Shown here one piece after another: positions 1 to 64,000 of a stretch of 64,000 bases of DNA. How positions within the stretch are numbered: position 1 is the first letter of the stretch; each line of letters opens with the position of its first letter. The stretch lies in the NCBI GenBank assembly GCA_014654705.1, contig JACVZY010000095.1, forward strand, positions 69,045 to 133,044. Direction: 5' to 3'. A model generated the notes under the pieces. The model was not told the DNA's origin, searched no databases, and saw only the letters and a program-made list of their open reading frames with translations. Source of the DNA: Ignavibacteria bacterium (GTDB lineage: Bacteria > Bacteroidota > Ignavibacteria > Kapaibacteriales > UBA4661). The translations under genes were made by a program, and so were the position numbers.

Positions 1-2640
1 GCGCTGCACCTGCGCTCGTAGATCTTCCGGTGTCATTTTATCATAATACATCCGCATCATTGAGGTTGTCATCATAATTCCCGTGAGCGGATTCTTGAGG
101 TCGTGCGCCACGATACCGAGAAAATCATTTTTTTCATTGTTGAAGCGGACGAGTTGGAGGTTCTGTTCTTGAAGGCGCGTGTTCGCAATTTCAATTTCAC
201 CGGCTTGTTCGTCCAAAATACCTAGCTGCCGCTGTATTTCTGCCGTGCGCTCGTCCACCATACGCTGCAGCACTCGATTTCGCTTTGCCAAATGCCGCGC
301 CCAGTACTGCGCCGCACTGTACATCAAGCTCACAATTAGCAGCGCATACAGCACCCATGCCCACCAGCGCACATACCAAGCAGGCTGAACCGTGAAGCGG
401 TACTGCGTCGGCTCGCTCCAGAGATAGCCTTCTTGCTGAGCGCGAATCTGCAGAAGATAATCGCCGCTTGCAACGGAAGGGAAGATTTCTTCAGCATTAT
501 AGCGGGCTTCATGCCATGTTGTATCTGCGCCGGAAATTGTGCCGTCGCCCAGCACCATCACAAGGCGCGTTTGATACCGTACTTTTTCTGCCGGATAGCA
601 GAGCGAGGTAAATTCTGCTTGCAGATAGAGACCGCTTGCATGGTTGCTTTGCTCACTGCTAATGCGCTCACCATTCGCCCGCAAGAGAACAATCGTCGGC
701 ATTTGTGTCTGTGGAACAAGTTTGGCAAATTGTTGGGATACAAGCAGACCCAATTTTGTCCCAAGCCACAACTGTGCCACGCTATCAATAACCATGCACC
801 GAAAGCTGGGCGACATTACCATTTTCTCCATGCGCAAATCTACGGCAATAAGTTGTTTTCGGACATACATATAGACACCGTGGTCGGTGGCAAAAACAAC
901 CCCGCCCTGAGGCGCAAGAGCGATTGCCAGGGTGTTTCGCCGCGATACATCGCCGGAGAAAGGAATCGTATCGGTTTGGTGATTGTGGTGATGCAACACA
1001 CCATAATTCGTTGCCAGCCAAACGCTTGTATCCGACTGTACCGCAAGGTCGTTGACACTGAGCGGTTCATTGATTTTGAATGGAAGAGGCGTACTCAGAT
1101 TTTCAAAGCGGTCTTTATTGCGGTCGTAGTGAAAGATATAGCCATTCTCGCCGCTACCACCCGTAAAAATTTCACCTTTTGGAGATTCCCGCAGAACATA
1201 CACGCATGAGGTCATACCCCGCGAGGAGTCGTAGCGACGTGTAGTGCCGTCGGGCGCCACCGTCGTGATTTGCCCGTTGGGGTTCTGGCAAGCCCACACC
1301 GTACCTCGTTTATCGCAGTAAATGTAGAAATAAAAACTTTCGCCCGCTTGCCGATTGACAATGCGCGAAACACCATTCTTTGCCGCCATCAGAAAGCCGC
1401 TCGCCGTGCTGTACCAAATACTGCCGTCGGGATGTTCGGCAAGGCAAGCAATACTGCCCAAATCCCTATCAATGACGGTGAGTAATTCTTTATGAGGCAA
1501 CTTGTTCAGATACGGGTTGATACGCTGTATTGCCGCACCATCGCTCACTAAAATATCGCCATTTTTTGCCAAGATGGTATGCTGTATGAATGGGCGCTGA
1601 AAAGGTACATCAGGCTTGGTAAATGTGTAGGGATGCAGAAGCGTGATGCCGTCGTCGCTGCTCACCCACACGTTTCCGTCGGTAGCAATCCGAATATCGT
1701 TGATAGTTTTGGAATCCACATAGGAAAGTGCGTAGGTCGTTCCTGTTTCGGTATTGTATTTATGCAAGCCCTGATACCATGTGCCGATATAGAAATTGCC
1801 GGCATTATCCTCCGTAAAGCAGCTAATGTCTCGGAGCGAACTTACCTGCTTCCAAGAACGCTTTGCCTCCGGTTCATCAAGCGCCAGTTCAAAGACACCG
1901 CTACTTGAGCCAACCCAAAGCAGGCGCTTTATTTTATCGCGCAGGTATAGCGCACTTGCCTCAGCAAAGGGAGCATTGCGCACGGCAACCTCAGCGAAGC
2001 GGTCGGAAGCAACATCGAAACGGAAAAGCCCGTGACCGCGCTGCGCCGAGACCAAAATCGTACCGTCTAATTCTTCGACAAAAGAAAAAGAGCGCACGAA
2101 ACTGTCGGTGGTATAGCGAGCATCAAAAGGAAAGCGCTTCATTACGCCTTTGCGAAAGCGGACAACGGCGTTTTGCTCGCCAATCCAAATGTCGCCGTTC
2201 GATGCTTGAAAAAGAGATTTGGGATAGAATAACGTGGAATCAGTTCGTACCGACGCGCCGCGCAGTACAATCGGAAAGCGCACAGAATCGGCATCTTCAC
2301 GGATTTTGACCAAGCCCATATCTGTTATTGCCAGCATTTCACCATTTGCAGTCCGCGCAAACCCTTTCACGTAGAGGCTCGGTAGATTGCGATGAAGCGT
2401 GGAGTGCCTGCCGTCGAAGCGCACAATACCTGCGTCCGATGCCGCCCAAACAAATCCCCGTCCGTCCTGCACCGTTGCTTTGATAAGGTCAGTAGGCAGA
2501 ACGTTGCTCAGATTGTAGCTAACCGATTGCATATCGTTCTGCTGCGCACCTAGACCTACAGCGCCGAAGCACAATACCACCAATGCGCTCACAAGGACGA
2601 ATCGTGAGTAAGAAAATAGCGATGAAGCGCTGTTTGACAT
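1..2640 (-). CDS. Two-component regulator propeller sensor histidine kinase (partial, C-terminus off window)
   Basis: The frame is open from an ATG at 2640 to the window edge (880 codons, no stop), so only the end of the kinase is missing. An N-terminal signal-like segment (residues about 13-33, hydrophobic, ending GLGAQ) is followed by about 620 residues of propeller-like repeats with motifs such as GRGFVWAASDAG and NGDIWIGEQ, typical of ligand-sensing regulator propellers. A Y_Y_Y-like sandwich (about 660-750, ending LWSEPTQYRFTVQPAWY) leads into one membrane helix (about 760-780), a coiled coil and the dimerisation box AHDLKNPL with the phosphoacceptor at His846. The HATPase domain, and a possible output domain as in BACON/HTCS hybrids, would lie left of base 1. 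The predicted role is sensing of a periplasmic ligand; the ligand is unknown. Forward-strand reading frames here are shadows. Confidence 0.88.
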   Translation of the reverse strand, partial: MSNSASSLFSYSRFVLVSALVVLCFGAVGLGAQQNDMQSVSYNLSNVLPTDLIKATVQDGRGFVWAASDAGIVRFDGRHSTLHRNLPSLYVKGFARTANGEMLAITDMGLVKIREDADSVRFPIVLRGASVRTDSTLFYPKSLFQASNGDIWIGEQNAVVRFRKGVMKRFPFDARYTTDSFVRSFSFVEELDGTILVSAQRGHGLFRFDVASDRFAEVAVRNAPFAEASALYLRDKIKRLLWVGSSSGVFELALDEPEAKRSWKQVSSLRDISCFTEDNAGNFYIGTWYQGLHKYNTETGTTYALSYVDSKTINDIRIATDGNVWVSSDDGITLLHPYTFTKPDVPFQRPFIQHTILAKNGDILVSDGAAIQRINPYLNKLPHKELLTVIDRDLGSIACLAEHPDGSIWYSTASGFLMAAKNGVSRIVNRQAGESFYFYIYCDKRGTVWACQNPNGQITTVAPDGTTRRYDSSRGMTSCVYVLRESPKGEIFTGGSGENGYIFHYDRNKDRFENLSTPLPFKINEPLSVNDLAVQSDTSVWLATNYGVLHHHNHQTDTIPFSGDVSRRNTLAIALAPQGGVVFATDHGVYMYVRKQLIAVDLRMEKMVMSPSFRCMVIDSVAQLWLGTKLGLLVSQQFAKLVPQTQMPTIVLLRANGERISSEQSNHASGLYLQAEFTSLCYPAEKVRYQTRLVMVLGDGTISGADTTWHEARYNAEEIFPSVASGDYLLQIRAQQEGYLWSEPTQYRFTVQPAWYVRWWAWVLYALLIVSLMYSAAQYWARHLAKRNRVLQRMVDERTAEIQRQLGILDEQAGEIEIANTRLQEQNLQLVRFNNEKNDFLGIVAHDLKNPLTGIMMTTSMMRMYYDKMTPEDLRAQVQR

Positions 2641-2714
2641 TCTGCCATAACCATTCATAAACACACAAATTTAGATAGACGAAGAAGTACAGGCATCAAT
2701 CTCGCCGAACACGA

Positions 2715-2750
2715 AATGAGTATTCACTTACCAATGAGTATTCAATTACC
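2715..2750. repeat. Tandem 18-bp direct repeat
   Basis: Two abutting copies of AATGAGTATTCAcTTACC (2715-2732 and 2733-2750) differ at one base. The second copy contains the stop codon of the HupE/UreJ-like gene. Confidence 0.75.
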
Positions 2751-3411
2751 ATGGAAAATTTTTCAGCATCAGCGTCAGGGCTATTCCCAGCGCCGCACCC
2801 GACACTATCAGCGACCAATCGCGCCGCGCAAGATGCAGAACCTGCGTTGCCAGAAATGTCAGCAATAGTAAACAGCCGACAATCAAAATTTGCCCGAATT
2901 CAAGACCAATATTAAACGCAAACAGCGGCAATGTAATAGATGCTTCTTTCCCAAGCAAACTCTTGAGAAACGTTGAAAAACCCATGCCGTGTATGAAGCC
3001 GAAGCAAACAGCCATAAGATATTTTGCTCGTTCTTGTCCGGGAAACGTTGTCTTGGTATTTTTCGTGTTTGCGTCTTGCGCCTCGTTACTTCGCATTGCA
3101 CCCAAAAAGTCAAGGGCATCCTTGCGCCGATGCAGGGCGATGATATTCACACACGCAGTGGCAAAAATGGTAACGGGAATGAGAAACTCCACTATCGGGC
3201 TGGGAAACGAAATGATGTTCAGTGTTGAAAGGGCAAGCGTGACCGAGTGCCCAAGCGTGAAAGCGGTGATAAGCCACAACAAATGCCGCCACTCATGCAC
3301 GTCGGAGAGCGCACAGAGAGCTGTAACAAAAAGAATATGGTCAAATGCGTTCAGGTCGGAAATATGCGTAAACCCAAGTTGTACGTAGGAAAAAAACTCT
3401 GTCTGAAACAT
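2746..3411 (-). CDS. HupE/UreJ-type integral membrane protein
   Basis: A 221-residue polytopic membrane protein of the HupE/UreJ_2 type. Characteristic pieces are THISDLNAFDHILF near the N-terminus, a later GHSVTLALS segment and CFGFIHGMGFSTFL, which carry the conserved histidines and acidic residue that family members are thought to use for metal (Ni/Co) handling. About six hydrophobic helices are visible. The frame is open 38 codons further upstream, but that part is not hydrophobic and starts without a ribosome site, so I place the start at the ATG at 3411. No hydrogenase or urease gene lies nearby, so the usual nickel-enzyme context is missing and the substrate cannot be named. It diverges from the FAD oxidoreductase at 3609. 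Confidence 0.8.
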   Translation of the reverse strand: MFQTEFFSYVQLGFTHISDLNAFDHILFVTALCALSDVHEWRHLLWLITAFTLGHSVTLALSTLNIISFPSPIVEFLIPVTIFATACVNIIALHRRKDALDFLGAMRSNEAQDANTKNTKTTFPGQERAKYLMAVCFGFIHGMGFSTFLKSLLGKEASITLPLFAFNIGLEFGQILIVGCLLLLTFLATQVLHLARRDWSLIVSGAALGIALTLMLKNFPW

Positions 3412-3608
3412 GGTGTTCTTAAAACGTGAATACTGGCGTGTATTATGAGATGGGCAAGTGAATTGCAAGCAGGTGTGCGAAGGCAATGCCTCGTAATTTA
3501 CAAGAAATTTGCTATTTTCCACCAAATTTGGTGAAGCGAAGGAAGAAATTTACCCGCCACGCACCAGAACAGTTTTTTCTTACATTCAAGGTTCATGGGA
3601 GCAACATT

Positions 3609-4751
3609 ATGCTCAGTTATTGGGAACACGATGCATGGACACGCTACGATGTCATCATTATTGGCGCAGGGATTATCGGGCTTTCCACTGCCATTTCACT
3701 CAAGGAGCGTTCTCCAAAGCTCTCTGTGGCGGTGCTGGAGCGAGGGCTGATTCCAAGCGGCGCCAGCACACGTAATGCAGGATTTGCTTGCTTTGGGAGT
3801 TTGACGGAAATTTTGCACGATATTGCCGCTAACGGCGAAAACGCGACCGCAGCAGTTGTTCGCGCTCGATATTCAGGATTGCAACTCCTACGCAAACGGC
3901 TTGGAGACGAGGCGTGTGGTTATGAGCAGCATGGTGGTGCAGAATTGCTTTTTGACAATAATCTCTCTGCACTCGACCATCTGGAGCGCGTGAATGCTGT
4001 GCTTGCTGAAATTTTTCCACAACAAGCATTCTACCTCCACAATGCTCGCATTGCCGACAATGGCTTTGAGACAAAACACGTCAAAGCACTGGTGCAAAGC
4101 GACTTTGAAGGGCAGATTCATTCCGGGAAAATGATGCGTTCGCTCACGGCACTGGCGCAGGAGCGAGGTGTGATGCTGCTTTTCGGTGCGGAGGTGCAGC
4201 ACATCGAAGAACGCAGCCAAGACGTGCGACTCCACATTCGGCACAACGATGAAACATCGATTTTACAAGCCCGTCAGGTGGCGCTTTGTACCAATGCCTT
4301 TACCTCACAGCTTGCACCCGAACTTGGCGTTGTACCTGCGCGGGGGCAAGTGCTCGTCACTACGCCGATAGGAGGACTGCCGTTTCGCGGAGTATTTCAC
4401 TTCGACGAGGGATTTTACTATTTTCGTAATGTTGCCTCACCCGAAGGGCAACGTATTCTCTTCGGCGGCGGGCGCAATCTGGCATTTGAGGCGGAAGAAA
4501 CAACGGCATTGACGCTCAATGACACCATTCAGAATGAACTGGAACGAATCTTGCGCGAAGTCATTGCGCCAAAGGCAGATTTTTCTATCGAACATCGTTG
4601 GTCGGGGATTATGGGCTTTCACAAAAGCAAACTGCCGATCGTCAAACGCATTGGAGAGCGCGTAGTCGCTGGCTTCGGGTGCAATGGTATGGGCGTGGCG
4701 CTTGGCAGCACGATTGGAACAGAGACAGCAGAGTGCATCATTGACCAATAA
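3609..4751 (+). CDS. FAD-dependent oxidoreductase (DAO family)
   Basis: A 380-residue D-amino-acid-oxidase-type flavoprotein. The N-terminal Rossmann motif is IIGAGIIGLSTAISLKE (about residues 16-32) and is followed by a second FAD-contact region, GASTRNAGFACFG. The C-terminal part has EHRWSGIMGFHKSKLPIV and the closing FAD loop VAGFGCNGMGVALGSTIG, as in glycine oxidase, ThiO and gamma-glutamylputrescine oxidase. It should oxidise an amine or amino acid in the cytoplasm; the substrate cannot be assigned. The open frame begins at 3486, but the ATG at 3609 is preceded by GGGAG and immediately precedes the Rossmann strand, so it is the better start. It converges on the dehydrogenase at 4782 with 30 bases between. 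Confidence 0.85.
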   Translation: MLSYWEHDAWTRYDVIIIGAGIIGLSTAISLKERSPKLSVAVLERGLIPSGASTRNAGFACFGSLTEILHDIAANGENATAAVVRARYSGLQLLRKRLGDEACGYEQHGGAELLFDNNLSALDHLERVNAVLAEIFPQQAFYLHNARIADNGFETKHVKALVQSDFEGQIHSGKMMRSLTALAQERGVMLLFGAEVQHIEERSQDVRLHIRHNDETSILQARQVALCTNAFTSQLAPELGVVPARGQVLVTTPIGGLPFRGVFHFDEGFYYFRNVASPEGQRILFGGGRNLAFEAEETTALTLNDTIQNELERILREVIAPKADFSIEHRWSGIMGFHKSKLPIVKRIGERVVAGFGCNGMGVALGSTIGTETAECIIDQ

Positions 4752-4781
4752 AACGGAGCAATGAACATAGGGCAAAAAAAA

Positions 4782-5831
4782 TTATAAATCTTCCTGCACG
4801 ACTTGCACAACGACTTTCCCCACCGTTCTGCCCGATTGAAACATCGTAATTGCGTCCGGCAACTTTGCGAACGGGAACGTGTGCCCCACAAGTGGCTTGG
4901 GAAGCCACAAGGCATGAATTTTGTCAATAAGAAGTGTTAGCTCGGCAATATTATCCCACAGCCAAATAAGATTGAAGCCTAGCACCGCCTTGTTTGTTTC
5001 TATCATTGCAAGCGCATCAAACTTCGGACGTTGAAGCCATTTCCACGCAAGCGAAAGATATGGCGGACGTTTCCCCTGAAATGCCATGCTTGCCGAACCA
5101 AAACACACTACACGTCCCGTCGGCGCAAGTGCATCATAGCCTGCTTGTAAAGCATGTCCGCCCAAACTGTCCAAAATAAGCGTCAAAGGACGTTCCCCTA
5201 AGGCTTCCGCAAGGTCGTGCTGTGAGGCTTTGTACGAAGTGCCGGAACGTACAAATACACGGTCGTAGCCTTCTTTGTGTAGGAGTTCAATTTTGTCAGG
5301 CGTCCCAACCGAACCAATCGTGAATGCGCCGAAGTGCTTTGCAATGCGGTTTGCGGCAATCCCTACACCACCCGCTGCACTGTGAATCAGCACCGTCGCG
5401 CCCTCACGCAATGCACCAAGCGGAAAGAGCGCATAGTACGCCGTCAGTGCCTGAATGGTAAAGGCTGCACCCTCTTCAAATGTCCAGTCTTCCGGAAGCG
5501 GCAACACATATTCCTCGCCAATGACCACGTGCGTCGTGTACGCGCCGAACCTCACCACGCCCATTACTCTGTCGCCAGCCTTGACACGCGTTACGCCGTT
5601 GCCCACAGAGCGCACAATTCCTGCGTATTCCAATCCCGGCACAAAACTCCCTTTCGGCGTAGCGCTGTATAAACCCATCATTGCGAAAATATCCGCAAAA
5701 TTCAATCCAATGGCGTGGACTTCCACGCACACCTCGTGCGCCGTGGGGTCAGGAAGTGCTTCGCGGACAAGGTGCATATTACCGAGAGAGCCGGCGCGAG
5801 TCATGCGATAGGCGGTGCGCTGGAAGGGCAT
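4782..5831 (-). CDS. Zinc-independent MDR / quinone oxidoreductase-like dehydrogenase
   Basis: A 349-residue medium-chain dehydrogenase/reductase of the quinone oxidoreductase / VAT-1 branch. The GroES-like N-terminal half contains EVHAIGLNFADIFAMMGLY and PGLEYAGIV, and the NADPH-binding half contains VLIHSAAGGVGIAANRIAKH. The zinc-ligand cysteines of alcohol dehydrogenases are absent, which fits an NADPH:quinone or enone reductase. The start is the ATG at 5831; the upstream in-frame extension is an AT-rich leader coding for lysine and phenylalanine runs and is unlikely to be translated. It lies downstream of rimM on the same strand, with a 133-base AT-rich gap. The physiological substrate is not apparent. 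Confidence 0.83.
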   Translation of the reverse strand: MPFQRTAYRMTRAGSLGNMHLVREALPDPTAHEVCVEVHAIGLNFADIFAMMGLYSATPKGSFVPGLEYAGIVRSVGNGVTRVKAGDRVMGVVRFGAYTTHVVIGEEYVLPLPEDWTFEEGAAFTIQALTAYYALFPLGALREGATVLIHSAAGGVGIAANRIAKHFGAFTIGSVGTPDKIELLHKEGYDRVFVRSGTSYKASQHDLAEALGERPLTLILDSLGGHALQAGYDALAPTGRVVCFGSASMAFQGKRPPYLSLAWKWLQRPKFDALAMIETNKAVLGFNLIWLWDNIAELTLLIDKIHALWLPKPLVGHTFPFAKLPDAITMFQSGRTVGKVVVQVVQEDL

Positions 5832-5964
5832 ACAAATTGGGAGAAAAAAATAAATAAAAATATCACAGTTTTTTATACTTTTTGCCGTATAAAATATGTG
5901 TGGCTTTTTAGAAAGGAGCTTTCGTGAAAATATTTTGCAAAAAAAATATAAAAATATTTCTTTT

Positions 5965-6537
5965 TTAATCTTTCTCGGTATCATCATCGTCATCATCTCG
6001 TTCGTCATTGGGCGTGTTTTCTACAATTTCGAGTAGTCCGGGCATGACGTAGATAGATACTTGCTTGCGCTTGATATTGACGTGCTTCACGATTTCATCA
6101 ATCACCGGAATCGGTAGTTCTTTACCATTGTAATCCACCACCCAAATTTCATTTGCGGGTGTATCCCAAATTTCTTTGATGAGCCCGATTTCCTCACCTG
6201 TGTCGCGGTTGACCACGCTGGCACCAATGATTTCATCGTCGAAATATTGCGTTGCGGTCTGAGCGCGGAGAAGATCTTCTTCCACAAAAACGCCCATTTC
6301 CTTCAGCGTGGATGCCGACTCGGGCGAGGTAACGCCTTGCAATGTTACCGCAAAGCGCCCGGAGCCGTGTGAGGAAGAGGTCTTGACGGTATAAGGTTTG
6401 CCGAATGCCGATGAATAACCGACCTGCAACACTGCGCCCGGAGGAAAACCTCGAAAATGCGCAATGCAATCGCCAATGACGACTTGCCCGCTCGTGCCGT
6501 GTGTCCGAATAATACGTCCTGCGTAGCGTAGAGCCAT
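5965..6537 (-). CDS. rimM: Ribosome maturation factor RimM
   Basis: A 190-residue protein with the two RimM parts: an N-terminal reductase-like beta barrel (AGRIIRTHGTSGQVVIG, residues about 6-22) and a C-terminal PRC barrel (DDEIIGASVVNRDTGEEIG, then GKELPIPVIDEIVKHVNIK). RimM binds S19 and assists maturation of the 30S head. The start is the ATG at 6537 (MALRYAGRI); a TTG three codons upstream is also in frame. The C-terminus is an unusual acidic tail (DERDDDDDDTEKD). The normal rpsP-rimM-trmD-rplS neighbours are absent, so the gene has separated from its usual operon here. It diverges from the glycosyltransferase at 6776. Confidence 0.93.
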   Translation of the reverse strand: MALRYAGRIIRTHGTSGQVVIGDCIAHFRGFPPGAVLQVGYSSAFGKPYTVKTSSSHGSGRFAVTLQGVTSPESASTLKEMGVFVEEDLLRAQTATQYFDDEIIGASVVNRDTGEEIGLIKEIWDTPANEIWVVDYNGKELPIPVIDEIVKHVNIKRKQVSIYVMPGLLEIVENTPNDERDDDDDDTEKD

Positions 6538-6628
6538 GAAAATCAATAGTGTTTAGTTTTGAATGATGCGTTTTGAGCCGAAAATGCTAATACCGTGCAG
6601 CTCACCATTTTGATACAGTCTGGTAAGC

Positions 6629-6659
6629 GTTGTCAAGCGGCGGCAATTTACTACTTTTG
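6629..6659 (+). promoter_or_regulatory. Candidate Bacteroidetes-type promoter for the polysaccharide cluster
   Basis: GTTG at 6629-6632, a 19-base spacer and TACTTTTG at 6652-6659 fit the Bacteroidetes TTTG / TAnnTTTG pattern with one mismatch in the upstream element. It lies about 117 bases before the ATG at 6776. The assignment is from pattern only. Confidence 0.3.
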
Positions 6660-6775
6660 CTTTCAGGAAGTGCATACAAAAAAACGCTTTTTCTGCGTCT
6701 CTTCTTCTTTGTATTTTGGGTGCTGATTGCTCTGAACCAACGACCATTTTGCGACTATTCTGCGCGAACCTCTGC

Positions 6776-7972
6776 ATGAACATTGCTTTTATCATCCACA
6801 ACCAAGCCGAAACCGGACCGTACTGGAAAGTGCTGGAGCAGTGCGCCGCCTACGTCAAGTTAGGTCACAGCGTAACGCTTTTTTGTACTTCCAAGACCGA
6901 GCGTTGGCGCTCGAAGACCATTATGCGTGAGGGAGTGCGGGTCATCGAAGCACCCGATGTACTCTGGGGCAAGCTCCGCCAAGGCGTTGACCTCTGGAAT
7001 GCGTTTGTGCGCTGCCGCATTGCGAAAAAGCTACACCACGAAGCACCATTCGACATCGTTCACGCGGTGGACTGCCGCCCGAATGTGATATTTCCTTCGC
7101 TCTACGTGCAACGCCAGCTCGGCGTACCGTTTGTTTTATCGTGGTGGGACTTGTTTGGCAAGGGCAGTACACGCTTTGGCAAGGGCTTCGCAATGACGGT
7201 GGGCGGGATTGAAGGATGGCTTGAAACGGGCTTTCGCAAATATGCCGATGGTGCAACGACAATTACGTCGTATCTTGCAGCACGCCTGCACGAACTGGGC
7301 TACCCTGCAGACCGAATTGAGGTTCACCATCTCGGCGTGGATACAAGCCAAGAGCCGCTTGCATACAAGGATGCGCGGGCGTGGCTTCAGGAAAAGCACC
7401 GCATTACACCTCACGAAAATGTACTTTGCTTTGCAGGAACAATCTACGAAACAGATTTTACGCTTCTTCTAAAGGCGCTGGATATTCTCAAGCACCACAA
7501 CATCGCATACACGCTCGTCTGGGTGGGCAAACATTTTATTGACGACAACGTTTGCCGGGAATATAGTATTCTTCGAACAGGCATTGTACCAACGATGCAG
7601 GAGGTCTATCGCTATTTTGCTGCCGCCGATGCCTGCATTTTACCCATGGAAGTCAACGACGCAAATGCTGCGCGGTGGCATTCTAAAATGACCGATTACC
7701 TCAATGCCGGCGCTCCGGTGGCACTAACACCGGTGAGCGATTTTCCACAATATTTTGCAGAAAATGATATTGGTTGGCTTTCTGCATCCGGCTCACCCGA
7801 AGATTTTGCTCAAGCGCTGATGAGAGCTTTAGAGGAAAAACCGATGCGCGAAGAACGCAGCCGCAACACCCGCGCGTTTATGAAGCGCGAACTGGACGGC
7901 ATGGCAATAGCAGAGCGGGCTATACGGTTTTACAAACGAATTATTTCTCTCACCTCACCAAAGGAACAATAA
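6776..7972 (+). CDS. Glycosyltransferase family 4
   Basis: A 398-residue GT-B glycosyltransferase. The N-terminal domain begins MNIAFIIHNQAETGPYW and the acceptor-domain segment FDIVHAVDCRPNVIFPSLY is typical of GT4 enzymes. The C-terminal nucleotide-sugar domain shows VLCFAGTIYETDFTLLLKAL, then a degenerate catalytic stretch (ACILPMEVNDANAARWHS) and KMTDYLNAGAPVALTPV. It likely transfers a hexose to a lipid-linked or surface polysaccharide precursor at the cytoplasmic face of the membrane. The ATG at 6776 starts the first beta strand; 20 upstream in-frame codons look non-coding. Its stop overlaps the next start by one base (TAATG), indicating translational coupling. Confidence 0.85.
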   Translation: MNIAFIIHNQAETGPYWKVLEQCAAYVKLGHSVTLFCTSKTERWRSKTIMREGVRVIEAPDVLWGKLRQGVDLWNAFVRCRIAKKLHHEAPFDIVHAVDCRPNVIFPSLYVQRQLGVPFVLSWWDLFGKGSTRFGKGFAMTVGGIEGWLETGFRKYADGATTITSYLAARLHELGYPADRIEVHHLGVDTSQEPLAYKDARAWLQEKHRITPHENVLCFAGTIYETDFTLLLKALDILKHHNIAYTLVWVGKHFIDDNVCREYSILRTGIVPTMQEVYRYFAAADACILPMEVNDANAARWHSKMTDYLNAGAPVALTPVSDFPQYFAENDIGWLSASGSPEDFAQALMRALEEKPMREERSRNTRAFMKRELDGMAIAERAIRFYKRIISLTSPKEQ

Positions 7973-8649
7973 TGAACAATCAACGAACAGCGCTCGTCGT
8001 GGGCGCAAGCGGTCTTGTGGGAGGAGAACTGCTCAAAGTGCTTCTTCGAGATGAAGCATACACGCACGTAACGGCACTTGTCCGCAAGCCGCTTGCAGTG
8101 CAGCATCCCAAGCTCACCCAAGAAGTTGTTGATTTTGCGAATCTTTCAGCTGTGGCTGCTAAAATTACCGCGCAAGATATATTTTGCACACTCGGCACGA
8201 CGATTGCCAAAGCCGGCTCGCAGTCGGCTTTTCGCAAGGTCGATTATGACTATCCGCTAGCCGTGGCAGAAATGGCGCTTTTGCGCGGCGCAGAGCAGTA
8301 TTTGATTGTTACCGCCATTGGCGCGGATGCTCGCTCCGCGATTTTTTACAGCCGCACAAAAGGTGAAGTTGAGCACGCTATTGAAGCGCTCGGCTACAAA
8401 ACGTTTGTGGCATTTCGCCCGTCTTTTCTGGCAGGAGACCGCCCCGAAATGCGATTGGGCGAAACGCTCGGCATTGGTGTTGCAAAATTTTGGAGTTTTG
8501 CCATGATTGGTCCGCTTGCAAAATATCGGGTAATTGATGCAGATGTTGTCGCAAGTGCAATGGTACTTGAGGCAAAACGCGCTGTTCCGGGGCGGCGCGT
8601 CATCGAATCCGACGCTATTCAAGCACTGTATGACCAAGCACAGCGTTGA
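7972..8649 (+). CDS. NAD(P)H-binding SDR-like oxidoreductase
   Basis: A 225-residue atypical short-chain dehydrogenase. The N-terminal dinucleotide motif is ALVVGASGLVGGELLKVLL. The pattern DIFCTLGTTIAKAGSQ followed by FRKVDYDYPLAVAEMAL is typical of HTATIP2/YwnB-type NAD(P)H-binding proteins. The region AIGADARSAIFYSRTKGEVE supplies a Y-x-x-x-K-like catalytic pair (YSRTK). The reaction is unknown; placement between a glycosyltransferase and a sugar-phosphate transferase suggests a role in sugar-nucleotide or glycan modification, but that is only context. The ATG at 7972 shares a base with the upstream stop. Confidence 0.78.
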   Translation: MNNQRTALVVGASGLVGGELLKVLLRDEAYTHVTALVRKPLAVQHPKLTQEVVDFANLSAVAAKITAQDIFCTLGTTIAKAGSQSAFRKVDYDYPLAVAEMALLRGAEQYLIVTAIGADARSAIFYSRTKGEVEHAIEALGYKTFVAFRPSFLAGDRPEMRLGETLGIGVAKFWSFAMIGPLAKYRVIDADVVASAMVLEAKRAVPGRRVIESDAIQALYDQAQR

Positions 8650-8710
8650 AAATGTGTTGCTCCAGCGCTACAATCCCTCAAAAAAACGACCTAACTTTTT
8701 ACCGCTCTCT

Positions 8711-10162
8711 ATGACCGAAACAGGTAAACAATTTAGCTTCTCTAAAGCAGTACTGCTGGCGCTGGATGTGCTGACGGCACTTCTGGCGGTACAAATCATC
8801 TTCGTCTTCCGCACCTCCGAAACGGTGATTGCATTCTCGCGCAAAGCCGGTGCGCTGTACAAGACCGAAGCGTTTATTTTTTACACGCTCGCCGCGCTTT
8901 CGATTCCGCTTTTCTTTCGATTGAACAATCTCTACAAATACCGCGTCGTTGCTAATCCGACCGACCAAATACCGCAAATTATCAAGTCGTATTTCACGCT
9001 TGGTATGGTGCTTTTGGTGCTACTGTTTTTCTTTCAAGACCGCGTACTGGCAACCTCTGCACGGGGATTTTGGCTGGGATTTGAACTATTGGGTATTGTC
9101 TTGGTGAGCATAGAGCGGGCGGTGGTATCGGTATTTGTGCAGAAGAGGAAATTTTTGCGCGATGAAATTGTGGCAAAAAAAGTCCTCATTTTGGGAGCCG
9201 GTCATGCCGGAGAAACGTTTGCATTACGTGTGCTGAACGACCCTGAACTTGGCATAGACAAAGCATATTTCCTTGATGACAACACAGAAAAAATCGGAAA
9301 GTCGCTGCTCGGTTTTCCGATATTAGGCAAAATTAGCGATGTGCAAGCCTCCGCAGTGGATATTGGCGCGGACGAAATTTTCATCACCATTAACGCCGTT
9401 ACTCGTGAGCGGCTTTTGGAAATTATTGAAGAATGTAAAAAAACAAAACTACCAATCAAAGTGTTCTCTCGGCATTTTCGTATTGTGCAGAACGAAATGG
9501 AAGGGCGTATTGTTTCCGGCGCACTGGAATTGCCTTCGCAAATGACGATTCATCCGGGGCTTGTTGCTAAGAGGATTGTGGATGTTCTCGTGGGCACAAC
9601 GGTATTTCTTATTGCGCTTATTCCCTGGGTGCTCATTGCTTTAGCAATTTGGCTCACCTCGCGGGGACCGATACTCTACACGTCGTATCGGATTGGCAAA
9701 GGCGGGCAACCGTTCAAAATGTTCAAGTTCCGCACGATGTACCTCAACGACGAGACCGAACACCGCGAAACCGCAGAGCAGCGTCTCAAAGAAGGTGTCC
9801 ATATGGGCAAGCCGGAGAACGACCCACGTATTACCCCCGTCGGACGCTTTTTGCGCAAGTATAGCATTGACGAGTTTCCGCAAATCCTGAACGTCCTGCG
9901 TGGCGAAATGAGCCTTGTCGGACCACGTCCTTGCTTGGATTACGAGATGCAATACTTTGAGGACTGGCATAAACGCCGCTTTCTGGTGCTACCGGGGCTG
10001 ACGGGGCTATGGCAGGTAACAGGCAGGCAAATTGACGGCTTGAGCCTGCACGATGCGATGATTCTGGATGTGTTTTATGCCGAAAACTTTACGATTTGGC
10101 TGGATATAAAAATCTTGCTCAAAACGATTCCCGTGGTGCTGTTTGGGAAAAGTAAAGTGTGA
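8711..10162 (+). CDS. Undecaprenyl-phosphate sugar phosphotransferase (exopolysaccharide initiation)
   Basis: A 483-residue polyprenyl glycosylphosphotransferase. Four N-terminal membrane helices (about residues 10-150) precede a CoA-binding-like domain (KKVLILGAGHAGETFALRVL). A further helix (KRIVDVLVGTTVFLIALIP) leads into the PglC/WbaP-type catalytic core with the motifs KMFKFRTMY, DPRITPVGRFLRKYSIDEFP and MSLVGPRPCLDYE, and a C-terminal PGLTGLWQVTGR. It should transfer a sugar-1-phosphate to undecaprenyl phosphate, starting exopolysaccharide or O-antigen synthesis. In-frame ATGs at 8534 and 8630 would overlap the upstream gene; 8711 gives the family length. No Wzx, Wzy or export genes are in the window. 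Confidence 0.88.
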   Translation: MTETGKQFSFSKAVLLALDVLTALLAVQIIFVFRTSETVIAFSRKAGALYKTEAFIFYTLAALSIPLFFRLNNLYKYRVVANPTDQIPQIIKSYFTLGMVLLVLLFFFQDRVLATSARGFWLGFELLGIVLVSIERAVVSVFVQKRKFLRDEIVAKKVLILGAGHAGETFALRVLNDPELGIDKAYFLDDNTEKIGKSLLGFPILGKISDVQASAVDIGADEIFITINAVTRERLLEIIEECKKTKLPIKVFSRHFRIVQNEMEGRIVSGALELPSQMTIHPGLVAKRIVDVLVGTTVFLIALIPWVLIALAIWLTSRGPILYTSYRIGKGGQPFKMFKFRTMYLNDETEHRETAEQRLKEGVHMGKPENDPRITPVGRFLRKYSIDEFPQILNVLRGEMSLVGPRPCLDYEMQYFEDWHKRRFLVLPGLTGLWQVTGRQIDGLSLHDAMILDVFYAENFTIWLDIKILLKTIPVVLFGKSKV

Positions 10163-10176
10163 TATCTATTCGTCAA

Positions 10177-11121
10177 CTATATCGCCCGCACTGCAATCGG
10201 CTCAAGATGCTGCTCAATAAGCGCCCGCTTCGCTTCATACTGCGGCGGAAGTTTTAATGACGTACCGAGCGAATTTTTATCTTCGTCAACAGCAAACCCA
10301 GGAGGATTAGTGGCGATTTCAAACAAAATGCCGCCCGGTTCGCGGTAGTAAATGGAATGAAAATACTGGCGATCAATCACGGGTGTCACCTCTAAGCCCT
10401 TTTCCAGCAGGATGTCACGAATGGCAAGCTGGGTCTCGCTTGTGTCGGTGCTAAATGCCAAATGATGAATCGTTCCCGCGCCTTGCAGCCCGTTACCGCC
10501 TTGCACCGCCCCGATAATATCCACATAATTTCCCGCCCCGCCTGCGCCTGCTTCAAATCTATATCGGTCGCCTTCTTGAGCAAGCAAACGGTGTTGCATC
10601 TGATTGGTGAGAAGATCTATCGTGCGGTCGCCCGTGCGCTCCTGAAGCGTCGCCGTGTAAAATCCACGAATAGCCACATCCGGCGGAATAGAAGCGCTTA
10701 TCCATGCCGGACGTGCATCATTCGCCGTGGCGACCAATTCAATGCCCAAGCCGTCGTTGTCATCGAAGCGAATAAACTCTTCGTTGAAGCGCCGAGCGGG
10801 TGGCTCAAAGGTAATGTTGAATTTTTTTAAACGTTCCATCCAGAAATTGAGAGCGCCGTCCGGCACGGAAAATGCGGTGTACGACATCTGCCCCGCACCA
10901 CGTCTGCCACGCTGGATATGCCCGAAAGGGAAAAACGTCATAATACTTCCGGGCGAGCCCGTTTCATCGCCATAGTACAAATGATAGACATCGGGGGCAT
11001 CAAAGTTGACCGTTTTTTTGAGAAGACGCAGTCCGAGTATGCCGGCATAGAAATCAACATTTGCCTGTGGAGCGCTTGCTATGGCTGTTACGTGGTGTAA
11101 ACCGTTGATGAGATTTGCCAT
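10177..11121 (-). CDS. Ring-cleaving dioxygenase, two VOC domains (MhqO/MhqE-like)
   Basis: A 314-residue protein of two glyoxalase/VOC domains. The first begins INGLHHVTAIASAPQANVDFYAGILGLRLLK-like (split here as GLHHVTAIA and NVDFYAGILGLRLL). The second has GTIHHLAFSTDTSETQLAIR and the C-terminal metal-ligand region GILFEIATNPPGFAVDE. Histidines in GLHH and TIHH and the glutamate in LFEIATN form the expected divalent-metal triad. Relatives are the hydroquinone/quinone-stress dioxygenases MhqO, MhqE and YkcA, so a role in detoxifying quinols is likely. It converges on the sugar transferase with only 14 bases between and sits downstream of nuoD. A functional link to quinone chemistry with nuoD is possible but unproven. 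Confidence 0.88.
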   Translation of the reverse strand: MANLINGLHHVTAIASAPQANVDFYAGILGLRLLKKTVNFDAPDVYHLYYGDETGSPGSIMTFFPFGHIQRGRRGAGQMSYTAFSVPDGALNFWMERLKKFNITFEPPARRFNEEFIRFDDNDGLGIELVATANDARPAWISASIPPDVAIRGFYTATLQERTGDRTIDLLTNQMQHRLLAQEGDRYRFEAGAGGAGNYVDIIGAVQGGNGLQGAGTIHHLAFSTDTSETQLAIRDILLEKGLEVTPVIDRQYFHSIYYREPGGILFEIATNPPGFAVDEDKNSLGTSLKLPPQYEAKRALIEQHLEPIAVRAI

Positions 11122-11261
11122 GACGATAAAATTGAGGTGGCTATGGTGGTGAAATGGTTAATTTCAGCAAAGAAAATGTCGATAACGAAGGAAGGTCTTA
11201 TTGTGCGTTGCTTTATAGCGCGCGACAACAAGACCTTTTCCACATTTTTTGCACAGATAAT

Positions 11262-12557
11262 TTACTTGTCAGCTTCGCCCATAACGGGGTCTATCGAGCC
11301 TATGATAGCGACTACATCAGAAATCATCGACCCTTCTGCCATGAATTGGAGTGCTTGCAGATTTGTCGTCGAGGGCGATTTGATTTTACACTTCCAAGGG
11401 TGTCCGGAGCCATCGCTGACCACGTAGAAGCCCAGCTCGCCTTTGGAGCCTTCAATTGAAGCATATACCTCGCCTTTGGGCGGCATGGTGCCGTAATTGA
11501 CCAGCATAAAATCATTGATAAGTTCTTCCATGCGGGTATAAATCTCAGCTTTGCGGGGAAGGACGTGTTTGGGGGCGTTTGCCATAACGGGACCTTTGAG
11601 CGTTTCGAGCTTGTCCAGCACTTGATGAAGAATTTTCACGCTTTCCCACATCTCCGCGCCGCGCACTTTGAAGCGTGCCCATGCGTCGCCGTCGGTATCG
11701 GTGATAACGTCGAAATCTACGTTGTCGTATTGCATATATGGCTTTACACGACGCAAATCATACGCTACGCCGGAGGCTCTGAGACAAGGTCCGGTCAAGC
11801 CGAGTGCAATCGCTTTCTCGCGGGGAACATAGCCCACACCTGCCATGCGGTCAATGAAAATGCGGTTCTTCATTACCAGACCTTCGCTGTCTTTCAGCAA
11901 TTTCGGAAATTCATTCAGCCAAGCACGTATTTTCTTGAGAAGTGCTGCGTCGGGGTCGTTCGCAACGCCACCGATGCGCGAGTAGCTTGTCGTAAAGCGT
12001 GCGCCGCAGATTTCCTCGAAAAGGTCATAGAGTTTTTCGCGCTCGGCAAATGTCCAGATAAATACGGTGAGCGCACCCACATCCATTGCGGTGCACCCCA
12101 TTGCCAGAAGGTGGTTGGAGATACGTGCCATTTCGCAGACCATCATGCGCACCCACTGCCCGCGTTCCGGCACTTCCACACCGGCGAGTTTTTCAAACGC
12201 CATAGTAACAGCGACGTTGTTGGACATGGGCGAAATATAGTCCAGTCGGTCGGTGTGAGGTATGAACTCATGATAATTCATGTTCTCGGCGAGTTTCTCG
12301 AACCCGCGATGCAGATACCCAAGTTCCGGTATGCACTTAATAACCGTTTCGCCATCCACTTTCAGCAGCACTCTCAGTACGCCGTGCGTGGCTGGATGCT
12401 GGGGACCCATGTTCAGAATCATTTCGTGTTCAAGCGGGTCATCAATCATAATGCTGGTATTATTATCCAGCACTTTTTGAATCATTTTGTTTTGCCGTGT
12501 GTGGCGCACCCGCTCAAGGGTCGAAGTGGCAGTCAGGGGTATGATGTCTCTATCCAT
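11262..12557 (-). CDS. nuoD: NADH-quinone oxidoreductase subunit D
   Basis: A 431-residue 49-kDa-type complex I subunit. Diagnostic motifs are MILNMGPQHPATHGVLRVLL, PELGYLHRGFEKLAE and the C-terminal MISDVVAIIGSIDPVMGEAD, which lines the quinone site with its partners. NuoD docks with NuoB and NuoC at the membrane-arm junction. In-frame ATGs at 12605, 12557 and 12485 are all possible; 12557 gives a slightly long protein, 12485 one of 407 residues that matches the core family, and none has a clear ribosome site. It is oriented alone: no other nuo gene lies on either side, which is unusual because nuoA-N normally form one operon. No frameshift or missing core motif is visible. Confidence 0.92.
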   Translation of the reverse strand: MDRDIIPLTATSTLERVRHTRQNKMIQKVLDNNTSIMIDDPLEHEMILNMGPQHPATHGVLRVLLKVDGETVIKCIPELGYLHRGFEKLAENMNYHEFIPHTDRLDYISPMSNNVAVTMAFEKLAGVEVPERGQWVRMMVCEMARISNHLLAMGCTAMDVGALTVFIWTFAEREKLYDLFEEICGARFTTSYSRIGGVANDPDAALLKKIRAWLNEFPKLLKDSEGLVMKNRIFIDRMAGVGYVPREKAIALGLTGPCLRASGVAYDLRRVKPYMQYDNVDFDVITDTDGDAWARFKVRGAEMWESVKILHQVLDKLETLKGPVMANAPKHVLPRKAEIYTRMEELINDFMLVNYGTMPPKGEVYASIEGSKGELGFYVVSDGSGHPWKCKIKSPSTTNLQALQFMAEGSMISDVVAIIGSIDPVMGEADK

Positions 12558-12828
12558 AGCGCTTTTCTGAAATGTGGGGAAATAGAGTGTCGATGTCGTT
12601 AGCAAAGGTCAAAGCTACGAAATAATGCCTAAAAAAAAAAGTCTGCTATGGTTCAACTATGACTTTTGGGTATAGGCAAAGATGACGGCAGGGCATAGAA
12701 AGTCCTGACGAAGAGCATCATGTTTTGGAGGGGCAAAACAACGATTTTTGTTCTGAATCAAACAACAACAAATCAAATGACAATTCGTTACAACTTCTTC
12801 TTTTACCATTTTTCGCGTGAGTCTTGCC

Positions 12829-15800
12829 ATGTACCCCTACTCTAACTCCTTGCCACTCAGAAGTCATTATGTGCGCATGATGCTTTGCATCTTTTTTCTG
12901 AGTCTTGCCATTGCCTTTTCGCTAGATGCCCAAACGCTCAATCTTTTTGAGCCAATTCCAGTTGGTGCGCAAACCGCATCAGCTCGTCTCCAAAGCGCGT
13001 CGCGTCGCGCCGAACAAGCATTTTCCAAATATTCACTGCTTTCCCTCCGCCAAGACGCTTTCCGGCAAATGCTTTCCCGTAAGCAGCAGAACCTCGCCCT
13101 TGCTCTGCCGATACAAGGGCGGGCAGTCAATATCTCCTTGCAGCCCTATAATCCCTTTTCGCGCAATGCGACGTTTACCGCAAAAACCTCAAGCGGCGAA
13201 GTCCCCATCGTACTCGACGACGATTTTATGCTCTACCGAGGCACGATTGATGGCGAGAAATCCTCACAAGTCAACATGAGCGTAAGCGGTGGTAAAGTCC
13301 TGCTGACACTAAATTCCGGCGGTCAAACTCTGACAATTGAATCCGTGCCGAGTAGCGAAGAGACTTCATCCCCAAATACGTCCGATGAGAATGACGGCGT
13401 TTACGCACTGTATGCGTCGGACGACCTCAAGCAAGCACGAACCTTTTCCTGCGACGCGCCCGATGTTGAACAAGACCATGACCACACGGCGCAGCAATCC
13501 TCAAAAAATGGCGCACAGCTGCAATCCGCACAACGCCTTGAGGCGGAAATCGCTATTGTGATTGACTACGCAACATATCAGGCACTCGGCTCAAGCCAAT
13601 CGCAAGCCACGCAGTATGCTGCCGCCGTTATCGCTGCTGTGTCGCAAATCTACGAGCGCGACATTAACACTCAGCTTCGCGTTTCCCATGTTCAAGTCTG
13701 GACAACACCAGACCCATATGCCGGTTTGAACACAACCGGTTCGGTGCTGACTTCAATGCAAAATATCTGGAGTACCACGCAAGGCAGTATCAACCGTGAT
13801 TTGGCACACCTCCTCTCCTCACGGACGCTCGGCGGAGGCGTTGCGTACTTGAATGCGCTCTGTAGCAGAAATATTGGCTATGGTGTTTCGGCAAATCTAC
13901 GGGCTGCGTTCCCGATTGATCCGGGTTGGACAACGATTGTTGTGGCGCATGAACTCGGTCATAATTTTGGCTCTCCGCATACGCATAGTTGCTCATGGGC
14001 TGGTGGTCCGCTGGACAGGTGCGCTATTCAGCCCGGGGAAACGTGTATTCCCGCCGTTGTCAGAAGTCGCGGTACGATTATGAGCTATTGCCACACCCTT
14101 GCTGGCGGTATCTCCAATATAGATGTCATGTTCCATCCACAATGCGCAGCGCTTATGCGTACTCGCGCTGAGGCGGCGTCGTGCCTTACTGCGCCCAGTG
14201 TTGTTACGCCCACCGCCACTATCACGTCCTTCAGCCCTGCAAGCGGCGCTCAGGGAACATCAGTCGTTATTTCCGGCACAAACTTCACCAATGTAAGTGC
14301 CGTGCGCTTTGGTGGTGTAGCGGCACAATCCTTCACCGTCAATAGCCCGACAAGTATTACTGCCACGGTTGCCTCCGGTGCGAGCGGCGTGATACAAGTT
14401 GTTACGGCAAATAATACCGCACTTTCTGCCCAACAATTTACCTTTACTCTACCGCCTGCGTCTATTGCCTCTTTTTCGCCGACAAGTGCCGGGCAGGGCA
14501 TACCGATTATTATCACCGGCACGGGCTTTACCAACGTGACAGCAGTGCGCTTTGGCAACACCAATGCTGCCTTTTATACTGTCAATAGCTCCACGCAAAT
14601 CACAGCAGTTGTCGGCGCAGGCGCTAGTGGCACGGTGCAAGTCGTGACAGCGCAAGGCACAGCCACTTCCGCGCAGAACTTCACCTTTATTGCGCCGTTG
14701 CCGCCCGCCTCCATCAGCTCATTCTCACCGACAAGCGGTGTACGGGGTACGTCGGTGGTAATTACAGGAACTAATTTCACCAACGTCAGCGCTGTGCGCT
14801 TTGGCGGAGTTGCGGCGCAATCGTTTACGGTCAATAGCGCTACACGCATTACCGCAATTGTTGGTGCAGGTGCAACCGGAACCGTGCAAGTCGCTACACT
14901 TGCCAATACAGCATTTTCCTCGCAAGCATTTAGTTTTAGTGGTGCTACAAACGGCGGAGGTAATGGCGGACAACAGCTTTCGGCAATTAGTTCTTTTTCT
15001 CCTGTAAGTGGTGCTGTCGGCACTGCTATACTTATCACGGGAAGTGGCTTTAACTTGGCAAGTGCCGTGCGTATCGGTGGTGTCAATGCCGCTTACTTCA
15101 CGGTTCTGGACGACACACGAATTACCGCAATTGTAGGGCAAAGCGGTGCAACAGGCGCAATCCAAGTTGTAACACCAACCAATACGGCAACATCCTCACA
15201 GTCGTTTACTGTAACAGGAACGAATAACGGTAATGGTGGCAATGGTAGCAACGGCGGTAATGGCGGTAATGGCGGGCAACAACTCGCTGTTATTACCTCT
15301 ATCTCGCCCACACGTGGCGGCAGAGGAACAAGCGTTGTCATTTTGGGTACGAACTTCCAGAATGCAAGCGTGGTGCGCTTTGGCGGCGTAGAGGCGCAGT
15401 CCTTTACGATTAACAGCCCGACACAAATCACAGCGATTGTGGGCGTAGGCGCGACAGGCGCCGTTGAGGTTGTAACACCGACAAATACACCTGCTTCATC
15501 ACAGATATTCACCTTCCCAAGCGGCGTTCAGCCCACGACCTCAGCATTGTCCTTCCCGGCACTGCGCATTAATAGCTCTTTCACAATGAATCTTTCCCTG
15601 CAAAATACCGCATCTACTGGCTTCGCATTTCGTTCGGTGGTTATCACCGGCGCGGATGCGAGTGATTTTACTATCATCAGCAATTCCCACGTCGTCGGTA
15701 CAACCTTAGGTGGCGGTGAGATACAAACTCTTTCTATCCGTTACCGTCCTAGCGTCTCACGAAGCCGCTCAGCGATTATTCGACTTACCTACGACGGACA

Positions 15801-17496
15801 AGCAGAACCGATTGAAGTTCTTTTGACGGGCGAGGTGGATACAAGCGCTCTCTTATCGGTGAGTCCTTCGGCACTAACCTTGCCACGTACGCGGGTCGGC
15901 GATGCTTCTACGCCCATTGCATATGAAATTCAAGGCTGGAGTATTACTTCCGCTATTGGTCTGTCTGTTTCAGGCGACATTCAGATAGCATTGTCTTCCA
16001 CAGGCACGTGGCAATCGCGCTTAGAAATACCTACTCCATCTCGCCAAGATACGTCAGTATTTCGCGCTGTGATTTGGGTTCGTTTCTCACCCCGTCAAGA
16101 CGGCACGGTTGAGGGGCGCATTACGCATTGGTCGGGTAATTCTGTTGCCGTGCTGCCGATTATCGGCTTTACGCAACGTGCTTTTATCACCCACGAGCCG
16201 GAACTTCGCTTGGGTACGATTCCGTTTGGACAAAGCACCGTTGCGTCGTACTTCCTTCGTGTAACGAACATTGATGCTCCCCTCAGCGTTACCGCAGCAA
16301 CGGGTGTAATGATTTCAATGGGCATGAACGGTCCTTGGCAAAACAGCCTCACGCTCGTCCCACTTGAGAACACAATCTCTGCGCCGATTTTTGTTCGCTA
16401 TGAAGCTAGTGCATCAGGCGCATTCACAAGCCGCATCACGCATAGCGTTGGGGCGACAAGCGCCTCAATTCTTGTTCGTGCTGATGTTGTGCAGCCCGTC
16501 GTAACGTTCCGCGCACCGCAGATTCTGCAAGGAATAATAAATTTTGGGTATGTCCCGCAGCGCTTGAGTTCGACTGCAACTTATTGGTTAGAAGCTACGA
16601 ATGTAACGACACCTATCACAATTTCTGCTTCCAGCGGCTTCACTCTTGCTTTGGCAGACAACGGTTCATGGAGCGAATCGCTTACCATCACGCCGCAAAA
16701 CGGGCGTTTACAGCAATACATCTTTGTTCGTTTTCAGCCACGCTGGGAAGGTATTTTTGCCGGAGCGCTTACGCATCGGATGAATGGTACAACAGCGACT
16801 CTGCGTTTGCTGGGTTCATCGCTTATGCCTACCCTGAGCGTTTCGGCAAGCAGACTTGATTTTGGCACAATTTCCAAGGCGCAGTCAGCAAGCATAGTTC
16901 GCTCTTATCAACTGCAAGCAGATGGAATCACCCGGCCGATTCACGTTAGCATTCCGCAAGGCGCAGAAGCAAGCCTCAGCGCTCACGGACCGTGGTTGCA
17001 GAATCTAATGTTGACGCCCATTTCAGCACAAGTTCACACCAACATTTTTGTTCGTACCACCACAGCAATTATCGGGCGGGAATATCGCGCAGAAATTGTG
17101 CATAGCGCCAGCGAAAACGGGGCATCTATTGTTTCAAGCGTTTTTCTGACCGCAAACCTTCCGCAAAACAACCCGATTGTGAACGATTCTCCTGTCGGCA
17201 CTGCCTCACTCGATGGCATGGCGCAGGCGCAAAGCTACCCCAATCCTTTCAGCGAAGAAACAACTCTCGTGTGGAATCAGGCGGAAAGCGGCTCGGTGCG
17301 AGTGGTAGTAAGTTCAGCGAATGGTGTAGTGGTGCGGACGCTTCTTCTTCCAAGCCTGCCATCCGGCGAACAGCGCATACTCTGGGACGGACGCGACGAG
17401 AATGGGCAAGCCCTTGCAAGCGGTGTCTATGCGGCACAGATTGTTGTGGACGGCAAGAACTCAGCTAGGCGAGTAATGATGGTGCTTGCTCGGTGA
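12829..17496 (+). CDS. Secreted reprolysin-like metalloprotease with IPT/TIG repeats and T9SS sorting domain
   Basis: A 1555-residue secreted protein. A signal peptide (residues about 15-34, ending LDAQ) is followed by a propeptide-like region and a metalloprotease domain with the zinc motif HELGHNFGSPH (His374, Glu375) and a downstream Met-turn (IMSYCH), the M12B/M72-type arrangement. Five IPT/TIG repeats follow (about residues 460-900), each with FSPxSGxxGTSVVI and FTNVSAVRFGG-like strands, joined by Gly/Asn linkers. A choice-of-anchor-like segment and about four further beta-sandwich repeats of roughly 100 residues (ending VRFxPxxxGxxxGxxTH) come next. The C-terminus (YPNPFSEETTLVW, then GVYAAQIVV) is a type A T9SS sorting domain. 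It is probably surface-attached or released and degrades extracellular protein. A GTG four codons upstream is an alternative start. Confidence 0.9.
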   Translation: MYPYSNSLPLRSHYVRMMLCIFFLSLAIAFSLDAQTLNLFEPIPVGAQTASARLQSASRRAEQAFSKYSLLSLRQDAFRQMLSRKQQNLALALPIQGRAVNISLQPYNPFSRNATFTAKTSSGEVPIVLDDDFMLYRGTIDGEKSSQVNMSVSGGKVLLTLNSGGQTLTIESVPSSEETSSPNTSDENDGVYALYASDDLKQARTFSCDAPDVEQDHDHTAQQSSKNGAQLQSAQRLEAEIAIVIDYATYQALGSSQSQATQYAAAVIAAVSQIYERDINTQLRVSHVQVWTTPDPYAGLNTTGSVLTSMQNIWSTTQGSINRDLAHLLSSRTLGGGVAYLNALCSRNIGYGVSANLRAAFPIDPGWTTIVVAHELGHNFGSPHTHSCSWAGGPLDRCAIQPGETCIPAVVRSRGTIMSYCHTLAGGISNIDVMFHPQCAALMRTRAEAASCLTAPSVVTPTATITSFSPASGAQGTSVVISGTNFTNVSAVRFGGVAAQSFTVNSPTSITATVASGASGVIQVVTANNTALSAQQFTFTLPPASIASFSPTSAGQGIPIIITGTGFTNVTAVRFGNTNAAFYTVNSSTQITAVVGAGASGTVQVVTAQGTATSAQNFTFIAPLPPASISSFSPTSGVRGTSVVITGTNFTNVSAVRFGGVAAQSFTVNSATRITAIVGAGATGTVQVATLANTAFSSQAFSFSGATNGGGNGGQQLSAISSFSPVSGAVGTAILITGSGFNLASAVRIGGVNAAYFTVLDDTRITAIVGQSGATGAIQVVTPTNTATSSQSFTVTGTNNGNGGNGSNGGNGGNGGQQLAVITSISPTRGGRGTSVVILGTNFQNASVVRFGGVEAQSFTINSPTQITAIVGVGATGAVEVVTPTNTPASSQIFTFPSGVQPTTSALSFPALRINSSFTMNLSLQNTASTGFAFRSVVITGADASDFTIISNSHVVGTTLGGGEIQTLSIRYRPSVSRSRSAIIRLTYDGQAEPIEVLLTGEVDTSALLSVSPSALTLPRTRVGDASTPIAYEIQGWSITSAIGLSVSGDIQIALSSTGTWQSRLEIPTPSRQDTSVFRAVIWVRFSPRQDGTVEGRITHWSGNSVAVLPIIGFTQRAFITHEPELRLGTIPFGQSTVASYFLRVTNIDAPLSVTAATGVMISMGMNGPWQNSLTLVPLENTISAPIFVRYEASASGAFTSRITHSVGATSASILVRADVVQPVVTFRAPQILQGIINFGYVPQRLSSTATYWLEATNVTTPITISASSGFTLALADNGSWSESLTITPQNGRLQQYIFVRFQPRWEGIFAGALTHRMNGTTATLRLLGSSLMPTLSVSASRLDFGTISKAQSASIVRSYQLQADGITRPIHVSIPQGAEASLSAHGPWLQNLMLTPISAQVHTNIFVRTTTAIIGREYRAEIVHSASENGASIVSSVFLTANLPQNNPIVNDSPVGTASLDGMAQAQSYPNPFSEETTLVWNQAESGSVRVVVSSANGVVVRTLLLPSLPSGEQRILWDGRDENGQALASGVYAAQIVVDGKNSARRVMMVLAR

Positions 17497-17529
17497 CATC
17501 TTGTTTCGTAAAGGCTGTTTGAAAAATCA

Positions 17530-17700
17530 TTATTTGGCTAATCGACCGAGCAACAGCCAAATCATGGTAAGTTCAACGAAGGCTTGATGGGGTTGCCGTA
17601 ACCGTTCATAATCTGTGGCTAACCGTCGTGCAAACGAGAGCCAAGCGAAGGTTCTTTCAATAACCCCGTCGATTGAGCGGAAGAAATTCTTTCTTCTGCG
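17530..17700 (-). pseudogene. IS5-like transposase C-terminal remnant
   Basis: Read on the minus strand, this 57-codon piece gives GVIERTFAWLSFARRLATDYE, then RQPHQAFVELTMIWLLLGRL and a TAA stop (17530-17532). That matches the conserved C-terminal end of IS5-family DDE transposases, including the glutamate in the VIERTFAWL box. The rest of the transposase is missing: the frame meets a stop at 17707-17709, where sequence matching a different transposase begins. No terminal inverted repeats are visible, so it is a dead fragment. Confidence 0.75.
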
Positions 17701-17713
17701 CGTAGCCTAGCGG

Positions 17714-18004
17714 TTGCTCTGGCTGACCTACAGTGCTCGGACTCAACCTCAGAGTTCATGCGAAATCTTTTTGAAGCCGCATGAAGGGCTTGCCCTTCAT
17801 GCGGTTGTTTGCACGGGTGAGGATATGCCAACAGAAGCACAGACCTTAGAGCAAGCAGTATTGTGGATAGCCCGTTTGGGCGGCTTTCTTGCCTGCAAAC
17901 GCGATGGCTTTCCGAGGGTGAAAGTTTTGTGGCTCGGTTGGAGCCGTTTGACCGACATTGTCCGCACGTGGTTAATTGCCAAAGAACACTTTTCTCCCTC
18001 GTAA
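17714..18004 (+). pseudogene. IS4-like transposase C-terminal remnant
   Basis: Read on the plus strand, this piece gives LLWLTYSARTQPQSSC, then EQAVLWIARLGGFLACKRDG and VLWLGWSRLTDIVRTWLIA before a TAA stop. That order of motifs is the C-terminal end of IS4-family transposases (LTYxART, IARLGGFLxRKxDG, WRGWxRL). An in-frame TAG at 17708-17710 lies just upstream, where the family sequence would continue, and the catalytic core is absent. It lies tail-to-head against the IS5-like remnant, so two unrelated insertions decayed at one site. Confidence 0.75.
17777..17804. repeat. Perfect 13-bp inverted repeat with 2-nt loop
   Basis: CCGCATGAAGGGC (17777-17789), TT, then the exact complement GCCCTTCATGCGG (17792-17804). 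It lies inside the IS4-like remnant and encodes HEGLALHA there. Confidence 0.85.
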
Positions 18005-18104
18005 AAACTTCCAAAGCTTGCTCTATGACTTATGGGTAATGGATAGGTGAGAAGGTAGGGGTTGAGGGGGCTGTTTACATAAAATTCTGTACACACATAC
18101 ATAC

Positions 18105-21100
18105 TCAAAGGGTTGTGGTTTCTACCGAGGGCATTTCCACAATAAACGTTGCGCCCGGTACGCCTTTGTCGGCTTCCGATTCGCACCAGACCCTGCCATT
18201 GTGCATTTCCACTAATTTTTTCACAATGGATAAGCCTAAGCCCGTAGAGTTTTCTCCGCCGGTGGGCTGTGCGGAGAGGCGGGCAAATTTACCAAAAAGT
18301 TTTTTCTTGTCCTGCTCCGAGAATCCCTGTCCTTCGTCTTGAATTTCCACACGAATAGTTCGGACATTTCCAGACGTGTTGCTCAGAACCCGTATCCACA
18401 CATTCTTCCAGTGCGGAGAATATTTCACAGCGTTAGAAATGAGATTATCGAAAATTTGGCGAAGACATTGTTTGTCGCCGTGTACCCATGCAGTATCTCG
18501 CTCAGGAGCTTCATAATGAACGATAATCCCTTTTTCTGTGGCGCGAGATTGATATTCTTCCACGATGGTATCCAGTATTTCCAGATTGACGGGTTCAAAA
18601 TGCAGACTGAGCATACCGGTTTCAATCCGATTCACGTCCAGTAAATTGGTAATAATATCCAGCATTTGATTGCTGGCGTTAATAATCATACTGGTAAAAC
18701 GGTGCGTTTTTTCATTCGGAAAATATCTCTCCAGCAGTTCTGCACTCGAAAGAATACCAGCGAGCGGATTTTTAAGATCATGTGCAGCAATACCCAAAAA
18801 CTCATCTTTTTCTTTATTCAAGAGCAATAGTTCGTTGGTACGTTTTGCAACGCGCTCTTCGAGCGTCGTATTCATTTTTTCAAGTTCTTGGTAGGCTAGT
18901 TTACGCTCGGTGATATTAACAGTACTAATGGTAACACCGATAATGCTTCCGTCAGATTGATAGGTAGGCAAGTACATCAGTTCTACCCATTGCTCACCAA
19001 CAAAGGGGATTTGAAAATGCTCTTCGTATATGATAACTTCACCACTCAAAGCGCTTTGGGTGGACTTCATAAAACGCTCCTGCCGTTCCGGTCGGACGTA
19101 ATCTAGGATGGAATCGCCCACAGCAATCTCACGAGCAAATGTATCTTGGACAATTTGTGCAGAGGCTTTATTGAAAGCCTGCACTCGTAGTGCCTTATCT
19201 ATCAGCCAAAATGCTTGAATAGACGAATCCATAATTGCCCGCAAATTTGCTTCGCTGCGCGAAAGCTGATTTTCTGCTTTAATCCTATCGGTAATGTTAT
19301 AGCCGACGCATTGGATTTCCGAAACAACACCGCGGGAGTTTGTAATGGCAATAAATTCCCAATCCGTCCAGTATATTGCACCCGAAACATGAGGTTTTCG
19401 TAGCATCACGCGAAAAGGTGTACCGGGAGCTTGTAAACATTGTTCGACCGTTATCCGTGCGACTTCGAAATCTTCCGGGATAATATGTTCAAATCCATGC
19501 CTGCCAATCAAGGATGCCTGATTGGAGCTGAAATCATTGAGCATTGAGGGACTGGCGTAGGTGTATTTGCCTTCTAAATCGGTACGAACAAAGTAGGTAC
19601 CTTGGAGTTCAACAAACGAACGATACCGCTGTTCGCTCAAGAGCAATTGTTCTTCCACCAGCTTTCGTTCAGTGATGTCTTGAGTTGTGCCTTGCATCTT
19701 GATTGGTCGCATTTCATTATCAAAGGTGATCACAGCCTGCTCGAAAACATATCGCTTCACGCCATCTGCTCGTGTAATTTCATGTTCCATCGCGAACAAG
19801 CCTTCTCCTTTTAGAGCAGTTTGGAGTAAGGCATCAACTTTTTGCGCAACTTCCGCTGATAGATATGTGAGATAGCTCTCAAGTGTAGGTTGATATGAAT
19901 CTTTATCTTCTCCAAAGATAGCGTACAGTTCGTCGCTCCAATTGATTTCATTCTTGACAAGATCCCATTCCCAGCTGCCAATGTGTGCGATATGCTGGGC
20001 TTGATTGAGGTTAAATTGTGCTTTTTTTATTTCTGTTATGTCTTGTATGACTACTGTTATGCCCGCCAAGTGCCCCTCGGAAATATCGGGAACATAATCT
20101 ATCCACAAATCAGCAACGTCTCCATTCTGTTTGGTGATTCTTCGTTCAAATTGCTGTCTTTTTCCTTCCAATGCTGAGAGTATAAAGGGCTTGTTCTGCT
20201 CATAGAGCGTTTCACCAAGGAGTTTTTGAGGTGTAATGTTGTTCATCTCCGACGGTGACTTGTCAAACATGTTTCGGACAGCTGTATTTGCAAAGGCACA
20301 TTGTAAATCAGGAGTCCAATATGAAATCAAGGACGGTAAATTTGTTGTCAAGCTCACCATAAATCTATGTTGGGTCTCCAATTCGTGCTCAATATACTTC
20401 CGCTGCGTAATGTCGTTGCGAACGGAAAGGAATTCAAGGACACCACCGCGTTCATCAAGCAAAGGTATAATAAACGTATCTACCCAATAGTACGTCCCGT
20501 CTTTCGCTCGATTCTTTACTTCTGCGTGCCATTGCTTGCCCGATGCGATGGTCTTCCACATATCCACCCAAAACTGTCTCGGATGGTGACCGGAGTTGAT
20601 GATGTTATGCTTCTGTCCGATTAGTTCGTAGGAACTGTATCCGCTAATGGCAACGAACTTATCATTGAAATACGTGATAACCCCTTGCTTGTCGGTTTTA
20701 GAAACAATCGAAACTTGTTGGATTGCATTTTGAAAATCAGCAAGTGCTTGGTTTGTTCGGCGCAGTTGTTCCTCGGCTAGTTTCTGTGCACTAATATCAT
20801 GGGCTACTCCGATAATACCAATCAATGTGCCTGATTCATCGAGCACAGGCGTATCGTAAACGTGAATCGGGATAGCAGAGCCATTGCGGTGCCTGACCAC
20901 ATCTTCGCCCGACCACGATTCGCCGCGAGCAAGGCTGGCAATAATTTCAGCACCTTGTTCTTTGCTTTGCTCCAGTGCAATGGTGTCCATTATATCACGA
21001 CCAATTGCTTCTTCGGCACTCCAACCGTACAGTTTTTCTGCGGCGGAATTCCAAAAGGTAATATATCCGTTTCTGTCGGTAGCTATTACTGCCTGCCCGA

Positions 21101-21329
21101 CGGAATTGAGGAGCAGCGCTTGATATTGAGAGTAGTTTTTGTGCCGACTCTGCTCTTTCTTTTGGAGTAAATCTGATTCAATACTGCGGAGTTCTAAATC
21201 CGTAACCAGTTGTTGTAATTCGGCTACAGTGGATGGCAGAGGAGTAGCTCGGCGTTTGTCGTGGAGAATCTTCTCCGCCTGTGTGCGCAAATCCAAGGAC
21301 TCTGTCTTGGAATTCTGTTGCTGATCCAT
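18105..21329 (-). CDS. Cytoplasmic multi-PAS sensor histidine kinase
   Basis: A 1074-residue kinase with no membrane helix. After a coiled N-terminus there are six PAS/PAC units (about residues 65-820): examples are ITFWNSAAEKLYGWSAEEAIG, the Aer-type unit with ITYFNDKFVAISGYSSYELI, and a PAS_3 unit with GSWEWDLVKNEINWSDEL; most end in DITERK-like linkers. The HisKA box is GIAAHDLKNPLAG with phosphoacceptor His850. The HATPase domain shows NLISNAVKYSP (N box), DEGQGFSEQD (G1) and GLGLSIVKKLVE (G2). It is complete and should autophosphorylate; no receiver is fused or adjacent, so the partner regulator is elsewhere. The start is the ATG at 21329, just downstream of a short palindrome. Confidence 0.92.
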   Translation of the reverse strand: MDQQQNSKTESLDLRTQAEKILHDKRRATPLPSTVAELQQLVTDLELRSIESDLLQKKEQSRHKNYSQYQALLLNSVGQAVIATDRNGYITFWNSAAEKLYGWSAEEAIGRDIMDTIALEQSKEQGAEIIASLARGESWSGEDVVRHRNGSAIPIHVYDTPVLDESGTLIGIIGVAHDISAQKLAEEQLRRTNQALADFQNAIQQVSIVSKTDKQGVITYFNDKFVAISGYSSYELIGQKHNIINSGHHPRQFWVDMWKTIASGKQWHAEVKNRAKDGTYYWVDTFIIPLLDERGGVLEFLSVRNDITQRKYIEHELETQHRFMVSLTTNLPSLISYWTPDLQCAFANTAVRNMFDKSPSEMNNITPQKLLGETLYEQNKPFILSALEGKRQQFERRITKQNGDVADLWIDYVPDISEGHLAGITVVIQDITEIKKAQFNLNQAQHIAHIGSWEWDLVKNEINWSDELYAIFGEDKDSYQPTLESYLTYLSAEVAQKVDALLQTALKGEGLFAMEHEITRADGVKRYVFEQAVITFDNEMRPIKMQGTTQDITERKLVEEQLLLSEQRYRSFVELQGTYFVRTDLEGKYTYASPSMLNDFSSNQASLIGRHGFEHIIPEDFEVARITVEQCLQAPGTPFRVMLRKPHVSGAIYWTDWEFIAITNSRGVVSEIQCVGYNITDRIKAENQLSRSEANLRAIMDSSIQAFWLIDKALRVQAFNKASAQIVQDTFAREIAVGDSILDYVRPERQERFMKSTQSALSGEVIIYEEHFQIPFVGEQWVELMYLPTYQSDGSIIGVTISTVNITERKLAYQELEKMNTTLEERVAKRTNELLLLNKEKDEFLGIAAHDLKNPLAGILSSAELLERYFPNEKTHRFTSMIINASNQMLDIITNLLDVNRIETGMLSLHFEPVNLEILDTIVEEYQSRATEKGIIVHYEAPERDTAWVHGDKQCLRQIFDNLISNAVKYSPHWKNVWIRVLSNTSGNVRTIRVEIQDEGQGFSEQDKKKLFGKFARLSAQPTGGENSTGLGLSIVKKLVEMHNGRVWCESEADKGVPGATFIVEMPSVETTTL

Positions 21330-21870
21330 GGGGAAAACCTTTTAGTTATCGTATCTCTACAATGTAGAGGGAAGAGCAAAATCGTATATGAACGAATAGT
21401 TCGGAGAATGTCAGCAATATTCATTATTCATTCTACCTTCACCATCTCCCTTCTTCCTGATGCAGAAGGGCAAGATAGAATTGTTATTCGGAATCCACGA
21501 CCTTTGGGAGAGGATAATATGATGGCGTACAGCAAATTTTATTCGTTACATTCTAATTCTAAGCATTCACTACCATAGTGAACAGAGAGAGGCATGTCGA
21601 TGTGCAAAAAAGAAATCGGAATCTATGGGCAAAATCAGGTGCAAAATTGTTTCGGCAGTCGGCAACCAAGGCAAAACAATATACGATATATCCAAGCAAA
21701 GTGCAAGTATCATCAGGCACGTTTTTCTGCGACAGATGTAGCGAAAACCCGTTACAATCAATCTGTTACAATCAATGGTATAATATCTATTTGCGGTTCT
21801 GATTATGATGCAAAATGAAATTGATTATTGGATCTTACCCGTTGCCAAAAAGTGCGTGGTCTATGGAACT
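21330..21870. other. Intergenic region without recognisable gene
   Basis: About 540 bases between two minus-strand genes. The short reading frames here (up to about 75 codons, both strands) have no family resemblance, ribosome site or codon pattern that I trust. The only clear structure is the palindrome at 21355-21369. Confidence 0.6.
21355..21369. promoter_or_regulatory. Palindrome upstream of the multi-PAS kinase
   Basis: CTCTACA-A-TGTAGAG, 7-bp arms around one base, 26 bases before the kinase ATG at 21329. Its half-site resembles the TGTAGA arm of the inverted repeat at 22763-22782. It could be an operator or an RNA hairpin. Confidence 0.4.
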
Positions 21871-22725
21871 TTATCGTGAAGAATAGGGAGAGCTAAACAT
21901 GGTAGAAAATGGTGCATGGAACGCTAACCCAAAAAGTGGTGTTACAATTCCATTGGTCTGCATCACGGACAATTCAGCCGACACAATGTGAAAGAACTTC
22001 ATTCCCAACGATGCGCCAGGTACGAAGGAAGAGTTCTGAAGTGTACCCTGATACGTTATCGTTCGCGGCATAAGGAGTGAAGAGCCGGACATCGAATATA
22101 CAGTGCTTTCAATGGCGTATCCCAACGCATAATTCAAATACAACAAACGAGGTGTAAAGTGGAACGAAAAATTCCCTGAGGGCGCAGTATAACTCATTGG
22201 GACAGCAATTTCGCCAAATGCCAAGCCCCCGTTTGCTTCGCCCGTAGCGTCTTGCACGCTTACGGCGTTCGACGAATATCCGACAGAGGGTATCAAAGCA
22301 AGTGCAAAGGCTGATGTGGTATCAATCACATTCCATTTTGCGTAAAACTTTGTGCTCAGACCGCTAATAAAAAAAATTGTTGTCATATTCATTCCTATAT
22401 CCACCGACGAGCTGACCCCATACTTCATCGTAAGACTGGGCACAACAAAACCATTGCCACGTGTCGAAATGGTTTGCAGAGGTGGATTCGCGTCATCATT
22501 AAGTCGCGATACGCGCCCAACGACCTCTATCGGCGTGGATAAAATGGCGCTAATTTCCGCTCTGTCGTTGCCCAGCGTTTGAGCATCGTCAAATGAGTTG
22601 ACATTCATAATAGCAACACCCGAAGCTGTTGGGTTGGGAGCACGATAGAAATACCCTGAAGCACAGGAACACAACGGAAGGCAAAAAGAACACATCACAA
22701 GAAAAGTGCGTAAACGAGCAGGCAT
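21871..22725 (-). CDS. Putative outer-membrane lipoprotein, beta-rich
   Basis: A 284-residue exported protein of unknown function. The N-terminus is a signal sequence with a plausible lipobox (CLPLCSCASG, lipidated Cys near residue 20). The mature part has alternating hydrophobic and polar strands with aromatic ends, such as FSFHFTPRLLYLNYALGYAI and a final GLAFHAPFSTMF, suggesting an outer-membrane beta-barrel or sandwich; other segments are KYGVSSSVDIGMNMTTIFF and AFALALIPSVGYSS. An ATG at 22734 is also in frame, but AGGA lies 8 bases before the ATG at 22725, which I prefer. Two inverted repeats sit just upstream. I do not recognise a family. Confidence 0.6.
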   Translation of the reverse strand: MPARLRTFLVMCSFCLPLCSCASGYFYRAPNPTASGVAIMNVNSFDDAQTLGNDRAEISAILSTPIEVVGRVSRLNDDANPPLQTISTRGNGFVVPSLTMKYGVSSSVDIGMNMTTIFFISGLSTKFYAKWNVIDTTSAFALALIPSVGYSSNAVSVQDATGEANGGLAFGEIAVPMSYTAPSGNFSFHFTPRLLYLNYALGYAIESTVYSMSGSSLLMPRTITYQGTLQNSSFVPGASLGMKFFHIVSAELSVMQTNGIVTPLFGLAFHAPFSTMFSSPYSSR

Positions 22726-22762
22726 AGCAACCATCCTTTTTTAGAAAATAAATTCCACACTA

Positions 22763-22782
22763 TGTAGAAAACTGTTTCTACA
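22763..22782. promoter_or_regulatory. Inverted repeat TGTAGAAA-n4-TTTCTACA
   Basis: 8-bp arms with a 4-base spacer, 38 bases before the lipoprotein start. Together with the palindrome next to it, this could be an operator. Confidence 0.4.
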
Positions 22783-22790
22783 CGTAACAT

Positions 22791-22808
22791 AAAAACAAAT
22801 TTGTTTTT
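22791..22808. promoter_or_regulatory. 18-bp perfect palindrome AAAAACAAATTTGTTTTT
   Basis: A perfect AT-rich palindrome, 66 bases upstream of the lipoprotein start and 8 bases beyond the previous inverted repeat. It could be a protein-binding site. Confidence 0.35.
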
Positions 22809-23081
22809 ACGCAAATATTCTCTCACTGAATCTCTCAACTGCTGATGATTAACTTTTTCTGACGATTACCAACAGATAAAAGAAGTTTTTCATGGTTAAG
22901 CTCGCAACAAAAAGTATGTACAACAAAAAAAAATTCTTAGATTTGTTCCCGACTGCTTCTCTACTGCATTTGCACACGCGCCCCCGAACCATGTCGTTGT
23001 GTCCGGTTTTGGTGCGCATTATTCAACTCACAGCATTATGCACAATCATCATTCACCCATTCAATCCTGACGGGGAGCGCT

Positions 23082-23432
23082 ATGCAAAACGAAATCGCTA
23101 CACTTGAAGAAATGTACACGGTCTTTAATACACCGGTCGTGGGACTTTTTATTGAAGATTATCCGCATCTTTTTCCGATTTTGACCGATGCTTACGAGCA
23201 CATCGTCAAGATTTTCGGGAAGTCTCTGCAAAGCGCAGAACTTCGTCACGAAACTGAACCAGACGAAGAGAACGAAGCCAATGATTTAGAATATCTTTCG
23301 GTGCTCATCAAAACCAATCTCTCTCCCAAGGAAGCACACAAACTCCAGGATAAGTTCGACGACGAGTGGTGGTTGGATGTGGAGGAAGATTTAATCGTTA
23401 TCAGTGTCGAAGTCCCCGAACACGCTGTCTGA
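23082..23432 (+). CDS. Small acidic protein of unknown function
   Basis: A 116-residue protein preceded by a good ribosome site (GGGGAG, 6 bases before the ATG). It is strongly acidic, with a central EPDEENEANDLE stretch and a C-terminal segment FDDEWWLDVEEDLIVISVEV that reads as two beta strands. There is no signal peptide or membrane helix. I do not recognise a family. It is followed by heptamer repeats and then the E2 gene on the same strand, with 134 bases between; nothing ties it functionally to E2. Confidence 0.6.
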   Translation: MQNEIATLEEMYTVFNTPVVGLFIEDYPHLFPILTDAYEHIVKIFGKSLQSAELRHETEPDEENEANDLEYLSVLIKTNLSPKEAHKLQDKFDDEWWLDVEEDLIVISVEVPEHAV

Positions 23433-23436
23433 AATT

Positions 23437-23543
23437 AATGACGAATTACGAATGACGAGTAGATAAAGCATTCTCGTTTGTAATTTCTCATTCGTAATTT
23501 CTGCGTGTTCTTGGTCATATTTTGTAATTCCCAATTCGTAATT
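23437..23543. repeat. Heptamer repeat cluster (AATGACG/AATTACG type)
   Basis: Three consecutive heptamers AATGACG-AATTACG-AATGACG (23437-23457) are followed by the inverted form TCATTCGTAATT at 23488-23499 and ATTCGTAATT at 23534-23543. The 12-mer AATTACGAATGA (23444-23455) recurs exactly at 52973-52984. Confidence 0.7.
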
Positions 23544-23566
23544 TTTAATCTCCGGAGTCAAGAGCT

Positions 23567-25384
23567 ATGGCAAAAGTTGATGTGGTCATGCCAAAAATGG
23601 GCGAGTCCATTCAAGAAGGCAAAATTTTGAGCTGGCTGAAAAAAGTCGGTGACAAAATTGAACGTGATGAAATTCTTCTCGAAATTTCTACCGATAAAGT
23701 TGATACCGAAGTGCCGTCGCCCGTGGCAGGTGTGGTGGCGCAACTCGCCTACAACGTCGGCGATACCGTCGAAGTCGGCACGGTCATTGCCTACATCGAA
23801 ACCGATGTCAATGCGCCCGTTAGTGCAAGCGCACCAGCGCCCGTAGCTCCACCGGCGCCAGCCCCAACTCCTGCTGCCACTGCTGCGCCAGCACCTGCAC
23901 CAGCACCCGTTGCAGCTGCACCAGCACCCGCTCCGGCTCCCATAGCTGCTGCACCCGCTTCCGGCGGCGCATTGCTGGACGTGGTCATGCCGAAAATGGG
24001 CGAATCCATTCAAGAAGGTAAAATTCTGAATTGGCTCAAAAAAGAAGGCGACAAAGTAGAGCGCGACGAGACAATTTTGGAAATCTCAACTGATAAAGTT
24101 GATACGGAAGTTCCATCGCCCGCAGCCGGAATTTTGGCAAAGATTCTTTTCCAAGTCGGCGATACGGTAGAGGTCGGTAAAATTATCGCACAAATTTCTA
24201 CGGGAGCAAGCACATCTGCGGCTTCTGCACCCGCTCCAACGCCAGCACCGGCTCCCGCGCCTGTGCCAGCTTCCATGCCCGCTCCGGCAAATATTGCCCA
24301 GGCGCCAGCACCAGTTTCCGCTCCGGCACCAGCTCCCATACCCGCTCCGGCACTTGTTCCAGCAGGCGACGTATCCCGCTCATCCGGCGGACGCTTCTAC
24401 TCGCCGCTTGTGCGCTCTATTGCCAAGACCGAGGGCATTGCGCAAAACGAATTGGATGCTATTGCTGGAACCGGATTAGAGGGACGCGTTACGAAAACCG
24501 ACGTCTTGGGTTTCTTGCAGAATCGCGGTAAAGCTCCCGCCCCTGCCGCTGCTTCGGTCTATGCACCGTCCGCACCAGTAGCTCCCTCTGCTCCCCCCGC
24601 GCCTGTTGCTGCGCCGTCCGCACCCGTTGCCGTTACACCCGGAGACGAGCAGATTTACAAAAAATATGGGCAGAACATTGAAATTATTCCGATGGATAGA
24701 GTACGTGAGCGTATTGCTGTCCATATGGTGCAGTCTGTTCACACCTCGCCCCACATTACCTTGATTGCAGAAGCAGACGTTACAAATCTCGTGCGCCTCC
24801 GCGAGCGTTACCGTGCTGAATTTGAGAAGCGTGAAGGGCAGAAACTTACCTTCACACCGCTTTTCATTTACGCTATTGTCGAAGCAGTAAAAAAATGCCC
24901 AATGGTCAATGTGAGTGTTGAGGGAACAAAAATTATACGCCACAAGAGTGTTAACTTCGGTATGGCAACCGCACTGCCGGACGGCAATCTTATTGTGCCG
25001 GTGATTAAGAATGCCGATATGCAGAGTTTTACCGGCATTGCTCGCAGTGTGAACGACCTGGCGACACGCGCTCGTGCGAAGAAACTCGCACCGGACGATA
25101 TTTCCGGTGGTACAATCACGCTCACGAACTTCGGCACATTCAATATCCTTACCGGCACACCGATTATCAACCAACCACAATGCGCAATTGTTGGCTTGGG
25201 CGCGATTGAAAAACGCCCTGTTGTGCGGGAGTTGGATGGCGAGGATGTCGTAACGGTGCGGAGTATGAGCTATATCTCTGTTACAGCCGACCACCGTGTT
25301 GTAGATGGTATGCTTGGAGGACAGTTCTTGAAAACAATCGTGGAGACGATTCAAGGTATGAACGAAAATACCGTGCGTCTCTAA
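23567..25384 (+). CDS. 2-oxoacid dehydrogenase complex E2 (dihydrolipoyl acyltransferase)
   Basis: A 605-residue E2. Two N-terminal lipoyl domains (about residues 2-80 and 137-212) each carry EISTDKVDTEVPSP, with the lipoylated lysines at Lys44 and Lys177. They are joined by long Ala/Pro linkers. A peripheral subunit-binding domain (about 277-316, YSPLVRSIAKTEGIAQNELD and GRVTKTDVLGFL) is followed by the catalytic acyltransferase domain with DHRVVDG (His576, Asp580). The order fits pyruvate, branched-chain or 2-oxoglutarate E2; the linker composition and two lipoyl domains resemble bacterial branched-chain/pyruvate types, but the substrate cannot be fixed. The start is the ATG at 23567 with GGAG upstream. 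E1 and E3 genes are absent here, and a terminator follows. Confidence 0.92.
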   Translation: MAKVDVVMPKMGESIQEGKILSWLKKVGDKIERDEILLEISTDKVDTEVPSPVAGVVAQLAYNVGDTVEVGTVIAYIETDVNAPVSASAPAPVAPPAPAPTPAATAAPAPAPAPVAAAPAPAPAPIAAAPASGGALLDVVMPKMGESIQEGKILNWLKKEGDKVERDETILEISTDKVDTEVPSPAAGILAKILFQVGDTVEVGKIIAQISTGASTSAASAPAPTPAPAPAPVPASMPAPANIAQAPAPVSAPAPAPIPAPALVPAGDVSRSSGGRFYSPLVRSIAKTEGIAQNELDAIAGTGLEGRVTKTDVLGFLQNRGKAPAPAAASVYAPSAPVAPSAPPAPVAAPSAPVAVTPGDEQIYKKYGQNIEIIPMDRVRERIAVHMVQSVHTSPHITLIAEADVTNLVRLRERYRAEFEKREGQKLTFTPLFIYAIVEAVKKCPMVNVSVEGTKIIRHKSVNFGMATALPDGNLIVPVIKNADMQSFTGIARSVNDLATRARAKKLAPDDISGGTITLTNFGTFNILTGTPIINQPQCAIVGLGAIEKRPVVRELDGEDVVTVRSMSYISVTADHRVVDGMLGGQFLKTIVETIQGMNENTVRL

Positions 25385-25404
25385 AAAAAGTAATGCACTT
25401 CAAT

Positions 25405-25453
25405 AAAAAAGCCTGTCTTCCCACAATATGTGCGGTCAAGACAGGCTTTTTTT
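25405..25453 (+). terminator. Intrinsic terminator after the E2 gene
   Basis: AAAAAAGCCTGTCTT (25405-25419) pairs with AAGACAGGCTTTTTT (25438-25452) around an 18-base loop, and the right arm ends in a T run. Confidence 0.85.
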
Positions 25454-25718
25454 AGGAACTTGTTTTTGAAAACTCCACGGAACCCCTAGCTTATTGGCTC
25501 GTCTGGAAAACTCAAGAACTATCAGAAAGAAATTACAAACACTCCTCTGAGCAGACAAAAACAGGAGTGTAAAAGAAAAATAGTTCACCAAAACGGCAAA
25601 AACAGTCGAACAATTTTTTGGTAGTTCGGCAATGAATTTCTAGTCTTTGTGGGGAGTGTTTTGTATTTTTACCGTTTCATATCCATTTATCATTTTGTGA
25701 TACTTTTCACTCCTGTCG
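25454..25718. other. Intergenic region upstream of the argD-like gene
   Basis: About 265 bases with no gene. A hairpin, ACACTCCT (25539-25546) and AGGAGTGT (25563-25570) with a 16-base loop, is the only structure I see; an A-rich stretch follows it. It may be a leader hairpin. Confidence 0.45.
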
Positions 25719-26933
25719 ATGAATATCCCAACGACCAGTCAAGCAGTCATTGAACGTGAACAGCAGTCCATGTATCAGGTCTATCGGCGATTGCCGATTG
25801 CGGTTCAATACGCATCCGGCTGTCGCATCACGAGCGTAGATGGGGATTCGTACCTTGATTTTCTGAGCGGTATAGCTGTCAATGCGCTTGGCTACGGTCA
25901 TCCGCGTTTGCTGGATGCCGTTACCCGACAGGCACAAGCATTTATGCACCTCTCCAACGTATTCTACCAAGAACCGCAAATAGAGTTGGCAGAATTACTG
26001 GTGCAGCACACGGGCTATGCACGAGTGTTTTTCTCGAACTCCGGCGCAGAAGCCATGGAGGGCGCATTAAAACTAGCTCGTAAGTGGGGAAACACTCGAG
26101 GGAAAACAGAAGTACTTGCTTTTACAGGTGGCTTCCATGGGCGCACCTACGGAGCGCTTTCTATAATGGCAAAACCGCTGTACAAAGACGGTATGGAGCC
26201 GTTTCTCCCAAATGCTCACGTACTTCCTTTCAACAACAGCGAAACACTGCGTGATGCCGTCAACGAGAAAACATGCGCCGTGGTGCTGGAATTTCTGCAA
26301 GGTGAGGGCGGTATTGTCTTTGCCACGCCGGAGTTTGTTACCACGCTATTGGAATTGCAGGAGCAGTATGGTTTTCTCATTATTGCCGATGAAGTGCAGG
26401 CAGGCGCAGGGCGAACAGGCAAATTTTTCGGCTTCGACCACTATTTAGTCAAGCCTGATATTGTCACGATGGCAAAAGGTATCGGTGGCGGGCTGCCCTT
26501 GGGTGCTATTTTGATGGCACAACATTTAGAAACTGTCTGGGACAAAGGGATGCACGGAACAACCTTCGGTGGAAACCCTGTGGCGTGTGCTGCCGGTGTC
26601 GTGGTGATGAAAGAGCTTTACGGCGGCGTGATGCGAAACGTCCACGAAGTAGGCTGTTACTTGCGTGAAAACCTGAACGTGATTCAGCAAAATTTCCCGA
26701 ATATCGTCGAAGAGGTGCGTGGGTGCGGCTTCATGGCGGGCTTGAAACTCAGCGTGCCTGCCGCTCCATTTATTGAAGCACTGCTCAAGCGCCGCGTGGT
26801 AGCTAATGCTACCGCCGATACCGTTATTCGTTTATTGCCGCCGCTTATCGCCACTCGCAAAGAAGTGGACGAGTTTGTCATTGCCATGCAAGATTGTTTC
26901 AAAGTATATTCAGAACAAGAAAATATCAACTAA
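25719..26933 (+). CDS. argD: Acetylornithine / class III aminotransferase
   Basis: A 404-residue PLP aminotransferase of the class III (ornithine) group. Motifs are SGIAVNALGYGHP, FFSNSGAEAMEGALKLARKW and ADEVQAGAGRTGKFFGFDHY; the PLP lysine is Lys253 in TMAKGIGGGLPLG, and GTTFGGNPVACAAG follows. This set fits acetylornithine aminotransferase (ArgD), which makes N-acetylornithine with glutamate as amino donor. Related enzymes (ornithine, succinylornithine or LysW-dependent) share the motifs, so the substrate is probable, not certain. The start is the ATG at 25719. It runs 26 bases ahead of the amidohydrolase-like gene, possibly in one transcript. No other arg gene is adjacent. Confidence 0.85.
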   Translation: MNIPTTSQAVIEREQQSMYQVYRRLPIAVQYASGCRITSVDGDSYLDFLSGIAVNALGYGHPRLLDAVTRQAQAFMHLSNVFYQEPQIELAELLVQHTGYARVFFSNSGAEAMEGALKLARKWGNTRGKTEVLAFTGGFHGRTYGALSIMAKPLYKDGMEPFLPNAHVLPFNNSETLRDAVNEKTCAVVLEFLQGEGGIVFATPEFVTTLLELQEQYGFLIIADEVQAGAGRTGKFFGFDHYLVKPDIVTMAKGIGGGLPLGAILMAQHLETVWDKGMHGTTFGGNPVACAAGVVVMKELYGGVMRNVHEVGCYLRENLNVIQQNFPNIVEEVRGCGFMAGLKLSVPAAPFIEALLKRRVVANATADTVIRLLPPLIATRKEVDEFVIAMQDCFKVYSEQENIN

Positions 26934-26959
26934 ATTCCGTCATTTCAACCATAGTCGTT

Positions 26960-28282
26960 ATGCAAAATCGCCTACTTCCTCGCTTTATCGCAGTTTTTCT
27001 TGCAATTTTGATACTGATTGTTGCATCGGTAATGCCGCATCTTTTTGCACAATCAATACCCACACCTGCCACAATGCAGACAAAGCCTCTTTTCCTTGTG
27101 GGCGCAACTATCCACGTTGGCAATGGCACTGTCATTGAAAACGGTGTAGTCGGCTTTGTAAATGGGAAAATCACGCTTGTCGGCAAAGCAGACGCAGCGT
27201 TTGACCGTACCGGTGCTGATGTGGTAGATGTGAAAGGGAAGCACGTTTATCCGGGCTTTATTGCTGCGAATACAACGCTGGGGTTGGTGGAAGTAGAAGC
27301 GGTGCGCTCCACAAACGATGCCGAAGAAGTCGGTTCGCTGAATCCACACGTGCGGGCGCTCATCGCCTACAACGCCGAATCGCAGATTATTCCGACCGTC
27401 CGCTTCAATGGTGTGCTCGCAGCGATGGTTGCTCCCAGAGGTGGCTTAGTATCAGGACGCTCATCGGTGATGGAAATGGATGCGTGGAGTTGGGAAGATG
27501 CAGCACTCAAGACCGATGTGGGCATTCATGTTAATTTCCCGACTATCACACGGCAGCCCGGAGCGTTGGAGACAGACCGCAAAACGCAAGACGAAACAAT
27601 CGCTAAACAAATTGCCGCATTGTATCAGTTTTTCCGTGAAGCACAGAGTTATGCAAAGAGCACGCCGAAAGAAAAAAATCTTCGCTTCGAGGCAATGCGC
27701 GGTTTGTTTGATGGCTCAAAAAAACTCTTTATCCGTGCCGACCATGCTAAATCAATTCTGGCGGCTGTCAATTTTGCGAAAGAATTCAATATCACGCCGG
27801 TCATTGTCGGCGCTGCCGATAGTTGGGTCTTGACGGATGTTCTGAAAGCAAATAATGTATCCGTGATGCTGGAAGGCACACACACACTGCCGGAACGCTG
27901 GTCGGATGATATTGAGCAGCCGTACAAAACTCCCTTGGCTTTGCAAAAAGCCGGTATACTCTATTCCATAGGCGCTATTCCGCAAGGCTGGCAGCAGCGT
28001 AATATCGGCTTTGAGGCGGGTACCGCAGTTGCGCATGGGCTGAGCAAAGAAGAGGCATTGACCGCTATTTCAGCGAATGTGGCAAAAATTCTTGGCGTGG
28101 ATGACCGCTTGGGAACACTTGAAGTAGGCAAAGACGCAACGCTCTTTGTTTCAGATGGTGATGCACTTGATATGCGTGGCAATAGCGTAGAATCGGCGTT
28201 TATTCGCGGAAAAAAACTGCAACTCGTCAACAAGCAGAAATTTCTCTATGAGCAATACAAAGCAAAATACGGGCAAAAATAA
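26960..28282 (+). CDS. Exported amidohydrolase-like protein lacking HxH
   Basis: A 440-residue imidazolonepropionase-like amidohydrolase fold. A signal peptide or anchor (residues about 10-31, ending LFAQS) suggests periplasmic or envelope location. The composite N-terminal sandwich (VGATIHVGNGTVIENGVVGF) leads to VYPGFIAANTTLGLVE, where active enzymes have an HxH metal motif (as in PGLIDAHTHL). No HxH is present. The C-terminal part has AVAHGLSKEEALTAISANVA and LGTLEVGKDATLFVSDGD, typical of the family. It may be a non-metallo or scaffolding paralogue, often found beside an active partner. The open frame begins at 26894, but the ATG at 26960 starts the signal peptide. It overlaps the GNAT gene by 35 bases. 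Confidence 0.78.
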   Translation: MQNRLLPRFIAVFLAILILIVASVMPHLFAQSIPTPATMQTKPLFLVGATIHVGNGTVIENGVVGFVNGKITLVGKADAAFDRTGADVVDVKGKHVYPGFIAANTTLGLVEVEAVRSTNDAEEVGSLNPHVRALIAYNAESQIIPTVRFNGVLAAMVAPRGGLVSGRSSVMEMDAWSWEDAALKTDVGIHVNFPTITRQPGALETDRKTQDETIAKQIAALYQFFREAQSYAKSTPKEKNLRFEAMRGLFDGSKKLFIRADHAKSILAAVNFAKEFNITPVIVGAADSWVLTDVLKANNVSVMLEGTHTLPERWSDDIEQPYKTPLALQKAGILYSIGAIPQGWQQRNIGFEAGTAVAHGLSKEEALTAISANVAKILGVDDRLGTLEVGKDATLFVSDGDALDMRGNSVESAFIRGKKLQLVNKQKFLYEQYKAKYGQK

Positions 28283-28874
28283 TCCAACGGCGACGAAACC
28301 AAACGATAGCGGACAGGTCATTCCGTTTTTCATTCGCCGCGCCAGAGAGGACGAAAAAGAGGTGCTGGAGCATATCGTGGCACTCTCCGTCCGTGAACTG
28401 AGCCGTGAGGAGTATAGCGAGCAGGAAATCGAAGGTGCACTTCGGACGGTTTTCGGTATTGATTCGGAGCTTGTCAAGGACGGTACATATTTTGCGGTAG
28501 AAGCTCGTATTGACGGTGCTGTACCAATAGTGGTTGCTTGCGGCGGCTGGAGTCGTCGCAAAACCTTGTTTGGCGGCGATCAATTTGAAGGACGCGAGTC
28601 CGAAGAGCTCGACCCCACGACGGATGCGGCGAAAGTGCGGGCATTTTTTGTACATCCGGCGTGGGCGAGGCGAGGAATCGGTACTCTTATTTTGGAAGAG
28701 TGTGAACGTGCTGCAAAAGCGCATGGATTCACACAATTAGAACTTATGGCAACATTGCCGGGTGAGAAGCTCTATCGCACCTACGGTTTTGAAGCAGGTG
28801 CGCCTATTCAGCATGCAATGGGGGAATATGGCACGATTACTTTTGTTCCGATGAAAAAAGCTATTTCACTTTGA
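28248..28874 (+). CDS. GNAT family N-acetyltransferase
   Basis: A 208-residue GNAT acetyltransferase with a poorly conserved N-terminal tail. The domain begins PFFIRRAREDEKEVLEHIV, and motif A is VRAFFVHPAWARRGIGTLIL with the acetyl-CoA loop R/RGIG. The C-terminal motif B is LYRTYGFEAG. The substrate cannot be inferred. It starts inside the end of the amidohydrolase-like gene (ATG at 28248), so the two are probably co-transcribed and coupled. Confidence 0.85.
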   Translation: MSNTKQNTGKNNPTATKPNDSGQVIPFFIRRAREDEKEVLEHIVALSVRELSREEYSEQEIEGALRTVFGIDSELVKDGTYFAVEARIDGAVPIVVACGGWSRRKTLFGGDQFEGRESEELDPTTDAAKVRAFFVHPAWARRGIGTLILEECERAAKAHGFTQLELMATLPGEKLYRTYGFEAGAPIQHAMGEYGTITFVPMKKAISL

Positions 28875-29004
28875 TGATGTATTATCCGATGATGATGTTA
28901 TCTCTTACTATAATATAGGTTTATCACGCTTTTCTTGTAAGCCAATCCTTCATGATTGGACGCATTTACTACTACTTTCCACATTTTTTTTGCTCGACTA
29001 GAGT

Positions 29005-29541
29005 ATGAACTATTCTCTCACATCCGCTTTTATTGAACGTGAGCTTGGTGCTGTTGTCCACGGCACAACCGTTCAATTATCGAATAATGTCTCAATGGTG
29101 TTTGAACGCGATGAGAACAATGAAGCCGTTGTGTATCTTGTTCGCGACGGCAAGCGCCGACCAATCGTTGTGATTGGAGATGATGACACTGACGTACAAT
29201 TATCCGTCAACGGCTACACGTATAGCGCCGAAGCACTATCCGACCGCGACAAGCATTTTCATAACTTGCTCAAAGAAACTGCTACTACCAAGTCGGGCAA
29301 TATGAAAGTTGTGGCGCCAATGCCCGGTCTGCTCAAAACGGTGAACGTGAAAGCAGGACAGCACGTCAAAAAAGGTGAGCGCTTGTTTATCTTGGAAGCC
29401 ATGAAGATGGAAAATGATATCAAATCGCCGATGGACGGTGTTGTTGGGACTCTGAGCGCAGCCCCCGGCACGGCGGTTGAGAAAAATTTTCTTTTGTGCA
29501 TGATTGAAGCTCCGACGGAATCTACCTCGTCAGGCGAGTAA
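29005..29541 (+). CDS. Biotin carboxyl carrier-like protein
   Basis: A 178-residue protein with a C-terminal biotinyl domain. The motif LEAMKMENDIKSPMDG places the biotinylated lysine at Lys134, and VVAPMPGLLKTVNVKAGQHV forms the first half of the barrel. The N-terminal 95 residues form a linker/beta domain (VQLSNNVSMVF, DDDTDVQLSVNGYTYSAE) as in the carriers of propionyl-/acyl-CoA carboxylases or oxaloacetate decarboxylase. No carboxylase subunit is nearby. It likely serves acyl-CoA carboxylation in trans. The ATG at 29005 has no strong ribosome site. Confidence 0.85.
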   Translation: MNYSLTSAFIERELGAVVHGTTVQLSNNVSMVFERDENNEAVVYLVRDGKRRPIVVIGDDDTDVQLSVNGYTYSAEALSDRDKHFHNLLKETATTKSGNMKVVAPMPGLLKTVNVKAGQHVKKGERLFILEAMKMENDIKSPMDGVVGTLSAAPGTAVEKNFLLCMIEAPTESTSSGE

Positions 29542-29688
29542 TGACCAAATGCTTAGGCTCGTCGGAACGATAAACGTACAACAAAAATAAACTTGGCGCG
29601 GTATTTGAGAGGTCAAAGGTGATGCGCACTCCGTGTGTCATTCTGGGAACGAAAAGTAAATCTTGTTTCACCTCAATTTCTACATATT

Positions 29689-30555
29689 ATGCGATATTCA
29701 GCAGCTCTTCTCGCTTTGATGGCAGTAGCCGTTGTCGGCTGTTCCAAGTGTGGCGGTCAAGAAGAAGTTATTCGGCAGGTTGATGCAGAAAAAACAAATC
29801 TCGTAGCGGAAAAATCGCTCACCGACAGCCTCTATCAGCAAACGTTGCGCCAAGTGGACGAAATGATGAGTGTCCTTTCGGCGCTTGAAGCAGAAGAAGG
29901 TATTGTCAAAACAATGGGACCGGAACGCGGCGAATCGGCAAACGATTTCCGTAAGCGTATGGAAGATATTGCCCGCCGGATGAACGAAAAAACCGCGATG
30001 ATTCGCAAACAAGCGGACGAAATTCAAAATCTCAAGAACAAGCTTGCCGCAACGGAGAAAAAACTTGCGCTCGTAACCCAAAAAGCGGACTCGCTTGGTC
30101 GTATCGTGAGCGAGCAGCAACAGGAAATCGTCTCCTTACGCCAGCAACTTGCCACCTCGCGCCGTGCGATAGATTCTCTCAAAGCAAAACTTGCTGAAAA
30201 AGACCAAATCATCAACAGTAAAGTCAAAGAGCTGAACACCGCATATTATGTGGTCGGCAAACGCGACGACCTGATGACAAAGGGTGTCATTGATAAACAA
30301 GGGCAGGTATTGTTTTTTGGTGGACGTATCTCTGTGAAGCAAAACTTTGACCTCAAAGACTTTACGAAAATTGATATTACGTCGCTTCGAGAACTACAAA
30401 TTCCCGCAGCAAAAGATAGAACATCACTTGTGTCCAATCACGATGCTGATACTTTTGAGATTATCGCATCCGGCGAAAGCCAATGTGTTCTGAAAATCAA
30501 AGACGAGAAAGCCTTCTGGAAAAATGCGAAGTATCTCGTCGTGATGACCGAATAA
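29689..30555 (+). CDS. Coiled-coil lipoprotein
   Basis: A 288-residue exported lipoprotein. The signal sequence (residues about 5-19) ends in a lipobox VAVVGCSKCGG, lipidated at Cys19 or nearby. Residues about 60-190 are a long coiled coil (heptads with repeated K, E, Q and L; for instance IQNLKNKLAATEKKLALVTQ and SLRQQLATSRRAIDSLKAKL). The C-terminal about 100 residues are a small beta-rich domain (AYYVVGKRDDLMTKGVIDKQ, then SGESQCVLKIKDEKAFWK) also seen in uncharacterised Bacteroidota proteins. The frame is open from 29635, but the ATG at 29689 starts the signal. A terminator follows. The role is unknown; an envelope or surface spacer is possible. Confidence 0.72.
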   Translation: MRYSAALLALMAVAVVGCSKCGGQEEVIRQVDAEKTNLVAEKSLTDSLYQQTLRQVDEMMSVLSALEAEEGIVKTMGPERGESANDFRKRMEDIARRMNEKTAMIRKQADEIQNLKNKLAATEKKLALVTQKADSLGRIVSEQQQEIVSLRQQLATSRRAIDSLKAKLAEKDQIINSKVKELNTAYYVVGKRDDLMTKGVIDKQGQVLFFGGRISVKQNFDLKDFTKIDITSLRELQIPAAKDRTSLVSNHDADTFEIIASGESQCVLKIKDEKAFWKNAKYLVVMTE

Positions 30556-30578
30556 GCAAGCAGTCACGTTCAACAATC

Positions 30579-30618
30579 AAAAAGCCTCGTACAAGAATAA
30601 CTTGCATGAGGCTTTTTT
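30579..30618. terminator. Bidirectional intrinsic terminator between convergent genes
   Basis: AAAAGCCTCGTACAAG, loop AATAA, CTTGCATGAGGCTTTTTT: a 12-bp stem with two mismatches flanked by A and T runs. It lies between the ends of genes at 30555 and 30643 and can serve both. Confidence 0.82.
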
Positions 30619-30642
30619 GTTTCCTTGCTGACTGTGTGCTTG

Positions 30643-31836
30643 CTAATTACTGTTCCAATCGTGTCCTTGCAGAGGGTGCATCGTAATATACTGCACCGAA
30701 GCATATCCTTCGTCGGTCTGGGAGAGCGGCGCAAGCGGAACAACGACCGTAACGGATGTGCCTTCGTTGCGTTTACTTTGAATATCTAATTTGCCACCAT
30801 ACAGTAACAAAATCTGCTGTACAATTGGCAAGCCAAACCCCACACCTTGCTGTTCAAATCGTTCGCGACCAAACTGGTTGAAAGCACCAATTCGTTGAAG
30901 GTCGCCGGACTCGAATCCATGACCGTTGTCACGGATGGTGATTGTACAGTACTTGTCATCGTGCCTCATCGTGAGATCAATGGCTGTGCGTGGTTCAGAA
31001 AACTTACAGGCATTTGTGATGATTTCCGCAATTACAAAGCGGACGTGCTGCGCCCGCATTTGTACGGCATACTCGCTGTCGTCTAGGTGAAAAGTAATAT
31101 CGCTCAGGCGGTCAAACGCTGCGAGCGTATCGTGGGCTATTTCTGTGGTGAGGCTTGTCATTCCATATGTGGCGAATTGCCCCGACGACGACAACGGCAC
31201 TTCAAGCGCCTGCTCATCAAGATTGAGCTGCTCTAATTCAGCGTAGAGCAAGAATTTTTCAGCCGTTTGGTGCAAACGATTGATAGAGGACTCCAAGTAA
31301 CGATATGCCATTGGCTTTTCGTCTTCTTGTAGTGCATCCTGCCGAAGAAGATTGATAAAGCCTATCAGTCCATTGAGAGGAGTACGAAATTCGTGCGGCA
31401 AAACATACGAAATTCGCAGCGCCACCTCATGCACCGTCCGTTGTACTTCTTGCTTAACAGCTTGTATGCGCTCATACTGGCGGAGAATCGTTGTCCTGAC
31501 ATCTGATTCGCTCAGAGGATGCGCCATTATATCATCTGCTCCCATTTCGAGAGTCGCCTTCGCAAGTGCGTAATCCGCTTTGGGAAGCACCGCTATCAGT
31601 GCCATTTGCGGGCGAAATCGAAGAAGACTATCGAGCGAAATTAAATCCTCAACGGTACAATGACGCATATCCACAATGACAAGTCCTTGCTTTTGTTCTT
31701 GTAGCACGGCGACTGCATCCGCTCCAAGCACAACGCTTTCGGTTGTAAATGAGGGCAGAATAGCAGAAATCATAGCAAGAAGGGTATCTTGTTTGTCGCT
31801 GTCGTCTGTGCTTTCTATGCAAAGAATCTGCTTCAT
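30643..31836 (-). CDS. Receiver-histidine kinase with degenerate receiver
   Basis: A 397-residue protein: an N-terminal receiver-like domain (residues 1-118) and a C-terminal histidine kinase. The receiver keeps an aspartate at the phosphorylation position (Asp56 in GLVIVDMRHC) but lacks the usual conserved lysine (MAHPL instead of KP) and the Thr/Ser. The kinase has the H-box SYVLPHEFRTPLNGL (His148), an N box (IITNACKFSEP), G1 (DNGHGFESGD) and a G2-like GVGFGLPIVQQIL. It has no membrane segment. It is the last gene of a nine-gene signalling run on this strand. The low-identity receiver may be a non-phosphorylatable sensor or docking module. Confidence 0.8.
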   Translation of the reverse strand: MKQILCIESTDDSDKQDTLLAMISAILPSFTTESVVLGADAVAVLQEQKQGLVIVDMRHCTVEDLISLDSLLRFRPQMALIAVLPKADYALAKATLEMGADDIMAHPLSESDVRTTILRQYERIQAVKQEVQRTVHEVALRISYVLPHEFRTPLNGLIGFINLLRQDALQEDEKPMAYRYLESSINRLHQTAEKFLLYAELEQLNLDEQALEVPLSSSGQFATYGMTSLTTEIAHDTLAAFDRLSDITFHLDDSEYAVQMRAQHVRFVIAEIITNACKFSEPRTAIDLTMRHDDKYCTITIRDNGHGFESGDLQRIGAFNQFGRERFEQQGVGFGLPIVQQILLLYGGKLDIQSKRNEGTSVTVVVPLAPLSQTDEGYASVQYITMHPLQGHDWNSN

Positions 31837-31962
31837 TGTACGGATATGAATAGCAAGAATGGGGCTGGTAATTGATGCGCTATGCGTAATCTAATGATTC
31901 TGAACGCGATTCACAAACTCTTCCACGACAATTTTGAATTGTGGTGTTTTTGGCTTGTGCCC

Positions 31963-32463
31963 TTACGCTTCCACCATAAGCAGCGGTACGGTCAGTGAGA
32001 GCATAGAAGCGACAGTATTCAAGTATTCAATCTCACTGTTTGTCCAGTCTTTGCGGTGTTCGCAATGCTCGCAGCAAATTACGCCGACAACCTTTCCTTT
32101 GATGATAATTGATACATCAAGCAAGGATTTAATTTCAAGTGGGTCGAAGTATGTCTCGGCAAAGCAGGACGTAAGCGGGTGACGAAGTGCGTCGGGCGCA
32201 CAGATAGTGTCGCCATGCACCATTGCACCAAAATACTGAGGATAATCTTCTTGATACAAGGAAAAATTGGAAGAGTATTCTTCGGTGCGGCTGTCGAATA
32301 AGACCTCGCAGGTTAAAATGTCTTGATATTCATTGAAATACCAGACACTTGCTCGTGTGGAGCCTATTTGCTCAACGATGGTTTGTATTACTGCGCGGTG
32401 AAATTCAGCACTATCTAGCGTATGTGATTGTGCCTGGCGAACAAGATGCTGTAAGGTTTTCAT
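31963..32463 (-). CDS. Stand-alone GAF domain protein
   Basis: A 166-residue protein that is essentially one GAF domain: RASVWYFNEYQDILTCEVLF, then LLDVSIIIKGKVVGVICCEH and a terminal SEIEYLNTVASMLSL. GAF domains bind cyclic nucleotides, small molecules or a chromophore; no chromophore cysteine is in the standard phytochrome position, though Cys-rich GVICCEHCEH is present. There is no output domain, so it probably feeds a neighbouring kinase or receptor. The start at 32463 is an ATG. Confidence 0.82.
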   Translation of the reverse strand: MKTLQHLVRQAQSHTLDSAEFHRAVIQTIVEQIGSTRASVWYFNEYQDILTCEVLFDSRTEEYSSNFSLYQEDYPQYFGAMVHGDTICAPDALRHPLTSCFAETYFDPLEIKSLLDVSIIIKGKVVGVICCEHCEHRKDWTNSEIEYLNTVASMLSLTVPLLMVEA

Positions 32464-32573
32464 GGTGTTTCAAAAGATAGTGGATGTAAAGATAAGAAGT
32501 GGATGTAAGAAAATTACCAATGGAATACATTGGGGTACTCAGAAACAACATCACCGAGAGAGACAATACCGCT

Positions 32574-32957
32574 TTAGTTTTTCAGCCAGAGGGCGGCTTC
32601 CGATTTATCACCAAAATTATGCACTTCAAGATTGTCGAATTTGCTCACAATATTTTGTACTGACATTTTCGCAATCGCACTTTTGGGAATGATAACTGCC
32701 ATACGCTTGATACCACCGGAAATAGCGCGGGGAAACCAATCTGTATTCGACCAATGTTGGTCATCGGGAGAAATAGCGCTCATATTACTGGTATCGCCAA
32801 GCCACTTCATTGCGCCTTTTTGGCGGACAAGTTCCAGCCCTTTATTGAGCACTTCCTTAAATTCATCGCCTTTGGCAAATGCCTTCCATTGTATTTCAAC
32901 AGCTTGTAATTCAGCATTCCACAATACAAATGCAACGCGAGATTCAAAAAATACCAT
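32574..32957 (-). CDS. STAS/SpoIIAA-like single-domain protein
   Basis: A 127-residue single-domain protein of the SpoIIAA-like/STAS type. Recognisable pieces are LQAVEIQWKAFAKGDEFKEV, KWLGDTSNMSAISPDDQHW and WFPRAISGGIKRMAVIIPKS, with SVQNIVSKF later. STAS-like proteins act as phospho-switch antagonists in partner-switching or as small regulators. No serine-phosphatase or Rsb-type kinase gene is adjacent, but it lies between a chemoreceptor and a GAF protein, consistent with a signalling role. The start is the ATG at 32957. Confidence 0.72.
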   Translation of the reverse strand: MVFFESRVAFVLWNAELQAVEIQWKAFAKGDEFKEVLNKGLELVRQKGAMKWLGDTSNMSAISPDDQHWSNTDWFPRAISGGIKRMAVIIPKSAIAKMSVQNIVSKFDNLEVHNFGDKSEAALWLKN

Positions 32958-33022
32958 GATCGTTCTCCGAAAAAGTAGAGATAAAAAGGGAAAATTGTTG
33001 TGTTTCTTGATTCAAAATGTGA

Positions 33023-34888
33023 TTACTGCATAGCAACAGTTGTGCTGCGTACGGGCTGCCGCGAAACCTGTTTTTTTACGCCTTCCTGATGCTCACTTCT
33101 AGCTTTTGCCTCTAGAGCAAATTGAGCCAATGATGAGCCTTTCAGTATGCGGCGATGAGCGGCGGTGCTAGAGACTTCTTCCACCAAGTTTTTGGGAATG
33201 TCGCCTTGGTGATGGGTTTTGAAGACGGAAGATAATTGGAGCAGGCGCTCCATGCGCTTGCTGAGATTGTCTGTGGAGGTGCTTACTTCGTGGACGATAA
33301 CCGATGTTTCTTCTGTTGCGGCGGCTATTTGCTGGATACTGGAGTTGATTTGCTGATTCGATGAGGCTTGCTGCTCGGTTGCCAACGCAATTTCTTCCAC
33401 TTTCATGCGAATCACCTCGTCGCCTGCCACAATCATCGCAAAAGAAGAACTGGCATCACCGGCAATCGTAATTCCTGCACTGACTTCATGGTTGCTGGTG
33501 CGAATACCTTGCATGACAGTTCCAGTCTGGGTTTGAATTCCTTTGACCGTTTGCGAAATTTGTTTCGTAGCAGAGACCGTGCGCTCGGCGAGCTTGCGGA
33601 CTTCGTCGGCAACGACCGAAAAGCCGCGCCCATGATCACCGGCACGCGCCGCTTCGATAGCGGCATTCAGTGCCAAGAGATTTGTTTGGTCGGCAATTTC
33701 ATGGATTACCGAGACGATTTCGCCGATTTCCGCGCTGCGGTTGTTTAGGTCTTCCACCAGATGTTCGGAGCTTTGAGCAATGCTAACAATTTGCTCCATT
33801 TTGGTCATCATTTGTTCCATCAGCGCACCACCGCTTTGTGCATTGTGGACGTTTTCCTTTGAAGCAAGCGATGTGTCATTGGCGCACTCCATATTTTGGC
33901 GAACACTTTGGAACATCTGCTCGACAGCAGCGGCAATATGCGTCATTTGAGACGATTGCTCCTCGACGGCAGCAGCTATTTGTGCGGCAGCATAGTTCAC
34001 TTCGGCTGTTGTGTTGGCGGTAACATGAATTGCATCCTGCACCTCGGCGACCATGTTGTGAAACGTCATCGCTACGTGGTTGAACCCCTGATAGAGTTGG
34101 CTTACTTCGTCATCACCATCAACGGCAATCTTCATGGTCAAATCGCCCTCTGCCAGAGCGTCCATAGCGGTAAGCATAGTGTGGACACCATCAGCCAAAC
34201 GCGCTTTTTGCTGTTCGGAAGCAGCAATGGCATGGGTGATTTTTTCTTCAATGTGATTTTTTTCTTCCGCCAATGCTTCTGCGAGTGCTTCAGACTTTGC
34301 CGCTTCTTCGGCAACGCGTGTGCGCTCTGCCTCAATGTGTTTGAGCATAGTGCTTTTGGCTGTTTCCAATGCCGCCAGACAGATGGTGGTAAAAAGCATC
34401 AAAAAGAACGTTGCTATAAAACCACTTATTCCATTAGCTGAAGCAAAAACGTGATTCATTTCGGCGAGACCAATCATGGTCAGCATAGAAACCACGCCAC
34501 CGATAATGCTAAATCGCCGACCGCTCGTCATAGCGGCTATTAGCGGTACGATGATAAACCAGGGCATGGACTGGACTATAGTCTCACCAGTGATAAAGCA
34601 CAGTGCAACAACCACCGAATATGCCTCACCGGTGATGATTGTTCCCGCAATAGTTGGTGATTGCGTCCGACGCAGCACCAATAATGGAATCATATAAGCG
34701 ATAACTGCCGTTGTGCAGGTAATGAACATCATCAGCGGCAGACTCATCACTAACGAATACACGGCAAAAAAAGCATTCAGTGAAGCAAGAGAAGTAGCGA
34801 GCAGAACAATGTTTTTTGCTTTGGCAAATGTATTGACATCGGTGCGAGTTTCCTCAGTGATGAAGAGAGCAAATAAAAAATCCAGCAT
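33023..34888 (-). CDS. Methyl-accepting chemotaxis protein with polytopic membrane N-terminus
   Basis: A 621-residue chemoreceptor. The N-terminal about 170 residues form five to six helices (for example [60 protein letters not shown]) without a periplasmic ligand domain. A coiled region with a HAMP-like segment ([19 protein letters not shown]) leads to the signalling hairpin, [20 protein letters not shown] followed by [18 protein letters not shown]. The tip is complete, so it should couple to CheA/CheW, but neither gene is here. The frame is open to 34948; the ATG at 34888 begins the membrane part. The sensor may report membrane energy state or lipid, as in other membrane-embedded receptors. 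Confidence 0.88.
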
Positions 34889-34958
34889 AGTGATGATGAT
34901 TAAAAGATCAGATGAATATTGAGTAAATAGTTTGCAATGGAAAATCATCAGGTTTTAT

Positions 34959-35543
34959 TCAAACAGTAACGCACACTGTGGTCAGTATGCTGCTGAGTAT
35001 TGGTTGAAGATAGACGAGTTGCTTATCAAGGACATTTTTTTCATTGCCAAGGGCATCCAGCGCTTGTAGCATAGCCGCTTGCGTAGGCATAGCAAGTAAG
35101 TACCCGTGCGCACCCGAACGAAAGACCATCTTTACGAGCGATGGCATTGTATAATCTGCCAGCACAAGAATCTTGATTGCGGGATTGCTGCGGTGAATAG
35201 CTGTAATTGCTTCAAAGCCTTTCATAGACTGCGATGAAATTTCAATCACGACAACCTTGGGATGAATCTCAGAAATTGAGGCAACTAGCTCCGCCGGAGA
35301 AGCCATAACTGCCACAGCTTGAAAGCGCGATGCTTTCAAATACCGCGTTAATCCTTGCAATACGGGCTGACTATTCGCTGCGACTGCTATCACTGAAGAA
35401 GGCTCTGCTGTCTCCCGCAACGTGTATTGCTGTGCAGCATGAACCCCAAATTGAATAGGGGGAACCATTGTCGAATTGCTCAGACGCAATTTGGTCTTGT
35501 GCAGAATTGCAACATCGGACACGGATGTGGACTCAGTTCTCAT
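34959..35543 (-). CDS. Degenerate receiver-like protein (NarL-type fold, no HTH)
   Basis: A 194-residue protein whose residues about 50-165 have a receiver fold: SSVIAVAANSQPVLQGLTRY, then PKVVVIEISSQSMKGFEAI, ILVLADYTMPSLVKMVF and SGAHGYLLAMPT. The acidic pair before the first helix is missing (AANSQ), the phosphoacceptor aspartate is glutamate (Glu101), and the conserved lysine is absent (YLLAM). The C-terminal HTH of NarL-type regulators is absent, with the protein stopping shortly after the receiver. Glutamate can mimic phospho-aspartate, so a locked or structural role is plausible. It lies between the LuxR-type regulator and the chemoreceptor. Confidence 0.7.
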   Translation of the reverse strand: MRTESTSVSDVAILHKTKLRLSNSTMVPPIQFGVHAAQQYTLRETAEPSSVIAVAANSQPVLQGLTRYLKASRFQAVAVMASPAELVASISEIHPKVVVIEISSQSMKGFEAITAIHRSNPAIKILVLADYTMPSLVKMVFRSGAHGYLLAMPTQAAMLQALDALGNEKNVLDKQLVYLQPILSSILTTVCVTV

Positions 35544-35798
35544 AGCTCAGGGATGTATCAGGAAATGAAAAGATACTTGCTGGATGGTCAAGCGTTAATT
35601 TCTGATACAAAATTACAGTATTTGCGAGGGCAATGCTATACGGTCAAATACCTGATTATTACGCACGTAGGAGGCAAGAAAACATACGCGACTTGGCACA
35701 AAAAAGCGCGTAAAAATACGTGGATATTCAGAGGCTCGGGCAACGAGGACTTGATTCAAAAAAGTCATTTGTTCCCAACGTGAAACCTGACTCCGAGA

Positions 35799-36452
35799 CT
35801 AGAGCGTCCAGCCTTGCTGTGCGGCATATTTTGCCAAGCCAACAACACTTTTGAGGTTCAGCTTACGAAGGATGTTCATACGGTGTCCCTCCACAGTGCG
35901 AACACTGATGAAGAGTGTATCGGCAATTTCAGCATTGGTGCGGTCTTGCACAAGGAGCTTGGCAACGGCAATCTCGCGTGGGGTAAGAATTTCTTCGCCG
36001 GGTGTGGTAGAAAGAGAATCATTTTTTTTGCGGGAGATTTCTTTTTGCAGGAGAATTTGCGCTACACCGGCAGAAAAATATTGTTTGCCCGCACTAACGG
36101 CTTTCAGGGCGGCGAACAGGTCAGATTTAGCAGAATTTTTGAGCATATACGCGTGTGCTCCGGCTTCGATTGCCTGCGAAATAAGACTTGCTTCATCGTT
36201 CATGGTGAGCATGATAACACGAGTCGAGGGGTGATCGCGGTGAATTTGCGACGCAGCCTCAATGCCGTCCAGTTCGGGCATATTCACATCCACTATGGCA
36301 ATATCGGGCTTGAGTTCGTGTACCTTGCGGACAGTTTCTACGCCATCATATGCGTAACCAATCACGCGGTACTCATCGTGCGATAATAGTAATGAAGCCA
36401 ATCCCTCGGCAAACATCGGGTGGTCGTCGGCAATAAGAATGGTAGTGGGCAT
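35799..36452 (-). CDS. LuxR/NarL-type response regulator
   Basis: A 217-residue regulator: receiver (ILIADDHPMFAEGLASLLL, phosphoacceptor Asp55 in IAIVDVNMP, conserved lysine in YMLKNSA) and a C-terminal LuxR helix-turn-helix (LTPREIAVAKLLVQDRTNAE, VRTVEGHRMNILRKL). It should bind DNA when phosphorylated, probably by the HisKA_3 kinase encoded 76 bases upstream on the same strand. An in-frame GTG at 36461 is less likely than the ATG at 36452. Confidence 0.92.
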   Translation of the reverse strand: MPTTILIADDHPMFAEGLASLLLSHDEYRVIGYAYDGVETVRKVHELKPDIAIVDVNMPELDGIEAASQIHRDHPSTRVIMLTMNDEASLISQAIEAGAHAYMLKNSAKSDLFAALKAVSAGKQYFSAGVAQILLQKEISRKKNDSLSTTPGEEILTPREIAVAKLLVQDRTNAEIADTLFISVRTVEGHRMNILRKLNLKSVVGLAKYAAQQGWTL

Positions 36453-36528
36453 AGAGAACACGAGGTTATATGAAAAAAATACGGAGGAAGAAAATACTCA
36501 TTTTTTTCGTAGAATTTGGATTCCTGCA

Positions 36529-38040
36529 TTACGCTGCAAGAAGCGGAATATCTATCGTCGCCGCCATACCTTCGCCGGGTGTGGAATGCAGCTCGGCAGT
36601 ACCGCCCAGCATTGTTGCACGGCTGATAATGTTGTTCAGACCAATGCCCTCGTGGTCGGCATGAAGATCAAAGCCTTTGCCGTCGTCTTCGTACATCACC
36701 AGCAACGCTGATTCCTCGCGGAGCGCCTGAATACTGATACGTCTAGCATCGCCATACTTCAGAGTGTTATTCAGCAATTCTTGCACAATGCGATATAGCG
36801 TCAATTCCTGTACAGCATCCATACGCACTTCCAGTGCAGAAAGTTCGGTGTCAATCATTATCGCCGTTGACGCAGTAACTGAAGAGCAAATATCCTGAAT
36901 TGCTGCGCTCAAGCCTAATTGCTTCAGAGCAACCGGCATGAGCTGGTGTGAGACAGAACGCACTTCTTGTACAGCGGAATCCAGAAGCACAATGCTCTCG
37001 TGCAATTGTGCCGCCTCGTCCGGCGCAATCGAATGAATCTGCTCTTGCACAGCGCTCACGCCAATTTTCACCACCGAAAGCATTTGCCCCACGCCGTCAT
37101 GCAAATCTTTGGCGATGCGGCTTCGCTCGTGCTCTTGTCCTTCGACAACAGCTTGAAGAGTGCGCTGTTTCTGGCGTTCAAGCTCCTCAAGCAAGCGGCT
37201 TTTTTCCAGTAGTGCGGCATTGAGGCGTTCTTCGCGCAGTCGTAACTCTCGCTCTGAGCGCTTGCGCTCGCTCACATCTCGTGTGAACACAACAACACCC
37301 GAAATCTCACCCGACACTGAAATAATGGGATTAAATGACATTTCGGTATCAATCACTCTGCCATCAATCATGTCTTGGTACTCTGCAATTACTTGTTTTC
37401 CTGTTTGTAATACACGGTCGTAGTACCCTTTCCACAGCGAACGGCTATTATGACCTGTTTCGGGAAAATAGTCAAGAACGCTATGACCAAGTATAGCCGT
37501 CTGCCGAGTGGCTATCTGGATAAATGCCTGAAAAGAAGCATTGACCGCCAGAAGGCGATATTCTGTATCAATAGACCAAATTGGGTCATTTGTGTTGTTG
37601 ATCAGGGCGCGGAGCTGCTCTTCGCGGCGGCGAAGTGCTTCTTCGGCGTGTTTGCGCTTTTGGATATTCGTCCATTCGCGCGAGATGCGCTGAACGGTGG
37701 CGGGCATACGACGAAACTCTTCCGGCGATTTGACAATGTAGTCCATCGCGCCTGCTTTCATTGCTTCGACAGCGAGAGATTCATTTCCAAAACTGGTCAT
37801 AAGTAGAAACGGAGCATTAATAGGCACTCTGCGCAATAAATCCATTCCATGACCATCCGGTAAATTCCAATCCACAATCACGACATCAATACTACCAGTG
37901 GCAGCGTTTGCCAGATATTGTTCCGCACCGCGAATGGTGTCAAAATGTTCCAAATGCGTGTCGTTGTGCATTTGCTCGAATGCTCGTTGTATGAGTTCGC
38001 GATGAGCCTCTTCATCTTCGACAAGAACAATCGTCGGCAT
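36529..38040 (-). CDS. Receiver-PAS-HisKA_3 hybrid kinase
   Basis: A 503-residue protein: receiver (residues 1-125, IVLVEDEEAHRELIQRAF, Asp57 in VVIVDWNLP), a PAS domain (about 140-260, NNTNDPIWSIDTEYRLLAVN, ending DVSERKRSE), then HisKA_3 dimerisation (ERSRIAKDLHDGVGQML, His314) and a HATPase with LVMYEDDGKGFDLHADHEGIG. HisKA_3 kinases pair with NarL/LuxR regulators, and one is encoded just downstream (35799-36452), so the pair is likely cognate. The N-terminal receiver takes phosphoryl input from another kinase, perhaps the TPR/PAS kinase via the adjacent single receiver. The ATG at 38040 is 19 bases after the next gene's stop. Confidence 0.9.
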   Translation of the reverse strand: MPTIVLVEDEEAHRELIQRAFEQMHNDTHLEHFDTIRGAEQYLANAATGSIDVVIVDWNLPDGHGMDLLRRVPINAPFLLMTSFGNESLAVEAMKAGAMDYIVKSPEEFRRMPATVQRISREWTNIQKRKHAEEALRRREEQLRALINNTNDPIWSIDTEYRLLAVNASFQAFIQIATRQTAILGHSVLDYFPETGHNSRSLWKGYYDRVLQTGKQVIAEYQDMIDGRVIDTEMSFNPIISVSGEISGVVVFTRDVSERKRSERELRLREERLNAALLEKSRLLEELERQKQRTLQAVVEGQEHERSRIAKDLHDGVGQMLSVVKIGVSAVQEQIHSIAPDEAAQLHESIVLLDSAVQEVRSVSHQLMPVALKQLGLSAAIQDICSSVTASTAIMIDTELSALEVRMDAVQELTLYRIVQELLNNTLKYGDARRISIQALREESALLVMYEDDGKGFDLHADHEGIGLNNIISRATMLGGTAELHSTPGEGMAATIDIPLLAA

Positions 38041-38059
38041 GATTCTTCCTTATTCTGCA

Positions 38060-38497
38060 TTAAGGGTTTACGTTCCAGCCTAACCAATAGAAACCAAGGT
38101 CGTTCATCAGTTGAGCAAATTTCTGGAAATCCAGAGGCTTGACAATATAGCTATTGGCGCGGCGCAGATAGGCAGAATTGACATCCGCTTCGGCGTGAGA
38201 AGAGGTTAGTACGACAATAGGGATAGACCGCAAGGATTCATCATCTTTGACCATCTGCAAGACGGTTAAGCCGTCTATTTTAGGTAATCTGAGATCGAGC
38301 AAAATAAGATTGGGGCGAGGATGAGCCGTAATATCGGTGTATTTACCCTGATGCTGCAAATAGTCCATCGCCTCTGCTCCGTCCTCTACGTGTGTGATAG
38401 AAGTAGCCACACGATGACGTTCAAGATTACGAATCACCAATTCGGCATGGTCAAGATTATCTTCAACCAAAAGAATGACTAAACGAACATTTTCCAT
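38060..38497 (-). CDS. Single-domain response regulator (Rcp1-like)
   Basis: A 145-residue receiver with no output domain: VILLVEDNLDHAELVIRNL, phosphoacceptor Asp68 in LILLDLRLPKIDG, VVLTSSHAE and the lysine in YIVKPLDF. The extra loop after the fourth strand is typical of Rcp1-type regulators of phytochrome or multi-PAS kinases. It is encoded directly downstream of the TPR/PAS kinase, its likely donor, and 19 bases before the next kinase, so it may shuttle phosphate between them. Confidence 0.92.
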   Translation of the reverse strand: MENVRLVILLVEDNLDHAELVIRNLERHRVATSITHVEDGAEAMDYLQHQGKYTDITAHPRPNLILLDLRLPKIDGLTVLQMVKDDESLRSIPIVVLTSSHAEADVNSAYLRRANSYIVKPLDFQKFAQLMNDLGFYWLGWNVNP

Positions 38498-38601
38498 AGA
38501 GCACAGATGAAGAAAAGTAAAAAATCTATTGCCAATAAGTGTATGCAGTTAGGATAGGCAGAAGTGCAATGAATAAGGCGGTTTCAAAATACTGAAAAAA
38601 T

Positions 38602-41600
38602 TTATGATTCAGCGGGACTTTCTTTACCGCCAAATTCTTCAATATTTTCAGCTTTGCAGGTAAAATAAAATGTCGCTCCCTGACCCAGCTCGCTTTCTAC
38701 CCAGATACGTCCGCCGTGCAGTTCGATAATCCGTTTGACAAGTGCCAAACCAATGCCGGTGCCCTCAGAGCGCTGGTCGAGCTTGTCAAACAGCCCGAAA
38801 ATCATTTCCTGATATTCTTTCGCAATTCCGATGCCATTATCGCGCACATAGAAAATCGGCAGAATGTCGTCGCGGCGAACACCAATCTCAATGTGTGGGT
38901 CGCTTTGAGTACCCATAAATTTCGACGCATTTTCAATCAAGTTTTGAAAGACCTCGCGGAATCGTGCTTTGTCGGCAAGAATGCGGGGCATATCGGGCTG
39001 CACGGTAACACGGATACGACGCGGTGCGAGAATACCATGCAAGACCTCGACGGTTTCATTTGCCAGTACGGTTACATTGAAGCGCTCGGATGGGTTAATT
39101 ACTCTGCCAACACGAGAAAGCTCCAAAAGGTCTTCCAGAAGATGCTGCATTTTATTGGCAGCATTGTCAATGCGTTGCATATCGCGCGGGACACGGCTAT
39201 AATCCTGAGCTTGCAGGTCTTCTTGAATCATTCCTAAAAAGCCCTTGATGGTAATAAGCGGGCTTTTCAAGTCATGCGAAATGGTATAGATAAAACGCTC
39301 CATTTCGGCAGTTTTTGTCTCAAGCGCATGAAGCTGCTCTTGAATAAGCAATTCCGCTTCTTTGCGCTCTGTAATATCCTGGATAGTGCCGTATAATCGA
39401 ACGGCTCGTTGCTCTTGGTGTTCCACATTACCTTGCACATAGACCCATTTATAGCGACCTTTTTCTGTAACCAATGGTATTTCGTACTCGAATTTTTCTC
39501 CCGTTTTCATCGCATTGCCAAAGGTCGTCCTGAGCATTTGGTGATAGTCGGGCGAGTAGAATTTGAGTACCGTCTCGAATGTGAGATAGGTTCCAATTTC
39601 CAAGTCGAAAATTTGATAGGAAGTATCCGTACCTGTGAGCATATAATCTGCACTTGTCATGTCAATTTCCCATCCGCCCACTTTGGCAATTTTACTTGTC
39701 TGTTGCAGAAGTTCTTCGCTTTTACGAAGGCGTTCCTCTGCACGCTTAATAGGCGTAATGTCTCGATTGAACGCCACCACGCCTGTAACAAGCCCTTCAT
39801 CATTGTAAATCGGGTTGAACATGATTTCTGTGTATGCTCGTTCCTCACCCAAACCGTGCGCGTAGACTGTTGTAAACTGTTCGCCCGCAAGAACACGGTC
39901 ATATGAATTTTTCCAAACGTTCATTTCCGCCACCAAGGAAGGCGGCAAAAAGCTCAACACATCCATACCCGGCTTAATGTCAATCCCAAAAGCATTGTTT
40001 GCAGCTTGCTTATAGGCAGAGTTAAAGATGAGGAGACGATAGTCTTTGTCTATGGAATAAATGCTGTCGCTGGTGCTTTCGATCAGTGCCGTTAGTTGGA
40101 GTTCACGCTCTCGCAGTTGCCGTTCAGCCGAGCGGCGGTCGGTGATATTCACGAATGTAATAACCACCGCCGAAGGCAGAGTGTCTTTTGATTGGTAGTA
40201 CAATGGGCGGGAGTTTACGGCAATCCATGATACGTCTCCGTTGGGCTTGACAATTCCCATGACAACATCGGATTCCGGTTTTCCGCTTGCCAGAGTGGTC
40301 ATTGCCGGATGCTCGTCCCCACGGAACGGCGAACCATCCTCGTGAATGGTACGCGGCTGAAATTCTAGGGATGACGAACCAAGCAGTTCTGCCTCGCTAA
40401 CCCCCAAAATGCGTGCGGCTGCTGGATTGCAAAATGTTACTTTGCCTGTTCGGTCTTGCAACACAAGCCCTTCCGACATTGTTTCCACGATAGAACGCAA
40501 GCGCTCTTCATTTTCACGCAGGGCAAGTTCCGCATTCTTGCGTTCGGTAACATCCGCAAACGTGACAACGACATTTGAGGGATGCTCCTCGCCGGATTTG
40601 AAAATCGGCTGAGCGTTGGTAGAAATCCATGAACGTATGCCGTTGGGCTTGGACACACCCATCAGAACACCTGATGTAGGCTTTCCACTGCGAAGAGTAA
40701 GCACCGACGGGCGGTCATCGGGCATAAATGGCGAGCCATCTTCATGGATAACACTCCAACCCGGGTCATATGAAGATCGTCCATAAAGTTGGTCATTCGT
40801 CAAGCCAAGAATACGCGCGGCAGAATCATTACTGAAGAGGATATTATCTTGGTGGTCTTGTACAAGCAATCCTTCCGACATTGCCTCCACGATAGAGCGC
40901 AGGCGCTCCTCGTTTTCCCGTAAGGCAAGTTCCGCGTCTTTACGCTCGGTAATGTCCACAAAAGTCACTAAGGTTGCCTGTTCGCTTTGGTATGTGATGA
41001 GAAGTCCCGACACCTGCACCCACACGTAATGCCCATCCTTATGGCGATAGCGCACCTCCACGGGTTCGACGTGCATATTGACATCACGTAAACGTTCTGA
41101 GTACCTTTTCTGAACAAGTTCTTTATCGTCATCATGAATAAGTTCGTCAATAATCGGGATATGCTTAAAATCCTCATCGCTGTATCCCAAAATTCGCCGC
41201 AACGCTTCATTCGTGAAAACGTATCGGTTATTGACGTTGACGGCGACCCCGACACTCATCATACTAAGCATCGTGTCCATATCGTTATTGAGCTGTCGGA
41301 GTGACTCTTCGGCATGCTTGCGCTCAGTGATATCAATATCCATGCAGACAAAAAGATTCTTTCCTTTACCTGCATTGGGGTCGGCGTTAGGAATAGCAAA
41401 TGTTGTTGACTGTCCATAGCCTGCGCTGCCGTCTTTGCGGCGAAATTGATATTCAAATGGTCCCAAAATTTCGCCTGTTTGCTGAATCGTCGTGAGGGAC
41501 TGTTTGAACCCATCTGCTTCTTCCTTTGAGTAGATGAGTTTGTCAAGTGTCTGACCAGTTGCTTCCTCTGCACTCCAACCGTAGATTTTTTCGGAAGCAC

Positions 41601-43239
41601 TATTCCAAAGCACAACCTCTGCATCGCTATTATACCACTGAATAGCAACATTGGGCGTGTTATAGAGTGTTGCTTTGAGCGCCTCTTCGCTTGCGCGGAG
41701 TTTTTGCTCTGCCTCCACGCGTTGCGAAACATCGCGTGTGGTATGAATAAATTCCTTGATATTGCCATCGTTACCCAGAATTGGCTTAAACGTAACCTCT
41801 ATCCATCGATACTCACCGCTTTTGGTGCGAAACCGAACAGTGTGTAAGCCGGTACTTTTGGTTTCGGTAATGTATTTATAGGATTTTTTGACACCAGCGA
41901 CATCATCGGGGTGAATAAGAGGATAAGGATTTTTTCCAACAAGCTCGGTGGGACTGTAGCCCAGCAATGATGTAATCGAAGGGCTGGTGTATTGATAGAT
42001 TCCATGGATATCGTGCCGCGTAATCACATCACTGGTGTAGGTGGCAAATATCTTCAGTTCCTCATCACGCTCTCGTGAGCGTTTATTGGCGAGAGTACGC
42101 CATGCGAAAATACCACCGACAATCAGAATGAGAAGAGCAACAGCAGCGATAATCAGTGCCGTTTGCTTCAAGCCTTCGTTCGCAGCCTCACGTTGCAAGA
42201 GAAGTATCTGCTGGTCTTTGAGTAATTGCTCGAAGCGCTTAATTTCAAGAGCCTTCTGTTTATTTCCCTCATCGTTTGGCTGCTGATTAATGTTCACAAA
42301 TTGCTTGTAATATCGCAGCGCTTCGGCAGGTTTATTGAGGGCTTCATAGACTCGCGAGAGATACAGAGCGCTTTCCTCTCGAAGCATTTGCACCTGAAGT
42401 GAATCTCCCATCATCAGCGCATATTCCAAGCGTGGTATTGCCTCATTGTACCGCTTGAGCTGAAATAGCGCACCGCCAATAGTAAAGGCGGCTTCTCCCA
42501 TTTCGAGAATATAACCTTTGCTTTCGCTGAGATTGTACCCTTTTTCATAAAGAGAAAGTGCTTTTTCTCGCTCTCCTTGCAGTTCAAATACATATCCTAA
42601 ACGGTTCAGTGTATTGATATACTCACCATGTCGCTGCGCCTGCTCAAAAACAGGCAGAATACGTTGAAAAATTGCTACCGCTTCAGTATATCTGCGCTGG
42701 CGCACATACACTTGCCCCAAACTCCCCCAAGCACGCGCAAATCGTACGCTATCCGATGCCCGCAGCGCAAACGCCATTCCACGTTCCGCTGCAACCCTTG
42801 CAGAATCGTAATAAAGCACTACACGGTATTCTTCAGCAAGGTAATTATAGGCAAGAGCAATCGCAGCATTATTTTTTGATGCCATTGCTAAGGATAATGC
42901 CTGCCGACAGTAATCCAAAGCACGCGCACTTAGTCCTCTATATCCAAATGACATGGCAAGTAACCCATACCCCTCGGTCAGAGCCATGGTGTCTCGCAAG
43001 CGTTGGGCAATGGAGATAGCATATGTCGCATAATCTTCAACGTGCTGGAGATTAGTATGTTCAGCATGATACCCCATTTGGAGCAGTGTCCGCACTTTTA
43101 CCGTATCGTTTGTCGTTGTACGCAGCACCGTTGAGAGCGAGTCAAATGCTTGTGTTCGTGCGGGCAGGTGCGCTAAGGAGCAGTATAGAAAGACAACAAC
43201 CAGTGCATATACTATTTGAACAATGCGTTTCGTACTCAT
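38602..43239 (-). CDS. TPR / multi-PAS sensor histidine kinase
   Basis: A 1545-residue membrane kinase. A signal peptide or first helix (residues about 7-31) precedes about 330 residues of TPR-like repeats (for example YGLLAMSFGYRGLSARALDY, YTEAVAIFQRILPVFEQAQR), then one membrane helix (IIAAVALLILIVGGIFAWRT, about 362-381). The cytoplasmic part holds seven PAS/PAC units; PAS 4 and 5 are near-duplicates starting NEERLRSIVE. The kinase core has the H-box ISHDLKSPLIT (His1322) and a HATPase with NLIENASKFM, DNGIGIAKEYQEMIFGLF and GIGLALVKRIIELHGG. The TPR part is probably periplasmic and senses a protein or peptide partner. Its likely regulator is the single receiver just downstream. Confidence 0.92.
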   Translation of the reverse strand: MSTKRIVQIVYALVVVFLYCSLAHLPARTQAFDSLSTVLRTTTNDTVKVRTLLQMGYHAEHTNLQHVEDYATYAISIAQRLRDTMALTEGYGLLAMSFGYRGLSARALDYCRQALSLAMASKNNAAIALAYNYLAEEYRVVLYYDSARVAAERGMAFALRASDSVRFARAWGSLGQVYVRQRRYTEAVAIFQRILPVFEQAQRHGEYINTLNRLGYVFELQGEREKALSLYEKGYNLSESKGYILEMGEAAFTIGGALFQLKRYNEAIPRLEYALMMGDSLQVQMLREESALYLSRVYEALNKPAEALRYYKQFVNINQQPNDEGNKQKALEIKRFEQLLKDQQILLLQREAANEGLKQTALIIAAVALLILIVGGIFAWRTLANKRSRERDEELKIFATYTSDVITRHDIHGIYQYTSPSITSLLGYSPTELVGKNPYPLIHPDDVAGVKKSYKYITETKSTGLHTVRFRTKSGEYRWIEVTFKPILGNDGNIKEFIHTTRDVSQRVEAEQKLRASEEALKATLYNTPNVAIQWYNSDAEVVLWNSASEKIYGWSAEEATGQTLDKLIYSKEEADGFKQSLTTIQQTGEILGPFEYQFRRKDGSAGYGQSTTFAIPNADPNAGKGKNLFVCMDIDITERKHAEESLRQLNNDMDTMLSMMSVGVAVNVNNRYVFTNEALRRILGYSDEDFKHIPIIDELIHDDDKELVQKRYSERLRDVNMHVEPVEVRYRHKDGHYVWVQVSGLLITYQSEQATLVTFVDITERKDAELALRENEERLRSIVEAMSEGLLVQDHQDNILFSNDSAARILGLTNDQLYGRSSYDPGWSVIHEDGSPFMPDDRPSVLTLRSGKPTSGVLMGVSKPNGIRSWISTNAQPIFKSGEEHPSNVVVTFADVTERKNAELALRENEERLRSIVETMSEGLVLQDRTGKVTFCNPAAARILGVSEAELLGSSSLEFQPRTIHEDGSPFRGDEHPAMTTLASGKPESDVVMGIVKPNGDVSWIAVNSRPLYYQSKDTLPSAVVITFVNITDRRSAERQLRERELQLTALIESTSDSIYSIDKDYRLLIFNSAYKQAANNAFGIDIKPGMDVLSFLPPSLVAEMNVWKNSYDRVLAGEQFTTVYAHGLGEERAYTEIMFNPIYNDEGLVTGVVAFNRDITPIKRAEERLRKSEELLQQTSKIAKVGGWEIDMTSADYMLTGTDTSYQIFDLEIGTYLTFETVLKFYSPDYHQMLRTTFGNAMKTGEKFEYEIPLVTEKGRYKWVYVQGNVEHQEQRAVRLYGTIQDITERKEAELLIQEQLHALETKTAEMERFIYTISHDLKSPLITIKGFLGMIQEDLQAQDYSRVPRDMQRIDNAANKMQHLLEDLLELSRVGRVINPSERFNVTVLANETVEVLHGILAPRRIRVTVQPDMPRILADKARFREVFQNLIENASKFMGTQSDPHIEIGVRRDDILPIFYVRDNGIGIAKEYQEMIFGLFDKLDQRSEGTGIGLALVKRIIELHGGRIWVESELGQGATFYFTCKAENIEEFGGKESPAES

Positions 43240-43402
43240 AATTGCTGTGGTATGAAAGATGGACTGAAAGTCGGGGAGAACTACTGCTGCTGGCTTTTTA
43301 CCAATACAGATCTGTCAGTTGATTATGCAATGGTGGCAAAGCAGGGTTGTAAAATAGAGAAAAGAACGAATATCACATAACGTGTTGGCGCAAAGAGCAA
43401 AA

Positions 43403-43431
43403 AAAGCCAGATGTAAAAAACATCTGGCTTT
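43403..43431 (-). terminator. Intrinsic terminator (minus strand)
   Basis: AAAGCCAGATG (43403-43413), 7-base A-rich loop, CATCTGGCTTT (43421-43431). Read on the minus strand, the stem is followed by a T run, so it ends transcription after the DUF420 gene. Confidence 0.88.
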
Positions 43432-43479
43432 ATATCGTATAGCGTCGAAATCTGTACCCCAAAATCAGCAAAAGAAATG

Positions 43480-44058
43480 TCAGAACTTGTAGTACGGCGC
43501 AAGCATAAAATAGACAATCACGCCCGTTGCTGTTACATACACCCAGATTGGAAGCGTATAACGAGCAATTTTCTTATGCTTGGCAAATTCTCCGCGCCAT
43601 GAACGGCTAATGGTAAAAAGCGCAAGCGGTAGTATTAGTGCCGCAAGTACAATATGCGTCAGTAAGAGTGTGTAATAGATGGGGCGAATCATGCCTTCAC
43701 CGCCGAACTTCGTGGCGGGCGCTTGAGAATGATAAATCACATACGATACCAGAAAAACACTGGAGAGTAGAAAACACGCGACCATCAGCATCTTGTGAGC
43801 ATTATACTGCTTGCGCCGCACTGCTATATATCCTGCAATCAAGAGCAGAGTACACGAACCATTCAGAAACGCGTGGAAGCGTGGCAAATACGACACATTC
43901 ACGCCGCCGCCCAGCGACAGCGCTTGCGGGAAGTAGATAAGAAACGCTACTGCAAGGCAAATAACGATGGACACCGCATAGATAATGAGCGACAACGACT
44001 TCTCGCTCATGGATTTCAATACACCGCTTTCTGCGGCAAGACCTTGTAAGTTGCTCAT
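43480..44058 (-). CDS. DUF420 membrane protein (CtaM/YozB-like)
   Basis: A 192-residue protein with five membrane helices (for example LSLIIYAVSIVICLAVAFLI and ILPLALFTISRSW). Conserved histidines in RFHAFLNG, YNAHKMLM, VIYHSQAP, LLLTHIV and FAKHKKIARYT match DUF420, whose members (CtaM, YozB) assist assembly of haem-copper or cytochrome oxidase. No oxidase or haem gene is adjacent. The ATG at 44058 lies 51 bases after the hisG stop on the same strand, so the two may share a transcript. Confidence 0.85.
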   Translation of the reverse strand: MSNLQGLAAESGVLKSMSEKSLSLIIYAVSIVICLAVAFLIYFPQALSLGGGVNVSYLPRFHAFLNGSCTLLLIAGYIAVRRKQYNAHKMLMVACFLLSSVFLVSYVIYHSQAPATKFGGEGMIRPIYYTLLLTHIVLAALILPLALFTISRSWRGEFAKHKKIARYTLPIWVYVTATGVIVYFMLAPYYKF

Positions 44059-44109
44059 AGTATTGGGGTAGGGTGATAATACGATACTGTTATTTTACAA
44101 AAATCATTT

Positions 44110-44970
44110 TCACAGAATCATCTTTTCAATCGGCACCACTAAAATGCCTTCCGCGCCTGCTTCTTTTAGCTTGCCGATGCTTTCCCAGAATGTATCTTCC
44201 GGTACAACCGAATGAACCGAACTCCAGCCACTTGTTGCAAGCGGAGTTACAGTCGGGCTTTTCATTCCGGGCAAAAGACTGATAATTGTTTCCAGCGCAT
44301 GATTCGGTGCGTTCAGAACAATATACTTTGTTTTTTTTGCCCGTCCTACGGACTGAATCCGAAAGCGCAAATCGTCCACAATGCGCTGCTTGTCGGCAGT
44401 GAGTGGACGCGAGATAAGCACTGCCTCTGAGCGAAAAATTGTTTCTACCTCCACAAGCCCATTACTGAGTAGTGTCGAGCCGGAACTGACAATATCACAA
44501 ATCGCCTCAGCAAGACCAATGCTTGGTGCTATCTCCACCGAGCCACTAATTTCGTGGATTTCTGCGCTGACTCCATGCTGCGCTAAAAATTCTTTCAAAA
44601 TATTCGGGAACGACGTAGCAATGCGCTTCCCGTGCAAGTCTTGAATACCAGAGTAAGCCGCGCCTTTCGGCACAGCCAGCGAGAGTCGGCAACGCGAGAA
44701 GCCAAGCCGTTCAACGATGTCCACCGGTTGCAGGAGTGAAGAACGTTCTTCGGCAATCACATTTTCGCCGATGATTCCCACATCGGCAACACCGTCAGCG
44801 ACGTATTCAGGAATATCGTCATCGCGTAAGAACAGAAATTCGAGCGGAAAATTGTAGGCGGTGGCTTTGAGCTTACCACCGGATTTGCCGAAGTCAATGC
44901 CGCACTCTTGCATGAGTTCCAGCGATTCTTCGGTGAGTCGTCCTGATTTTTGAATAGCAATACGAAGCAT
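44110..44970 (-). CDS. hisG: ATP phosphoribosyltransferase, long form
   Basis: A 286-residue HisG_L enzyme. It catalyses the first step of histidine synthesis, joining ATP and PRPP. Motifs are IAIQKSGRLTEESLELMQEC, GVADVGIIGENVIAE and RIATSFPNILKEFLAQHG; ICDIVSSGSTLLSNGLVEVE forms the PRPP-binding loop. The C-terminal about 75 residues (NAPNHALETIISLLPGMKSP, then AGAEGILVVPIEKMI) are the allosteric ACT-like domain that binds histidine, so feedback control is likely. It is separated from the rest of the his genes. The neighbour serA is 55 bases upstream on the same strand, and that gap carries heptamer repeats. Confidence 0.95.
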   Translation of the reverse strand: MLRIAIQKSGRLTEESLELMQECGIDFGKSGGKLKATAYNFPLEFLFLRDDDIPEYVADGVADVGIIGENVIAEERSSLLQPVDIVERLGFSRCRLSLAVPKGAAYSGIQDLHGKRIATSFPNILKEFLAQHGVSAEIHEISGSVEIAPSIGLAEAICDIVSSGSTLLSNGLVEVETIFRSEAVLISRPLTADKQRIVDDLRFRIQSVGRAKKTKYIVLNAPNHALETIISLLPGMKSPTVTPLATSGWSSVHSVVPEDTFWESIGKLKEAGAEGILVVPIEKMIL

Positions 44971-44990
44971 GAAAAGATAATGTTGGGTTC

Positions 44991-45011
44991 TGAGTTTTGA
45001 ATGGTGAGTTG
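44991..45011. repeat. Heptamer repeat TGAGTTT-TGAATGG-TGAGTTG
   Basis: Three consecutive related 7-mers in the 55-base gap between serA and hisG. Similar style to the repeats at 23437-23457. Confidence 0.6.
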
Positions 45012-45025
45012 TAGAGAGAAAAACT

Positions 45026-46234
45026 TTAGTACAAAATCCGCACGCGAATCGTATTGCTTACCTTTTGCAAATCCTCCAAAAGCGATACGTCGTATTCTTT
45101 ATCCACGTCGGCAATAACGTAACCAATCGTTGGGTCGGTGCCAAGATATTGCGAAACGACGTTGACAGAATTTCGTGCAAAGATGCTGTTTAGTTGCGAA
45201 AGCACACCCGGCACGTTGCGGTGAATATGCAAGAGGCGGTGCGTATTTTTAAGCGAAGGAAGCTGTATGCGCGGGAAGTTCACGGCGGAGAACGTGCTGC
45301 CCGCCATCATATATTCCACCAGTTTACCGGACACAAATTCCCCAATGTTGAACTGTGCTTCTTCGGTGCTACCGCCAATGTGCGGTGTGAGCAAGACGTT
45401 TGGCATATTCTGGAACGGCGAGGAAAATGTTTTTTCGTTTCCGGCGGGTTCTATGGGAAACACATCGAGTGCGGCTCCAGCGATTTTTCCCGAAACGAGG
45501 TGCTTGTGCAGTGCATCCAAATTGACGACGTGTCCGCGACTGAGATTGATAAAATGCGCTCCGTCTTTCATCATGGAAAACTGCGCGTCGTCCATGAGAT
45601 TGGTATTGTCGGGGCTGCCGTCCACGTGTATCGTTACCACGTCCGCCACGCGCAGCACTTCTTCCAGCGAAGACATTTTCACAGCATTGCCAATGCTGAG
45701 CTTATCTACGGCATCATAGTAATAGACCCTCATTCCAAGCCCTTCGGCAAGCACAGACACTTGCGAGCCGATATTACCGAAACCGATAATACCGAGGTTT
45801 TTACCGCGTACTTCGCGTGCACCAACGGCAGATTTAATCCACTCTCCGGCATGAAGGCTTGAAATCTTGTTATACAAACCACGCATCAGAAAAATAATTT
45901 CGCCAATAATCATTTCCGCCACTGAGCGCGTGTTGCTGTATGGTGCATTGAAGGCAGGAATGCCACGCAGTGCAGCAGCATCAAGATTGATTTGGTTCGT
46001 GCCGATGCAGTACGCACCAATTGCCTGAAGACTCTTTGCATTGTCCAGAACGCGCTCTGTTACTAATGTTCGTGAGCGAATGCCCAAAAGCGACACGCCG
46101 TCCAACGCTTTGATAAGGTCATCTTCGTCAAGCCCCTGCTTGCGTGTTTCGATTTCAACGGCTTCTCCAAAATTGGCATTTTTCAGGATTTGTACGCCCG
46201 AGTCGTGTATGTTTTCCAGTAAGAGAATTTTCAT
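45026..46234 (-). CDS. serA: D-3-phosphoglycerate dehydrogenase
   Basis: A 402-residue enzyme of serine synthesis (3-phosphoglycerate to 3-phosphohydroxypyruvate, NAD). It has a split substrate-binding domain, a nucleotide domain with LGIIGFGNIGSQVSVLAEGL, the catalytic arginine region (GIRSRTLVTERVL, NLSRGHVVNLDAL), the glutamate in VFPIEPAG and the histidine in LLTPHIGGSTEEAQ. The C-terminal ACT domain (RNVPGVLSQLNSIFARNSVN) indicates serine feedback; the length matches the short, E. coli-type SerA. The ATG at 46234 lies downstream of a terminator, so it should have its own promoter. Confidence 0.95.
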   Translation of the reverse strand: MKILLLENIHDSGVQILKNANFGEAVEIETRKQGLDEDDLIKALDGVSLLGIRSRTLVTERVLDNAKSLQAIGAYCIGTNQINLDAAALRGIPAFNAPYSNTRSVAEMIIGEIIFLMRGLYNKISSLHAGEWIKSAVGAREVRGKNLGIIGFGNIGSQVSVLAEGLGMRVYYYDAVDKLSIGNAVKMSSLEEVLRVADVVTIHVDGSPDNTNLMDDAQFSMMKDGAHFINLSRGHVVNLDALHKHLVSGKIAGAALDVFPIEPAGNEKTFSSPFQNMPNVLLTPHIGGSTEEAQFNIGEFVSGKLVEYMMAGSTFSAVNFPRIQLPSLKNTHRLLHIHRNVPGVLSQLNSIFARNSVNVVSQYLGTDPTIGYVIADVDKEYDVSLLEDLQKVSNTIRVRILY

Positions 46235-46250
46235 AGACGGTAGAATAATG

Positions 46251-46289
46251 AAAAAGGCTCATCGTACAGCCCAAGACTATACGATGAGC
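46251..46289 (-). terminator. Intrinsic terminator after the DegT-like gene (minus strand)
   Basis: Arms GCTCATCGTA (46257-46266) and TACGATGAGC (46280-46289), 13-base loop, followed on the minus strand by C and T5 (AAAAAG at 46251-46256). Confidence 0.82.
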
Positions 46290-46310
46290 GCAAAATATAA
46301 CGAAAATTTA

Positions 46311-47642
46311 TCAGTGTTTTCCATTTTTCGACACGAGGTCGAAACGATTCTCATACACTTTCTCGAATGCGTGTACAAAATCGTCAAGGTCGGCACGGGT
46401 CATCGGCGGACGCATATATTCATGCGTGAAGAGTTTGTTATAGTGCATATCTTCCGTGACCGGACACAAACCTTTCCCATAATTCGGCTTCCCGTCATAG
46501 CGCGGACAATTGAAGGAACACTTCGTGCCTTGCAGTGTTTGGTACATTGGCTGTAAGTAAAGCGGCTCGGTATAGCCTGCACCAATCAACTTCCCCGTGC
46601 TTTCGCGCAAGTGAGCGCTGGGAAGTTCCGCCGAAACGGCTTCAATAAAGGCGTTTCGGTGAACACCGACAACAGCTTCGTCAAATTTGAACGCCTGCAC
46701 GTAATACACGTGGCGGCTGTCTCGCTCCACAGGCGGCGTAATACCGGGCAGTTGTGCAAGTTTCCCTGCAACGTAATGGCAATTCTCAATGCGCTCTGAT
46801 ACATACGCTTCCAAGCGATCTAGCTGTGTGCTACCGATAGCGCACTGCATTTCGGTCAGGCGATAATTAAAGCCAATCATGTTGGTAAAATCGCTCATAC
46901 CTTTGTCTCGAAGCGATGTTTCGGCATGATTGCGAATAAGCTGGATTTTTTCGGCAAAGGTGTCGTTGTTGGTCGTTACCATACCACCTTCGCCCGTATG
47001 AATGTGCTTGTGATAGTTCAAGCTGTAAACACCCATATCTCCTATTGTCCCGACCATACGACCTTTGTAGGTGGTAAGTGGTGCTTGAGCGCAGTCTTCA
47101 ATCACGACAAGGTTATGCTTGCGGGCGATTGCCATAATCGGATCCATATCCGCCGCATGACCGAAAATATGCACCACCATAATTGCTTTAGTGCGAGGCG
47201 TGATGCGCTCTTCAATGCTTTTGGGGTCAAGCGTAAAGGTATCAGGGTCAATATCAGCAAAAATCGGCACTGCGCCATACACAAGTGCGCAAATTGCGGA
47301 GGCGCTCATAGTGTAAGGCGAAACGATAAGCTCATCGCCCGGTCCCAAGCCCGCCGCACCAACAGCAGCAAATAAGCCGCTTGTATTGGAATTGACGCTA
47401 ATGGTATGTTTGGCGTTAAACATTTTCGACCATTTTTCCTCGAACTCGCGCACTTTGGGTCCGCCAAAGAAATCATCCATCCAGCAGCCCAGAAACTGAG
47501 AGAGATTGCCGGAGTCGAGCACTTCCATAGCGGCTTTTTTCTCGGCATCGGTGATAGTATTGTACGCCGGAAAAAGTTCGGTGCGAACGGGTGTGCCGCC
47601 GTGGATGGCGAGCTTACTTTTTGTTGCGATTGTCGCAGACAT
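46311..47642 (-). CDS. DegT/DnrJ/EryC1/StrS-type aminotransferase
   Basis: A 443-residue PLP sugar aminotransferase. Motifs are PYTMSASAICALVYGAVPIF, VIEDCAQAPLTTYKGR and GVYSLNYHKHIHTGEGG with the PLP lysine at Lys212, then NYRLTEMQCAIGSTQLDRLE. Its long C-terminus (ending HEYMRPPMTRADLDDFVHAF) resembles inosose- and keto-sugar-type aminotransferases more than UDP-sugar ones, but the substrate cannot be fixed. Its neighbour upstream on the same strand is a Gfo/Idh/MocA dehydrogenase, a common dehydrogenase/aminotransferase pair that converts a hydroxyl into an amine. The rest of a sugar pathway is not seen. The ATG at 47642 is confirmed by sequence; a terminator follows its stop. Confidence 0.87.
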   Translation of the reverse strand: MSATIATKSKLAIHGGTPVRTELFPAYNTITDAEKKAAMEVLDSGNLSQFLGCWMDDFFGGPKVREFEEKWSKMFNAKHTISVNSNTSGLFAAVGAAGLGPGDELIVSPYTMSASAICALVYGAVPIFADIDPDTFTLDPKSIEERITPRTKAIMVVHIFGHAADMDPIMAIARKHNLVVIEDCAQAPLTTYKGRMVGTIGDMGVYSLNYHKHIHTGEGGMVTTNNDTFAEKIQLIRNHAETSLRDKGMSDFTNMIGFNYRLTEMQCAIGSTQLDRLEAYVSERIENCHYVAGKLAQLPGITPPVERDSRHVYYVQAFKFDEAVVGVHRNAFIEAVSAELPSAHLRESTGKLIGAGYTEPLYLQPMYQTLQGTKCSFNCPRYDGKPNYGKGLCPVTEDMHYNKLFTHEYMRPPMTRADLDDFVHAFEKVYENRFDLVSKNGKH

Positions 47643-47801
47643 GAGAATATTCCTTTGAAAAATAAACGAGAGTCTATATCAGAATTTTAGGGATTAGAGT
47701 TCGACAATTTTTCGCTTATACTTCGATAAATTCCTCCATGATGGGCATTGAGATTGGTTTGCCGCATGTAAGCAAAATTCGATACTTCTGAGAGAATGAT
47801 G

Positions 47802-48818
47802 CTAGATGTACGGCAAAGACTGCATACGTTTACAAAGCCGTAGGGTTTCAAACGCCGTTGCGCCTGTGGATGCAAGCGGTACGCTAGAGTGAAGAGCGTT
47901 ATGCGTGGCAGTGACAGCCTCGCGCATTGCCTCAGAAGCGTCTATCCGCGCTGTCGTGCGCTCGGAAAACTCGAAGAAGCCAGGATAAGTCTCGTTTTCG
48001 TGGAGATTTGCGACGGTCAGATACGAACCGTTCAGTTCTTCCAGTTTGATAGCTGTTTTCTCGAAGATAATTTCCAGTTCAATCGGCGACATTTGGCGCG
48101 TGTCGTAGCCTTCAATCATCACGGGGAACGTGCTGCCGCCTGCAATGTGTGATTCCATGCGGGCTGCGACAGAAATCGTCAGGTCATCCGGCGTATAGTC
48201 TTGAACGCTGTGAAGAATTGCGCCGCCGAGAATCTCAGGTTTGGTGAACATACTCAGCAAATCCACAAAATGCGACGCATTATGCAAAAAGCCTTTGTAA
48301 TACTTCATTCGTGCTGAGACGACCTTACCGAACACGCCCGAAAGCGCTTGTGCGCTGAGGCGCTGAAAATCGGGAAGCCACCGCCGCGAGTAATTGATTG
48401 CTAAATGGACACCTCGTTGTTGATAAAGTTCTACTAACGCAGATGCCTCTTCAATACTGGCGCTCAGGGGCTTTTCACAAAGAACAAGTTTGGGCTGGAG
48501 CGTGAGCGCGTCGCGCAAATACTGCGCGTGGGTGTGGTCGGGTGTGCAAATGCTCACGAGGTCGTAGTGCACATCGCGCACATCATCTAAACACCGACCA
48601 TAGTACGGAATGTTCCACACTTCAGCAGCTTCTTTTGCGCGTTCCGATTGCTCATCAATAATTGCTGCAACGCGAAAGCCGCCATGCCGCAGAAAACCTT
48701 TGACGTGGGTAAAAATAGCGTCACCCTCCGGCGTGTCGAAGCGGTGCGCGATATTACCCGCGCCACAAACGAGGACGGTCAAGGGTTGTGTAGTATCGTT
48801 TGTCAGAATGGAAGCCAT
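47802..48818 (-). CDS. Gfo/Idh/MocA family oxidoreductase
   Basis: A 338-residue NAD(P)-dependent dehydrogenase. The N-terminal Rossmann domain has VLVCGAGNIAHRFDTPEGD, LVSICTPDHTHAQYL and the signature CEKPLSASIEEASALVELY; the C-terminal domain has the conserved HNASHFVDLLSMF. Family members oxidise or reduce sugar and inositol hydroxyls or carbonyls. Translation is coupled to the upstream arginine deiminase: its ATG (48818) overlaps the deiminase stop in TGATG. The function is probably tied to the DegT-like enzyme 159 bases downstream, giving a two-step conversion, but the coupling to arginine metabolism is unexpected. Confidence 0.85.
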   Translation of the reverse strand: MASILTNDTTQPLTVLVCGAGNIAHRFDTPEGDAIFTHVKGFLRHGGFRVAAIIDEQSERAKEAAEVWNIPYYGRCLDDVRDVHYDLVSICTPDHTHAQYLRDALTLQPKLVLCEKPLSASIEEASALVELYQQRGVHLAINYSRRWLPDFQRLSAQALSGVFGKVVSARMKYYKGFLHNASHFVDLLSMFTKPEILGGAILHSVQDYTPDDLTISVAARMESHIAGGSTFPVMIEGYDTRQMSPIELEIIFEKTAIKLEELNGSYLTVANLHENETYPGFFEFSERTTARIDASEAMREAVTATHNALHSSVPLASTGATAFETLRLCKRMQSLPYI

Positions 48819-50026
48819 CACACATTCTCACGCTCAATGGGCATGGTCATGCACCGCGCACCACCCAGCCCGCGCACGAGTTCCGAGCCGTCAAAATCTA
48901 ATACTTCAATTCCTGCAGCCCTCAGAGCAGCATTTGTGCGCTGATTGCGGTCGTAACCGACCACTACGCCCGGCGCAATTGTGAAGACATTAGCGCCGTC
49001 GGTACGCTGCTCGCGGTCGGCATAGTATTTATCGCCGCCGGCAACTTCAATAATGGTCAGTGCCCCAAACTCGTCTTGCAAAACATCCATAAACGTCCGC
49101 CCTTCGGTGTGGAGGCGAAAACCTTTTTCATTATCAGCAGCCTCGTAAAGACGAGTCTGCGGGGATTCCATGAAACCGCGCTTGTGGGCGCAAATCGTCT
49201 GCGGAGCCACAATCGTAAACACTGTGTCGAGGTGCATATACTCTCGTTTGGGCGGCACAAGCACTTCGTAGAGCCGCTTTATTTTTCCGTTCTGAAAAAG
49301 ATTTGTCGCCAATCGCGCAATTGCCTCAGTGCTGGTACGTTCGCTGCACCCTATTGCAACAGCTTGGGCGTTCAGCATCACGACATCACCACCTTCCACA
49401 GAACTGTATCGCTCGTCATTTTTGGTGCCATAGACAAAGCTGTCGCCCTTCAAAAAGCGCGGATGATACCGAAAAACATTTTCTGCGAGCAAGGATTCGC
49501 GTACTCTTGCGGGGTAAAACATATTCGACGAGATAATGCGGTCACCCACAATCGCTGCCGGGTCGCGCATGAAATAGACATTAGGAACAGGCGAAATCAT
49601 CATCCAATCGTCCGGCAAATATTGACTGACCTTGAAGCCTTTTGCGCGTGCTTCATTTGCCCGCAAGCCAGCCAGAAGCATTGTGGCAAGCTCCTTTGTA
49701 GGCAAAAGCATAAGGTCGTTCATAATGCTTTCGCAGCGCTCCAGTGCGACTACGGCTTCGAGAGTGTCGTAGCGGGCGGCTTCATCACGAAGCATTTCTT
49801 CCAAAAGGTTCTCAAAGTAAAGTATTTCTGCGCCTTTGGAGCCGATAAGTGTTGCAAAGTGATCATGTTCGCTTTGGATTTTCTGCAAAAACGGAATATC
49901 CTCAAAAAGGTATGTGCGGTAATTGTCCGGCAAAAGGCGGTCAATTTCCGCACTCGGACGGTGCATAATGACGGTTTTGAGCAGTCCGTATTCTGAGGTA
50001 ACGTTCAGGCGTTGCGTTTTTGTCAT
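48818..50026 (-). CDS. arcA: Arginine deiminase
   Basis: A 402-residue guanidino-modifying enzyme of the ADI family, converting arginine to citrulline and ammonia. Family motifs include YGLLKTVIMHRPSAEIDRL, PVPNVYFMRDPAAIVGD, VEGGDVVMLNAQAVAIGCSE, EYMHLDTVFTIV and the catalytic-cysteine loop GLGGARCMTMP (Cys392). The D-x-R, E, H and C catalytic residues are therefore all in place. Carbamate kinase and ornithine carbamoyltransferase, which normally complete the ADI pathway, are absent. Instead a CtlX-type enzyme is encoded 48 bases upstream on the same strand, and a Gfo/Idh gene is coupled downstream. Confidence 0.92.
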   Translation of the reverse strand: MTKTQRLNVTSEYGLLKTVIMHRPSAEIDRLLPDNYRTYLFEDIPFLQKIQSEHDHFATLIGSKGAEILYFENLLEEMLRDEAARYDTLEAVVALERCESIMNDLMLLPTKELATMLLAGLRANEARAKGFKVSQYLPDDWMMISPVPNVYFMRDPAAIVGDRIISSNMFYPARVRESLLAENVFRYHPRFLKGDSFVYGTKNDERYSSVEGGDVVMLNAQAVAIGCSERTSTEAIARLATNLFQNGKIKRLYEVLVPPKREYMHLDTVFTIVAPQTICAHKRGFMESPQTRLYEAADNEKGFRLHTEGRTFMDVLQDEFGALTIIEVAGGDKYYADREQRTDGANVFTIAPGVVVGYDRNQRTNAALRAAGIEVLDFDGSELVRGLGGARCMTMPIERENV

Positions 50027-50074
50027 AACGGGAGCGAATGAGAAAAAGTAAACAAAGCGATTACAAAGATAGCG

Positions 50075-51007
50075 TTAATCCTTTTCAGGAACAAAAATCT
50101 CCGCCAGCATACATCGTGCAGAGCCTCCGCCGTAACGCTCAATGACATCCAGTGGCGCATGAAGCAGCGAGGAATTATGCTCTAAGGCTTTGATTTGCTC
50201 TGGCGTAAGCGCGTTATAGGCACGTGAGGACATCACCCAAAATTTTTCGCCCTTGCTATTGCGTAAGTGGAGCATATTTCCGGCAAATTCATCCATCTGC
50301 GCTTCGCTAATTTCAACGACAACTCTTTGATGCTGCCGCAAGGAATCAAGCACTGCTTGGCGTTCCACTGCATCAGGGATAACATCGGCGCAAATAACCG
50401 ACGCGCCGTCGCCGACAGCCATCATTACGTTGGTGTGGTAAATCTGCCCGCCGTCCTTGCGGCGCGAGGTGAATTCCAGAGCCGTAAAACCCATGCGTTG
50501 AGCAAAGTCTTGAAGTGCTTCGGAGTGCATGCGTGATGAACGATTTGCATACGCAATCTTGTTGTCTCTGTCCAGTACGAGACTACCGGTGCCTTCCAGA
50601 AAAATGCCATTATCTTCAAAGCCCGATAAATCCTCCGTTTTTGCAAACCCGAAACGGTTAGCAAGGTCAATGACAATATCCGCGCGGCGCTCCAAACGAC
50701 GGTTCTCCGGCTCCATCGGGTAGAGCACAATACGCCCGTCGTCGTGTGTGGATATCCAGTTGTTCGGGAAAATCGAATCCGGCGTGTGTGGTACCGGTGT
50801 GTCTTCTACGGTTATCACGTTCATTCCTGCTTTGCGGAGTACCTCCACAAAGCGCATAAATTCTTCTCGTGCAGCGGCTTGTATTTTTTGTCGCGCCTCG
50901 CCGGACAAGCCTGTGTCAGCTTCCATGAAGGAGTTTGTCTCCGCCGCGTCAGGATTGAAACCGAACTGCACGGGCGCTATCATCAGAACGGTATGTGTGG
51001 TTTGCAT
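50075..51007 (-). CDS. ctlX: CtlX-type citrulline/guanidino hydrolase
   Basis: A 310-residue member of the amidinotransferase/DDAH-like superfamily. Motifs are HTVLMIAPVQFGFNPDAAET, TPDSIFPNNWISTHDDGRIV, QIYHTNVMMAVGDGASVICA and the catalytic-cysteine loop GGGSARCMLAEIF (Cys299). They match the CtlX group, which hydrolyses citrulline to ornithine, CO2 and ammonia in Francisella; dimethylarginine hydrolase and related activities cannot be excluded. A longer frame to 51379 overlaps the MCP and is not needed: the ATG at 51007 starts the conserved strand. It lies 48 bases before the arginine deiminase, suggesting the sequence arginine, citrulline, ornithine. Confidence 0.85.
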   Translation of the reverse strand: MQTTHTVLMIAPVQFGFNPDAAETNSFMEADTGLSGEARQKIQAAAREEFMRFVEVLRKAGMNVITVEDTPVPHTPDSIFPNNWISTHDDGRIVLYPMEPENRRLERRADIVIDLANRFGFAKTEDLSGFEDNGIFLEGTGSLVLDRDNKIAYANRSSRMHSEALQDFAQRMGFTALEFTSRRKDGGQIYHTNVMMAVGDGASVICADVIPDAVERQAVLDSLRQHQRVVVEISEAQMDEFAGNMLHLRNSKGEKFWVMSSRAYNALTPEQIKALEHNSSLLHAPLDVIERYGGGSARCMLAEIFVPEKD

Positions 51008-51074
51008 TGTTGGAATCGTTATTGCTGGTTTGGTAGAATGGAAGGTTGTTTCGTTCGTCTGGGCTTCGCAAGCC

Positions 51075-52961
51075 TCACCCAAGATTAAAACGCCGAACAA
51101 GGCTTTGCAGCGATTGAACCGTTTGGTTAAGGTCGTCGGTGGTACGGGCAATTTCGGTGGTCGTTTGGCTGGATTCTTCGGCAACAGTGCTAATACCGTC
51201 CAGATGATTCGCCACTTCCTTGCTAGCGCTCGTCTGCGCTTCGCTCGCACGGGCAAGATGCTGAATGGTAACAGATACCGCATCAATACGAGCAATAATG
51301 CCGCCCAAAGCTGTGGCTGCATTAGCGGCAGACATTTTACCTGCTTCCACTTCTTTTGTTCCTGCTTCAATAGCATCAACAGCGGCTTCGGTATCGCGCT
51401 GAATTTGCTTAATCATCGTGCTAATTTGCTTCGTAGCTTGCTGTGTGCGCTCGGCTAGTTTGCGGACTTCATCGGCTACAACTGCAAAGCCACGACCTTG
51501 ATCGCCCGCTCGGGCAGCTTCAATGGCGGCATTGAGCGCCAAAAGATTCGTCTGGTCAGCAATTTCCTCAATCACCTGCACAATATCGCCGATTTGCTGG
51601 CTGCTTTCACCAAGCGAGCGGACACTTTGGGATGATGTTGTTACCACATCCGCAAGACGATTTATGCCGTGAATCGTTGTGGTGATAATTTCGCCACCGC
51701 GCTTGGCTTCACTGCTTGCTTCGGCAGCTTGCTTAGAGGCTTCGCGGGCTTCGTTGGTATTTTGCTCACTGTCCTCTGCCATGCGATTGACAGTATCGGC
51801 GACAACGGAGATTTGACGTGCTTCCTGCTCTATTCCTGATGACATTTGTTCGGCGCTTGAGGCTATATGATTTGTTACGGTTGCCGTCATTTCTACTGCC
51901 GCCGCTACTTGCGTCACCATTCCGCGAATGTTCTCCACAGCAGCATTGTAACCGTAAATCAGCCCCTCCATTTCCTCGTCACTCGAAATATTGTCGTCCT
52001 TACGCAAAGTCAGTTCTTGCGTCAGATCGCCTTGAGCGAACTGCTCCACACTTGCCAGCATCATATCAAAGCTATCCTTCAGATATTGGCGCTCGGCTTC
52101 GGACTGCTCCACGGCTTCATCAATCTTACGTTCCACACCGGTTTTCTCCACAGCGAGTGCCATCATGCCATCGCGGAGATTGGAAACCATCCTGTTAAAC
52201 GCTCGCCCAAGCTGCCCAAGTTCGTCATTACCGGTCATCATCACCGATTGATCAATATCACCTTTGGCAACTTTATTGGCTTTGTCGGTGATTTCGCGAA
52301 GTGGAGAATTGATGCAGTAATTGAGCAAGCGCCCTGCGCCAATAGCAACAATGATACTCAAGAGTGACACAACTGCCATCAGAATTGTAACCATCTGTCC
52401 GCGCTGTACCGTTTGCTTTTCAAATACCTCTGCCTGCTCGCGGTTGATGCGAATGAGATTACGCAAGCGCACAAAAACTTCATCGGATTTAGTTCTGCTC
52501 GCACCGTAAATTATTTCGATTGCTTCCTCTTTGCGACCGGAAAGCGCCAAATCTATGAGGTTATCACGACTTGTCCGGTATGCCTGCAAAATGGGGAGAA
52601 ATTCATTGAAGGCAATTTGCTCATCGTTGCCGGAGATAAGCGGTTTATAGAGCGAAAGAAGTGAATCGGTCGTGTTGTGATACCCTCGAATATGCTCTGC
52701 TGTCCGAATCGCGGACAAGGAATCATCGTGCAAGACCATATCCCGCGCCAGCACACGTTTTTGCTGCAGGACATCTTCCAGTTCACTCAAAATACTGATA
52801 GTAACAAGATTTTTCTCATAAATCTCGCGTACATTATTCGTCATATACCCCGACGAAACAACAGCAATCACGCCGCCTACACAGACAAGTGCCACCACGA
52901 ATCCAAAGGCAATCATGAACTTTTGCGTAAGCCGCGCGTGAATCAAAAACCACTGAAGCAT
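51075..52961 (-). CDS. Methyl-accepting chemotaxis protein with periplasmic 4HB-like domain
   Basis: A 628-residue chemoreceptor. A first helix ([20 protein letters not shown], about residues 15-35), a periplasmic helical region of about 150 residues ([36 protein letters not shown]) of 4HB/MCP type and a second helix ([20 protein letters not shown]) are followed by HAMP ([19 protein letters not shown]) and the signalling hairpin [20 protein letters not shown] with [20 protein letters not shown]. It lacks a C-terminal CheB/R pentapeptide. The ATG at 52961 is chosen over the longer frame. It sits 67 bases upstream of ctlX and might be co-transcribed, so it may sense a related ligand. Confidence 0.9.
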
Positions 52962-52972
52962 AACGATTGAGA

Positions 52973-52984
52973 AATTACGAATGA
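52973..52984. repeat. 12-mer AATTACGAATGA (repeat copy)
   Basis: An exact copy of the 12-mer at 23444-23455, in the gap between the MCP and the ROK kinase; ACGAATTAC follows a few bases later. Confidence 0.6.
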
Positions 52985-53016
52985 AAAAGTACGAATTACA
53001 TCGTCGAGTATTTTGC

Positions 53017-53958
53017 CTAGCGCTGCTGCACGAGGTGCAATTTGCCAAGCATCGCCGCACCTACGAGACCGGCAGTGCTTCCAAAGCGAGCCGGGCGGAT
53101 TTCCGATTCGGGCGCAATCGTTGGCAGGGAGCGTGTTTTTAGCATTTGCCGCGCCGTATCCAGAAAAATCGGGTGTGCTTGCGAGACACCACCACCGACA
53201 ACCACAATCCGCATATCCAATACTGCCAGAATAGAACACAAACCCAGCCCCAACAGCGTTCCGGCACGTTCCAAACAGGCGAGTGCTGCGGCATCATGGC
53301 GAACAGCCGCATCCGAAATATCTTTTACGTCCAAATCTTGTACTGCGTGTAGCAACGAATTGGGGTAACCTTTCGCAATATGCTTTGCCATGCGAATAAG
53401 ACCATGGCGACCGATTGCTTCTTCCAGTGTACCGGTACGGAAACTCACGTTGTTATTTTCCACTGGTTCAGCATCAACATTAATGAGCACATGACCACAC
53501 TCGCCGCCACCGCCGCGCTCTCCGGTAAAAATCTTGTGGTCAATGATAATTCCACCACCAACGCCCGTGCCAAGCGTAATGTAGAGAAAGTGAGAGTCGT
53601 TCTTTCCTGCACCCAACTCTGATTCGGCAAATGCAGCAACATTAGCATCGTTATCAATCGCTACGGGCACGGTGGCAACGGACTGCAAAAGTTCTACAAG
53701 TGGCACAATGCCCCAACCGGGGAGATTCGGCGGGTGATAGACACAACCATCTTTAGGATTAACCACCGAGGGAAAGCCAACACCGATAGAATCCGATTCG
53801 GTGGTGAGTTTGCGGATAATACTTTGCAACTGGTCTATCATTGCATCCTTGCCGGATGCGGGATTGGTAGGCGCTGAGGATTGCTGCTTAATCTCACCGT
53901 CCGCCGTTACAATGCCGTACTTTATGGACGTACCACCGATGTCAATACCTGCGTACAT
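53017..53958 (-). CDS. ROK family sugar kinase without zinc motif
   Basis: A 313-residue ROK protein. ATP-binding and catalytic motifs are [36 protein letters not shown] (catalytic Asp) and [20 protein letters not shown]. In glucokinases of the family the next region carries the zinc motif CxCGxxGCxE; here it reads [20 protein letters not shown] followed by [14 protein letters not shown], with none of the three cysteines in place. Otherwise the fold, including VVGGGVSQA, is complete. It probably phosphorylates a hexose or amino sugar, though the loss may alter stability or activity. It sits between an FtsB-like gene and the MCP. Confidence 0.85.
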
Positions 53959-54017
53959 AGTGAAAAAGATGAAATGAAAGAATGAAGTGATTGTGTTTGC
54001 TAGCGTTATTGTCCGCC

Positions 54018-54317
54018 TTACTTGGGGGCAACGTTTTGCTCATCCACAATAAAGATTTTTTCGCCCGGCTTTATCATGCCGTACTTTTCGCGGGCAATTT
54101 TTTCAATCAAAAGAGTATCTTGCTCAAGGCGTACAATCTGGTTTCTGAGAGAATCCTGTTCGGCGTGAGCAGCAGCAATGCGCCCCGCCAAACTCCTTCG
54201 CTCCCACTCAAGCGAGAACCGCGAAAAAAGTCCGCGTGAGGAAAACAAGGCGTAGCTTGCGATGGGAATACCAATGATGGCAACAATCATCAGCCGACGT
54301 TTTTGTGCTTCGTTCAT
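54018..54317 (-). CDS. Septum formation initiator-like protein (FtsB/DivIC)
   Basis: A 99-residue single-pass membrane protein: one helix (LMIVAIIGIPIASYALFSSR, about residues 9-28), then a coiled coil (LEWERRSLAGRIAAAHAEQD) and the family ending IEKIAREKYGMIKPGEKIFI. FtsB/DivIC proteins bridge FtsL and FtsQ in the divisome. The start at 54317 gives the usual length; the open frame to 54377 adds no hydrophobic part. It is followed by the ROK kinase on the same strand, 59 bases away. Confidence 0.85.
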   Translation of the reverse strand: MNEAQKRRLMIVAIIGIPIASYALFSSRGLFSRFSLEWERRSLAGRIAAAHAEQDSLRNQIVRLEQDTLLIEKIAREKYGMIKPGEKIFIVDEQNVAPK

Positions 54318-54373
54318 ATCTGTATTATTTGGAAATTCAACATCATGCAAATTTACACACCGCCACCGAGGAA

Positions 54374-55360
54374 TCAAGAAAAATCGGTGTTTGAGCCTGA
54401 AATATCACTCAAGCCCACCATTTGCCGGAGCGCAATAGCACGCACCTCTTGAGCAAACATCACGCGCAGTTCGGCGGGCGCAAGAATCTGAATATGCGCC
54501 CCGAACGACAACAGCCAACGCATAATCCACATCAGAGAAGGAACAATAAAGGTCAAAATTGCGCCGTTTGCACTTGCTTCTTCTTCCACAAAGCCGTAGT
54601 AATACTTTTGTGCCGCAATAATGCGGAGCGCTTCCTGAGCCACTTCCACGCGCACTTCATGGGGTTCGCGGAGGTCGTATTGTTTTGCCAAATAGTCCGT
54701 GAGTGAAAAATTATCGTGCGCCGCAAATTGCTCTTCCGTGAGCCGCAAGTGCCGAATGCGGTCAAGCCGAAAATCCCGCACATTCTCGCGCAAACGGCAG
54801 TAGCCGATAATATGCCAGTGGTTGCCGTAATAGACAAGGTGCAACGGCTCTATTGACCGCTCGGTTGCATCGTCTTGGCGGTTTTCGTAGCGAATGAGTA
54901 CTCGTGCGCGCCGCGCTATTGCTTGCTGCAAGACCGAAAGTATATCACTGCCCAGTTCCTCACGAAATGCTGCAGGGCGCGTAAAAACAGAGACGGAATG
55001 TCGTAAACGCTCAAAATGCTCGCGTTTCTCGCCGGGCAAGACAGATTGCACTTTTACCAATGCTGATTGTAAATGCTGCTGCAAAGATTCATCAGTCAGA
55101 TGGCGCACAAACTCTGCTCCCATGAGTAACGTTCCTGCTTCTTCCTCGGTGAACATCACGGGCGCAAGATGCTCGCCTTCCAAGCTATAACCGTAGCCGG
55201 CTTCGCCCGCAATCGGTACGCCTGCCGCACAAAGTGCATCCACGTCCCGATAGACCGTCCGAACACTAATACTAAAATAATCGGCAATATCTTCCGCCCT
55301 AAGCCGTTTTTTACGCTGCAAGAGCAACACCGTTGCAATAAGGCGATTGATTCTATCCAT
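54374..55360 (-). CDS. WYL-domain transcriptional regulator
   Basis: A 328-residue regulator with an N-terminal HTH (LRAEDIADYFSISVRTVYRD, residues about 20-40) and a C-terminal WYL region (ARVLIRYENRQDDATERSIE, LHLVYYGNHWHIIGYCRLRE, FRLDRIRHLRLT). WYL proteins are usually repressors responding to nucleic acid or small ligands. It diverges from the aromatic ammonia-lyase at 55482 with 121 bases between, so it may regulate that gene or itself. Its downstream neighbour is the FtsB-like gene. Confidence 0.9.
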   Translation of the reverse strand: MDRINRLIATVLLLQRKKRLRAEDIADYFSISVRTVYRDVDALCAAGVPIAGEAGYGYSLEGEHLAPVMFTEEEAGTLLMGAEFVRHLTDESLQQHLQSALVKVQSVLPGEKREHFERLRHSVSVFTRPAAFREELGSDILSVLQQAIARRARVLIRYENRQDDATERSIEPLHLVYYGNHWHIIGYCRLRENVRDFRLDRIRHLRLTEEQFAAHDNFSLTDYLAKQYDLREPHEVRVEVAQEALRIIAAQKYYYGFVEEEASANGAILTFIVPSLMWIMRWLLSFGAHIQILAPAELRVMFAQEVRAIALRQMVGLSDISGSNTDFS

Positions 55361-55481
55361 AGTTTCGCGTGATTCTACTCTCTGAAAATATTTACCGCAC
55401 CTGAGTCGCCCACAAAATACATCTTATCTTGCACAATCAAAACATCTTGCATCGCCAAAACACGAAATTCATACTGAAATT

Positions 55482-56966
55482 ATGTCTAAAATTATATCTG
55501 ACACGCCATCGCTTACTCTTTCCCCCGCATACCGTCTTCAGTGTGCCGATGTTTTTCGCATCGCTTGCGGCGCCACTACGCTCCACATCAGCAACGAAGC
55601 GCTTTCGGCAATGCAGCGCTCGCATGATGCGCTGCAAACAATTCTGAAGCGCGGCGATGCCGTGTACGGCTTGACCACTGGCTTCGGTCCTCTTGTTCGC
55701 TACGACGGAACCGCCAATGACGCGCAGGGAATGGGCTTGATAGCTCATTTAGGCGCAGGCTATGGTGAGAATGTGGAGCCAGAAGTCGTGCGCGGGGCTA
55801 TGCTCACACGCCTACACACCCTTGCACAAGGAATGTCGGGGATTGCACCCGCGACGGCGCAGTTTTATGCCACATTGCTTAATAAAAATATCATTGCTGC
55901 TGTACCCTCCATTGGTTCCTTGGGCGCAAGTGGCGATTTGATACCGCTTGCGCATATCGTTCGCGCTATGACGGGTGAGGGCGAGGTGCTGCATGGCTCG
56001 ACAACAATACCCGCACAACAGGCGCTCCACGAAAATGACTTACAACCTTGTGCCCTCACCAGCCGCGATGCCCTTGCACTTGTGAACGGTACGTCATTTT
56101 CGAGTGCATATATGGCGCTGGCGATTGAGCGCAGTCGGCGCTTGCTTGCTTGCGCAGAAGACGTAACGGGCTGGATAATGCGTGTACTGCGCTGCCGCAT
56201 GAGTAGCTTAGACGCTCGTCTTCACACTGCAAAAGGGCACCGAGGGCAAGAGGAATCAGCGCAGAATATTATGCGTGCAATCGAACTGAATGGCTATAAC
56301 GAAGACCCAACGCGTGCGCTCCAAGAAATTTATTCCATTCGCTGCGCTCCGCAAATTCTGGGTGCAGCACGCGATGTGCTCTATCAAAATCAGGCAACAA
56401 CCGAACAAGAGTTGAACGGGGTGGATGATAACCCGCTTGTGGATGCTTCTGCGCTTCAAGCGCTGCATGGCGGAAATTTTATGACGCAGCATATCGCCTT
56501 TGCTGCCGATAGCCTCAATAGCGCTCTCACACAAGCAGGAAACCTTGCCGAGCGGCAGATTGAGATGCTCGTAAATCCCACATTCAATGGTGATTCCCCG
56601 CTCTTGCTTGCGGCTCGTGCGGGCGCTACAAGCGGCATGGCAGGCGTGCAACTCACCGCCACAGCACTTCTGGCTGAAATGCGCTCGCACAGCCATCACT
56701 ACGCCTCTTCGTCCTTGCCGACCAACGCAGGCAACCAAGACATCGTGCCGATGGGCTTTCAAGCCGCTCGCGAGTGCTATCGCCAAACCGAGCGACTGGC
56801 GGCTCTTCTGGCGTGTGAGGCGTTGTGTGTGGCACAGTTAGCAGCGCTGAAAGGGTACTCAGGCGCACAGCCTTCATGGATGCAATCGTTTGAGCCATTG
56901 CGCGAGGACAGAGCGATGCGAGGAGAAATTAAACGCCTCACAGAGCAGATTTTAGGCGGGGTGTAA
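55482..56966 (+). CDS. Aromatic amino acid ammonia-lyase, tyrosine-type active site
   Basis: A 494-residue MIO enzyme of the HAL/PAL/TAL family. The prosthetic group forms from Ala149-Ser150-Gly151 in GSLGASGDLIPLAH; the catalytic tyrosine is Tyr62 (VYGLTTGFGPL). Other motifs are RDALALVNGTSFSS, YSIRCAPQILGAA, ALHGGNFMTQH and TNAGNQDIVPMG. The selectivity pair, read against Rhodobacter TAL from memory, is His89-Leu90 (LIAHLGAG), the tyrosine type; histidine lyases have Ser-His there and PAL has Phe-Leu. So it is likely a tyrosine ammonia-lyase or an aminomutase, giving 4-coumarate or beta-tyrosine, as used in flexirubin or aryl-polyene pigments. No hut genes are adjacent. The ATG at 55482 has no clear ribosome site. 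Confidence 0.88.
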   Translation: MSKIISDTPSLTLSPAYRLQCADVFRIACGATTLHISNEALSAMQRSHDALQTILKRGDAVYGLTTGFGPLVRYDGTANDAQGMGLIAHLGAGYGENVEPEVVRGAMLTRLHTLAQGMSGIAPATAQFYATLLNKNIIAAVPSIGSLGASGDLIPLAHIVRAMTGEGEVLHGSTTIPAQQALHENDLQPCALTSRDALALVNGTSFSSAYMALAIERSRRLLACAEDVTGWIMRVLRCRMSSLDARLHTAKGHRGQEESAQNIMRAIELNGYNEDPTRALQEIYSIRCAPQILGAARDVLYQNQATTEQELNGVDDNPLVDASALQALHGGNFMTQHIAFAADSLNSALTQAGNLAERQIEMLVNPTFNGDSPLLLAARAGATSGMAGVQLTATALLAEMRSHSHHYASSSLPTNAGNQDIVPMGFQAARECYRQTERLAALLACEALCVAQLAALKGYSGAQPSWMQSFEPLREDRAMRGEIKRLTEQILGGV

Positions 56967-57021
56967 GCGGCAACAAGCAACGGGAGACGAAGCAAGGATT
57001 ACAAACGAGCGGGGCAATTAT

Positions 57022-57996
57022 CTATTGAAAAAGAGGCTGTAAATTCGTGCGGGGCAGTGCCGCTACAACAGAGCAGAGCGTTCTCTTGCCTTGTTTCTCA
57101 TCTTCCCAGAAAACGACGGTTGTGGAAGTATCAGTCTTCGTATCCCACAGCCATTCGCCCTTGCGAAGCGCCGCCCACACATCACTGCGGATGGATACGT
57201 GTTCAGCCGTCTTTGCGTCCAGATCTATTTCCCACATATAAACCAACGTTTCGCCATGCTTAAAGACTAGATGTGCAGATTTTTTACCGTTTTCTTCCGA
57301 GACGACACCGCCTAAAAGCTGGGCGTTGATTTTGGGGTGAACGATGTTGTAGTGCACACCCGCTTTGTGAAAAAATTTGTCGAGCGTCTCAAACGAAGCA
57401 GTCTTGCATTGAAGCGTGATTTGCCCGCTTCGCACCGCACGATAATTCTGCAACGACTCTTTGACAAATACCGTCTGTGGCACATCGTTTAGAATCGTGT
57501 TGGCAACGGAATTCTGCGTGGTTTCAGGTACGACGGGAATAGGGTTAATGCGCGTTTGCAAGGAAAACCGTACCGCGACCCAGCCCAGCACAAGCACCGC
57601 CAATACTGCAACAAGCGTATATGGGCGCTGCCACATCATGGAAATTATCTTCGGCGTATTACGAAGCATTGGAGAGCGTTGGAGTTGAGGCGCTGTGCGC
57701 ACGGGAGTTACGTTTTGACGTTCTTGGTTGTGGCTTTCTTGGCTAATACGCTCCAGTGCTGCGGTGCGCATCCACTCTTGTTCCAGACAAAGCAGCACCG
57801 ACCGCCGCGCATCCACAGGCGCAGTCATGCGGAGTTGGGCTTGCCGCGTGTGGAGGACATTTTTGACAGCCAAGAGCGAGCGATATTCCTCGGCAAAAGC
57901 CGCATCTTCGCTCAGGCGGGTTTCCAGTGCGGTTTTTTCTTCCGCCTGAAGCCTGCCGTCTATGTATGCGCTCAAGTGTTCGTCGTGGATTCGCAT
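57022..57996 (-). CDS. Anti-sigma-like membrane protein, no zinc motif
   Basis: A 324-residue single-pass protein encoded directly downstream of the ECF sigma gene. The N-terminal helical part (RIHDEHLSAYIDGRLQAEEK, residues 2-21) resembles anti-sigma domains but has no HxxxCxxC zinc motif. One membrane helix (LVAVLAVLVLGWVAVRFSLQ, about 125-145) precedes a C-terminal periplasmic domain of about 175 residues with beta strands (YNIVHPKINAQLLGGVV, ETLVYMWEID). It probably holds the sigma factor at the membrane until an envelope signal. The start at 57996 is preferred over the open frame to 58077, leaving 81 bases between the two genes. Confidence 0.78.
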   Translation of the reverse strand: MRIHDEHLSAYIDGRLQAEEKTALETRLSEDAAFAEEYRSLLAVKNVLHTRQAQLRMTAPVDARRSVLLCLEQEWMRTAALERISQESHNQERQNVTPVRTAPQLQRSPMLRNTPKIISMMWQRPYTLVAVLAVLVLGWVAVRFSLQTRINPIPVVPETTQNSVANTILNDVPQTVFVKESLQNYRAVRSGQITLQCKTASFETLDKFFHKAGVHYNIVHPKINAQLLGGVVSEENGKKSAHLVFKHGETLVYMWEIDLDAKTAEHVSIRSDVWAALRKGEWLWDTKTDTSTTVVFWEDEKQGKRTLCSVVAALPRTNLQPLFQ

Positions 57997-58077
57997 TGCT
58001 GCTGTGGTAAATGGAAGTACGTGGAGGTCTGAAGTAGTGCGTGGTGACACTGTCAATCTGTGCGGTCGAACTCTCAA

Positions 58078-58719
58078 TTACGGGGTTTCATCCGCGAGCG
58101 AGGGCGGTGAGCCGCTTGTAAAGCCTCTGTTTTTGGCATACTCAAAGAGTTGGTCTCGGAGAACCTTACGCGCTCGGTGGAGACGAGAGCGCACCGTACC
58201 TATGGGGCAATCCAGTATTTCTGCAATTTCTTCGTAGGTCATGCTTTCAATATCGCTTAAAATGAGCACCGTGCGAAAGGCTTCCGGAAGCAACTGTAAC
58301 GCCTTGGTTACTTCATCATCAAGAAGAGTATTAAAGAGTGTTTCTTCAAGATTGTTTGCATCTGCGCTTGCCGGACGGAGCGTTTCGTAATATTCTTCAA
58401 TCTCGTCATACCGAACCTTATCCGGCTCACGAGACTGTTTGCGATAGCGGTTGATAAACGAGTTCTTTGAGATTTGAAACAACCATGCCTTGCAATTAGT
58501 TCCCCTCTGAAAGCTGTCGAAGAAACGAAACGCTTTCAAATAGGTCTCTTGCAGTAGGTCTCGTGCGTCCTCGCCGTTGCCCGTGAGGTTGTAGGCAAAA
58601 TGATAAACCGAATCCATATAGGGAAGCGCTTCCTGCTCAAAGGCACGCTTTTTTTCATTCAAGCGCGTTTGCTCAGGAAGTGTTTCATCGAAACTGGATT
58701 GTTCCAAAGTACCGTTCAT
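58078..58719 (-). CDS. ECF (sigma-70 family) RNA polymerase sigma factor
   Basis: A 213-residue group 4 sigma factor. Region 2: ALPYMDSVYHFAYNLTGN, then DLLQETYLKAFRFFDSFQRG and the -10-binding CKAWLFQISKNSFINRYRKQ. Region 4: LLPEAFRTVLILSDIESMTY, EEIAEILDCPIGTVRSRLHR and ARKVLRD. An N-terminal extension of about 20 residues precedes region 2. It should direct an envelope- or stress-response regulon and be held by the anti-sigma-like protein encoded next. The promoter must lie in the 225-base gap upstream, where autoregulation is likely but no site is obvious. Confidence 0.93.
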   Translation of the reverse strand: MNGTLEQSSFDETLPEQTRLNEKKRAFEQEALPYMDSVYHFAYNLTGNGEDARDLLQETYLKAFRFFDSFQRGTNCKAWLFQISKNSFINRYRKQSREPDKVRYDEIEEYYETLRPASADANNLEETLFNTLLDDEVTKALQLLPEAFRTVLILSDIESMTYEEIAEILDCPIGTVRSRLHRARKVLRDQLFEYAKNRGFTSGSPPSLADETP

Positions 58720-58945
58720 CGGGTTATGGAGTTATCAGCAAAGGTTTTATCTGCTTTCTACGACGAAGAAGGTCCGCACAATGTTGTTGTGATGAGATAC
58801 AAAAAATACATTGAACGCGAATATTGTTCACCGACAATCTACAAAAAAAGGGCAAATACACAATCTGAAAAAACATCATCCCTCTTTCGGAAATAGCCTT
58901 GCAGACGTGAAGAAGACGAAAAAACAACGTCCCGTGCGCTATACT

Positions 58946-60766
58946 CTAGTGCTTTGCAAAGAGTACAAAACCCTTGTTCTCCCACACGACATTGTACTTT
59001 TTCTCCACCAAAAAGAGCGAGTCCAGATACGTCGCGCAGTCGTGCGAGTAAGCATATTCACCGTAAAACATCTTCTCCGGCGTGTAGCCGAGCGCAAAGG
59101 TGTTCGTCGGGCGGTCAGCATCAAGCGAAATAGCCGTGTTCGGGTCAAACTTTCCGCGCACAACGTAACGCGGGAACGAGGTGCAAACTTGCGTGTAGTC
59201 AGTCAAGTCTTTGCGTACCGTCCACATCTGCCCTATCCATGGGTGTTTGTACCACGGCACTGTCTTGGTCACAAAATACAGCATTGCCATACTGGGATAT
59301 GCCTCAAGGGTGTCGCCTTCGCTCACGCCCCGCGAACGCAGTTCTGTCAATAATTCCTCCAGTGTTTCGGTGCGCCCTGGGCTTGAAACGATACTATGCA
59401 GTGCGGGCGAGGAGAATTTTGCGCTCAAGCGGTACGTCGGTTGGTCGCGGTAGGGCATTTGCAACCGCAGGGCTATTCCCAGCACAATCGCCCCAACAAT
59501 AAGCAGCGACCGCACAAAACGAAACTCCAGATACCGCGAAACAAACGTGCGCGATTCCAAAAGCGCTATTGGGAAAATAAGCCACACGCCATGCCGAAAA
59601 TTACTCACCCACACGCCCGAACCGCCAAGGCTCACCAGCACAAAAAACGCAAAGGCGCTCATTAAAAGTATCTGCTTGGGAATACCCATTGTACGCCATT
59701 CCGTAACGGCAATATAGCCTACAATCAGAAGTGGTGCACCCAGCAAGAACGACGTAATCGGTCCATAATGAAAACCAAGCGACTTCGAGGCAAGCAAAAT
59801 CACAACGCTTACAATACCACCGGCAAAAGCGACAAGCAGCGTATTTTCGACAATGCTGCCCACGCGACCGCGTAAAAATGTCATTCGTTTCCACAAAAGC
59901 GCAATCACCATTGCTGCTGCACCAACGCTCAAAATTTTACCGTAGCGAAGCGCCGTGCTGACGGTAAGCGGGTAATACCCCAATTCAGGATGATGAGCCG
60001 CATATTCGTGGAAGGTATTGACCGCCGTGATAGATTTCATGCTGGCTTCGATGATACCGTGCACCGTAAAACCTCTCCATATCAGCAACACCAAGCAAAA
60101 AAGCACCCCCCCCATAAAACCGGATACATACAGCGTTCCCAGACGCAGAATGATGCGTTTGTCGTACCTGCGCAGCATTGCAAAGGCAAGCATTGCCACA
60201 GCAAACACGCACCAAAGCGCCATCGGCAGACGCGAGAACACCATGACAGTAGCAATAAAGCCGGATATAAACATCAGTGCTGCCGGGTGAAGTTTCATGG
60301 GGCGCTGCGCAAAATAGCGCATAAAAAATGCCGTACTCGCCAGCGCAAGGAATCCGGGCAAGTTATGATATTCCACAATCAAGCCCTCTTCGCTATTGAA
60401 CGCCGCCAGAATGAGCGTCGGCACAAGCGCGAAGGCGATGGCGCGTTTGTCGTCGTAGAACCACGAGAGAATCACGTAGCAGAGCAGCGCCGAAGCCGTC
60501 ATCATCAACACCCACTGGAAGCGGTATGCCAAAAGCGAGTCTGCGCCCGTGTAGAACCAAAATCCCGCCAGAAAAGCACTGCCGAAATTGTTGAAATCCC
60601 AGAGCGCGGCTTTCGGGTGTGCAGCTTGCATCCACGCCATGGTGGTGCTGTATCCTGTATCGGTATAGTCCAGACCGAAGAAGATAAGCGGCAGAAGGAG
60701 GCACAACGAAACGCCTGCTAGTATAAGTCCATAGCGAACAATAGGGCGGTGAAGAAATGACGTCAT
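58946..60766 (-). CDS. Polytopic membrane protein, GT-C glycosyltransferase-like
   Basis: A 606-residue protein with about ten to twelve helices (for example YGLILAGVSLCLLLPLIFF, AALMFISGFIATVMVFSRLP, TLLVAFAGGIVSVVILLASK) and a soluble C-terminal domain of about 160 residues. The first loop contains FGLDYTDTGYSTTM, with acidic residues where GT-C enzymes place their catalytic aspartate, and FNSEEGLIVEYHNLPGFLAL follows. This suggests a lipid-phosphate-sugar-dependent mannosyl- or arabinosyl-type transferase, but no family signature is certain. An in-frame TTG two codons upstream is less likely than the ATG at 60766. It lies 39 bases downstream of the secreted propeller gene and could be co-transcribed. 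Confidence 0.65.
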   Translation of the reverse strand: MTSFLHRPIVRYGLILAGVSLCLLLPLIFFGLDYTDTGYSTTMAWMQAAHPKAALWDFNNFGSAFLAGFWFYTGADSLLAYRFQWVLMMTASALLCYVILSWFYDDKRAIAFALVPTLILAAFNSEEGLIVEYHNLPGFLALASTAFFMRYFAQRPMKLHPAALMFISGFIATVMVFSRLPMALWCVFAVAMLAFAMLRRYDKRIILRLGTLYVSGFMGGVLFCLVLLIWRGFTVHGIIEASMKSITAVNTFHEYAAHHPELGYYPLTVSTALRYGKILSVGAAAMVIALLWKRMTFLRGRVGSIVENTLLVAFAGGIVSVVILLASKSLGFHYGPITSFLLGAPLLIVGYIAVTEWRTMGIPKQILLMSAFAFFVLVSLGGSGVWVSNFRHGVWLIFPIALLESRTFVSRYLEFRFVRSLLIVGAIVLGIALRLQMPYRDQPTYRLSAKFSSPALHSIVSSPGRTETLEELLTELRSRGVSEGDTLEAYPSMAMLYFVTKTVPWYKHPWIGQMWTVRKDLTDYTQVCTSFPRYVVRGKFDPNTAISLDADRPTNTFALGYTPEKMFYGEYAYSHDCATYLDSLFLVEKKYNVVWENKGFVLFAKH

Positions 60767-60805
60767 AATCAAGGTTTTGAGAGTGTTGGATAATGTGTAT
60801 TCGTT

Positions 60806-62920
60806 TTACCGTAGTACCTGCAAGAGCTTGGCGACGCGCTCACTACCAGCCTGCACGACCACGCTGTACGTGCCGTTCGGCAAGGTGTGGAGGTCTTGCT
60901 CTACATCGTGCGTGCCTGCCGCAAGCTCACCAAGCGCCCCGTGCTGCACGAGACGACCAAGCACATCGAAAATACTGACTTCTACCATACCCGCTCTTGG
61001 TATATCCAGCGTCAGGCGTGTGCGGTCAAAAGCGGGGTGCGGAGCGAAAGAAATGGTCACAGAGGCGAGCTGTGGTGTTGAGGTGCGGACGGAGACTGGG
61101 GAAGTGCTGCCAATATTTGCTTTGAATACGCCGCCGCCAACAGTTCCAGCGAAGAGTTCGGAGCCTCTGACGGCGAGAGATAAGATAGAGGATCTGGTCA
61201 AGCCGCTATTGACCGCTTGCCATGTTGTATCTTTGTTTGTCAAACGAAATGCCCCGCCGCCTTGTGTTCCAGCGAAGAGTGTGATGCCACTGACGGCGAA
61301 AGACCGAATAGTGAAATTCGTCAAGCCACTATTGACCGCTTGCCATGTTGCGCCGTTGTTCGTTGAGCGAAACGCTCCGCCATTTGTTCCTGCAAAAAGT
61401 GTACCGTCACAGACGGCGAGAGAATAGATATAGCTATTCGTCAAGCCACTACTGACCGCTTGCCACGTTATACCGTTGTCTGTCGAACGAAAAACCCCGC
61501 CCAACGTTCCCACAAAAAGTGTGGTGCCACTGATAGTTAAAGAACGAACATCGGTATTCGTCAAGCCGCTATTGATCGTTTGCCATGTTGTACCGTTGTC
61601 TGTCGAGCGAAAAACCCCACCACCATCTGTTCCTGCATAGATGGTCGAAGCGCTGCTAGCGAGGGACATGACCGTGGAATTCCCCATGTGGTTATAAACC
61701 GCTTGCCACGTACTACCATTATCCGGTGAGCGAAAGACTCCGTTGAATTTTGTCCCAGCAAAGAGCGTGGTGCCACTGACGGCGAGAGATAGCACATCCG
61801 TCAAGCTGCTAGCGACCACTTGCCACTTTGTGCTATTATCTGCCAAGCGAAAAACCCCGCCACCATCTGTCCCTGCAAAGAGTGTAGCAGTGCCGACGGT
61901 GAGAGAATTGATAATGGTATATGTTAAACCGCTATTAACAGATTGCCACGTATTTCCATTGTCTATTGAGCGGAAAACCCCACCTAATGTCCCAGCAAAG
62001 AGTGTGGAATCACTAATGGCAAGAGTTTGGACAAAGATATTTGTCAAACCGCTACTTACTGCTTCCCATGTATTGCCGTTATCGGTTGATCGAAAAATTC
62101 CGCCACCGTATGTTCCTGCAAAGATCGTAGTATTAGCAACGGCGAGAGACGAAACATTGATATTCGTCAAGCCGCCATTAGCAGTTTGCCATGTATTGCC
62201 GCTATCCGTCGAGCGAAAAATTCCACGGTAGTAAGTTCCCGCAAAGAGCGTTGTGCCGCTAACAGTGAAAGATCGAACGGGGGGATTTGTTAACCCATTA
62301 TAAACAATTTGCCACGTTGTACCGTTGTCTGCCGAGCGAAAAACAGCGCCATCTGTTACTGCAAAAAGTATAGGGCCGCTGACAACGAAAGACAAAATGC
62401 TGGCAAGCGTTGTGCCGCTTCTGACCCAAGTATTACCATTATCCGTGGAACGAAAAATTCCGTAGATGGTTCCCGCAAAAAGAGTAGTACCGCTGACTGC
62501 AAGAGACTGGACAAAGAAAGTCGGCAAACCGTTACCGAAGAAATTGGGTAAGCCATTACTAGCCTCTTGCCATGTAGTGCCATTGTCTGATGAACGAAAT
62601 AGCCCGCTACCATTTGTTCCTGCAAAGAGTGTAGTGCCGCTAACGACGAGAGACATAACGATGTTATTAGTCAAGCCGCTACTAACCCATGTTGTACCGT
62701 TATCCGTCGAGCGGAAGACACCACCACCGTATGTCCCCACAAAAAGTGTGTTGCCGTTTCTGGCGAAACACCGAACATCGCCCCCATACGGACCACTTGT
62801 CTGCTGCCACGTAATATCTTGAGCCTGTGCGGGTTCGGTAGCACAAAAAAACAAGAGCAAAACGAGACACAACGCCATTACTCGCGCTTTGCGATAGGAA
62901 ACGTCAAAAGTATTTTTCAT
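60806..62920 (-). CDS. Secreted 14-repeat beta-propeller protein with T9SS sorting domain
   Basis: A 704-residue exported protein. A signal peptide (residues about 13-34, ending PAQAQ) is followed by 14 tandem repeats of about 40-44 residues, each with LFAGTxGGGVFRSTDNGTTW, an Asp-box (BNR-like) motif; the fourteenth ends early (GVFKANIGS). Fourteen blades could form two seven-bladed propellers or one sortilin-like propeller. The C-terminal part (VSIFDVLGRLVQHGALGELA, then LPNGTYSVVVQAG) is a type A T9SS sorting domain. A surface or secreted role, perhaps glycan or peptide binding, is inferred. The long open frame to 63022 is replaced by the ATG at 62920, which starts the signal peptide. Confidence 0.88.
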   Translation of the reverse strand: MKNTFDVSYRKARVMALCLVLLLFFCATEPAQAQDITWQQTSGPYGGDVRCFARNGNTLFVGTYGGGVFRSTDNGTTWVSSGLTNNIVMSLVVSGTTLFAGTNGSGLFRSSDNGTTWQEASNGLPNFFGNGLPTFFVQSLAVSGTTLFAGTIYGIFRSTDNGNTWVRSGTTLASILSFVVSGPILFAVTDGAVFRSADNGTTWQIVYNGLTNPPVRSFTVSGTTLFAGTYYRGIFRSTDSGNTWQTANGGLTNINVSSLAVANTTIFAGTYGGGIFRSTDNGNTWEAVSSGLTNIFVQTLAISDSTLFAGTLGGVFRSIDNGNTWQSVNSGLTYTIINSLTVGTATLFAGTDGGGVFRLADNSTKWQVVASSLTDVLSLAVSGTTLFAGTKFNGVFRSPDNGSTWQAVYNHMGNSTVMSLASSASTIYAGTDGGGVFRSTDNGTTWQTINSGLTNTDVRSLTISGTTLFVGTLGGVFRSTDNGITWQAVSSGLTNSYIYSLAVCDGTLFAGTNGGAFRSTNNGATWQAVNSGLTNFTIRSFAVSGITLFAGTQGGGAFRLTNKDTTWQAVNSGLTRSSILSLAVRGSELFAGTVGGGVFKANIGSTSPVSVRTSTPQLASVTISFAPHPAFDRTRLTLDIPRAGMVEVSIFDVLGRLVQHGALGELAAGTHDVEQDLHTLPNGTYSVVVQAGSERVAKLLQVLR

Positions 62921-62975
62921 AGAAAGACAGAATTGATGAATGTGAAATGTACGCTCGTACTTTGTGCGCCTGTCG

Positions 62976-64000
62976 TTACAGCGTCCGAAAGCGCTTGAAT
63001 GCTTCTTCTTCCAGCGCAGCACGGTGATTCGGGTGAGCTATTTCGATGAGCGCTTTTGCTCTTTGGCGCATATTTTTGCCGTAGAGATTCGCAATGCCGT
63101 TTTCGGTGACCACGTAGTGCACGTGCGCCCGCGTCGTCACAACGCCTGCGCCTTGCTTCAGGTAGGGCACGATGCGTGATTCGCCTTTGGAAGTCGTCGA
63201 GGGCAGCGCAATAATCGGCTTGCCGCCTTCGGAGAGCGATGCCCCGCGAATAAAATCCATCTGCCCGCCCACGCCCGAAAACTGCCGCGTCCCAATCGAA
63301 TCGGCGCAGACTTGTCCCGTCACATCTACTTCGATGGCGCTATTGACGGCGGTGACTTTCGGATTACGCCGAATGACGTGCGTGTCGTTCACATACGCGC
63401 TGTCCAGAAATACCGTGAAGGGGTTGTCATCCACAAAGTCATAGACGCGCTTGGTTCCCATCACAAAACCCGTTACAATCTTGCCCGGATGCGTTGCTTT
63501 GTGTTCGCCCGTAATCACGCCGCTTTCCACAAGGTCAATCACGCCATCGGCAAACATTTCGGTATGAATACCCAAGCCTTTGTGATGTTTGAGAGCCGAC
63601 AGCACCGCGTCGGGAATAGCACCGATGCCCATTTGCAGCGTTGCACCGTCCTCAATAAGCGATGCGCAATGTTGCCCGATAGTTGTTTCCACATCGGTAT
63701 GCGGCGGAATTTCAATCGTCGGCAGGGCTTCATCGACTTCCACCGCAGCATAAATTTTGCTGATGTGGATAAAGCCGTCGCCGTGCGTATGCGGCATCTG
63801 GGGGTTAATTTGCGCAATCACGACCTTCGCACACTCCACCGCTGCCCGCGCAATATCCACCGACACGCCGAGCGAGCAGTATCCGTGCTTGTCCGGCGGC
63901 GAGACCTGTATCATCGCCACGTCAAGCGGCATAATGCCACGTCGGAAAAGAAGCGGCGCTTCGCTCAGAAAAACGGGAATATAGTCCGCACGACCTTCTT
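62976..64000 (-). CDS. Acetyl-CoA hydrolase/transferase family (4-hydroxybutyrate CoA-transferase-like), partial
   Basis: The frame continues to base 64000 without a start, so the N-terminal third is off the window. Visible motifs are DYIPVFLSEAPLLF, VAMIQVSPPDKHGYCSLG, GATLQMGIGAIPDAVLSAL, the catalytic-glutamate loop GLGIHTEMFADGVIDLVESG, and GTRQFSGVGGQMDFIRGASL with the C-terminal VTENGIANLYGKNMRQRAKA. These fit family I acetyl-CoA hydrolases/transferases, including 4-hydroxybutyrate and succinate CoA-transferases. It probably moves CoA between acetyl-CoA and a small organic acid. It is co-directional with the propeller gene, 55 bases downstream. Confidence 0.9.
   Translation of the reverse strand, partial: EGRADYIPVFLSEAPLLFRRGIMPLDVAMIQVSPPDKHGYCSLGVSVDIARAAVECAKVVIAQINPQMPHTHGDGFIHISKIYAAVEVDEALPTIEIPPHTDVETTIGQHCASLIEDGATLQMGIGAIPDAVLSALKHHKGLGIHTEMFADGVIDLVESGVITGEHKATHPGKIVTGFVMGTKRVYDFVDDNPFTVFLDSAYVNDTHVIRRNPKVTAVNSAIEVDVTGQVCADSIGTRQFSGVGGQMDFIRGASLSEGGKPIIALPSTTSKGESRIVPYLKQGAGVVTTRAHVHYVVTENGIANLYGKNMRQRAKALIEIAHPNHRAALEEEAFKRFRTL

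Follow-up and report, generated by a model that had tools for sequence, protein, structure and literature searches.

In the nine-gene signalling block described here, two adjacent genes encode a two-component pair, the HisKA_3 kinase P7 and the response regulator P6, which would switch on the following pseudo-receiver and chemoreceptor genes, P5 and P4, through a promoter of their own. The receptor would join CheA/CheW encoded elsewhere in the genome and the block as a whole would be modular; we favour this reading with moderate confidence. The block lies in the window, i.e. the whole stretch of 64,000 nt that was analysed, in a Kapabacteria-like host genome (G000). The kinds of parts are known; their proposed wiring is a new variant, and no publication on such an arrangement was found in literature searches.

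Layout and parts of the block

The features of the block and its upstream border are as follows.

43403-43431, minus strand: terminator-like stem-loop (12-bp stem) with T run, between the DUF420 gene and P9
38602-43239, minus strand: P9, membrane histidine kinase of 1545 aa with TPR, seven PAS, HisKA and HATPase (Pfam)
38060-38497, minus strand: P8, single receiver, aspartate and lysine kept (Pfam)
36529-38040, minus strand: P7, receiver-PAS-HisKA_3-HATPase kinase, catalytic motifs intact (Pfam)
35799-36461, minus strand: P6, NarL/FixJ-type response regulator, receiver and GerE, catalytic motifs intact (Pfam)
35709-35720, minus strand: palindrome CGTA-N4-TACG in the P6-P5 gap
35641-35664, minus strand: proposed P6 binding element GCGTAATAATCAGGTATTTGACCG (sequence comparison)
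35608-35615, minus strand: TAnnTTTG box TAATTTTG, exactly 25 nt past the element
34959-35543, minus strand: P5, solo pseudo-receiver without acidic pair, acceptor aspartate (glutamate instead), T/S and lysine (alignment, model)
33023-34948, minus strand: P4, chemoreceptor with several membrane helices, HAMP and MCP signalling domain (Pfam)
32574-32957, minus strand: P3, SpoIIAA-like protein, PF11964 (Pfam, model)
31963-32463, minus strand: P2, solo GAF protein (Pfam)
30643-31836, minus strand: P1, kinase of 397 aa with degenerate receiver, HisKA and HATPase (Pfam)

An earlier sequence-only reading had described nine co-directional genes with short gaps. All nine ORFs were found where it had placed them, and the domains it had named were recovered by Pfam. 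The gaps along transcription, from P9 to P1, are 104, 19, 67, 255, 10, 65, 110 and 126 bp; seven agree with the description, which fails once because of the 255-bp gap between P6 and P5, with a promoter-like element inside. The P5-P4 gap of 10 bp becomes 70 bp if P4 starts at M21 (about 34888), as it may, since homology to the sister species G001 begins near residue 18-20. Upstream, HisG-DUF420 genes are parted from the block by the terminator-like 12-bp stem and T run. As had been claimed, the genes that would mark a chemotaxis operon, cheA, cheW, cheR and cheB, are absent from the block (Pfam scan of the nine proteins and ten neighbours). A recent mobile insertion gained no support: the window contains no tRNA and no simple empty site was found, as both flanks are present in six relatives but on different contigs.

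P6 carries the acidic pair, acceptor aspartate and lysine together with a GerE helix-turn-helix, and P4 has HAMP and an MCP signalling domain behind its membrane helices. P1 had been called a receiver-kinase hybrid; its kinase part was confirmed, but the receiver scored only 21.7 bits against a Pfam cut-off of 30.2 bits and lacks the conserved lysine. Among the NCBIfam matches listed, the PAS model alone was above its cut-off. P5 retains the receiver fold, and its model is closest to the receivers of VraR, LiaR, RcsB and DesR. The window copy has every catalytic residue replaced and, judged by these residues, cannot undergo ordinary phosphorylation. Loss is graded within the family: seven aligned members showed loss of the lysine in 7/7, of T/S in 6/7 and of the aspartate in 5/7, with both acids gone in four and one acid in three.

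P3 matched PF11964 with 28.1 bits (cut-off 25 bits). Its predicted structure has a pLDDT of 94 and a first PDB match to 2q3l (E 3.5e-4); a profile search of the PDB gave three matches with E values of 0.016-0.13, all to unrelated proteins. The SpoIIAA-like family is fused to chemoreceptors at 5 of 16 loci (one of the five frame-split), most SpoIIAA-like loci resting on BLAST-type similarity to P3 because the Pfam model is so sparse: it gave matches in just 3 of 10 genomes, two above the cut-off, and is blind to the domain in the fusion at G000:C75.

The promoter-like element before the pseudo-receiver gene

The 255-bp gap before P5 contains GCGTAATAATNNNGTANTTNNNCG, followed after 25 nt by TAnnTTTG, a box of the form given in a passage of PMC9723704. 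Element and box at this spacing were found before P5 genes in the window, at two loci of G001 and at G009:C239, and also before the MCP gene of G001:C180. Further element sites in G001 lie before a cheA and, with one mismatch, before a PAS-LytTR gene. Perfect matches to the element numbered four (ten whole genomes; G009 scanned in part), each at a P5 or MCP gene of this kind. The element was accompanied by the box at the single hit in G000 and at five of seven hits in G001. Five other members of the genus, G002-G006, in which P7 matches were all at most 41% identical, gave no such combination: 0 of 8 hits carried the box in G002, G004, G005 and G006, and G003 was without any hit. At neither of the two cheA loci of G000 was the element found within 4 of 21 mismatches. 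The recognition helices of P6 at the element loci are alike except at a single G/A position; loci with other palindromes have different helices.

Sites of NarL-type regulators are often palindromes; the window element is not palindromic (two of four pairs match). TAnnTTTG alone is as frequent in the window as expected (40 observed, 39 expected), and a sigma-70 scan gave 14 sites against 21 in shuffles. An automatic score for dyad, spacing and box gave 5 of 8 regions for the 25-nt offset, with as many as 4 of 8 for others. This score being weak, it is the 17-base element that carries the case. The 25-nt register at G009:C299 was assigned by eye only, the script preferring another place.

The palindrome CGTA-N4-TACG was rejected as the operator of the window. 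Its counterpart in G001 is an 8-bp stem ahead of a T run and one copy is no excess (0.53 expected); by comparison of the two sequences it is more likely a terminator after P6. Upstream of P5-type genes, ten palindromes with 4-nt spacers and arms of at least 5 were counted over eight regions, against a Markov-shuffle mean of 1.6 (0 of 500 shuffles reached ten), which is only a hint, as the spacer was picked post hoc and two regions are near-identical.

Recurrence of the genes and competing explanations

Comparison with relatives showed that G001 has seven of the nine genes at the corresponding place and in unchanged order, which indicates that they are not grouped merely by chance. The counterparts of P8, P7 and P1 are 90%, 85% and 80% identical and the orthologue of P9 has 1808 aa. 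The other two genes are deleted there: a 28-codon remnant is left of P3, and no gene stands at the place corresponding to P2, whose relatives in G005 and G008, also solo GAF proteins, were found in other contexts with no MCP match. Genes like P7, P6, P5 and P4 come together again, rearranged, at a second locus type (G001:C180/C112 and G009:C239), with the receptors closest to P4 in its signalling domain; the earlier tie between the chemoreceptor and the kinase side was thereby borne out. The quartet is known from two locus lineages only, that of the block and this second type. Around the latter, the sequence retrieved, from incomplete contigs, showed no P9-, P8- or P1-P3-like genes. More widely, the P5 family comprises eight loci, seven adjoining a HisKA_3/NarL pair and four an MCP gene, and P7-P6 pairs were found also without P5 or MCP. 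A further kinase-receiver tandem, with a receiver 51% identical to P8, lies at G000:C75. Sequence comparison thus points to a block of modules with P7, P6, P5 and P4 as core, both because the 255-bp gap has its own promoter-like element and because the remaining genes were not seen in the sequence retrieved around the second locus type.

These observations bear on the earlier proposal of one nine-gene phosphorelay with the chemoreceptor feeding neighbouring kinases directly. Co-directionality and the order kept in G001, apart from the two deletions, speak for it, and P7, soluble and with an input receiver, could take phosphate from P9. However, the promoter-like element would divide the block, four of the nine genes alone recur together elsewhere, and the MCP signalling domain of P4 is ordinary in a genome that has CheA and CheW; the proposal is therefore improbable. 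A chance pile-up of independent signalling genes would be conceivable in a genome as rich in them as G000, with 47 chemoreceptor matches, at least 11 close P1-like kinases and, at first look, 221 candidates for P7, and the P9-P8 and P2-P1 pairs were not seen beside the quartet elsewhere. We consider it unlikely, as the P7-P6-P5 and P5-MCP groupings recur despite low sequence identity, the promoter element is shared and sharply spaced, and gene order is kept in G001. To a third explanation, that the element serves another, global regulator and that P6 and the chemoreceptor are mere neighbours, we give little credence. The G001 sites before cheA and the PAS-LytTR gene do lie far from any P6 seen, but element and box were found only in genomes with a quartet-type P6, and across the loci seen changes in the site go with changes in the P6 recognition helix.

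Proposed wiring and related systems

In the preferred reading, a switch by P7 and P6, family membership and adjacency suggest that P7 phosphorylates P6. Phosphorylated P6 would bind at 35664-35641 and activate a promoter within the 255-bp gap, leading to joint production of P5 and P4. P4 would then enter distant CheA/CheW arrays; the distant partners that the sequence-only reading had considered do exist in the genome (six CheW-domain hits, those at C59 and C32 in complete CheA genes). P5 would most likely act in feedback or as an adaptor, docked on P7 or P6; the second kinase-receiver pair, P9-P8, may feed the receiver of P7, and P3, to judge from the fusions, may tune the chemoreceptor by contact. 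A bolder version is doubtful: P5 as a protein bridge, co-made with the chemoreceptor under P6 and docked on the HisKA_3 kinase as DesR is on DesK, would put receptor supply and kinase output in a closed loop, and in G001, where the switch would also supply its own CheA, the two-component system would act as master switch for a private chemosensory array.

In a bacterial group that has received little study, one 57-bp promoter architecture offers a testable sequence-level connection of chemotaxis genes with a two-component pair and a catalytically dead receiver. If P6 reads the element, this would indicate how a genome with 47 chemoreceptors chooses when to deploy one; the eight pseudo-receiver loci are material for asking what dead receivers do.

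The chemoreceptors CtpL/CtpH of Pseudomonas aeruginosa, examples of receptors expressed according to nutrient state, are under PhoB control. As proposed for P4, a chemoreceptor gene is switched there by a regulator outside the chemotaxis pathway. Lowered chemoreceptor expression in the presence of phosphate is described for CtpL/CtpH in a section of PMC9864684. Here, unlike there, the regulator is NarL-type and adjacent, a pseudo-receiver is added, and a cheA of G001 has the same element. DesK-DesR, NarX-NarL and VraS-VraR show the same pairing of a HisKA_3 kinase with a receiver-GerE regulator; P7 differs by its input receiver and PAS, and a solo pseudo-receiver follows here. FrzS is an example of a pseudo-receiver, or atypical response regulator, in which, as in P5, the receiver fold has lost catalytic residues; P5 differs as a solo family beside HisKA_3/NarL pairs (7/8 loci) and MCP genes (4/8). 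Cph1-Rcp1 represents the kinase-receiver tandem type. P9 and P8 likewise pair a PAS-containing membrane kinase with a single receiver in tandem, P9 differing by its TPR and PAS inputs, with no phytochrome domain found by Pfam. P3 shares the fold of the SpoIIAA-like family PF11964 (2q3l), homologues of which are mentioned in a passage of PMC2954209, as unpublished work, in numerous chemoreceptors; whereas those are fusions, P3 of the window is a separate gene adjoining the chemoreceptor.

Conservation of the nine-gene block

ORF reading and Pfam searches confirmed the nine ORFs of the block, with the domains named in the sequence-only reading; the window belongs to the G000 assembly (5.72 Mb, 118 contigs, 99% complete). 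In order of transcription these are:

38602-43239, minus strand: P9, kinase
38060-38497, minus strand: P8, receiver
36529-38040, minus strand: P7, receiver-PAS-HisKA_3 kinase
35799-36461, minus strand: P6, NarL-type regulator
34959-35543, minus strand: P5, pseudo-receiver
33023-34948, minus strand: P4, chemoreceptor (MCP)
32574-32957, minus strand: P3, SpoIIAA-like protein
31963-32463, minus strand: P2, GAF protein
30643-31836, minus strand: P1, degenerate receiver-kinase

Catalytic motifs were present in P9, P8, P7 and P6; the P1 receiver fell under the Pfam cut-off and its lysine was missing.

The closest relative with the block was the sister species G001, of the same genus. One G001 contig carries DegT-SerA-HisG-DUF420-P9-P8-P7-P6 and then ends, and another begins with P5-P4-P1, followed by convergent neighbours as in the window. 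Since the two contig ends overlap exactly by 127 bp inside the P6-P5 stretch, gene order is the same in both species, minus P3 and P2 in G001. The P4-P1 distance was 330 bp in G001 versus 1186 bp in the window. The shortened interval held a P3 remnant (start codon and 27 further codons, then a stop; 57 of 69 bases alike) and the stretch preceding P1 was alignable, indicating that P3 and P2 had been lost in G001. On this sequence comparison, the nine-gene state most likely predates the split of the two species. The PAS kinase P9 comprises 1545 aa in the window (38602-43239) and 1808 aa in G001 (L133 3097-8523), the kind of difference that gain or loss of PAS units between the sister species would produce.

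Orthologues of the block were found in two of eight genus members compared. Both flanks (DUF420 and a 306-aa protein) occurred in six of the eight other genus and family members G002-G009, always on different contigs; the DUF420 flank was not found in G002, nor a close 306-aa protein in G008. The flanks from G002-G007 and G009 contained no match to any of the nine genes. The two flanking gene groups (25719-30555 and 43480-48821) are conserved across the genus, but they occur apart and with no block beside them, so that the block lies at a rearrangement point. Outside G001, best matches reached 41% for P7, 34% for P5, 35% or less for P1 and 36% over most of the length of P4 (54% in G009, for part of the signalling domain only). 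The block is a conserved unit built of ordinary parts, and its arrangement is modestly new. A second block in G000:C75 (L234 7233-14825) keeps the same order, with a PAS kinase, then a single receiver (51% to P8), a frame-split receiver-PAS kinase and an MCP-SpoIIAA fusion.

The quartet P7-P6-P5-P4

The nine genes had been proposed to form one phosphorelay/chemoreceptor system, without cheA, cheW, cheR or cheB in the block. This is reasonable for the quartet P7, P6, P5 and P4 and unproven for the remaining genes. The four also occur together in a second locus type, at G001:C180 and G009:C239, where P6-P7 and P5-MCP are divergently oriented and the MCP is followed by an OprB porin. The G001:C180 MCP runs on into C112 (exact 141-bp overlap); that of G009:C239 probably continues on C335, an exact overlap between these two contigs being sought and not found. 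With P6 78% and the porin 73% identical, the two loci look orthologous at sequence level, and the known quartet lineages therefore number two. The OprB-type carbohydrate porins (L144 3872-5293 in G001; L162 4080-5405 in G009) hint at sugar sensing. P7-P6-P5 without an MCP seen nearby was found at G000:C93, G009:C299 and G006:C114 (the latter two short contigs), and P7-P6 without P5 at G009:C68, G018:C12 and G000:C104. At G001:C225, P5 stood behind a truncated kinase and P6 was not found.

The P4 signalling domain was 95, 63 (partial), 55 and 54.5% identical to receptors of quartet loci versus at most 48.2% at 39 other loci (a sample of receptors); by sequence, its closest receptors among the loci compared are those of quartet loci. 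The membrane part of P4 (33023-33600 region and residues 13-194) gave no Pfam match, and hydropathy suggested about six helices. Full-length P4 relatives are common in the genus, though this part is without a Pfam match.

Eight of 35 P5 matches, at eight loci, were solo ORFs no longer than 200 aa, the remainder lying within longer frames. Among the seven solo members aligned, the lysine was lost in all, T/S in six and the aspartate in five, where glutamate (window, G001) or tyrosine (the other three) takes its place; of the acidic pair, four members had lost both residues and three had lost one. The motif GAx(G/A)YLLxMP was kept in 7/7. In the window P5 all catalytic positions are replaced. 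Residues 51-194 of its predicted structure modelled well, with block means of 80-96, the best PDB matches being the VraR, LiaR, RcsB and DesR receivers, some from DesK-DesR complexes. P5 was 62% identical between window and G001 with a dN/dS of 0.16 (NG86), indicating that it is kept as a protein, under weaker constraint than its neighbours.

The promoter-like element before P5

The 255-bp P6-P5 gap contained GCGTAATAATCAGGTATTTGACCG, 25 nt and TAATTTTG in succession. Reckoned by the Flavobacterium sigma-A box (TAnnTTTG at -12 to -5; PMC9723704), the element would occupy -61 to -38. When ten whole genomes (G000-G006, G010-G012) were scanned for GCGTAATAATNNNGTANTTNNNCG, allowing 2 mismatches, there were 16 matches versus 9 with the reversed control, and none in G003 or G010-G012. 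Four matches were perfect, one in the window, one at the corresponding place in G001 and two at G001:C180 (P5 and MCP); a fifth perfect copy preceded P5 of G009:C239, outside the whole-genome scan. The box stood at exactly 25 nt in 1/1 matches in G000, 5/7 in G001 and 0/8 in G002, G004, G005 and G006 together. Two further box-bearing G001 sites, each with 2 mismatches, precede a CheA (Hpt and H-kinase_dim; G001:C149, L253 1-1483), whose contig ends within the gene, and a PAS-LytTR protein whose downstream neighbour is a receiver. A composite of 21 bases (first two free, up to 4 mismatches) found exactly seven sites, all already known, six perfect and one with 1 mismatch, in 2.04 Mb of overlapping loci partly chosen via the pattern itself. 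The element was not found near G000 cheA loci.

The P6 recognition helix was identical, except for one G/A, at the four P5 loci with the element; it differs at C93, C299 and C114, where other palindromes precede P5. The best-supported wiring would run from P7 to P6, and from P6 through this promoter to P5-P4. As the promoter before P5 recurs in G001 at a second chemoreceptor and a cheA, co-regulation with chemotaxis is the economical reading. The new arrangement carries one sharp testable prediction.

The SpoIIAA-like protein P3

A similarity search with P3 in 26 genomes gave 18 matches at 16 loci. At five, the domain lay within the MCP frame or directly behind it (G007:C36, frame-split); at six (window, G000:C51, G001:C101, G002:C215, G005:C34, G006:C140) a same-strand MCP lay no more than about 4 kb away, and at five none was seen within the stretch examined. 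An MCP neighbour is expected at about 8% of random sites (47 MCPs in 5.72 Mb), and 6/11 non-fused loci gave a binomial probability of about 1e-4, which ignores orthology and counts the window, the starting point. P1-like kinases, which are numerous, adjoin P3 relatives at six loci, one each in six genomes. C-terminal fusions of P3-like domains to chemoreceptors occurred in five genomes:

L157 7233-9203 (G000:C75): MCP-SpoIIAA fusion
L156 4177-6444: MCP-SpoIIAA fusion
L159 5429-7693: MCP-SpoIIAA fusion
L160 4553-6745: MCP-SpoIIAA fusion
L158 4177-6369: MCP-SpoIIAA, frame-split

The P3 model (pLDDT 94) matched PDB entry 2q3l first (E 3.5e-4); SpoIIAA complexes and RsbS came next. Homologues of the SpoIIAA-like domain in numerous chemoreceptors have already been reported, as unpublished work, in PMC2954209.
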